From: a virus
Reading direction: 5' to 3' (one strand)
Virus record (IMG/VR): IMGVR_UViG_3300013132_002509
Location: 1 to 30,109 of that record
Length of the DNA stretch: 30,109 nt
Position 1 is the stretch's first letter; the number at the start of each line of letters is the position of its first letter. A program made the position numbers and the translations under genes. This document shows, one piece after another, positions 1 through 30,109 of this stretch. Under the pieces are notes generated by a model. That model saw nothing but the letters and a program-made list of their open reading frames with translations. It searched no databases and was not told where the DNA came from.

Positions 1-139
1 ATTGACTCCAAAAAGTTTCACTATCTACTCGACAACTCCAGGGCGTGTCTACAGGCTGCTGGATCCACTGCTCTGTCATCAAGTTCCAAACCCACTCGTA
101 TCCTTCTTGGGGCTGCTCTTGGGGTTTCTCTGTTCTCAT
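1..139 (-). CDS. hypothetical protein, 5' part only (runs off left edge)
   Basis: The first 46 codons of a minus-strand gene are visible; the rest lies beyond the window. The start ATG (137-139) is preceded by AGGAGAG, which overlaps the stop of the upstream 77-residue gene, so the two are probably translated together. The visible N-terminus is rich in Gln, Glu and Trp (MRTEKPQEQPQEGYEWVWN) with no signal peptide or recognisable domain. I do not recognise the family. Context is a block of small phage genes with host-type promoters. Confidence 0.6.
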   Translation of the reverse strand, partial: MRTEKPQEQPQEGYEWVWNLMTEQWIQQPVDTPWSCRVDSETFWSQ

Positions 140-148
140 CGCTCTCTC

Positions 149-382
149 CTAGCAATCTGGGTCGTAGTCATACCACTCTTGTGCTTCATCGGGCTCGCCG
201 TCGTCCTCATCTTCATCGCTGAAGCGCGGGCTGAGTTCGTTGGCATCCAGCATGTCACGCACCTCGTCTGTGCTCATCCAATTCAGAGCCGCTGTGAGCA
301 GCAACATGGGGTCAATTATGCCGTCGTCTACAAGCATGAGAGCAAAGTCTCTGGGATCTCGCTTAAAAAGTTCTTTGTCCAT
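149..382 (-). CDS. small acidic hypothetical protein (77 aa)
   Basis: A short protein with a strongly acidic C-terminal third (a run of Asp and Glu with SDEDEDDGEPDE, then EWYDYDPDC at the end). No domain is recognised and the function is unknown. Acidic small proteins are common among phage early genes that bind host machinery, but nothing here proves that role. The start is supported by GGAGC five bases upstream of ATG and by a TTGACT-17-TATACT promoter just before the leader. The downstream partial gene starts ten bases after its stop. Confidence 0.7.
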   Translation of the reverse strand: MDKELFKRDPRDFALMLVDDGIIDPMLLLTAALNWMSTDEVRDMLDANELSPRFSDEDEDDGEPDEAQEWYDYDPDC

Positions 383-411
383 TTAGTGCTCCGTTTCGTT
401 AGTGTCTAGCA

Positions 412-440
412 AGTATAGCACAAATCAATAACCCAGTCAA
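412..440 (-). promoter_or_regulatory. sigma70-like promoter of the 77-aa gene
   Basis: Read on the minus strand: TTGACT (440-435), a 17-bp spacer (434-418) and TATACT (417-412). The transcript would start near 405 and carry a leader containing AACGAAACGGAGC before the ATG at 382. The spacer shares GGGTTATTGATTT with the promoter at 1083-1111. Confidence 0.8.
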
Positions 441-444
441 ATGA

Positions 445-460
445 AAGGGCTTTCGCCCCT
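445..460 (-). terminator. GAAA-tetraloop hairpin after the 111-aa gene
   Basis: On the minus strand, five bases after the stop of the 465-800 gene, AGGGGC-GAAA-GCCCTT can form a six-pair stem (one G-U) closed by a GAAA tetraloop. Only a weak T-rich tail (TCATTT) follows. It sits directly before the -35 of the next promoter, so it probably insulates adjacent one-gene transcription units. Confidence 0.5.
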
Positions 461-464
461 CCAC

Positions 465-800
465 TTAGTCCATACGACTGTTAGCGTAGGCCTTCACTCC
501 CAGGTGCTCTCGCAGGAAGCGAGCCATAGCCTCAGCGCCCTCTTCTTTGACGTTGATGCTCTGCACTCCCAAGCCGCTGGGATTCCACATCTGTAGGCCA
601 CCGCCATAGGCCTTGCGGAAGCCGTTCTTAAGCAGAGCACGCCCCATCTTAGTGCTACCTTTCTCGTAGACAGTGACCCAGGCAAAGCCGCAGGCATCTC
701 TGTCCCCGTGTGTAGCGAGGAAGTCCTGTGCGGCCTTTTGTGCTACTGCACGACCTGTTTCTACTGCTAATGCTACGATGTCTAAGTTATCTTTGCTCAT
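465..800 (-). CDS. conserved-looking hypothetical protein (111 aa)
   Basis: The protein is 111 residues from the ATG at 800, which has CGGAG upstream at normal spacing. Its middle contains a Gly/aromatic-rich segment (GFAWVTVYEKGSTKMGRALL, then KAYGGGLQMWNPSG), and it ends in YANSRMD. I have the impression of having seen this pattern in unannotated phage proteins, but I cannot name a family. No signal peptide or membrane segment is seen. An in-frame ATG at 824, only six bases after the -10 box, would add eight residues (MLNKTERQ); that longer leaderless form is possible but the Shine-Dalgarno start is preferred. Confidence 0.7.
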   Translation of the reverse strand: MSKDNLDIVALAVETGRAVAQKAAQDFLATHGDRDACGFAWVTVYEKGSTKMGRALLKNGFRKAYGGGLQMWNPSGLGVQSINVKEEGAEAMARFLREHLGVKAYANSRMD

Positions 801-830
801 TTGTCGCTCCGTTTTGTTTAACATGTTCAC

Positions 831-859
831 AGTATAGCAAATTTCGGTAACCCTGTCAA
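831..859 (-). promoter_or_regulatory. sigma70-like promoter of the 111-aa gene
   Basis: Read on the minus strand: consensus TTGACA (859-854), a 17-bp spacer and TATACT (836-831). The leader carries AACAAAACGGAGC. The -35 abuts the stop codon of the 860-1054 gene. Confidence 0.85.
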
Positions 860-1054
860 CTAAAGGGTCTTTCCCGCTTGTCGTATAAAAGCCACATACT
901 CCTCCAACTCTGCCTGCCGTTGTTCTTCTGCCATAGCCTGGCACTCTGCATTAGCCTGCAGGACGCTCCCGGGCTCAAACCAATCTACAAAGCGATTCAT
1001 CTCGTATTCGAACTCCATAATGTCTTGCTCAGTCATCCATTCTGGGTAACGCAT
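860..1054 (-). CDS. small hypothetical protein (64 aa)
   Basis: A charged, probably helical protein (Glu-rich centre AMAEEQRQAELEEYVAF) with no membrane segment or Cys motif. Function is unknown. The start has AAAAGGAGC seven bases upstream and its own promoter at 1083-1111. The stop TAG abuts the -35 of the next promoter, typical of tightly packed phage early genes. Confidence 0.65.
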   Translation of the reverse strand: MRYPEWMTEQDIMEFEYEMNRFVDWFEPGSVLQANAECQAMAEEQRQAELEEYVAFIRQAGKTL

Positions 1055-1069
1055 GTCTGCTCCTTTTGT

Positions 1070-1246
1070 TTACTGTAAGGCTAGTATACTATAAATCAAT
1101 AACCCGAGCAAATGAACGGCTATTACAAAGAACACAAGAACTTTTGTGTTCCACCATAGCAGACCGCCATGCCCATAATACGCGGTACAGTGCGGACAAC
1201 GAACACTGACTACGGGCACTCTTTTTGTGCAATAAGGACAGAGCAT
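1070..1246 (-). CDS. zinc-ribbon membrane microprotein (58 aa)
   Basis: This 58-codon reading frame starts at ATG 1246-1244, overlapping by one base the TAA of the GIY-YIG gene (TAATG junction). GGGGAG lies five bases upstream, so translation should be coupled. The product begins MLCPYC and continues to a second pair CPHC at residues 17-20, a CxxC-x10-CxxC zinc ribbon. A hydrophobic segment at about residues 36-57 (VLVFFVIAVHLLGLLIYSIL) looks like one membrane span. The role is unknown; a cytoplasmic zinc ribbon anchored in the membrane could recruit a partner protein there. The promoter of the next gene lies inside its 3' end. Confidence 0.6.
   Translation of the reverse strand: MLCPYCTKRVPVVSVRCPHCTAYYGHGGLLWWNTKVLVFFVIAVHLLGLLIYSILALQ
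1083..1111 (-). promoter_or_regulatory. sigma70-like promoter of the 64-aa gene
   Basis: Read on the minus strand: TTGCTC (1111-1106), a 17-bp spacer and TATACT (1088-1083). The -35 is the weakest of the set, but the spacer is nearly identical to that of the promoter at 412-440. It lies inside the 58-aa coding region. Confidence 0.65.
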
Positions 1247-1578
1247 TAGTCTCCCCTGCAGTCAGTGTTCAACTCAGGTCGCAGTTCTCTACGCAGTTCT
1301 ACTTCCCTCCGATGTGCTACTGCCTTGCCTCTTAGCAGTTCTACTACACGAATCTCAATGTTCTCTTTGCTCTGTAATTCACGTAATGCTCTGCATAATG
1401 CCCAGTCTTTAGTCTCAGTCTTTGCTCTGTAGAAATGCTTTGCGGCACGACTGCGCACTGACTTCAATACAGTGGTCTCAGTCTTGGCAGTGACTCCTAC
1501 ATAACGAAGCCCGTTAACTACAAGCATGTAGATGATGTGCGTGCGATCTGAGCGCTTCTTGCGAGTTGTTTTTTGCAC
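1246..1578 (-). CDS. GIY-YIG-like nuclease domain protein (110 aa)
   Basis: From GTG 1578 the protein has a basic N-terminus (QKTTRKKRSDR), then IIYMLVVNGLRYVGVT, which fits the two signature strands of the GIY-YIG fold (I-Y-x9-Y-V-G). A following Arg/His region (SVRSRAAKHFYRAK) and a C-terminal Glu followed by ELRPELN also fit. Single-domain GIY-YIG proteins in phages are often homing or repair-type nucleases. The GTG start is chosen because CGGAG sits six bases upstream, exactly where the sister genes have theirs. An in-frame ATG at 1602, six bases from the -10 box, gives a longer alternative. Its stop overlaps the zinc-ribbon gene. Confidence 0.6.
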   Translation of the reverse strand: MQKTTRKKRSDRTHIIYMLVVNGLRYVGVTAKTETTVLKSVRSRAAKHFYRAKTETKDWALCRALRELQSKENIEIRVVELLRGKAVAHRREVELRRELRPELNTDCRGD

Positions 1579-1608
1579 TGCGTTCTCCGTTTTGCTTAAC
1601 ATGTCATT

Positions 1609-1637
1609 AGTATAGCAAAATGAGCTCCCGCTGTCAA
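1609..1637 (-). promoter_or_regulatory. sigma70-like promoter of the GIY-YIG gene
   Basis: Read on the minus strand: TTGACA (1637-1632), a 17-bp spacer ending in TTTTGC and TATACT (1614-1609). The leader AAGCAAAACGGAG matches those of the other promoters in this block. Confidence 0.85.
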
Positions 1638-1695
1638 ATTGTGGCTCTTTCACAACACCGACACTCCCTCGTTATGAATCATATAACCTATACTG

Positions 1696-1848
1696 TTATG
1701 AATTATAGTTTATAGTATTTAGACTGTTCGAAATTATAGTATATGTAATCTATACTGTTCGGAGTTGTAGTATATATAACTTATACTGTTAGACTTTATA
1801 TATACTGTAGTGTTATGAGTTATATACTGCTATGTGTTGTATATACTG
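1696..1848. repeat. 31-nt AT-rich tandem repeats followed by shorter copies
   Basis: Three consecutive 31-nt units lie at 1696-1726, 1727-1757 and 1758-1788. They share the pattern TT(A/C)(T/G)xAxTTATAGTxTATx then TATACTG or AGACTG. Degenerate shorter units of 19-22 nt, each ending in TATACTG, follow to 1848, and one partial unit precedes them. The array fills the gap between the GIY-YIG promoter and the 3' ends of the tRNA genes. No reading frame is supported here. The role could be protein binding, transcript processing or DNA unwinding; the sequence does not decide. Confidence 0.75.
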
Positions 1849-1854
1849 TAGAGT

Positions 1855-1941
1855 TGGTGCCCATAGCCGGAGTCGAACCAGCACACCGTCGCCAGTGGGA
1901 GATTTTAAGTCTCCTGTGTCTACCTATTTCACCATACGGGC
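1855..1941 (-). tRNA. tRNA-Leu (anticodon UAA)
   Basis: The 87-nt gene folds as a class II tRNA. The acceptor GCCCGTA pairs with TATGGGC, and the anticodon loop CTTAAAA reads UAA. There is a long variable arm, T-loop TTCGACT and encoded CCA. It decodes UUA, a common codon in the AT-rich genes of this window. It sits 14 bp downstream of the CAU tRNA on the same strand, so both probably come from one precursor. Confidence 0.95.
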
Positions 1942-1955
1942 TACACTGTGATATA

Positions 1956-2034
<79 letters not shown>

Positions 2035-2061
2035 AATGTCTATGTGTCTTAAACACAGTAT

Positions 2062-2090
2062 ATTATACGGTATTTATGACCGGAAATCAA
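2062..2090 (-). promoter_or_regulatory. sigma70-like promoter of the tRNA pair
   Basis: Read on the minus strand: TTGATT (2090-2085), a 17-bp spacer and TATAAT (2067-2062). Transcription would start about 20 bases before the 5' end of the CAU tRNA. Confidence 0.7.
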
Positions 2091-2232
2091 CCTATTTTGA
2101 GCCGTTTTTAGGAGTTTTTAGGCCAAAATGAACAGGTTTTCTAGGGTATTTTTAGTGCGGTGCGTGGTAGGATCAGGATGGGGATGAGAGGCTATGCTAG
2201 AATACTCAACCCTAAATTCTCAAGTTTCAGAT

Positions 2233-2265
2233 AGTTTTCTCACAGGTTTCTCAAAGGTTTCTCGC
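2233..2265. repeat. three 11-nt tandem repeats
   Basis: AGTTTTCTCAC, AGGTTTCTCAA and AGGTTTCTCGC follow one another without gap in the 2091-2407 noncoding stretch. No coding frame of useful length is seen in that stretch on either strand. The regular period of about one helical turn suggests a binding-site array. Confidence 0.6.
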
Positions 2266-2275
2266 ACTGTTTTAT

Positions 2276-2295
2276 CATGCTGATCTCTCAGCATG
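2276..2295. other. perfect 8-bp hairpin / inverted repeat
   Basis: CATGCTGA and TCAGCATG are separated by a four-base TCTC loop. No T-run follows on either strand, so it is not an obvious intrinsic terminator. It could be a cruciform, an operator or an RNA structure. It lies 10 bp after the 11-nt repeats. Confidence 0.6.
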
Positions 2296-2322
2296 TGTGT
2301 GTAGCAGATCTACCTAGACCAG

Positions 2323-2410
2323 TACAGCGGGGTTTTCACATATATAGCAGAGTATTACAGCGGGGTATTCACATACTCATGATTAGTGTATATACTACAG
2401 CGGGGTATTA
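2323..2410. repeat. three copies of TACAGCGGGGTATT(CACATA)
   Basis: Copies begin at 2323, 2356 and 2396. The first two extend for 20 bases with one mismatch (TACAGCGGGGTATTCACATA); the third is cut short at the 3' end of the adjacent minus-strand gene and overlaps its stop codon. Spacing is 33 and 40 bp. Function is unknown. Confidence 0.65.
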
Positions 2411-2920
2411 GGCTCTGCCCTTATTAAGTTCTGGATATTTGCCCAGTCCTTTATAGATATAATCCAAATACACTTTCTCTAAACCTTTATGAGTAGTGCT
2501 ACTTACGCAGATAGTCATTCCTTGCACTTGGGTATCGATCTGTTCAATAGGACAGGTTTTTGCGTAGAAACTCACAGTATGTACGGGATTTGAGGTGTAG
2601 GGTTTAAGACTTTGTCTACAGTTCTTATCTGTGCTGTCGCCGCCTCGATATCTACCTAATCTATTATCTGAGTTTTTTCTAGGTTGAAGATCGTCATCTC
2701 CTGGAATATACAGTCTATTGCCGCTTTCTCCAATTTTGTATATTTTATAATCTACTGTAATAGCATAGACCCAACTAGTATGATGGCTATAGCGAATTTT
2801 CGGGCTAATATTGGCATAAAACCAGTCTAGTGTAGGATAATGTTTTATGTCGCAAATGTGTTCAAAACCGTCTTGGAAATAGTTTCTAATATCTAGTCTA
2901 TCTTTAGGATTAGGCATCAT
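2408..2920 (-). CDS. GIY-YIG-like (T5orf172-type) nuclease domain protein (170 aa)
   Basis: The central region WVYAITVDYKIYKIGESGNRL resembles the opening strands and helix of T5orf172/MUG113-type GIY-YIG domains (V-Y-A-I ... Y-K-I-G-E-S ... R-L). It is followed by RLGRYR, a conserved-looking Glu (LEKVYLDYIY) and a closing PELN. In this family the Arg and Glu are catalytic; here I only infer the match. The start ATG 2920 overlaps the TGA of the upstream lipoprotein gene (ATGA), so the two are co-translated. It is a second GIY-YIG-like gene beside the one at 1246-1578, with little similarity to it. Confidence 0.55.
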   Translation of the reverse strand: MMPNPKDRLDIRNYFQDGFEHICDIKHYPTLDWFYANISPKIRYSHHTSWVYAITVDYKIYKIGESGNRLYIPGDDDLQPRKNSDNRLGRYRGGDSTDKNCRQSLKPYTSNPVHTVSFYAKTCPIEQIDTQVQGMTICVSSTTHKGLEKVYLDYIYKGLGKYPELNKGRA

Positions 2921-3099
2921 CGTTGTCTACAAGTTATTCTATCTGGTGAACCTGGACATTGTTCTCTAGTACAGGTTTTATATACTATAGTATTATCTGG
3001 TAGTCTATCTAACTGTAGGTAGTCTTCATAGGTGCAGTGTGTATCCGCACAACCAGCAAGTAGTTGAATCGTAATTAGGCTGATAAGTATAGTTCGCAT
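2917..3099 (-). CDS. small lipoprotein (60 aa)
   Basis: The protein begins MRTILISLITIQLLAGC, a short signal peptide with lipobox L-L-A-G-C, so Cys17 would be lipidated after signal peptidase II cleavage. The mature part is only about 43 residues and holds four more Cys (residues 22, 43, 48 and 57). Phage lipoproteins of this size include outer-membrane spanins and superinfection-exclusion proteins. No inner-membrane spanin is adjacent, so exclusion or host-envelope modification is equally possible. There is no Shine-Dalgarno sequence; the promoter at 3108-3136 would start transcription within a few bases of the ATG. Confidence 0.65.
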   Translation of the reverse strand: MRTILISLITIQLLAGCADTHCTYEDYLQLDRLPDNTIVYKTCTREQCPGSPDRITCRQR

Positions 3100-3107
3100 G
3101 GTATTTA

Positions 3108-3136
3108 AGTATACACTTTTATAATCAGTCGGTCAA
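3108..3136 (-). promoter_or_regulatory. sigma70-like promoter of the lipoprotein gene
   Basis: Read on the minus strand: TTGACC (3136-3131), a 17-bp spacer and TATACT (3113-3108), with the ATG beginning nine bases after the -10 box. The expected start site leaves almost no leader. Confidence 0.8.
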
Positions 3137-3140
3137 TCCT

Positions 3141-3148
3141 AATAAATA
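3141..3148 (+). promoter_or_regulatory. AATAAATA motif, possible late promoter
   Basis: AATAAATA ends seven bases before the start of the glycine-rich protein gene. It resembles the T4 late consensus TATAAATA and the shorter ATAAATA-type late motif reported for T4-like cyanophages. No Shine-Dalgarno sequence is seen. One AT-rich octamer in AT-rich DNA is weak evidence. Confidence 0.35.
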
Positions 3149-3155
3149 TCCTATT

Positions 3156-4148
3156 ATGCCATTACCCAGTTCTGCTCCTATTACCCTAACTCAGATACAA
3201 ACAGAGTTCAGTGCGGCCAATCTTGCTGCTGCGTCAACTGCTGCTGGACTTGATCCTTTGCCCACCAGTATGTTAGATTTTCTAGGGCTCAGTGCCTATA
3301 CGCCACAGACTGAAACCTATGTCACGCCCGGATCATATTATTTCACAGTGCGTACTGGCAAGCCCGCCAGTCAGGTTATGAATGTGCTGGCAATTGGTGG
3401 TGGAGGTGGAGGTGGGGGCAGTATAGCAGGTTCGGGCTATGATGGTGAACCGGGTGGAAACAGTGGTAGTAGTGGAGGAGGTGGCGGTGGTGGTGCTGTC
3501 AGTTATCATATCAGTTCGTCAGCCAATAACAATCTAGTATCAGCCGGAGATATTCTCAGTATAGAAGTAGGAGCAGGGGGCATGGGAGCATCGGGTTTTG
3601 AAAGTCTAAACGCATTTGGTCCATTTGCAGGTGAAAGCGGTGCCAGCAGTACCATGTTATGGGGTTATGATTTTTTCAATCCAGCCACATATCAGAGAAT
3701 AATTTGGAGTACGGGCGGTGTCCAAGGGCGCACGGCCAACAGTAATTATAGATTTGCCAGTGGAAAGTTAACCAATGGCAATGGTGGGGATAGTGGTATT
3801 ACCACATGGGGGGCGGGGGGTACCGGTGGTACTTCAAACCCTGCCACCGCATCAGACTGGGGTGCTGTTGATGGGTTTAGTGGTGGTGGTGGAGGGGGAG
3901 CAGGTGGACAGAGTCCGGAAGCGCCAACTGGAGGTCTAGGGCGTGGTATTGTGCTAACTGGAGTAAGTTCCAGCGTATTTGGTAGGGGCGGTGACGGTGG
4001 CATTGCCTTCAACAATAGCAACGGAGCCAATGGTAGCACCTATGGTAATGGTGGGGAGGGAGCCTGTTCCTTGGCCTTTTATAATGCAACCCCTGTGAGT
4101 AAGATAGGTGGTAATGGAGCCGGAGGAGGCGTACAGTTTTATGTCTAA
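3156..4148 (+). CDS. glycine-rich virion structural protein (tail/fibre type)
   Basis: The 330-residue protein starts MPLPSSAPITLTQIQTEF, which resembles N-termini I associate with glycine-rich structural proteins of marine T4-like phages. From about residue 81 it consists of runs of Gly (eight in a row, later seven) and Gly-Asn/Ser stretches, ending GGGVQFYV. Glycine-rich folds of this kind form polyglycine-II lattices in some receptor-binding fibre tips and adhesins. Its codon use is GC-richer than the radical SAM cluster. It overlaps the next gene by eight bases, and the SD of that gene is encoded within its last Gly codons. Confidence 0.65.
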   Translation: MPLPSSAPITLTQIQTEFSAANLAAASTAAGLDPLPTSMLDFLGLSAYTPQTETYVTPGSYYFTVRTGKPASQVMNVLAIGGGGGGGGSIAGSGYDGEPGGNSGSSGGGGGGGAVSYHISSSANNNLVSAGDILSIEVGAGGMGASGFESLNAFGPFAGESGASSTMLWGYDFFNPATYQRIIWSTGGVQGRTANSNYRFASGKLTNGNGGDSGITTWGAGGTGGTSNPATASDWGAVDGFSGGGGGGAGGQSPEAPTGGLGRGIVLTGVSSSVFGRGGDGGIAFNNSNGANGSTYGNGGEGACSLAFYNATPVSKIGGNGAGGGVQFYV

Positions 4149-4800
4149 TTATAGACTGTTAGATGTGGATGTGAGTAGGGGTCGTATGACCGTGGATTAC
4201 CTAGATGGAGTCTATATACACATGGCCATACCCAGGGCTAATGGTCAATGGTTGACTGGGCCGGATTTTGATAGATATGTTAGACTACAACATCCCACAC
4301 AGCGTGAGGATCCGGGGGCCGCTTCGGAGAACTACGCAGTATGGAGTGAGGATAGACTATTTGCCGCAGAGAGTCAAACAGGTCAGCAGCCCCAGGATCT
4401 GCCCCTAGAAGTAGAAGATCGTGTCATAGCCTACAAACAGTTACAGTTCATGTCCATGGTAGACGCGAATAAGTTTGCAGGCGGTCCTTGGGTATTTGAT
4501 CAAGAAGGATCACATGTATGGACAGTGCCCCCTGATCTACCCTGGGTGCGTATAGCCATATTTTCATCTGGACAGGCCACATGGGAACTAGGTCCGGGTG
4601 TGTTTTGGGGTCGGGGTTGTTCAGTACCCGTGGGGGAGACTGTGTCAATAGAACTGGGTCAGACCACAGTAGTCACTAGTAGTCTTGGCTCTCTCACAGT
4701 GGGTTCAGGATGGGGGGCAGCAGGGCAGGTACCCCAGGAATTATATAAGACCATGGCCTGGGGCCATGTGGGTAGACCTGGTGCTGTTATAATCTATTAA
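4141..4800 (+). CDS. putative virion structural protein (219 aa)
   Basis: The start is ATG 4141 (MSNYRLLDVDV), because GGAGGAGG lies ten bases upstream; upstream in-frame starts would only extend into the previous gene. The N-terminal half contains YLDGVYIHMAIPRANGQWL. The C-terminal half (WVFDQEGSHVWTVPPDLPWV onward) has the beta-sandwich pattern of glycine-rich fibre proteins and ends in a Gly-rich tail with GAVIIY. It probably works with the preceding protein in the tail or fibre. Its 3' end overlaps by four bases the convergent glycosyltransferase gene. Confidence 0.55.
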   Translation: MSNYRLLDVDVSRGRMTVDYLDGVYIHMAIPRANGQWLTGPDFDRYVRLQHPTQREDPGAASENYAVWSEDRLFAAESQTGQQPQDLPLEVEDRVIAYKQLQFMSMVDANKFAGGPWVFDQEGSHVWTVPPDLPWVRIAIFSSGQATWELGPGVFWGRGCSVPVGETVSIELGQTTVVTSSLGSLTVGSGWGAAGQVPQELYKTMAWGHVGRPGAVIIY

Positions 4801-5557
4801 CGAAATATTCTAATACGTTGTTCTACTAGCCTACTGGGCTCTATGGTAGTCCATGGTCCGTTTAGCACAGGCGTTAACTGTATATGACTACGTGGAATAA
4901 AATAACTGTCCACCTTGGTGGGTATAAGGAGTTGATCCGCAAGATTGGCCATTACTGAGTCCACACAGACTAGAACTTCGGCCTCTGTCATTAGGGCGAT
5001 CCAGTCAAATATGCTCTTGGATTGGTCTGTGATTTCTATCTGTAGATATTCCTGGGGTATATAGGATCTATCAAACTCTGCACGATGATCCGAACCTTCC
5101 AGGTGTAGTAGGGCATAGGGCCTACCCTCAGGGTTCAATCTCTGTTTAAGTTCTTGTTCTGCTGCCCTGTCTCTAGTGATACAGTCATTCAACAGCCATT
5201 TGTTGAGAAATGGCACGCCTGCTGCTGAGTACTTGATCTGATCAAAGCCCTGTATTTGAAACTCGGGTCTGGCTTGGAGTTCAGGGTGTCCGGTAAGAGC
5301 CTGGTAGAGACAGATAATTTCACTGCACCCGAAGTTCCTAAGACGTTGATAGGGCGTGTCATAAAAGTAAGCACAGGGTCCACAGTGAGTGATATCCATT
5401 TTACCCAAGGCACATGATGTTCAACGTGCGGTATGAACTGTTCGGCTATGGGCCAATGGACATGATAGCCTTCTTGACGATAATAGTCTGCAATGGGCAG
5501 GGCAATAACAATATCACCCAGGCCCCTGCTCTGTATTATGCCTAATCGTTTAGTCAT
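4797..5557 (-). pseudogene. GT-B glycosyltransferase broken by a -1 frameshift
   Basis: Two overlapping frames each hold part of one protein. The N-terminal part starts at ATG 5557 with a GT-B Rossmann start (RLGIIQSRGLGDIVIALPIA) and runs to about VPWVKWISLTVDP near 5397. The rest continues in the other frame from about YFYDTPYQRLRNFGCSEI (near 5364) to the stop at 4797. It includes KYSAAGVPFLNKW, LLHLEGSD, a VDSVMANLADQ motif like the sugar-binding loop of GT9-type enzymes, and IPRSHIQLTPVL. Joined, the product is about 253 residues, close to the intact neighbour at 5762-6520. One missing base, for example a fourth C at GACCCTG near 5395, explains it. The N-terminal frame overlaps the upstream 49-aa gene by eight bases. 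Confidence 0.75.
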
Positions 5558-5699
5558 TTACCCTAGTATAGTTAAGCACATTGCCCGCACCGTATTGAGC
5601 CTCTGCTAGCATTTTGGCTTCGTAGTCATTATTGGCCCATACTATAGTATTGGCAGTTTGAAAGTCATTAATTCTAACCCAGATAGCATATTTGTACAT
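5550..5699 (-). CDS. small hypothetical protein (49 aa)
   Basis: The frame runs from ATG 5699 to TAA 5550 and encodes 49 residues beginning MYKYAIWVRIND and ending AGNVLNYTRVND. GGAG lies eight bases upstream of the start, and a strong promoter sits at 5737-5765. The stop overlaps the ATG of the glycosyltransferase gene by eight bases (ATGACTAA), which supports both frames. It has no membrane segment or Cys. Function is unknown. Confidence 0.6.
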   Translation of the reverse strand: MYKYAIWVRINDFQTANTIVWANNDYEAKMLAEAQYGAGNVLNYTRVND

Positions 5700-5736
5700 G
5701 TTGAAATCTCCTATATGTGTTTGTCAGTGTAGTTAT

Positions 5737-5765
5737 ATTATATGATCAAAATATTGCGTTGTCAA
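5737..5765 (-). promoter_or_regulatory. sigma70 consensus promoter
   Basis: Read on the minus strand: TTGACA (5765-5760), a 17-bp spacer and TATAAT (5742-5737), a perfect match to both consensus hexamers. It would drive the 49-aa gene and the broken glycosyltransferase. The -35 overlaps the 3' end of the other glycosyltransferase gene. Confidence 0.85.
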
Positions 5766-6520
5766 GCAAAATAGTTACCATTTGGGTGATTGGGGAAGTA
5801 GCATTCGTTACGCTCTATGGGTAAGTCAGTGCGACGTTCACACCAAAATTTCTTACCTAGGCCTATGGCTAGAGCAAGGCTTGAACTTTGGTTACCCACA
5901 AAGAGATCTGAGCCCGCTATTACCTCTGCCATATCCCGCATAGTATGGGTAGGGTAATGATCTATACTATAGCCCGTGATTTTGACAAAGTCCTGATATT
6001 CTTGTTCTAGCCCTATGAACACGCTGTCCTTGGACCAATTCTTGGTCTGCCATGCTTGCGGTAATTGTGGGGGTAGCCATCGATGTGTGCGATTGATCAC
6101 AATAGGGGCTATACGCCTTGGTGTCCGAACTGTGAGCCAACTGGTATTACGTAGAGAGGCCTGGACCTCTGTATCACGTATGCCGAACACATGAGCATAT
6201 ATGTCTACATAATTACCTGGGTGGTTTACAAAGATCTGCCTAAACCTATCCAGGTTATGAGTAATCTCTACTGAGGGTTGCATGACGTCAAAGCCTGTGA
6301 TATAGGCCTGCTCTAAGATAAAGTCTTTCATGAACTCATAGTCTGCTAGGGTCAGCCTACCCTGATGAATAGGGTTGGGCCTAGTGCCGTAATAGTGCTG
6401 GCCTATCCAGTCTATTTGATCTAGATGTAGGTAAAAGTCACCCCCACCCAGGTGCTTAACTAGGGCTAGGCTATAGATTAGGTCGCCGAAGGCTCCTGAA
6501 TGTTTAAAAGAATTAGTCAT
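5762..6520 (-). CDS. GT-B-type glycosyltransferase (GT9-like)
   Basis: The 252-residue protein opens with HSGAFGDLIYSLALVKHLGG, a GT-B first strand and glycine loop like those of GT9-type transferases. Its C-terminal half has the sugar-nucleotide-site pattern MAEVIAGSDLFVGNQSSSLA followed by IGLGKKFW. It is short for GT9 but matches the reconstructed length of its broken neighbour. Substrate is unknown; likely host surface or virion glycan. The ATG at 6520 has no clear Shine-Dalgarno sequence, and no convincing -35/-10 pair is seen upstream on this strand. Confidence 0.65.
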   Translation of the reverse strand: MTNSFKHSGAFGDLIYSLALVKHLGGGDFYLHLDQIDWIGQHYYGTRPNPIHQGRLTLADYEFMKDFILEQAYITGFDVMQPSVEITHNLDRFRQIFVNHPGNYVDIYAHVFGIRDTEVQASLRNTSWLTVRTPRRIAPIVINRTHRWLPPQLPQAWQTKNWSKDSVFIGLEQEYQDFVKITGYSIDHYPTHTMRDMAEVIAGSDLFVGNQSSSLALAIGLGKKFWCERRTDLPIERNECYFPNHPNGNYFA

Positions 6521-6560
6521 ATAATTTATTTAAATACTCTGATAATTATAGTATCAGATA

Positions 6561-6589
6561 TTGACTTTAGTTTTAGACAAAAGTATAAT
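6561..6589 (+). promoter_or_regulatory. sigma70-like promoter of the large plus-strand operon
   Basis: TTGACT (6561-6566), a 17-bp spacer and TATAAT (6584-6589) precede the ATG at 6599 by nine bases. Transcription should start near 6596, leaving about three bases of leader. This is the only strong promoter seen before the sixteen-gene run. Confidence 0.8.
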
Positions 6590-6598
6590 TAACACATA

Positions 6599-9037
6599 AT
6601 GAGCATGTATCATCAACTTGACCCCGACCTAGTTAAAGACATAGAATGGACAGGTAGTGTAGAGCATTACGACAGTGCTCTGTATAGCATTGGACCCCAA
6701 GATGAGGCCTTTGTGGTTGTAAATCCATGGCTGGAAGATACCAAGCCTTTTTATTATATAGAAGAAGTAGAATTAGGGGAACAGTGTATTACCTATACCT
6801 ATAAGGGTGAGTGGGTGGCCAAGTATTTTCCCAGGGGGTGGACCTACGAGCAAGGCTATGAAACTAGGGAAATAGAGATGCCACGCAGTATATGGCGTAA
6901 GAATCCGGACCTAGATAGAACTATGGTATTTGAGGATGACCCTTTTAATACCTACCAGCCAGACCCCTACGAAGCCAAGTGCGAATTAGTATGGTATATT
7001 GACAGTAGGTTCAACCCCCTGGATGATAAGGTATGGGCCATGACTTGTAGGCCCATGGGCGGAGAAATATTAGAACGTAGAGAAATGGGTTATCTCACAC
7101 CCAAAGTAGATATAGAAATCAACCCTGACCTACCTGACCTAAAACTTGACTTAGATAATTTAATGCCTGCTTTTTGGGAGTTAGCCAACACCACAGTGTG
7201 GACCTTAGATCCTGCATGGACCAAGCCTGATAATATATGGGTCGTCCAGATCAAGCCTGCCTATCGTAAACCAGGTGAATGGACCGTTAAAGGCCATATT
7301 GAGCCTAAGTTTAGGACTATATATAACCCGGATCTACCTAGGCTAGACTATGAGTTAGAATTGGATTTAGACTGGCAGGATTTGATTTATAGTCATGTAT
7401 GGTATCTGGATCGTGCATATACTAGGGACTTAGACAAACCTATGTGGGCATTTAAGATCACAGCAGGCCAGGGTCTACCTGAAAAAAATAGAGGTTATAT
7501 CCGACCTATTCAACATATTGAATATAATCCTGACCTCCCTGAGATGACCTATGATTTGAAGTTTAACATGCAGTATTATGACCTGGGCTATGAACAGGTT
7601 TATATGCTTGATCCTAAACACACTAGGGACCTAGCAGAAGAAATATGGGCTGTAAAGATTAGTTACACGGCAAAAACCAAGGGCTCTAAAACGCTAGGCT
7701 ATGTCAGTCCTAAATTTAAGTTAATAAAAAACAAGTCCTTACCCCCATTAAATTATGACCTGCCCTTAGATATACCCTATTATGATTTTGCCTATGAACA
7801 TGTATATTATCTAGACCCGATACATACCAAGGGCTTTATAGATAAGGATATATGGGCAGTTAAGGTTAAGGCTGTAAAAAAAGTACAGGGTACTAAAAAC
7901 CAAGGTTATGTCAAGCCCTTGGTCACTGTAGAATATCATAACGAAACTAGCGATATGGACTTTGAAATTGATAATCTCTGTATACCCTATTATGACCTAG
8001 TCTATAATAATGTCTACTACCTAGATCCTGAGTATATCAAGAGTGTTGAGCATTATGCTTTTATCTTAAAGTTTACAGATAAGCCCATTGGATCCAAGAA
8101 GTTAGGTTATATCAAGCCTAAAACTCACATACAGATAAACAAGGCAATCAAAAATCTCAAGGTGGATTTTGCCTATCAGATTCCTTATTACGATAGAAAC
8201 TATCTACATGAATGGTATATGGATTTTCTGGGACAAACAGAAACTAAAATCTGGGCAGTGCGTGCTTGGTTACAAAAAGGTGTAGAAGTAATTAAAGACA
8301 TGGGTTACCTAGATGTAGAATATCCTAATCACCTTGATGTTATATTCATCAGTTATGATGAAGCGGACGCAGACAAGAACTGGAATAGAGTATTAGAAAA
8401 AGCACCTTGGGCAAAGAGAGTACATGGAGTAAAAGGTATATTAGAAGCACATAGAGCGGCGGCAGAATTAGCCACTACTGATATGTTTTATGTGGTAGAT
8501 GGAGATGCTTATCTTACAGTTGATTTTCAATTTACCTTCCAACCAGATTTGTTTGATAGAGACTGTGTATATGTATATAAGAGTCTAAATGAAATAACAG
8601 GGGACTCCTATGGCTACGGTGGTGTTAAGATATTTCCTAGAAACAAGTTATTAAAATTGAGGCAATGGGTAGGGTTAGATATGACTACCAGTTTTTCTAA
8701 GGTTAAGATATTAGATGATATCAGTTGCTTCACTAGATATGCCTATGATGATATCAGTGCATATCGTAGTGGCTTTAGAGAAGCAGTGAAATTGTGCTGG
8801 AATAGATTTCGAGATCCAGACAATCCTGTACATTTAGCACGATTAGAACAATGGAAGACCAGAGGCCTAAGTAAGGCACACGGGGAAATGAGTATAACAG
8901 GTGCCTGGGACGGCGAAGGTTATTTTTACTTCTATAAAGACAAGTACGGTGATAATCTAACCTGGCAAATACTGGAAAAAATTAACAGCAGAGATTATCT
9001 TAACACAAGATTTAAGAAGAGATTTAATAAAGAATAA
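6599..9037 (+). CDS. repeat protein fused to a glycosyltransferase-like domain (812 aa)
   Basis: Residues from about 130 to 575 contain about seven copies of a roughly 68-residue unit. Its signature is V-W/Y-Y-L-D-P, then I-W-A-V-K, G-Y-x-x-P-K, an Asn/Pro-rich turn and YYDLxY; signatures fall near residues 130, 200, 267, 334, 402, 472 and 539. The last 235 residues (HLDVIFISYDEADADKNW, RVHGVKGILEAHRAAAELA, FYVVDGDAYL) look like a GT-A-type transferase, with DGD as candidate metal-binding motif. The repeats may bind glycan or scaffold the operon's enzymes. There is no SD and the start follows the promoter almost directly, so translation may be leaderless; a second ATG at 6605 is an alternative. 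Confidence 0.7.
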   Translation: MSMYHQLDPDLVKDIEWTGSVEHYDSALYSIGPQDEAFVVVNPWLEDTKPFYYIEEVELGEQCITYTYKGEWVAKYFPRGWTYEQGYETREIEMPRSIWRKNPDLDRTMVFEDDPFNTYQPDPYEAKCELVWYIDSRFNPLDDKVWAMTCRPMGGEILERREMGYLTPKVDIEINPDLPDLKLDLDNLMPAFWELANTTVWTLDPAWTKPDNIWVVQIKPAYRKPGEWTVKGHIEPKFRTIYNPDLPRLDYELELDLDWQDLIYSHVWYLDRAYTRDLDKPMWAFKITAGQGLPEKNRGYIRPIQHIEYNPDLPEMTYDLKFNMQYYDLGYEQVYMLDPKHTRDLAEEIWAVKISYTAKTKGSKTLGYVSPKFKLIKNKSLPPLNYDLPLDIPYYDFAYEHVYYLDPIHTKGFIDKDIWAVKVKAVKKVQGTKNQGYVKPLVTVEYHNETSDMDFEIDNLCIPYYDLVYNNVYYLDPEYIKSVEHYAFILKFTDKPIGSKKLGYIKPKTHIQINKAIKNLKVDFAYQIPYYDRNYLHEWYMDFLGQTETKIWAVRAWLQKGVEVIKDMGYLDVEYPNHLDVIFISYDEADADKNWNRVLEKAPWAKRVHGVKGILEAHRAAAELATTDMFYVVDGDAYLTVDFQFTFQPDLFDRDCVYVYKSLNEITGDSYGYGGVKIFPRNKLLKLRQWVGLDMTTSFSKVKILDDISCFTRYAYDDISAYRSGFREAVKLCWNRFRDPDNPVHLARLEQWKTRGLSKAHGEMSITGAWDGEGYFYFYKDKYGDNLTWQILEKINSRDYLNTRFKKRFNKE

Positions 9038-9038
9038 T

Positions 9039-10433
9039 ATGGCACTAGAATCTAATAAAAATTGGGTAAACAAGTTGATACCTATCATCAATGAAGTCAG
9101 TCCTACATTTTGTCTGGCTAAATGGTATCATACTACCTTATATCTACAAACCGGTGAAACACACAGTTGTTATCATCCGCCTCCACATCCTATTGATGCG
9201 AAAGAAATTGCAAGAAACCCTAGTGCCCTACATAATACTTCTATCAAAAAAGAAGAACGTAGAGAAATGTTAAAAGGCATTCAAACAGCCGGATGTCAAT
9301 ATTGTTGGAATATTGAGAACCTAGGTTCAGATTATATCAGTGATAGACATCTAAAGAGCACCAGTATATATACTCCAGATAGGTACGAACGTGCCAGCAG
9401 TCAATCACACAAGACTAATTTTAATCCTGAGTATGTAGAAATCAGTTTCGGTAATGAGTGTAATTTTAAGTGCGGGTATTGCCATCCGAAGGCTAGCAGT
9501 AGGTTTTATAATGAAATAAAACAATTCGGTCCTGTTGAAACAGTATATAATCATCGTTGTGACATAGACTGGTTAAAGATATACGAACGAGAAGAAGATA
9601 ATCCTTATGTTGATGCATGGTGGAAGTGGTGGCCCGACCTAAAGAAAGAGTTAAGCATACTAAGGATTACAGGCGGCGAACCTTTGATGCATACCAGTAC
9701 CTGGAAGTTGTTTAAAGAGATCGCAGCAGATCCTATGCCTCAATTGGAATTAAACATTAACAGTAATATGGGAGTGAAGTCTGCTCTCGTTGATAAAATG
9801 ATTGACCACGTAAATGATCTAACTGAAAACAATAAGATCAAAGTGTTTAAGTTATATACTAGCATTGATACTTGGGGGCCTAGAGCAGAATATATCCGTA
9901 CAGGACTTGATTTAGAATTATGGGAACGCAACCTAATTAGTTATCTCAAGCGTACAGGACAACCTATTAGTTTTATGATTACTTTTAACATTCTCAGTGT
10001 GACAACATTTAAGAGTTTGTTAGAAAAGATACTTGAATGGAGATCATTATATAATGCATTTAATAGAACTAATCAACCTCAGATGATTAGGTTTGATACT
10101 CCATATCTTAAAGAGCCCCTACAATACGACATGAACATTCTACCTAAAGAATATTTTATGCCCTACATGGAAAAGGCCTTAAAGTTTATGGAATCAAATG
10201 TTGACGATCAAGATGTTAATAAGTTTAATAGCCTAGAGTTTGAAAAATTTAGAAGGGTAGTGGATTATATGAAAACCACTGTATATCCTGAAGAGAAACT
10301 TATTGAAGGGTATCATGATTTTTATAACTGGTTTAGTGAACTGGACCGTAGACGTGGCACCAACTTTAAAAAGACCTTTCCTGAAATGAAAGAGTTTTTT
10401 GTAGACTGTAAGAGATTTGCAGATGACAACTGA
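9039..10433 (+). CDS. radical SAM protein with N-terminal twitch-like cluster
   Basis: The 464-residue protein carries the radical SAM motif CNFKCGYC (Cys141, 145, 148) and the SAM-binding RITGGEPLM. Before it lies a Cys set at residues 25, 44, 86 and 89 (FCLAKWYHTTLYLQTGETHS, then CQYCW), which fits an auxiliary [4Fe-4S] cluster in a twitch-like domain. In known SPASM/twitch enzymes that domain is usually C-terminal, so the order is reversed. The C-terminus FKKTFPEMKEFF resembles the ends of the next two genes, suggesting paralogy. It starts one base after the previous stop. The reaction and substrate are unknown. Confidence 0.8.
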   Translation: MALESNKNWVNKLIPIINEVSPTFCLAKWYHTTLYLQTGETHSCYHPPPHPIDAKEIARNPSALHNTSIKKEERREMLKGIQTAGCQYCWNIENLGSDYISDRHLKSTSIYTPDRYERASSQSHKTNFNPEYVEISFGNECNFKCGYCHPKASSRFYNEIKQFGPVETVYNHRCDIDWLKIYEREEDNPYVDAWWKWWPDLKKELSILRITGGEPLMHTSTWKLFKEIAADPMPQLELNINSNMGVKSALVDKMIDHVNDLTENNKIKVFKLYTSIDTWGPRAEYIRTGLDLELWERNLISYLKRTGQPISFMITFNILSVTTFKSLLEKILEWRSLYNAFNRTNQPQMIRFDTPYLKEPLQYDMNILPKEYFMPYMEKALKFMESNVDDQDVNKFNSLEFEKFRRVVDYMKTTVYPEEKLIEGYHDFYNWFSELDRRRGTNFKKTFPEMKEFFVDCKRFADDN

Positions 10434-11670
10434 TATAGACTACGCGAATCCGCAAGAATTGATTTCTAATAACAAATCATTTTGTATATTGCCTTGGATG
10501 CATCTTTATACTTTTCCGTCGGGCACAGCCTATCCTTGCTGTGTTAGTAAGGTAGATTTGCCTGTTGGTTCTACACGCAAAACAAAACTTATAGATATTG
10601 TCAATAGTGACAGTATGAATCAACTCAGATTGGACATGCTGGCAGGTAGGAAAAATCCTAACTGCGAAACCTGTTATCAGCATGAAGAAACTGGTATTCA
10701 AACGATGAGACAGGGATCTACCTATCAGTATTTCAAACATTTTAAAACTGATGTTGTAGATAATACCAATGAAGACGGCAGTGTTAAAAATTTTAAGATG
10801 CGTTATTTTGATATTAGATTTAGTAATATCTGCAATTTCAAATGTAGAACATGCGGTCCGGACTTTAGCAGTCAATGGGAACAAGAATATAAAAAGAATC
10901 AAATCTATGTTCATCCTATACATAAGAATGATAGACCTGAGTTCTTAGGTGAAGTTCTGGAACATATGCCCACAATAGAAACTGCTTATTTTGCAGGCGG
11001 AGAGCCTTTAATAACAGAAGAACACTACAAGATATTAGAAGAATTAATTAGACTAGGTAGAACAGATGTTGAATTGAGATATAACACTAACCTCAGTGTG
11101 CTTAAGTTTAAAGATAAAGACCTTATCAGTTTATGGAAATACTTTACCAAGCCTATTGATATTGCTGCTAGTATAGATCATTATGGTATTAGGGCAGAAT
11201 ATATTAGGCATGGCACAGAATGGGCTCAGGTAGAGAATAATTTTAGGTCATTAAGGGAACATTCATTTATTAAAATTACAATTAATAGTGTGTTAAGTGT
11301 GTTTAATGTATTAACTATAGAACAGTTTTATAACTATCTAATTAAAAATGGCTTATATACTCCTAAGGACAGAAGTTATTCTATATATAAAATGGTAGGT
11401 CCTAGCCATCTTAGTGCTCAGATACTACCCTCTGCATTTAAGGACAAAGCCGAACAGAGTTTGAACAGGTTAATCGCTCTAATGGAAGCAATGAAATTTG
11501 ACAAACCTAACATTGAGCAGATAAAAACTATTTCGGCATTTTTACGCAGTAGAGACTGTTGGGAAGAAGAAAAACATAATTTTAGGAAAGAAGTTAAACT
11601 AGTAGATGAACTACGAGGAGAAAAGTTTACCAGTACTTTTCCTGAAATTGCTGATCTTATGTGGATATGA
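10423..11670 (+). CDS. N-terminal-twitch radical SAM protein, copy 1
   Basis: The ATG at 10423, with AGAGA seven bases upstream, is preferred over the TTG at 10417; it overlaps the previous gene. The 415-residue product has an N-terminal cluster set FCILPWMHLYTFPSGTAYPC and CETC (Cys21, 39/40, 81, 84). The radical SAM core follows (FDIRFSNICNFKCRTC, Cys137, 141, 144) with AYFAGGEPLI. This layout matches the family often annotated as twitch-domain-containing radical SAM protein in marine phages and bacteria, whose reaction is unknown to me. It is clearly paralogous to the next two genes. Confidence 0.85.
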   Translation: MTTDIDYANPQELISNNKSFCILPWMHLYTFPSGTAYPCCVSKVDLPVGSTRKTKLIDIVNSDSMNQLRLDMLAGRKNPNCETCYQHEETGIQTMRQGSTYQYFKHFKTDVVDNTNEDGSVKNFKMRYFDIRFSNICNFKCRTCGPDFSSQWEQEYKKNQIYVHPIHKNDRPEFLGEVLEHMPTIETAYFAGGEPLITEEHYKILEELIRLGRTDVELRYNTNLSVLKFKDKDLISLWKYFTKPIDIAASIDHYGIRAEYIRHGTEWAQVENNFRSLREHSFIKITINSVLSVFNVLTIEQFYNYLIKNGLYTPKDRSYSIYKMVGPSHLSAQILPSAFKDKAEQSLNRLIALMEAMKFDKPNIEQIKTISAFLRSRDCWEEEKHNFRKEVKLVDELRGEKFTSTFPEIADLMWI

Positions 11671-12911
11671 AAAAGTATATCCCTATTAAAAACAAAGAAT
11701 ATCTTACAAAAGAAAGTAAGGTATTCTGTATGTTCCCTTGGATGCACCTGAATGTAACGCCTAAGGGTGATATATACCCTTGCTGTAGTAATAACTATAG
11801 CACACCCTACGGCAACACTAAAAAGATATCGCTGAAAGAAGCATTTAATCTAGATGAGATGAAACAACTTAGATTGAACATGCTTAGGGATAAACCTAGT
11901 GAGATATGCGAGTTTTGCTACAAACACGAAGAAGCAGGTCCATATAGTTTTAGAACTTATAGTTTAGATCATTGGGCCAAGAGATTCGACGAACTCGTAC
12001 CTTTTACTAGAAAAGACGGTACCCTTGAAGATTTTAAAATGCACTATTTTGACATTAGGTTTAGCAATATCTGTAATTTCAAATGCAGAACCTGTGGTGC
12101 AGAATTTAGCAGTCAATGGGCCGCTGAAAATCGATTGATTAATAAAGACTATCCTATTTTGTTTCATGCCGATGCCAAAGGTAATTTGCTCAAGGAAGTA
12201 TTGACGCATATTGAACATATAGACCTTGCCTACTTCGCAGGTGGAGAACCCCTAATAACAGATGAACATTATATCATACTTGAAGAAATGATTAGGCAGG
12301 GTAGAACTGATATTACTCTAAGATATAACACAAATGCTAGTAATATTAAGTTTAAACAATATGATATTTTAGGACTGTGGAAACATTTTAAAAGAGTAGA
12401 ACTAAGTTGTAGTGTTGATCACTACGGAGATAGAGCAGAGTGGATTAGGCATGGAACAGATTGGGCTCAGGTAGAAACTAATCTGAAGAAATTTAGAAGT
12501 TTAGATTATATAAGTTTTCAAATCAACACAGTGTTCAGTATATTCAATTATCTAACACTGGCAGATTTTTACGATTATATGAAATCAAAAGATCTAGTAC
12601 AATCAAACGATTGGTATCATAGTTTATACCTTGCTGTTCATCCTAGCCATTATTCTGCAAAGAGTTTACCTAAACTTTTGAAACCTATTGCTAGACAACG
12701 CTGCAAGGATTTTATAGACAGGAACGCAGATAGTTATCAAGGCGTGAATAGATTAGTAAGTGATGCTATAGCCTTCGCAGATAACGGTGATACATGGGCA
12801 GCAACACGAGAAGAATTTTTCAAGCATACCTTATACCATGATAAAATAAGGTCAGAAGATTTTAAAAAAACATTTCCGGAACTGGAATCAATAGAGGATA
12901 TGACAGAATGA
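11667..12911 (+). CDS. N-terminal-twitch radical SAM protein, copy 2
   Basis: The ATG at 11667 forms an ATGA overlap with the previous stop and is preferred over the GTG at 11661. The 414-residue protein repeats the layout of copy 1: FCMFPWMHLNVTPKGDIYPC with CEFC (Cys21, 39/40, 81, 84), then FDIRFSNICNFKCRTC (Cys136, 140, 143), AYFAGGEPLI and SVDHYGDRAEWIRHGTDWAQ. Of the tandem set, it is most like copy 1, almost residue for residue around the radical SAM motif. Substrate is unknown. Confidence 0.85.
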   Translation: MKKYIPIKNKEYLTKESKVFCMFPWMHLNVTPKGDIYPCCSNNYSTPYGNTKKISLKEAFNLDEMKQLRLNMLRDKPSEICEFCYKHEEAGPYSFRTYSLDHWAKRFDELVPFTRKDGTLEDFKMHYFDIRFSNICNFKCRTCGAEFSSQWAAENRLINKDYPILFHADAKGNLLKEVLTHIEHIDLAYFAGGEPLITDEHYIILEEMIRQGRTDITLRYNTNASNIKFKQYDILGLWKHFKRVELSCSVDHYGDRAEWIRHGTDWAQVETNLKKFRSLDYISFQINTVFSIFNYLTLADFYDYMKSKDLVQSNDWYHSLYLAVHPSHYSAKSLPKLLKPIARQRCKDFIDRNADSYQGVNRLVSDAIAFADNGDTWAATREEFFKHTLYHDKIRSEDFKKTFPELESIEDMTE

Positions 12912-14194
12912 AAGATGTGGGTCAAATAAAGAAACTTATTAAAGATAGTAAACATTTTTGTGTGCTACCTTGGGTGCATTTTCATTCATGGCCTAACGGT
13001 AAAGTAATGCCCTGCTGTGTAGCAGATAGTGAATTACCTGTGGGCCAAATAAAAGGCGAAGAATCTATTATAGAAATGATGAATAGTGAAAACTATAAAC
13101 AACTTCGCAGAAATATGTTAAATGACGAACCTAGTCCTGAATGTAAACGCTGTTATGACTTAGAATTATTAGGCACCTGGACCATGCGTCAAAGCCATAA
13201 TAAACGCAGAGGTATGGAATATATTGATTTGATTTCAGATACTAATGATGACGGTAGTATAAATGAATTTCAAATGAAGTATATGGATATTAGGTTTAGT
13301 AATCTTTGTAATATGAAATGTCGCAGTTGCGGTCCAGGTTGCAGCAGTCAATGGGCAGAAGAATATGTAAAGAAAAAATGGGGTTATGAACAACTAGAAC
13401 AATTTTTCGGCATGAAAACGATAGTGGTTAATAGTAATGAAGATCAAGTGTTCATGTCAAAATTAAAACCTTATCTAAAGGATGTAACAGAAGTATATTT
13501 TGCAGGCGGGGAAATAATTATTACACCGGAACACTATGAGTGTCTAGACTACTGGATAGCAAATGATCTAACTGAGCAAGTTGAACTGACATACACTACA
13601 AATTTTAGTGTGCTTAAGTATAAGAATCGTGACTTGATTAAGTTATGGAAAAAGTTCCCTAATCTTAAGATATGGGCTAGTTTAGATGCAGGTGGTGATC
13701 AGGCTGAGGTTATTCGCAAAGGATCTGATTGGCCTAGGATAGAATCAAATATTAGAAAACTCAAAGAAGAAGTTCCTCACGCTGATTTTCAAATCACTCC
13801 TACTATAAGTATATGGAATGTGTTTACCTTTCCTGATTTCTTTGATTATCTAGTGGATCAAAATCTATTAGATTTTACTAATCCTAAATGGCAATGCAAT
13901 GCAAGGTTTAATTTACTAACCTATCCATGGTATGCAAATATAATGATTTTACCTCATGATATAAGGATGCGTCTAATGGATAGATGGGCCGAAAGTGCAA
14001 AAAAATATAGTCATAATCAAGATCTTGTTAATTCATTTAAAATGGTTATATATAGTTTAGACCGCGGAGATGAAAATAAGGGCGGCCTAATGGAATTTAT
14101 AAATTATAATAATGAAGTAGATAAAATGCGTAAGGAAAAGATATTAGACATCGTACCAGAACTAAAAGAGGTTTATGAATGGGTAAAAAAATAA
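12908..14194 (+). CDS. N-terminal-twitch radical SAM protein, copy 3 (divergent)
   Basis: The start forms an ATGA overlap with copy 2. The 428-residue product keeps the N-terminal cluster set (FCVLPWVHFHSWPNGKVMPC, CKRC; Cys18, 36/37, 79, 82) and the core MDIRFSNLCNMKCRSC (Cys134, 138, 141). The SAM-binding segment reads YFAGGEIII, without the Pro found in the GGEP of its sisters. The SxDHYG segment is changed to SLDAGGDQAEVIRKGSDW. These changes suggest a different substrate. Confidence 0.83.
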   Translation: MKDVGQIKKLIKDSKHFCVLPWVHFHSWPNGKVMPCCVADSELPVGQIKGEESIIEMMNSENYKQLRRNMLNDEPSPECKRCYDLELLGTWTMRQSHNKRRGMEYIDLISDTNDDGSINEFQMKYMDIRFSNLCNMKCRSCGPGCSSQWAEEYVKKKWGYEQLEQFFGMKTIVVNSNEDQVFMSKLKPYLKDVTEVYFAGGEIIITPEHYECLDYWIANDLTEQVELTYTTNFSVLKYKNRDLIKLWKKFPNLKIWASLDAGGDQAEVIRKGSDWPRIESNIRKLKEEVPHADFQITPTISIWNVFTFPDFFDYLVDQNLLDFTNPKWQCNARFNLLTYPWYANIMILPHDIRMRLMDRWAESAKKYSHNQDLVNSFKMVIYSLDRGDENKGGLMEFINYNNEVDKMRKEKILDIVPELKEVYEWVKK

Positions 14195-15186
14195 TCCCTA
14201 TAGTAGATAAAAAGTTAATTGCCATTACTTCTAAGAGCAAGTATATGGCGGTTACCTGGCAGGTAAACAATTATTGTAATTTTAAATGCAGTTATTGTAA
14301 TCCAGGTAACTGGGCTGGTACTGATCTTAATAATGGTAATTTAGGTCTATATCTATATAACTTAGAAGAGATTATAACAAAGTATAAGGCCGCAGGCTAT
14401 GAACATTTTAAGTTTTTCTTCAGTGGTGGCGAACCTACTGCATGGAAAAACTTTATTCCTATTTGTGAATGGCTCAGAAAAGCATTACCTGCTTGCACAC
14501 TGGCAGTTAATACTAATTTAAGTAGACCTTTGAACTGGTGGCAGAAATATTATCATTTGTTTGATGATATTGTGGCTAGTTTTCATGTTGAATTCAGTGA
14601 TAAGAAGCGTTATGAGGAAAACAGTATTTTCTTATGCGATAAGATAAATTACCTTGCTACCAAAATGCTCATGCATGAAGAAAGATTTTGGGAAGTTGTA
14701 GAATATGGAGAGTACCTAAAAACTGTAATGCCTAATTATTTTTTAGAGTGGACTCCGTTATTTGATGAAATGACCGCTGAGGCTAAGCCTTGGGAATATA
14801 AAGATTCTGCCAAAGTAGAATTTCTAAAGACTCATAACTATGATCAAAAACAAACTCTACTTAAACCACAAAAGCATAATCACTGCGTCAGTTACAACAT
14901 GTACGATGACGAATCTACTATTCATACAAATAGCAATGATGTTATTATTAATAGGCAAAACTTCTTCAAGGGATGGACCTGTAATGTAGGTGACGCTATT
15001 TTTATTAATCCAGTAGGATCTGTTAGTCTGGCAAGTTGTGGACAGGGCGGCTATGTAGGTAATATTTTAAAAGATGTGGAAGGCATAGGTCCTAAAGAAA
15101 TTATCTGCGGGAAGGAGCACTGTCACTGCGGCACAGACATAATTATCCCCAAACGTTCTCCGGAATATAATGCCTATAATCAATAG
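14179..15186 (+). CDS. radical SAM protein with C-terminal SPASM/twitch-like cysteines
   Basis: The 335-residue protein has its core motif near the start (VTWQVNNYCNFKCSYC; Cys33, 37, 40) and KFFFSGGEPTAW. Its C-terminal region carries Cys268, 287, 310, 315 and 317 (GWTCNVG, SLASCGQG, IICGKEHCHC), enough for an auxiliary cluster. This is the usual domain order, unlike the four preceding genes. It overlaps copy 3 by 16 bases and the next gene by 17, so the genes are tightly coupled. Substrate is unknown. Confidence 0.82.
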   Translation: MGKKIIPIVDKKLIAITSKSKYMAVTWQVNNYCNFKCSYCNPGNWAGTDLNNGNLGLYLYNLEEIITKYKAAGYEHFKFFFSGGEPTAWKNFIPICEWLRKALPACTLAVNTNLSRPLNWWQKYYHLFDDIVASFHVEFSDKKRYEENSIFLCDKINYLATKMLMHEERFWEVVEYGEYLKTVMPNYFLEWTPLFDEMTAEAKPWEYKDSAKVEFLKTHNYDQKQTLLKPQKHNHCVSYNMYDDESTIHTNSNDVIINRQNFFKGWTCNVGDAIFINPVGSVSLASCGQGGYVGNILKDVEGIGPKEIICGKEHCHCGTDIIIPKRSPEYNAYNQ

Positions 15187-16339
15187 CAATAGATATTTTT
15201 TTGTCAATACGGATAGTGTGGATTTAAGATCCAGGACTTTTTATGTTAATCTAAAAAAAGATGATCCTATTGAATATTACTATATGGAATATTTTTCTTC
15301 TAGAGGATTTCTTAAATTTCCTATAAAAAAATTATTAACGTCCGAAATTTATTATAGAGTTTGCAACGATCCTAACTTCATGCTAATATTGAATAATACG
15401 CATGAAGCATTTCATGCTGTGGTACCACACTTATATCATCACATAGGATTAATAGGAGAAATTCCTCCGGAAAAAGTTATTATTGTAAGTGAAAGTGCGG
15501 ATTTGCATGAAGTTATAAAAACCTATGCAGATGAAAATAATTTTAGACCGTTCAATGTAGAATGGTTTACATTATTTAAAAAAGGTCTCCAGGATGATTT
15601 TGCATATCAGGAAAGTTTAGGACCTGTTAATATAAACACTTACCAGCAAAAAAAGTACGAAAAGATTTATTTAAATTTTAACAGACGATGGAGAACGCAT
15701 AGATCACTCCTTGTGTCGTTATTAGTGGCATCTGGTGTGCTTGATAAGGGATTTGTTAGTCTAGGAAAAAGTGATATGAGTTCTACACTCGGGCATGTTT
15801 TCGAAGGACTAGTTAATTTTGTCAAACCTAACCTTTTCCTTTATAATTCACTTGTTGAAAACAGAGATAAAATAAATGACGTAGAATGGTTATACTTAGA
15901 TACCGATGATCTTGTAACAAATCGTGCCTCACTAGATATTAACACACTAAAATTTTATGAAGATAGTTTAGTTAGCATTGTTTCCGAAACTAATTTCTTC
16001 ACAGACGGTGAGGTAGGTAGATTTCTTAGTGAAAAGACCTGGAAACCTATTCTATTAAAACACGCATTTATAATAGTGAGTGTTCCTAGGATGTTGAAAT
16101 TATTGAGATTACAAGGATATAAAACCTTTCATCCTTTTATTAATGAAAGTTATGACGGTGAGTTTGATCCTCTTGCTAGACTGGAATTAATTGTAAAGGA
16201 AGTTGTTAGATTAAGTAATATGACATATGTAGAACAACAGGATTTTATTACAAATGTTACTCCTATTGTGGAATATAATCATAAACGATTCCTTAATGAT
16301 ACAAACTATCTAAAGAAATATTATGTTAAAACAGATTGA
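15170..16339 (+). CDS. glycosyltransferase-like protein, paralog A
   Basis: The 389-residue protein shares its C-terminal third with the gene at 18344-19477: a segment like VSIVSETNFF, then SEKTWKP, HAFIIVSVPRMLKLLRLQGY and KTFHPFINESYD. The E-T...E-K-T pattern recalls the nucleotide-sugar site of GT-B enzymes such as GT10, but the match is loose. Surrounding nucleotide-sugar and glycosyltransferase-like genes favour that reading. No membrane segment is seen. Function is inferred, not shown. Confidence 0.45.
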   Translation: MPIINSNRYFFVNTDSVDLRSRTFYVNLKKDDPIEYYYMEYFSSRGFLKFPIKKLLTSEIYYRVCNDPNFMLILNNTHEAFHAVVPHLYHHIGLIGEIPPEKVIIVSESADLHEVIKTYADENNFRPFNVEWFTLFKKGLQDDFAYQESLGPVNINTYQQKKYEKIYLNFNRRWRTHRSLLVSLLVASGVLDKGFVSLGKSDMSSTLGHVFEGLVNFVKPNLFLYNSLVENRDKINDVEWLYLDTDDLVTNRASLDINTLKFYEDSLVSIVSETNFFTDGEVGRFLSEKTWKPILLKHAFIIVSVPRMLKLLRLQGYKTFHPFINESYDGEFDPLARLELIVKEVVRLSNMTYVEQQDFITNVTPIVEYNHKRFLNDTNYLKKYYVKTD

Positions 16340-17123
16340 AAGTTTAGACTTATCGAAGTATAAACGTTTTTTTGCCTTTGGCTGTAGTTTTACAGGTTAC
16401 ATATGGCCTACGTGGGCTGATGTGCTTGCCGCAGAAATGCCGCATACTGAATATTATAATTTTGGCAAGTCAGGGGCAGGGAATTCATTTATAATTTCTA
16501 GGCTTGTTGAATCTAATTTAAAATTAAATTTTAATAAGAATGATTTAGTAATCATTATGTATTCTACCTTTTGTAGAGAGGATAGGTATATCAGTAATCA
16601 ATGGCAAAATCCCGGAAATATTTTTACACAGGGGTTTTATGATAATGAATTTGTCAATAAGTATGCAGATCCTAAAGGATACTTCCTGAGAGATATGAAT
16701 TTGATGACAACGGCCTTAGGATATTATAATAATTTATTGTGTGATGTAATACCGTTGATGTCAATTCCTTACAACTATCAGAATGAAAATGACCCTTCTA
16801 TACTACCTATTATAGAAGCATACTATGATACAAAACAGAGCACACCACCTTCACTATTAGAATTAGAAATGAACATGCAGTTTTTACCTCATGGGCATTG
16901 TTATCACTGGCATAATGATAAAGAGTTATTTCAAGATTATCATCCAGGTCCTATGAGATATAGGAATTACCTAGAAAAAATAGGATTTCCTTTGACGAAT
17001 AGGTCGTTGACATCTATTCTAGAGGCTGAGTTCAAATTAAAACAAACTAGGACTAGAAATGAAATTATACAGATTTTTCCTGACTATACAGAAGGTACAA
17101 AGAATTATACAAACTGGTGGTAA
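16323..17123 (+). CDS. SGNH-like hydrolase/acyltransferase, copy 1
   Basis: The 266-residue protein has FAFGCSFTG near the N-terminus (block I with the candidate nucleophile Ser22 in G-C-S) and NFGKSGAGNS (blocks II/III, Gly and Asn). A C-terminal DYHPG supplies Asp205 and His207 of a possible catalytic triad. SGNH enzymes de-acylate or acylate sugars, among other reactions. In this glycan-type cluster, an O-acetyl esterase or transferase role is plausible. It overlaps the previous gene by 17 bases. Confidence 0.6.
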   Translation: MLKQIESLDLSKYKRFFAFGCSFTGYIWPTWADVLAAEMPHTEYYNFGKSGAGNSFIISRLVESNLKLNFNKNDLVIIMYSTFCREDRYISNQWQNPGNIFTQGFYDNEFVNKYADPKGYFLRDMNLMTTALGYYNNLLCDVIPLMSIPYNYQNENDPSILPIIEAYYDTKQSTPPSLLELEMNMQFLPHGHCYHWHNDKELFQDYHPGPMRYRNYLEKIGFPLTNRSLTSILEAEFKLKQTRTRNEIIQIFPDYTEGTKNYTNWW

Positions 17124-17153
17124 TTAATTAAATACACTGTTAATGAGGATAAT

Positions 17154-18347
17154 ATGAAGAAAATCGCAATGATCGGATTAGGTAAACTAGGCTTACCCTG
17201 TGCAGAAGTAATGGCAAATCATTATGATATTACAGGCTTTGATATAAATGAAGTTGTATCGGATAAAGTTAGAGTATGTGCCACGATTCAGCAGGCAGTT
17301 CAAGATAGAGATATAGTTTTTATTGCTGCTCCTACTCCGCATGACAGTTTATATGGAGGAGAAACACCTACCAGTCATCTTCCTGTCAAAGACTTTGATT
17401 ATACAATAGTATCCGACATACTCAATGAAGTTAATCGTTATGTTAACAATAATCAATTAGTTGTTTTAATTTCTACAGTGTTACCAGGCACGGTTAGAAG
17501 TCAACTACGAAATAAAATTAGCAACGCTAGATTTATCTATAATCCGTACCTTATCGCTATGGGAACAGTCGCATGGGATATGGTTAATCCGGAAATGGTC
17601 ATTATAGGTACGGAAGATGGTACCATTACAGGTGATGCTGCTGAGTTGATAGAATTCTACAAGGTCTTTATGGAAAATGATCCAAGGTATGAAGTAGGAA
17701 CCTGGGACGAAGCCGAATCTATCAAAATCTTTTACAATACTTTTATATCTACAAAGATAGCATTGGTCAATATGATTCAGGATGTAGCAGAGGCTAACGG
17801 TAATATTGACGTTGATGTGGTCACTAGGGCCTTATCCAGAAGCACACATAGGATTACAGGACCTGCCTATATGGTAGCAGGAATGGGTGATGCAGGAGCC
17901 TGCCATCCCAGGGACAACATCGCTTTACGATGGATGGCAAGAAACTATAATTTAGAATATGACCTGTTTGATGCCATCATGAAGGCCCGAGAAGTGCAGG
18001 CAAAAAAACTTGCAGAAAAATGTTTATCGTATGGTAGCAATGTCCTCGTAGTAGGTAAAGCATATAAGCCTGCTGTTCCTTATACTAACGGAAGTTATAG
18101 TCTTTTGGTAGGTTACTATATTGAAGAATTAGGCGGTAAAGTAGCCTACCATGATCCTAATACAGGCGATTTAGTAGATTGCCTAGATCCGCGATACCAA
18201 GTAGTTCTTATAGGATACTGGGAGAAATGGGTAGAAGAACTTAAATTTAATATTCCCGCAGTAGTTGTTGACCCATGGCGTAAGATAACACGCGACCAGC
18301 ATTCTGGTTTAATAGTGCATTATGGTAACTCTAAAAAAAAGGAATGA
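17154..18347 (+). CDS. nucleotide-sugar dehydrogenase (UDP-Glc/GDP-Man DH family)
   Basis: The 397-residue protein has the NAD-binding start MIGLGKLGLP (residues 6-15), ISTVLPGTV, the helix with Lys201 (FYNTFISTKIALVN), and GMGDAGACHPRDN with the candidate catalytic Cys250. GKAYKPAVPYTNGS in the third domain completes the family pattern. Such enzymes oxidise a sugar-nucleotide C6 alcohol to a carboxylate in two NAD-dependent steps. The active-site loop differs from the common GFGGSCFPKD form, so the substrate is uncertain. It has a GAGGAT ribosome site after a 30-bp gap, the longest in the operon. Confidence 0.85.
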   Translation: MKKIAMIGLGKLGLPCAEVMANHYDITGFDINEVVSDKVRVCATIQQAVQDRDIVFIAAPTPHDSLYGGETPTSHLPVKDFDYTIVSDILNEVNRYVNNNQLVVLISTVLPGTVRSQLRNKISNARFIYNPYLIAMGTVAWDMVNPEMVIIGTEDGTITGDAAELIEFYKVFMENDPRYEVGTWDEAESIKIFYNTFISTKIALVNMIQDVAEANGNIDVDVVTRALSRSTHRITGPAYMVAGMGDAGACHPRDNIALRWMARNYNLEYDLFDAIMKAREVQAKKLAEKCLSYGSNVLVVGKAYKPAVPYTNGSYSLLVGYYIEELGGKVAYHDPNTGDLVDCLDPRYQVVLIGYWEKWVEELKFNIPAVVVDPWRKITRDQHSGLIVHYGNSKKKE

Positions 18348-19477
18348 GATATCCTAAGGAATATCATTTTGCCCTTTATTATGACTTTTTTGAAATATTT
18401 CCTAGATTACTGCCTTTACGTGATAAGATTAAAGTAATCTACGCTGGCACTAACAACCATCATTGTTTCTTAAATAGAACACTATCTGACATAGTTGAAG
18501 AGGTACAAGAAGCAATAGAAGAAGGAAATCAGTATTTCATTTTTGATAACTCCTCAGAAACTTTTATGACAGAGTTTTACGAAACTGTAGTTAAAGTTTC
18601 TAAGTATTTTCCATCAATACCTACTCATAATTTATATTATGCAACAGGTTGTTTTCCTGTGGCAGAATTATTTTACAAATACTTTAATGGTCCTCCGGAA
18701 GTAAACCTATTGTTTAGCGTTAACCAGATAATTAGAGGTATCCGTAGGGTAGAAAATATTAAAGATATACTACCACCTTATGAAGTAAGAATTAAAGAAA
18801 AACTGTTTTTATGTTATAATAAAATACCTAGACCTCACAGGATTTTTACTTTTGCATATCTTTCAAAAAACAATTTATTGAATAAAGGTTTCTTCTCTTT
18901 TCATGGTAGAAATGATTTTGTTCAAGAAGTTTTTACTAGACCTTACTACCCAACCTGGATAAAAAATGAAATAGCCAAACATATTAAACATTTGCCATAT
19001 ACTTTAAATACAGGACCGTCAAGAGAAAATCCTATCGATATTATAGAAGATGATTTTATACATTTCACTGAGAGTTATTTTAGTATAGTCAATGAAACTA
19101 CCTGTTTTGAGGATAATAAAACCTTTAATGTTATGATGCAATCTTATATTAATATGCCATTTTTAACAGACAAAACTGTGAAGGCATTTATAATGAAACA
19201 TCCTTTCATTGTGAATGCCAGTCCACGTTTTTTACAATATCTAAGACAGATAGGATATAAAACATTTCATCCTTATATAGATGAATCATATGATATCATA
19301 GAAGATGATAGTGCTAGAATAGATGCAGTGTTTAAAGAGATATCAAGGCTATGTGAAAAAACCCACGAAGAATGGCTAGAATGGCAACAAGCAGTAAAAG
19401 ATATTGTAGAACATAATTTTCAACTAACTTTTGAAATGACTAACTTTGAACTAAAGAAGGAGCAATATGGATTTTAA
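18344..19477 (+). CDS. glycosyltransferase-like protein, paralog B
   Basis: The 377-residue protein starts in an ATGA overlap with the dehydrogenase gene. Its C-terminal third parallels the gene at 15170: SIVNETTCFEDNKTF, TDKTVKAFIMKHPFIVNASP, FLQYLRQIGYKTFHPYIDES. The N-terminal two-thirds are much less similar. The shared block recalls GT-B nucleotide-sugar sites, but no family is recognised with certainty. It probably acts on the same product as paralog A. Confidence 0.45.
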   Translation: MRYPKEYHFALYYDFFEIFPRLLPLRDKIKVIYAGTNNHHCFLNRTLSDIVEEVQEAIEEGNQYFIFDNSSETFMTEFYETVVKVSKYFPSIPTHNLYYATGCFPVAELFYKYFNGPPEVNLLFSVNQIIRGIRRVENIKDILPPYEVRIKEKLFLCYNKIPRPHRIFTFAYLSKNNLLNKGFFSFHGRNDFVQEVFTRPYYPTWIKNEIAKHIKHLPYTLNTGPSRENPIDIIEDDFIHFTESYFSIVNETTCFEDNKTFNVMMQSYINMPFLTDKTVKAFIMKHPFIVNASPRFLQYLRQIGYKTFHPYIDESYDIIEDDSARIDAVFKEISRLCEKTHEEWLEWQQAVKDIVEHNFQLTFEMTNFELKKEQYGF

Positions 19478-21719
19478 TTTACGAAGTTTAGCAAAGGAAA
19501 ATCCTGTAGCACCTGATAGGCCTACAGAAGATATTGCTGATTTAAGACATCGTAGTATGATGGAGGCCATCAAGCCATTTGCCAAGGCCACTGTACAAAA
19601 GAATCTTACACCTGTATATGTTGATTATAAAACAAGAAATACAAAACTCGTGTTAGTCTTATGTCCTGAATGGGCTCCACAGTTTCCGCCTTTCAATTTA
19701 GCAAGACTTAGCGGTGTGGCAAAAACTGCGGGTTATGAAACACACATAATGGATCTTAATGTTCGTGCCTATAATGAATATAGGAATAACTGGAGACCTA
19801 ACAAGTTATTACCTTTTAGGCTATGGGATCCGAGTGCGAGTTGGCACTGGTTAGGCGATACATATATGAAGGACATCCATCCTCTGCTAGAGCCGATACT
19901 GGAAAATGCTGTACAAGAAATTCTAGCGATGAACCCTCAAATAGTAGGATTTAGCATTTATTATATTAGCGAAGAACCTACAAAATGGATGTGTGCTAGA
20001 TTAAAAGAACTGGCTCCACATATAAAGATTGCTGTAGGCGGCAGTAATGTACAAAAGAGTTGGTTTAATATTTTTAATTTCTATGACTATGTCGTTAATG
20101 GTGAGGGTGAACAGGCCCTGTTGAATATTTTAGAAGAAGTTGAAAATGGTGTACATCATGATAAGCCTCAGTATATAAGTCAACCAGAGGATCAGCGCAT
20201 AAACATCAACGGACTGCCTATGCCCGATTACGAAAGCATAGACTTTAGCCAGTATGAAATACCTAACGGTGTTAACAGTGAAATTAGTAGAGGCTGTACG
20301 GCTAAGTGTACCTTCTGTGAAGAAACACATTTCTGGAAATATAGGCAACGACAGGCAGTAGACCTAATCACAGAAGTAGAATGGTTATACTATAATAAAG
20401 GTGTTGATATCATATGGTTTATCGACAGTCTTGTTAACGGCAATCTAAAAGAACTTCGTGCGTTTTGTCTTGCTGTGGCAGCAAAAGATTTAAAAATACA
20501 TTGGACAGGGTATAGTAGATGTGACGGCCGTATGGACCTTGAATATTTTAAAGACCTCAAGGCTGGCGGGTGTATAATGTTAAACTATGGTATAGAGTCC
20601 GGTAGTCAGAAGGTGCTAGACGATATGGCCAAGGGTGTTACTATTGCTGAGATGGAGCAAAACTTTATTGATGGTAAGAAGGTAGGAGTATTTGCTGCCA
20701 CTAATTGGATTGTGGGCTTCCCCACAGAAGATTTTCAAGACTTTGCAGACAGTATGACATTTTTATGGCGTATGCGTAATGAAAATATTAACAATGTAGG
20801 AGCAGGTGTAGGTTATGGGCTAGGTCCTGAAACTATTGTAGGACAGAATCCACATAAGTTTAATGTTAGTTGGCACAAGTATCAGAACCACTGGATCACA
20901 CAAGACTTTACCAAAGGCGGAACGCATGTTATGCATCGTGTGAAGACTTTTCATATGTTCTTAGACCTAATGAAAGGTTGTACTGATATTCCATTTGGCT
21001 ATCCGGTACGAGATAATCTAGTAAAAGAACACTATAAAATAAAACTAGATGACCCCAGTCTATTAAGAGATGTAGATTATGAAAAGTTTGATTATAGAAT
21101 AATCAACCCTAAAATTAGTCCGTTTGCTGATACACTCGTTAATGAGATGTGGCCTTTCTTTAGAATGCTGTGGAAGGCCAGAGGAGCATATGCAGCAGAA
21201 GTATATTTTAATCCTGAAATTGATTTAAAAGAGTTTGGTAATCAATACGGTCCGGGTATGCTGACTGCTGTGTATAAATTTACTATTAATCACGATGGCC
21301 AATGGGATGCAGACTTTAGTTATGATTTTAAACAGGTACCTAACCCTTATGACAATAGATTACCTAGACCATGGGGACGAAAAGGTCCTTTTTATGCACA
21401 GGATTATAGTAGAATGATGAGTAATACTGCTGTAAGAGCAAGACGATTAGCCAAGCCTAGTTGGAGCACAGATACAGGTCGCAGCCAGACTGACTTCGGT
21501 GAATTATTAAAAGAAGAAGAATATCTAAACAAACATATTAATTTTACTTTTAAATATCATTATACAGGCAAAGGAGATTGGAGCGACCATAAGAACTTTG
21601 CCATTGAAGTGCCCAATGTGTCTGCGGTGATTTTGCCTGAAAAAGAAGCAATGAACTTTGATCAACCTAAATCAAAAAGTGTTTTTATAACCAACATTAA
21701 GCGTAAATCTACTGTATGA
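19467..21719 (+). CDS. B12-binding-domain radical SAM protein (class B type)
   Basis: The 750-residue protein starts after AAGGAG. Residues about 55-245 form a Rossmann domain of cobalamin-binding type (LVLVLCPEWAPQFPPFNLAR, AGYETHIMDLNV, IVGFSIYYIS, IKIAVGGSNV, VVNGEGEQALLNIL) without an obvious DxHxxG, as is usual for this radical SAM class. The core motif is GCTAKCTFC (Cys277, 281, 284) with YGIESGSQKVLD downstream, followed by about 300 residues of unrecognised C-terminal sequence. Such enzymes often methylate unactivated carbon or phosphorus centres, and some do other chemistry. It overlaps both neighbours. Confidence 0.85.
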   Translation: MDFNLRSLAKENPVAPDRPTEDIADLRHRSMMEAIKPFAKATVQKNLTPVYVDYKTRNTKLVLVLCPEWAPQFPPFNLARLSGVAKTAGYETHIMDLNVRAYNEYRNNWRPNKLLPFRLWDPSASWHWLGDTYMKDIHPLLEPILENAVQEILAMNPQIVGFSIYYISEEPTKWMCARLKELAPHIKIAVGGSNVQKSWFNIFNFYDYVVNGEGEQALLNILEEVENGVHHDKPQYISQPEDQRININGLPMPDYESIDFSQYEIPNGVNSEISRGCTAKCTFCEETHFWKYRQRQAVDLITEVEWLYYNKGVDIIWFIDSLVNGNLKELRAFCLAVAAKDLKIHWTGYSRCDGRMDLEYFKDLKAGGCIMLNYGIESGSQKVLDDMAKGVTIAEMEQNFIDGKKVGVFAATNWIVGFPTEDFQDFADSMTFLWRMRNENINNVGAGVGYGLGPETIVGQNPHKFNVSWHKYQNHWITQDFTKGGTHVMHRVKTFHMFLDLMKGCTDIPFGYPVRDNLVKEHYKIKLDDPSLLRDVDYEKFDYRIINPKISPFADTLVNEMWPFFRMLWKARGAYAAEVYFNPEIDLKEFGNQYGPGMLTAVYKFTINHDGQWDADFSYDFKQVPNPYDNRLPRPWGRKGPFYAQDYSRMMSNTAVRARRLAKPSWSTDTGRSQTDFGELLKEEEYLNKHINFTFKYHYTGKGDWSDHKNFAIEVPNVSAVILPEKEAMNFDQPKSKSVFITNIKRKSTV

Positions 21720-22456
21720 AAACTTGTATTATATCAGGATGTAGCCATACCGCAGGGTCTGAAATAGATGGAACTGAAGACAGCGCCTACAACAGGTCAA
21801 TGAGTTTCGGAAATCAATTAGCAAGGAAGTTAGGCTATATGCCTAAAAATATTGCTATTACGGGCGCAAGCAATCAAGGTATCGCTAGAAGTATATTAGA
21901 ATATTTTAAAAAGAATACAGTTGAATACGATAAAACTTTTGTTCTGATAGGCTGGACAGATAGTACACGCATAGATTTACCTATAGACTGGAACGGTAAT
22001 TACGAAGACGGCAACAGGGCTGTAGACTGGTATTCTAAGACTGCTAACGACTATCTAAGGGTAAACATGGGTTGGCCAGGTACATTTGAAAGAGAAATGC
22101 GTATGATAAAGAATGCTCAGGATTTCATAGCGCATAATACAAGTTATTTAGAGATAGTTTCTGCCAACTTGGTTTTACAGATGCAATACTTTTTTAAATT
22201 ACACGGTATTGAATATCTGATGTGTAATACACAGCATGTCTGGAGTCCTGCTTATCAATTAAATTTATATTTTGACTTTTTTGATAAAACTAGATACATG
22301 GATTTTTACGAAAACGAACAGTGCTTTTATTGGAAATACAAAAACTTAGGTCACGATAATCCCTCAGCCAAATACGGACATCATGGTATAGAACCACATA
22401 CCTTGTATGCTGAAGAATTATATAACTTTATGCAATCTAATCTACTAATTAAATGA
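21716..22456 (+). CDS. SGNH-like hydrolase family protein, copy 2
   Basis: The 246-residue protein begins MKTCIISGCSHTAGSE (block I, candidate Ser10), then ITGASNQGIARS (blocks II/III with Gly50 and Asn53). Near the end, GHHGIEPHTLYAEEL could provide the catalytic His. It is only distantly like copy 1 at 16323. The start forms an ATGA overlap with the B12-radical SAM gene, and the stop does the same with the methyltransferase-like gene. It probably edits acyl groups on the cluster's product. Confidence 0.55.
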   Translation: MKTCIISGCSHTAGSEIDGTEDSAYNRSMSFGNQLARKLGYMPKNIAITGASNQGIARSILEYFKKNTVEYDKTFVLIGWTDSTRIDLPIDWNGNYEDGNRAVDWYSKTANDYLRVNMGWPGTFEREMRMIKNAQDFIAHNTSYLEIVSANLVLQMQYFFKLHGIEYLMCNTQHVWSPAYQLNLYFDFFDKTRYMDFYENEQCFYWKYKNLGHDNPSAKYGHHGIEPHTLYAEELYNFMQSNLLIK

Positions 22457-23001
22457 TTACTGTTAATAAAGATGCATTTAGCAGCGGACAAATCGGCAGC
22501 AAGTTATGGCTTGTTGAACAGTTAGAAAAATCCTTTGAAAGCATTGATAGTATATCAATCTATGGCGGATGGTATGCTGTAACGGCTTTTTTATTACTCA
22601 CTAGAAATAATATAAAAATTAATAAAATTAAAAGTATAGATGTTAACCCTGAGTGTGAATCAGTAGCAGATATGATTAACGAATTTTATGTGTGGCAGAA
22701 TTGGAAATTTAAAGCCTTTACTGCTGACTGCAATAAAATGCTATATGAACCTGCGGATCTAATTATTAATACGAGCACAGAGCATTTCGACTCAACGGCA
22801 TGGTTTGATAATATTCCTGAAGGTACCTGTGTTGCACTTCAGGGTAATAATATGATACATGACGACCACTATAGTCAGTTTAAAAGTCTAACTCATTTTA
22901 AGAAAACTTATAAATTACAAAATTACTTGTTTCTTGGGGAAAAGAAGTTTAAATACCCTAACTGGTCATTCACTAGATATATGAGCATAGGAATCAAATG
23001 A
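22453..23001 (+). CDS. class I SAM methyltransferase-like protein (182 aa)
   Basis: The fold pattern is Rossmann-like: ISIYGGWYAVTAFLLL (motif I, residues 35-50), SIDVNPECESVADM with Asp63 as the acidic residue that would bind SAM ribose, and DLIINTSTEHFDSTAWFDNI as motif IV. The glycine motif is Y-G-G-W rather than G-x-G-x-G. The target is unknown. ATGA overlaps join it to genes on both sides. Confidence 0.6.
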   Translation: MITVNKDAFSSGQIGSKLWLVEQLEKSFESIDSISIYGGWYAVTAFLLLTRNNIKINKIKSIDVNPECESVADMINEFYVWQNWKFKAFTADCNKMLYEPADLIINTSTEHFDSTAWFDNIPEGTCVALQGNNMIHDDHYSQFKSLTHFKKTYKLQNYLFLGEKKFKYPNWSFTRYMSIGIK

Positions 23002-23489
23002 ATTTAATTGCTATCCCTACACGATTTAAAGATAATTTTATTAATATTCCCAACAGTGAAATATTATGGACAGATTGTACTAGATCTAAAACTTTATTCG
23101 AAAATGTAACTAGATGCGGATTAGAAATAGAATACGCTCTACTTGATAACGGAAAAACTATATTATGGACTAACACTCCTAAATATACAACTGCTTGTAT
23201 TATATGGGATGATTGTGACATAGATCAGTTTACTACTGCGTTAACAGCGTGGGAAAAACCTCGTGGCGATGAAATAATTTTTAACCAACTCCATATGGAC
23301 CACCCTCGTGGATGGGCCATAGGTAACCCCAGGTCTATTATTAAATGGGCAGCATGTGCCCTTACATTAGAATATTTAGATGCTAATTGTTTTCCTGAAC
23401 CTAAAAAGCAGGATAGTTTTCAATATCCAACTTCTCGGTTAGTATGGCTTGCTTATAGAATAGGTTTAAAGGTTTATGGCATACACTAG
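22998..23489 (+). CDS. hypothetical protein (163 aa)
   Basis: I do not recognise this protein. It has no signal peptide or membrane span and is rich in Trp and Cys (WTDCTRSKT, IIWDDCD, HMDHPRGWAIGNPRS). The frame is supported by its ATGA overlap upstream and a 14-base overlap with the next gene. Its place between a methyltransferase-like and a glycosyltransferase-like gene suggests the same pathway. Confidence 0.7.
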   Translation: MNLIAIPTRFKDNFINIPNSEILWTDCTRSKTLFENVTRCGLEIEYALLDNGKTILWTNTPKYTTACIIWDDCDIDQFTTALTAWEKPRGDEIIFNQLHMDHPRGWAIGNPRSIIKWAACALTLEYLDANCFPEPKKQDSFQYPTSRLVWLAYRIGLKVYGIH

Positions 23490-24324
23490 AAAAAATTGTG
23501 TTTTTATAAGAGGGGCAGCAAGGACCTGGAATTACTTAAAACATAATTCCATCGCTGTTTTACAAGAATACTACAATAATCCGGATTTTTATGTACTAAT
23601 GACAAACAATGGTACGGTTTCATTAGAATCTTTACAGCAAGATTTTAATGGAGTTAATGCAGTTTGTATAAAACTTATTTCTCATAATGAAATTGTGCCG
23701 TTTGGTATAGAAACTAATAGCACCGGTTGTTTAAAATGGCAGGACTTTAGTACCAATTATTGGAGAATGGCTTGGTATGATTATGTTCTTGAATTAGAAA
23801 AAAGAAAGTATGAGATTGAAAACAATATAAGGTACAGTTTCACTCAATTTGTTCGCCCTGATTTGTTATTAAGAGCAGGAACTCCTCCCGAAGTCGATGA
23901 TATGGTCCAGGACCTTCATGGAATAGTTAGCGATAATGTGTATAATATAGACACAGATAGTTTTAGAGCCAATGACATAGTTTATGTGGCAGGTTCTAGA
24001 GCAAGTACAATACATAATTTCAGATATTTTGATAGTTATTATACAGATGGGATACCCAATCAAATGGTTATAGGCGACCCTGATAAAATAGCCGAATATC
24101 TATTTAGAAATCATATAACGTTTCCAAAAAAAACTTTTGGTGCGCCCGGCGGTCCATTCTTGCGACCTAGTAGTGTAGAATATTATCAAATTATGCAAGG
24201 AAATTTAGATGTTTCTCAACTCTATAAATTACAGGAAGAATGGCAAAATATGAATGTAGAACAAAGACAATATCACTGCGATAAGGTAAGCATATCACAT
24301 TTAGATTATAGTTACAGATTATGA
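23476..24324 (+). CDS. glycosyltransferase-like protein, paralog C
   Basis: The 282-residue protein is a paralog of the next gene. Shared blocks are the N-terminal strand CVFIRGAARTWNYLKHN, TQFVRPDLLLRAG and YVAGSRAS with YFDSYYTDG. Similar F/S-x-R-G-Q-x-R-T-W starts with a later R-P-D motif occur in capsule and phage proteins that I associate with glycosyltransferases; no classic DxD is obvious. It overlaps the preceding gene by 14 bases. Function is inferred from resemblance and context. Confidence 0.5.
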   Translation: MAYTRKNCVFIRGAARTWNYLKHNSIAVLQEYYNNPDFYVLMTNNGTVSLESLQQDFNGVNAVCIKLISHNEIVPFGIETNSTGCLKWQDFSTNYWRMAWYDYVLELEKRKYEIENNIRYSFTQFVRPDLLLRAGTPPEVDDMVQDLHGIVSDNVYNIDTDSFRANDIVYVAGSRASTIHNFRYFDSYYTDGIPNQMVIGDPDKIAEYLFRNHITFPKKTFGAPGGPFLRPSSVEYYQIMQGNLDVSQLYKLQEEWQNMNVEQRQYHCDKVSISHLDYSYRL

Positions 24325-25142
24325 ATAAAATAGCAGTTATTTTTAGGGGACAGATGCGTACATGGAAATATCTATGTGAGCATAATATTCGAGTTATTCG
24401 AGACAGTTGTAAAAAAGATATAGATTGGTATTTTTGTTATCCTGAAACCACAACTACAACCAAAGAAGAAATATTATCCTTGTTTGATGCAAATGAAACT
24501 GTTAAAATTAATGTGGTTAAAGACGAAAACTATGCTTTGTACGGAGAAGGAAACAAAGGGTTAGAATGGAATAAATTCGGGGAAGCATATTTTAGACAGG
24601 CATATTTTGAATATCATGCAGGAGTTACAAAGCGTCAGCATGAACTAGAAACCGGTATTCGATATATTAATACATTTGCCATAAGGCCCGATTGCCTTTT
24701 ATATCCTGGAGATTTTAAAAACTATCCATTATCTTGCGAACTGAGCGGGTATATGAGGTCAGAAGAAACAGCAGGAGACCTAGTAGGGGCAGATTTTCAT
24801 TATGTGGCAGGTGACAAGGCCGCTAATCTAATGTCTATGCGATACCTAGATACTTTCTTCACTGATGGATTCAACCAGGCTAGACATGCAGGAGATTTGA
24901 ACCTGCCACAATATTACATCAGATCTAATTTTATAAGTCAAAATGATGAAAAGGCTTTTTTTGGCTACAGGCATATAAGACCTATACACATACCTTTTAT
25001 GCAGGACCTACAACAATTTACGGATAATCTTGACCATTTCCTGGAACTTTTAGAAGTTTGGAGACTAACTGAAATATCCGAACTAATTAGAATTTGCCAA
25101 AATTATGCTATAGATATTAGAGATTATTCATTAAAACTATAA
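24321..25142 (+). CDS. glycosyltransferase-like protein, paralog D
   Basis: The 273-residue protein matches paralog C throughout: AVIFRGQMRTWKYLCEHN, FAIRPDCLLYPG, HYVAGDKAANLMSMRYLDTF and FTDGF. It starts in an ATGA overlap with paralog C and is the last gene of the plus-strand run from 6599. A 95-bp gap with new regulatory signals follows. The pair probably arose by tandem duplication and may add successive sugars. Confidence 0.5.
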   Translation: MNKIAVIFRGQMRTWKYLCEHNIRVIRDSCKKDIDWYFCYPETTTTTKEEILSLFDANETVKINVVKDENYALYGEGNKGLEWNKFGEAYFRQAYFEYHAGVTKRQHELETGIRYINTFAIRPDCLLYPGDFKNYPLSCELSGYMRSEETAGDLVGADFHYVAGDKAANLMSMRYLDTFFTDGFNQARHAGDLNLPQYYIRSNFISQNDEKAFFGYRHIRPIHIPFMQDLQQFTDNLDHFLELLEVWRLTEISELIRICQNYAIDIRDYSLKL

Positions 25143-25198
25143 AATTTATTCAAAACCATTGATTTTTACCGCATTTCAGTGTAATATTACATCTGCTG

Positions 25199-25230
25199 TA
25201 TAATTATTCTTACCGCTAACGAGAAAGGAG
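25199..25230 (+). promoter_or_regulatory. possible promoter and strong RBS of the lysis pair
   Basis: In the 95-bp gap before the cell wall hydrolase gene, TATAATTATT begins at 25199. No good -35 lies 16-18 bp upstream, so this could be a late-type (TATAAATA-like) element or chance. A strong AAAGGAGGT Shine-Dalgarno sequence (25224-25232) precedes the ATG at 25238. Confidence 0.35.
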
Positions 25231-25237
25231 GTCAGAA

Positions 25238-25819
25238 ATGACTGAAATTACGCTAGACAGGGAACATACAGGAAAGAGCACCAAGAAACGGGTCTCTGTA
25301 GTTCTAGGTGTTCTTATGATGTTTATAGGACTTTACTTTTGTGTGAATATGCTGACCTGGGCGGTTAAGCATAGAATAGGCACAGTAGAGTCAGTTGAAA
25401 TTAATAAAATCACTGCTGAAGTGAGAGAAAGACAACTAGGTTGTCTTGCTAAAAATATCTATCATGAAGCAGGCTCAGAGCCATTTGAAGGCAAGGTAGC
25501 GGTGGCTCAGGTCACGCTTAACCGTGCTAACAGTGATGGACTCTTCCCTGGCGATATTTGTAAGGTTATCTATCAAAAGAATTTCTTCTACGATAAGGTA
25601 TTATGTCAATTTAGTTGGGTTTGTGATAGAAACGTAAACTTTAAACCAAAACATCCTGAAGTTTACGAGGAAAGTATGGAAGTGGCAAAAAAAGTGCTAT
25701 TAGAAGGGTTTAGATTGCCTAGCCTGACCCATGCACTGTATTTTCATGCAGATTATATCAATCCAGGATGGAAAAGAGAAAAGGTGGCCAAAATTGGACG
25801 ACATATCTTCTACAAGTAA
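25238..25819 (+). CDS. SleB-type cell wall hydrolase (signal-anchored endolysin)
   Basis: The 193-residue protein has an N-terminal membrane anchor (residues about 19-42, VSVVLGVLMMFIGLYFCVNM) after a charged leader. The Hydrolase_2/SleB domain follows: CLAKNIYHEAGSEPFEGKVA with candidate catalytic Glu77, VAQVTLNRA, CQFSWVCD, and THALYFHADYINPGW. The family cleaves peptidoglycan glycan strands, so this is the likely phage lysin. The anchor suggests membrane-tethered export like SAR endolysins. Its end overlaps the small membrane protein gene by 26 bases. Confidence 0.85.
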   Translation: MTEITLDREHTGKSTKKRVSVVLGVLMMFIGLYFCVNMLTWAVKHRIGTVESVEINKITAEVRERQLGCLAKNIYHEAGSEPFEGKVAVAQVTLNRANSDGLFPGDICKVIYQKNFFYDKVLCQFSWVCDRNVNFKPKHPEVYEESMEVAKKVLLEGFRLPSLTHALYFHADYINPGWKREKVAKIGRHIFYK

Positions 25820-26156
25820 AGTTGAAAGAGCAGTCGGCAATGTAGGCAATTTTATTGCACACATTCCTACACATACATGGGAATTCTTAAAGAATCATTT
25901 CGGCAGAATTAGTGCTCATACATTAGGGTGGCTGACTATAGTATTATTGCACTTTGCTAGTATTCCTACTCTGTTGGCAGTTCTTATGGCACAGAATGAT
26001 AAATTGCCTCCTGTTGACCTTATGATATTTGTATGGAGTGGTTTGATAACTTTCTTTTTCAAAAGCCTAATCGAACGTAACTTTTTATACATTGCTACTA
26101 TTTGTTTAGGCTTTGCTGCTCAGACAGTGATAATGAGCCTTATAATGTTTAAGTAA
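25794..26156 (+). CDS. three-span membrane protein, candidate holin (120 aa)
   Basis: The frame extends back to 25731, but TTG 25794 has AAGGTGG at six bases and gives a soluble, charged N-terminus, so I prefer it. Three hydrophobic segments are seen at about residues 44-66, 73-91 and 97-118, ending MSLIMFK. Size, membrane character and overlap with the cell wall hydrolase fit a holin, but this is inference. The 3' end overlaps the convergent radical SAM gene by eight bases. Confidence 0.6.
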   Translation: MDDISSTSKVERAVGNVGNFIAHIPTHTWEFLKNHFGRISAHTLGWLTIVLLHFASIPTLLAVLMAQNDKLPPVDLMIFVWSGLITFFFKSLIERNFLYIATICLGFAAQTVIMSLIMFK

Positions 26157-28071
26157 GTCTTACTACTTCTGCCTTACCAAAATTACGCTTTCTACCAAAA
26201 TATATATTTTCTAAAAAACTTTCGAAAGTTAAGTTTACCCTATCGTTATATAGAAATTTATATGTCGATGGCTTTTCTAAGTCTTCGTTAAAATTCAAAT
26301 AACCCACGAAATCGTTTGCAAATGAATATTGCTTAGGATAACTCTTAAGGTCTCTAAAGTCTATCACATAATTACGCTGAAAATTATAAAGTTCCAATTG
26401 TAGTTCTTCTTCAATATAGTTCTTGCTGTCTAGAAAGTCTTTTATCAGGCCGAACATATGATCCAGTTTGTCCTCATGATATAACTTTAATGTTGTACTA
26501 TGAAATAGATTCCACCCATGTATTTCAACTTTACCTAAACTGGGATAACCTATTCTACCTTCGTTGAACCATTTTATAAAGTGTTTTGTTACAGTAGATT
26601 CTTCTTTGGCAAACCATTCATCCTTGCAGACAAACTGGTAAAGTTCTTCATAAAAGTCTTCATAGGCTATATCTTTATACTTGTTTAAAAATCTTGCTAT
26701 GTATGTGGTTAATCCGTTTATATGAAATGTCTGTATGAACCAGTTAAAGATTAGACATTCCATCATATCTTCAAAAGGCATGGATTGAGTAGACTTTACA
26801 ACTTCAACAGATTCTGCTATTTCACCTGCCATATAACTACCACTCATATAATCATAGACAGGTACACTTTGAATTTTATATAGTTTACGCTGAACAAGAT
26901 TCATTTCGGCATTTTCTAATAACTGTGCCTGAAAGATGTTTATACCTGTGTGATTGCCTGCTCTAAATATATCAAATAAATTCTTCTTCCAGGTTTCTTT
27001 AGTTTCGCCTGGTAAGCCTAAAATTACCTCAGTATATACTGGTACATTATTTTTAGCACAAATGTCAAATATCTTGTCTATCTTATGCTGTGAAAGATTC
27101 TTACGCTTAATGTTCTCTAGTACATCAAGATCCATGCTTTGTACACTAACTGTTAGTCCTTGATTATAGTTCGGACTCTTTATTATCTTGAATACTATAT
27201 CAAAGACTTCGGGCTTTTGATCCTTTGCCCAAGCCATGCTGAAACTATAAGGGTACCCGTATTTGGCCTGTACTTCTAATAACTTATCAGCAATTAGATT
27301 ATCTCTCTCAACAAACATACCGAAGTTAGCATCACAAAAGGTAACAAAGCCGCACTTGTTCTTCCCTGCCCATTCTAGTTCAGCAAATACCTTTTCCAGG
27401 CTAAATTTTTTAACCTTATTATAGGTTAGACTACCCCAGTCACAGAAAGTGCAGGCATATGGACAACCTCTATTCGTTTCAATGGTCATGTTCCATTCAA
27501 CACCAGTAGTTTCAGCCATGACTTTATCAAATATACCTGTAAGGTAAGGACTCGGTAAATCTTCTAAGGACTGTATTCTGTCTGCATCTGGTGTATTAAT
27601 TGCTTCACCATTTTGATTTATAGTTAGACCTTTTATAGTGTCAAATGGTGCTCCGACCAAGAAGGCTTCGAGTAGGTCTTTAAATATTATTTCGCCTTCC
27701 GACCTTACTATTAGATCGATAAACGGTAACTTAACAAACACATCTTTTTTCGTATGCGGCATTTCTGGACCACCGAATATTATTAAGATGTTGGGATTTA
27801 TTTCTTTTAACTGTCTCGCCAGTTCGTAGTTATAGTTCTTATTCCATACATAGGCACTAAAGGCTACGATGTCATCATTGCGTAATCGTTCAACGGCCTG
27901 ATGCATAGGTTCTCTACTCCACATGATGTGGTTTAGAGTATATGATTCTTTTAGACTAGGAAATTGTTGTATATAGGACCATAAAACACCTACACTATAT
28001 GGCAAATAGTAGGCATTAAATTCTTTAGGTCCTTGTTGATAATTAGGCTGTACGAGACTTATTCGTTTCAT
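26149..28071 (-). CDS. B12-binding-domain radical SAM protein
   Basis: ATG 28071 overlaps the iscA stop (ATGA) and is preferred over the start at 28098. The 640-residue protein has a cobalamin-type Rossmann domain ([65 protein letters not shown]), then [16 protein letters not shown] (Cys203, 207, 210), LTVSVQSMD and [17 protein letters not shown]. The C-terminal 200 residues are unrecognised. This pattern matches B12-dependent radical SAM families, several of which are methylases, others not. It is the last gene of the iscU-HEN-iscA operon, so it may be the main local client of that machinery. Confidence 0.85.
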
Positions 28072-28394
28072 ACATTGAAACTTTCTCCACACCCACATTT
28101 ATTTTTTTCATTTGGGTTGGTAAATTCGAAACCTTCATTAAGACCTTGTTTTACCCAATCCATTTCTAGACCATTAAGGTAAACTAGGCTGCGGCCATCT
28201 ACATATACTTTGACACCGTGATTTTCATAGACAAATTGATCACGAGTCACAGCAGGATTGTCCACATATTCTAACACATAGGCAAGTCCGCTACAGCCTG
28301 TGGTCTTGACTCCTACTTTTATGCCTATACCCTTCCCTCTCCGCTCAAGGTTGAATTTTACCTTCGCTGCTGCACGTTCAGTTAATGTGATCAT
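28068..28394 (-). CDS. iscA: A-type Fe-S carrier IscA
   Basis: The 108-residue protein has the A-type carrier layout with [15 protein letters not shown] (Cys34) and the C-terminal CGCGESF (Cys100, 102). [18 protein letters not shown] and [17 protein letters not shown] resemble proteobacterial IscA as I remember it more than ErpA or SufA. A-type carriers receive [2Fe-2S] or [4Fe-4S] clusters from IscU and deliver them to enzymes such as radical SAM proteins. It is joined by ATGA overlaps to the nuclease gene upstream and to the radical SAM gene downstream. Confidence 0.92.
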
Positions 28395-29119
28395 TTTAAA
28401 GACTCTATAAACATATTTAAATCACTTTCCCATACTATAGTAACTATATATCCTAATGATTCTAAATATAATTTCCTTTGCTCATCTAATTTTCGTCTTT
28501 CTTTAGCCGTCATTTTAAAATAGGGATGAATAAAATCGTCGGGATAAATCTTAGGGTTACAATGCCAATAATCTCCGTGAATTTCTATTATATGTTTTTT
28601 TTCTTTGTTAATAAAATCAACGTTATAATAACCAATCTTAATATTATTTTCATACCCTACAAGGTATGGCAATACTTTTTCTTCTAAACTGCTCCTCTTC
28701 GCCTTCAATAAAGTTTCATTGTTTTTCGACATTGAGATAGAATTTTCCAACCTCCTTCTGTTAGCAACTTCTTTTCCGTAAATCTCATCCCAAGATTTTC
28801 CCTTAAACCTTCCTTTATTTGCCTGTCCTATTCGTTCTTTGGCAACGTCGGGTTGTTTTTGACCGATTCTAGGATGCCCTTGTTCACTCCAGCGCCTTGT
28901 TCTTTCTTCCATTGCTTTTTTTAATTTTTCCTGATATAAAGGATTTCTTTTTTGTATAATACTTTTTTGACGTTGAACTTCTCTTGCAGCAGGATCGCTA
29001 AATTGTTTTATTGTGTTCCTCCGTGCTAGATTGTTTTTGCATTCTTTAGAACAGGTTCGAGCAGGTCTCTTTTCATTTTTAGGAAAAAAATCTTTATTAC
29101 ATATTTCACATTTTATCAT
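28391..29119 (-). CDS. NUMOD3-containing Vsr-like (EDxHD) homing endonuclease
   Basis: The 242-residue protein opens with a zinc-finger-like set (Cys4, 7, 23, 27). A basic linker and a NUMOD3-like segment at about residues 93-115 ([19 protein letters not shown]) follow. The C-terminal domain resembles Vsr/EDxHD nucleases: YYNVDFI (Asp168), [10 protein letters not shown] (Glu179, Asp183, His186), LDEQRK and IVWESDL. Free-standing enzymes of this type spread by cutting alleles lacking them. It lies between iscU and iscA, and its stop overlaps the iscA start. Its RBS sits in a hairpin. Confidence 0.8.
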
Positions 29120-29125
29120 ACATTG

Positions 29126-29164
29126 CCCCCTATAATTATTTATCTAATAAACTTTTATAGGGGG
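29126..29164 (-). promoter_or_regulatory. hairpin covering the homing endonuclease RBS
   Basis: Perfect 10-bp arms (TTATAGGGGG and CCCCCTATAA) flank a 19-nt loop. On the minus strand the 3' arm contains the GGGGG that serves as Shine-Dalgarno sequence six bases before the ATG at 29119. In transcripts read through from iscU the site would be masked. Comparable RBS-masking hairpins are known for T4 genes including the homing endonuclease I-TevI. No T-run follows, so it is not a simple terminator. Confidence 0.6.
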
Positions 29165-29199
29165 TATTTTACGGCTTTACACTCTATATTAGGAAACTT

Positions 29200-29582
29200 T
29201 TACAAATCATGCTTCTTTTTGTAATCGTCGATCGCAGCCTTTATCGCGTCCTCTGCTAATATAGAGCAATGGATTTTACCGGCGGAAGAGCCAGTTCTTG
29301 AGCGATGTGCGTATTCTTAATGTGGCCAGCCTCTTCAAGAGTCTTGCCTTTAACCCATTCAGTAACCAACGAACTACTAGCGATTGCACTGCCGCAACCA
29401 TAAGTCTTAAAACGAGCGTCTTCAATAATACCATCTGCGTTCACTTTAATCTGTAGTTTCATTACATCACCGCAGGCCGGGGCCCCAACCATGCCCGTTC
29501 CTACACTGGTATCGCCTTTTTCAAAACTTCCTACATTACGGGGGTTTTCATAATGATCAATTACTTGAACTGAATAAGACAT
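29200..29582 (-). CDS. iscU: Fe-S scaffold protein IscU, 3' end in the -1 frame
   Basis: The main frame (29582-29256) gives 108 residues that match proteobacterial IscU closely: DHYENPRNVGSF, GAPACGDVMKLQIKV (Cys37, Asp39), YGCGSAIASSSLVTEWVKGK (Cys63), then LPPVK and an aberrant tail SIALY. Reading -1 after LPPVK restores IHCSILAEDAIKAAIDDY and a stop at 29200. The full product is 127 residues, the usual IscU length, with cluster ligands His105 and Cys106. The junction is GTAAAATCC; one more A restores the frame. The ATG has AAGGAG upstream. IscU builds clusters with the desulfurase IscS, which is not seen in this window. Confidence 0.88.
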
Positions 29583-29604
29583 AATTATCTCCTTATTATG
29601 GACA

Positions 29605-29612
29605 TTATTTAT
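29605..29612 (-). promoter_or_regulatory. AATAAATA motif in the iscU-erpA divergent gap
   Basis: The 84-bp gap between the divergent genes carries AATAAATA on the minus strand, 22 bases before the iscU ATG and upstream of its AAGGAG. It resembles T4-like late promoters. On the plus strand, TAGGAGG precedes erpA, but only weak -35/-10 candidates (TTGTAG and TATATA) are present. Confidence 0.35.
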
Positions 29613-29666
29613 TGTAGCATAAAACTAGGGATAATTATATATTAGTTGTTAGTTAGGAGGAATTAA

Positions 29667-29990
29667 ATGATCAACATTTCAGATACGGCTAAAAATAAGA
29701 TAGCAGAACTTCTTAAAGAAGAAAATGACCCTAATCTTAACTTACGTGTTTTTGTTCAAGGTGGTGGATGTTCTGGATTTAGTTATGGATTTACCTTTGA
29801 CGAAGACAAGGCAGATGATGACTTTGAAGTTGCATTAGACGGTGCTAGGTTACTCGTGGATGCAATGAGCCTAACCTATCTATCCGGTGCTAATATAGAC
29901 TATAAAGATGATTTAACAGGCAGTCAATTTGTAATTAATAATCCTAATGCAACTAGCACCTGTGGATGCGGTAGTAGTTTCAGCGTTTAA
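29667..29990 (+). CDS. erpA: A-type Fe-S carrier ErpA
   Basis: The 107-residue protein has [18 protein letters not shown] (Cys35) and [16 protein letters not shown] (Cys99, 101), the pattern typical of ErpA rather than IscA. In E. coli ErpA delivers [4Fe-4S] clusters to essential enzymes, including the radical SAM-type IspG/IspH pathway partners and others. It has a strong TAGGAGG ribosome site and is divergent from iscU. Its last four bases overlap the end of a convergent minus-strand frame. It is a second A-type carrier, distinct from the IscA at 28068. Confidence 0.9.
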
Positions 29991-30109
29991 AGATGCGGCC
30001 CTTCCCTGCTTACTACATCTAACATTTGTTCAAAATCAAGTAAGCATAATTTAGCGCCTAGATGATAGGTCTTATCACTGACTAGAGAAAGGTCTTCTAT
30101 ACCCAAAAT
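29987..30109 (-). CDS. hypothetical protein, C-terminal 40 residues only
   Basis: An open minus-strand frame enters from the right edge and stops at 29987, overlapping erpA by four bases. The visible end includes [20 protein letters not shown] and ends REGPHL. I do not recognise it. Support is limited to the open frame and a stop placed exactly at the convergent gene end. Confidence 0.45.

Follow-up and report, generated by a model that had tools for sequence, protein, structure and literature searches.

A radical-SAM-rich gene run of uncultivated T4-like phages probably assembles and tailors a glycan

What would a phage make with glycosyltransferases (GTs), a sugar-nucleotide dehydrogenase and an array of radical-SAM enzymes encoded side by side, and where would the product end up? 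This question is raised by positions 1 to 30,109 of the IMG/VR record IMGVR_UViG_3300013132_002509, a stretch of 30,109 nucleotides that we refer to as the window, naming its genes by their first coordinate. A sequence-only reading had described a glycan-type cluster at 15170–25142. Its ten open reading frames all lie where it placed them, on one strand and overlapping or separated by gaps of at most 30 nt, but the extent was drawn too small, as this region makes up the downstream half of a single run of 16 genes at 6599–25142 (Table 1). Encoded in the upstream half are five further radical-SAM enzymes and a protein of 812 aa whose C-terminus is GT-A-like. The run brings together GT-B and GT-A type enzymes with a divergent dehydrogenase and six radical-SAM enzymes, one of them of the B12 type; none of the window's genes was recognised as a polymerase, flippase or ligase.

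Table 1. Genes of the run and of its downstream flank in the window.
Coordinates	Strand	Feature	Evidence or remark
6599..9037	+	Seven tandem ~67-aa repeats and C-terminal GT-A-like glycosyltransferase domain, VDGDA motif	Opens the run
9039..10433	+	Radical SAM, N_Twi family (NF033640), CNFKCGYC motif	313.5 bits
10417..11670	+	Radical SAM/SPASM, N_Twi family	390.4 bits; SPASM and Radical_SAM domains
11661..12911	+	Radical SAM/SPASM, N_Twi family	374.3 bits; SPASM and Radical_SAM domains
12908..14194	+	Radical SAM/SPASM, N_Twi family	372.4 bits; SPASM domain
14179..15186	+	Radical SAM without N-terminal SPASM	Pfam Radical_SAM E 2e-7
15170..16339	+	GT-B fold glycosyltransferase family member	AlphaFold pLDDT 94.9; PDB fold matches
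16323..17123	+	SGNH/GDSL-like hydrolase or acyltransferase, GCSFT ... DYHP	Weak GDSL_2
17154..18347	+	Divergent NDP-sugar dehydrogenase (phrog_9148)	PHROG E 5e-97
18344..19477	+	Second GT-B family member	E 1e-27 with 15170
19467..21719	+	B12-binding radical SAM, 750 aa, likely C-methyltransferase	B12-binding and Radical_SAM domains
21716..22456	+	Second SGNH-like protein, GCSHT ... PHxLYAEEL, separate family	GCS and H228 invariant
22453..23001	+	Putative class-I methyltransferase-like protein	Homologue in Bdellovibrionota locus L137
22998..23489	+	Protein without assigned function	No relatives found
23476..24324	+	Orphan paralogue 1, possible GT-A-like enzyme	E 4e-26 with 24321
24321..25142	+	Orphan paralogue 2	Paralogue of 23476
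26149..28098	-	Second B12 radical SAM, KedN5-like	NF033712 258 bits, below cut-off 700
28068..28394	-	A-type Fe-S carrier, overlaps start of 26149	PF01521 E 5e-19
29256..29582	-	IscU-like Fe-S scaffold, frame broken near C-terminus	PF01592 E 8e-42
29667..29990	+	Second A-type Fe-S carrier	PF01521 E 1e-19

Four of the radical-SAM proteins (9039, 10417, 11661 and 12908) pass the curated cut-off of 170 bits for the N_Twi family, which 14179 fails with 33.2 bits, and the CxxxCxxC motif could be read directly as CNFKCGYC, CNFKCRTC (twice), CNMKCRSC, CNFKCSYC, CTAKCTFC and CPYACTFC. A homologue of 14179 follows a homologue of 12908 in 46 loci, and also in the Bdellovibrionota locus L125; the 9039 family occurs in 78 of 291 genomes from the phylum of Halobacteriovoraceae and in 0 of 398 from that of Neorhizobium. 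The proposed identity of 19467 as a B12 radical-SAM enzyme was borne out by its Pfam domains. Its best NCBIfam model, the RiPP C-methyltransferase TIGR03975, is matched locally with 105 bits, below the cut-off of 281.85, and its bacterial relatives are distant (at most 29% identity), the best of them lying in a locus (L086) that does not match the cluster. SPASM enzymes are best known for peptide substrates; no substrate or product for any N_Twi radical-SAM enzyme was found in the searchable literature. Membership in a defence system was considered and set aside, the viperin and PDC-M51A models giving weak superfamily matches only. The phage Fe-S assembly genes near the run may support its many Fe-S enzymes. 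The C-terminal segment of the IscU-like scaffold lies in another frame, as fits a simple frame break, and no Rfam intron was found there.

Relatives of 19467 are present on 186 IMG/VR stretches, 80 of which (63–76% identical) were kept, giving 43 loci with full flanks. The larger contigs, up to 364 kb, encode the T4 portal, and conservation between contigs is 84% for this portal, 73–81% for the core radical-SAM proteins and 30–35% for the GTs. The clade is one of T4-like, large-genome uncultivated phages, in which the radical-SAM core is conserved and the glycosyltransferases and tailoring modules are variable. As the core is kept near portal level while the GTs turn over, radical chemistry appears to be what selection protects; a homologue of 26149 sits inside the cluster in 21 of the 43 full-flank relatives. 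Among the 80 kept relatives, 46 carry a carbamoyltransferase, 34 a StrB1-like amidinotransferase (E 2.7e-63 to inosamine-phosphate amidinotransferase), 30 a DegT enzyme and 11 RmlC. DegT co-occurs with the amidinotransferase (18/2/2/21, p 5e-8), and the dehydrogenase and RmlC are mutually exclusive (p 0.006), both in counts uncorrected for phylogeny; given this co-occurrence and exclusion, the modules behave like sugar pathways.

Two glycosyltransferase-like pairs had been proposed. Paralogy holds for both, 15170 with 18344 (32% over 239 aa, E 1e-27) and 23476 with 24321 (27%, E 4e-26), and a GT-B fold, with its two Rossmann-like domains, is predicted for the former pair. The PDB matches listed for 15170, which include OtsA and glycogen synthase (E 1.6e-4, probability 0.98–1.00), are GT-B enzymes, with a TM of ~0.4 that fits the fold class and no named family. 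Members of this family, reached through the neighbourhood of the B12 gene, occur in 43/43 full-flank loci in one to five paralogues, so that the description of the cluster as built from pairs does not hold and the pairing is incidental. Peptide patterns used to look for near relatives of 15170, 23476 and 24321 returned one or none, and 23476 and 24321 have no relatives in the family libraries, phage records or IMG/VR scan; the motif RPDLLL in 23476 is a lead towards a possible GT-A-like enzyme. The predicted structure of 6599 (pLDDT 85) has SunS/ThuS S-glycosyltransferases as its top PDB fold matches, followed by other GT-A enzymes; those listed for the C-terminal domain are all of GT-A type (best E 3.7e-5), and DGD at 634–636 is near-invariant. 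By this predicted fold and its DxD motif, the domain is a GT-A domain. In Bdellovibrionota, standalone homologues of the domain adjoin a 9039-type radical-SAM gene, and the repeats are absent.

Membership of 17154 in the NDP-sugar dehydrogenase superfamily was confirmed, its closest annotated relative being a protein of Synechococcus phage Bellamy (59%). Against TIGR03026 (NCBIfam), 17154 scores 155.3 bits, below the cut-off of 189.8. Residues C250, K191, N195 and D254, which correspond to Cys260, Lys204, Asn208 and Asp264 of the S. pyogenes enzyme, are invariant in 17 aligned sequences. In UDP-glucose/GDP-mannose 6-dehydrogenases, Glu141, beside the invariant Pro140, is described as critical, and Tyr10, 98% conserved, is assigned to thioester hydrolysis (PMC4794789). 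Glu141 is lost here, NPYLIAMG standing in place of NPEFLxEG, with Tyr in 40/41 phage proteins and Phe in 1/41; Tyr10 is replaced by Lys (GxGKLG) in 40/41. The suggestion of an oxidised, acidic sugar is thereby weakened, as the catalytic Cys, Lys, Asn and Asp are kept but both of these residues of acid-forming enzymes are gone. A dialdehyde route, in which oxidation stops at the aldehyde and amination by DegT follows, was unsupported by co-occurrence with DegT (p 0.22).

Paralogy could not be demonstrated for the two SGNH-like genes, which BLAST does not align and for which hhalign gives a probability of 8.7%. While 16323 matches Pfam GDSL_2 below the cut-off (E 0.007, 17.3 bits against 32.9) and has invariant GCS, D205 and H207, 21716 has no SGNH/GDSL match in Pfam. 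The methyltransferase-like label of 22453 is kept as putative: Pfam gave no significant methyltransferase match, and a homologue lies in the Bdellovibrionota glycan locus L137 (29%, E 6e-18), where an Amino_oxidase/GLF match also hints at a mutase.

The GT-B and GT-A folds, the sugar-tailoring neighbours in relatives and the linkage of radical-SAM and GT genes in bacteria and in another phage uphold the idea of a glycan-type pathway, and we think it probable that the 16-gene cluster assembles and chemically tailors a glycan. In such a pathway, 17154 would oxidise a sugar nucleotide at C6, the B12 enzyme could C-methylate sugars or the growing glycan, and the N_Twi enzymes might epimerise, dehydrogenate or cross-link either of these. 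The GT-A domain of 6599 and the GT-B enzymes 15170 and 18344 would assemble the glycan, which SGNH-type enzymes may trim or acylate. The most likely destination is the host envelope during infection, with a virion glycan ranked second; in relatives, tail-fibre-type genes flank the cluster, a setting that matches the host-recognition island of pelagimyophages (PMC7029224). An argument for early expression, and thus host remodelling, had been drawn from a sigma70-like promoter at 6561, an 11/12 pattern match. This argument fails: such sites number 93 in the region against 85.3 ± 8.8 in shuffles, which is chance level, a transcript from the site would begin ~3 nt ahead of the ATG, and T4-type late octamers (TATAAATA) lie 5 nt ahead of the ATG of several cluster genes in relatives. 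In one relative (L055), TTGACT/TATAAT is found again ahead of the 6599 homologue, so the promoter may be real, with nothing firm to say on timing.

The glycan model has a counterpoint in the top fold match of 6599, as SunS glycosylates a peptide. The radical-SAM enzymes could instead modify a peptide or virion protein in RiPP-like fashion before the GTs glycosylate it, yielding a modified virion glycoprotein, as the peptide maturases often found among the nearest NCBIfam SPASM/twitch and B12 radical-SAM models, the nearness of the 6599 GT-A domain to SunS/ThuS peptide S-glycosyltransferases, and the adjoining repeat proteins and tail-fibre-type genes would allow. We regard this as unlikely, though worth keeping in view, since the carbamoyl-, amidino-, DegT and RmlC enzymes indicate sugars, the Bdellovibrionota counterparts adjoin polysaccharide-type GT2 genes, and no precursor-peptide candidate was noticed among the ORFs of at least 80 aa called in the loci.

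Hypermodification of the phage DNA with unusual sugars is very improbable. In T4-type phages, GT-B enzymes add glucose to hydroxymethylcytosine, and phage SP-15, known for its hypermodified DNA, likewise has a UDP-glucose dehydrogenase, so the T4-like lineage and the GT-B enzymes speak for it; yet the sole PF00303 protein of each near-complete relative is a strong thymidylate synthase match (345–360 bits), without a hint of a dCMP hydroxymethylase in addition, the counterparts in bacteria lie on chromosomes, and the GT set is too variable for a single base modification. Equally hard to credit is a soluble, aminoglycoside-like small molecule in place of a glycan: the StrB1-like amidinotransferase, DegT and carbamoyltransferase of relatives do resemble aminoglycoside tailoring, but all three are absent from the window itself, no cyclitol synthase was seen, and several GTs with tail-fibre neighbours better suit a surface glycan.

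Phage glycan clusters are already known, and their usual chemistry is ordinary sugar-nucleotide enzymology; for the N_Twi family, the present clusters offer a testable glycan hypothesis. More speculatively, and with rather little confidence, we suggest that N_Twi is a large, overlooked class of sugar- or glycan-modifying enzymes common to Bdellovibrionota and phages, and that at least six radical-SAM enzymes, a dehydrogenase stopping before the acid and, among the relatives, transfer of amidino, amino and carbamoyl groups of the aminoglycoside type yield a surface glycan decorated with guanidino, carbamoyl and C-methyl groups. The matching chromosomal system of predatory Bdellovibrionota may hint at the host.

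Within that phylum, four loci (L124, L125, L135 and L137) jointly hold homologues of 9039, 12908, 14179, 22453 and the C-domain of 6599, and two of the four (L124 and L137) also encode GT2 enzymes, but they are chromosomal and lack a close homologue of the B12 enzyme of 750 aa (best 29%); the radical-SAM arrays of L127, L133, L134 and L136 lie amid non-sugar genes. Vibrio phage K566 (OZ196521) similarly interleaves N_Twi-type radical-SAM genes with GT8 genes, but these radical-SAM proteins are 20–30% identical to ours, and the B12 enzyme, the dehydrogenase and 6599 have no match. For Group II Campylobacter phages, five radical-SAM proteins are reported, with no stated relation to GTs (PMC12398825). 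The LPS clusters of the T4-like cyanophages P-SSM2, S-SSM7 and S-SM2 (PMC3037559) and the sugar operon of Bellamy share sugar-nucleotide genes and a carbamoyltransferase with the present clade, but the annotation of the Bellamy operon shows no radical-SAM array. Pelagimyophages, also T4-like, have a hypervariable host-recognition island of tail fibres, GTs, UDP-glucose 6-dehydrogenase and radical-SAM cassettes, and thus likewise place GTs, a dehydrogenase and radical-SAM genes near tail fibres (PMC7029224). GT8 is their main family (PMC7029224), whereas the GT families here are without a Pfam match, and about six radical-SAM genes, including the B12 enzyme, are conserved here at near-portal level.

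The 15170-25142 segment, earlier read from sequence as a phage glycan-type cluster, is largely as described, and every ORF named in that sequence-only reading is present in the window, but its extent was understated: on this 30-kb IMG/VR virus fragment, the genes (named by start position) belong to a longer run of 16 same-strand genes, with neighbours overlapping or at most 30 nt apart. Four of the upstream radical-SAM genes (9039, 10417, 11661 and 12908) exceeded the NCBIfam cut-off for the N_Twi family (NF033640), and 14179 fell below it. The proposed B12 radical-SAM enzyme, 19467, does carry both B12-binding and radical-SAM domains. Downstream of the run, the Fe-S carrier gene overlapping 26149 suggests that the phage itself supplies Fe-S clusters to its radical-SAM enzymes. 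The cell-wall hydrolase is 60-74% conserved in five relatives (L010, L019, L020, L034, L038). The iscU frame is broken near its end, with the usual C-terminus (HCSILAEDAI...) continuing in another frame, unlike the intact copies in L010 and L034; the break is either an assembly error or real. The gene at 4797-5557 also looks frame-split.

Features of the window in and around the gene run
Place	Feature	Position	Strand
Window	tRNA-Leu (taa) and tRNA-Met (cat) genes	1855-2034	-
Window	Two overlapping ORFs, jointly matching one continuous start in relative L038	4797-5557	-
Run	16 genes	6599-25142	
Upstream half of run	Protein 6599 (812 aa), plus five radical-SAM genes (9039, 10417, 11661, 12908, 14179)		
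Window	Cell-wall hydrolase (PF07486), hydrophobic N-terminal stretch	25238-25819	+
Just downstream of run	Second B12 radical-SAM gene, 26149	26149-28098	-
Just downstream of run	A-type Fe-S carrier gene (one of two), overlapping the start of 26149	28068-28394	-
Just downstream of run	IscU-like gene (iscU)	29256-29582	-

Of the two glycosyltransferase (GT)-like pairs proposed, 15170/18344 stood: the proteins are 32% identical across 239 aa, and an AlphaFold model of their GT-B family (54-sequence alignment, pLDDT 94.9) has the GT-B glycosyltransferases OtsA and glycogen synthase as best PDB fold matches (E 1.6e-4, probability 0.98-1.00, TM ~0.4). The pair 23476/24321 is 27% identical, but both are orphans, with no other relatives in any search made. 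Both SGNH-like genes (16323, 21716) encode a GCS block and a late His; their proteins fail to align with each other. Protein 6599 combines seven N-terminal repeats of ~67 aa each with a C-terminal domain bearing a near-invariant DGD motif, whose PDB fold matches are of GT-A type, headed by the SunS S-glycosyltransferase (E 3.7e-5). By motif only, we judge 22453 to be methyltransferase-like; Pfam gave nothing significant for it.

The dehydrogenase 17154 falls in phrog_9148 (E 5e-97), its nearest annotated relatives being from Synechococcus phage Bellamy (59%) and Pelagibacter phage HTVC008M (48%). Aligned to human UGDH, it retains the catalytic Cys, Lys, Asn and Asp and carries Tyr for Glu141 (human E161) and Lys for Tyr10, replacements that hold in 40 of 41 phage proteins. 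Glu141 is described as critical, and Tyr10, 98% conserved, is assigned to thioester hydrolysis (PMC4794789); the human E161Q mutant structure contains a thiohemiacetal (PMC3184952). Because both residues are replaced, acid formation by 17154 is in question; the glycan reading is sound in kind, its acidic product unproven.

Using 19467 as query, we found 186 stretches in IMG/VR encoding relatives and kept 80 (63-76% identical; 57 lineages at 95%), while 50,697 phage records yielded one weak match only. The contigs reach 364 kb, with a T4 portal in 12 of 15 tested, and the three longest hold 7-11 radical-SAM genes each. Compared pairwise across 11 contigs, the portal had a median identity of 84%, 19467 of 77%, the dehydrogenase of 72%, and 11661, 12908 and 14179 of 73-81%, versus 42-55% for SGNH and 30-35% for GT-B genes; the radical-SAM core therefore stays with its phage lineage, while glycosyltransferases are exchanged. 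A GT-B family member occurs in all 43 loci with full flanks. Recurrent neighbours among the 80 loci are a carbamoyltransferase (46), an amidinotransferase nearest to streptomycin StrB1 (E 2.7e-63; 34 loci), a short DegT aminotransferase (30) and RmlC (11), as well as more SGNH genes and giant repeat proteins; the window fragment has none of the additional enzymes. By p values that ignore shared ancestry, DegT tends to be found in the same loci as the amidinotransferase (18/2/2/21, p 5e-8), and dehydrogenase and RmlC are mutually exclusive (p 0.006). DegT proteins of just 196 aa (L072:6218-6805) retain the SFxxKxxLxxGxGG-type lysine segment. Some repeat units of the giant proteins (~1,400-2,500 aa; L050:17924-22249, L016:17102-22234, L009:16282-21150) resemble degenerate GT-A halves, and the main giant family adjoins the carbamoyltransferase (co-occurrence p 8e-8, again ignoring shared ancestry).

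Early expression from a sigma70-like promoter at 6561 is unsupported: because promoter-like sites number 93 versus 85 in shuffles, this site carries no weight. A similar TTGACT/TATAAT site lies just ahead of the L055 homologue of 6599, and at both the predicted transcription start lies close to the ATG. The T4 late-promoter octamer, TATAAATA, does not occur in the window; in relatives, 15 of 63 copies have an ATG exactly 5 nt downstream (L010, L018, L034, L054, L056, L062, L067, L072 and others), at starts including those of dehydrogenase, carbamoyltransferase, DegT, a radical SAM, iscU and iscA. This placement indicates that some of the cluster's genes are probably expressed late in relatives, and suggests that those late mRNAs would be near-leaderless.

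Radical-SAM and glycosyltransferase genes are also linked elsewhere, independently of this cluster. In Vibrio phage K566, two GT8 genes are interspersed among N_Twi-type genes. Of 291 genomes in the phylum to which a Halobacteriovoraceae genome belongs (Bdellovibrionota), 78 carry a 9039 homologue, against none of 398 from the Neorhizobium phylum. Standalone 6599-type glycosyltransferases lie in Bdellovibrionota loci L124, L131 and L137, accompanied in L124 and L137 by GT2 genes and a homologue of 9039; L125 and L135 unite homologues of 12908, 14179 and 9039 with a short 10417-like gene. GT2 is the commonest Pfam family near such genes (9 among 66 neighbours), and some radical-SAM arrays are surrounded by unrelated genes. 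One chromosomal locus (L129) packs about nine radical-SAM genes into 20 kb.

With enzyme inventory, folds, conservation and linkage established, a pathway can be proposed in which a sugar nucleotide would be oxidised, radical-SAM enzymes would tailor the sugar or glycan, glycosyltransferases would assemble it and SGNH enzymes would trim or acylate it, the product then being placed on the host surface. The product may instead be a virion glycan; we favour host-surface placement because tail-fibre-type genes are neighbours, because Bdellovibrionota have chromosomal polysaccharide-type loci, because cyanophages have LPS clusters (PMC3037559), and because pelagimyophage host-recognition islands contain glycosyltransferases, UDP-glucose dehydrogenase and radical-SAM cassettes (PMC7029224). 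The cluster is of a known phage kind, new in its variant form, and its real interest lies in its uncharacterised radical-SAM core.
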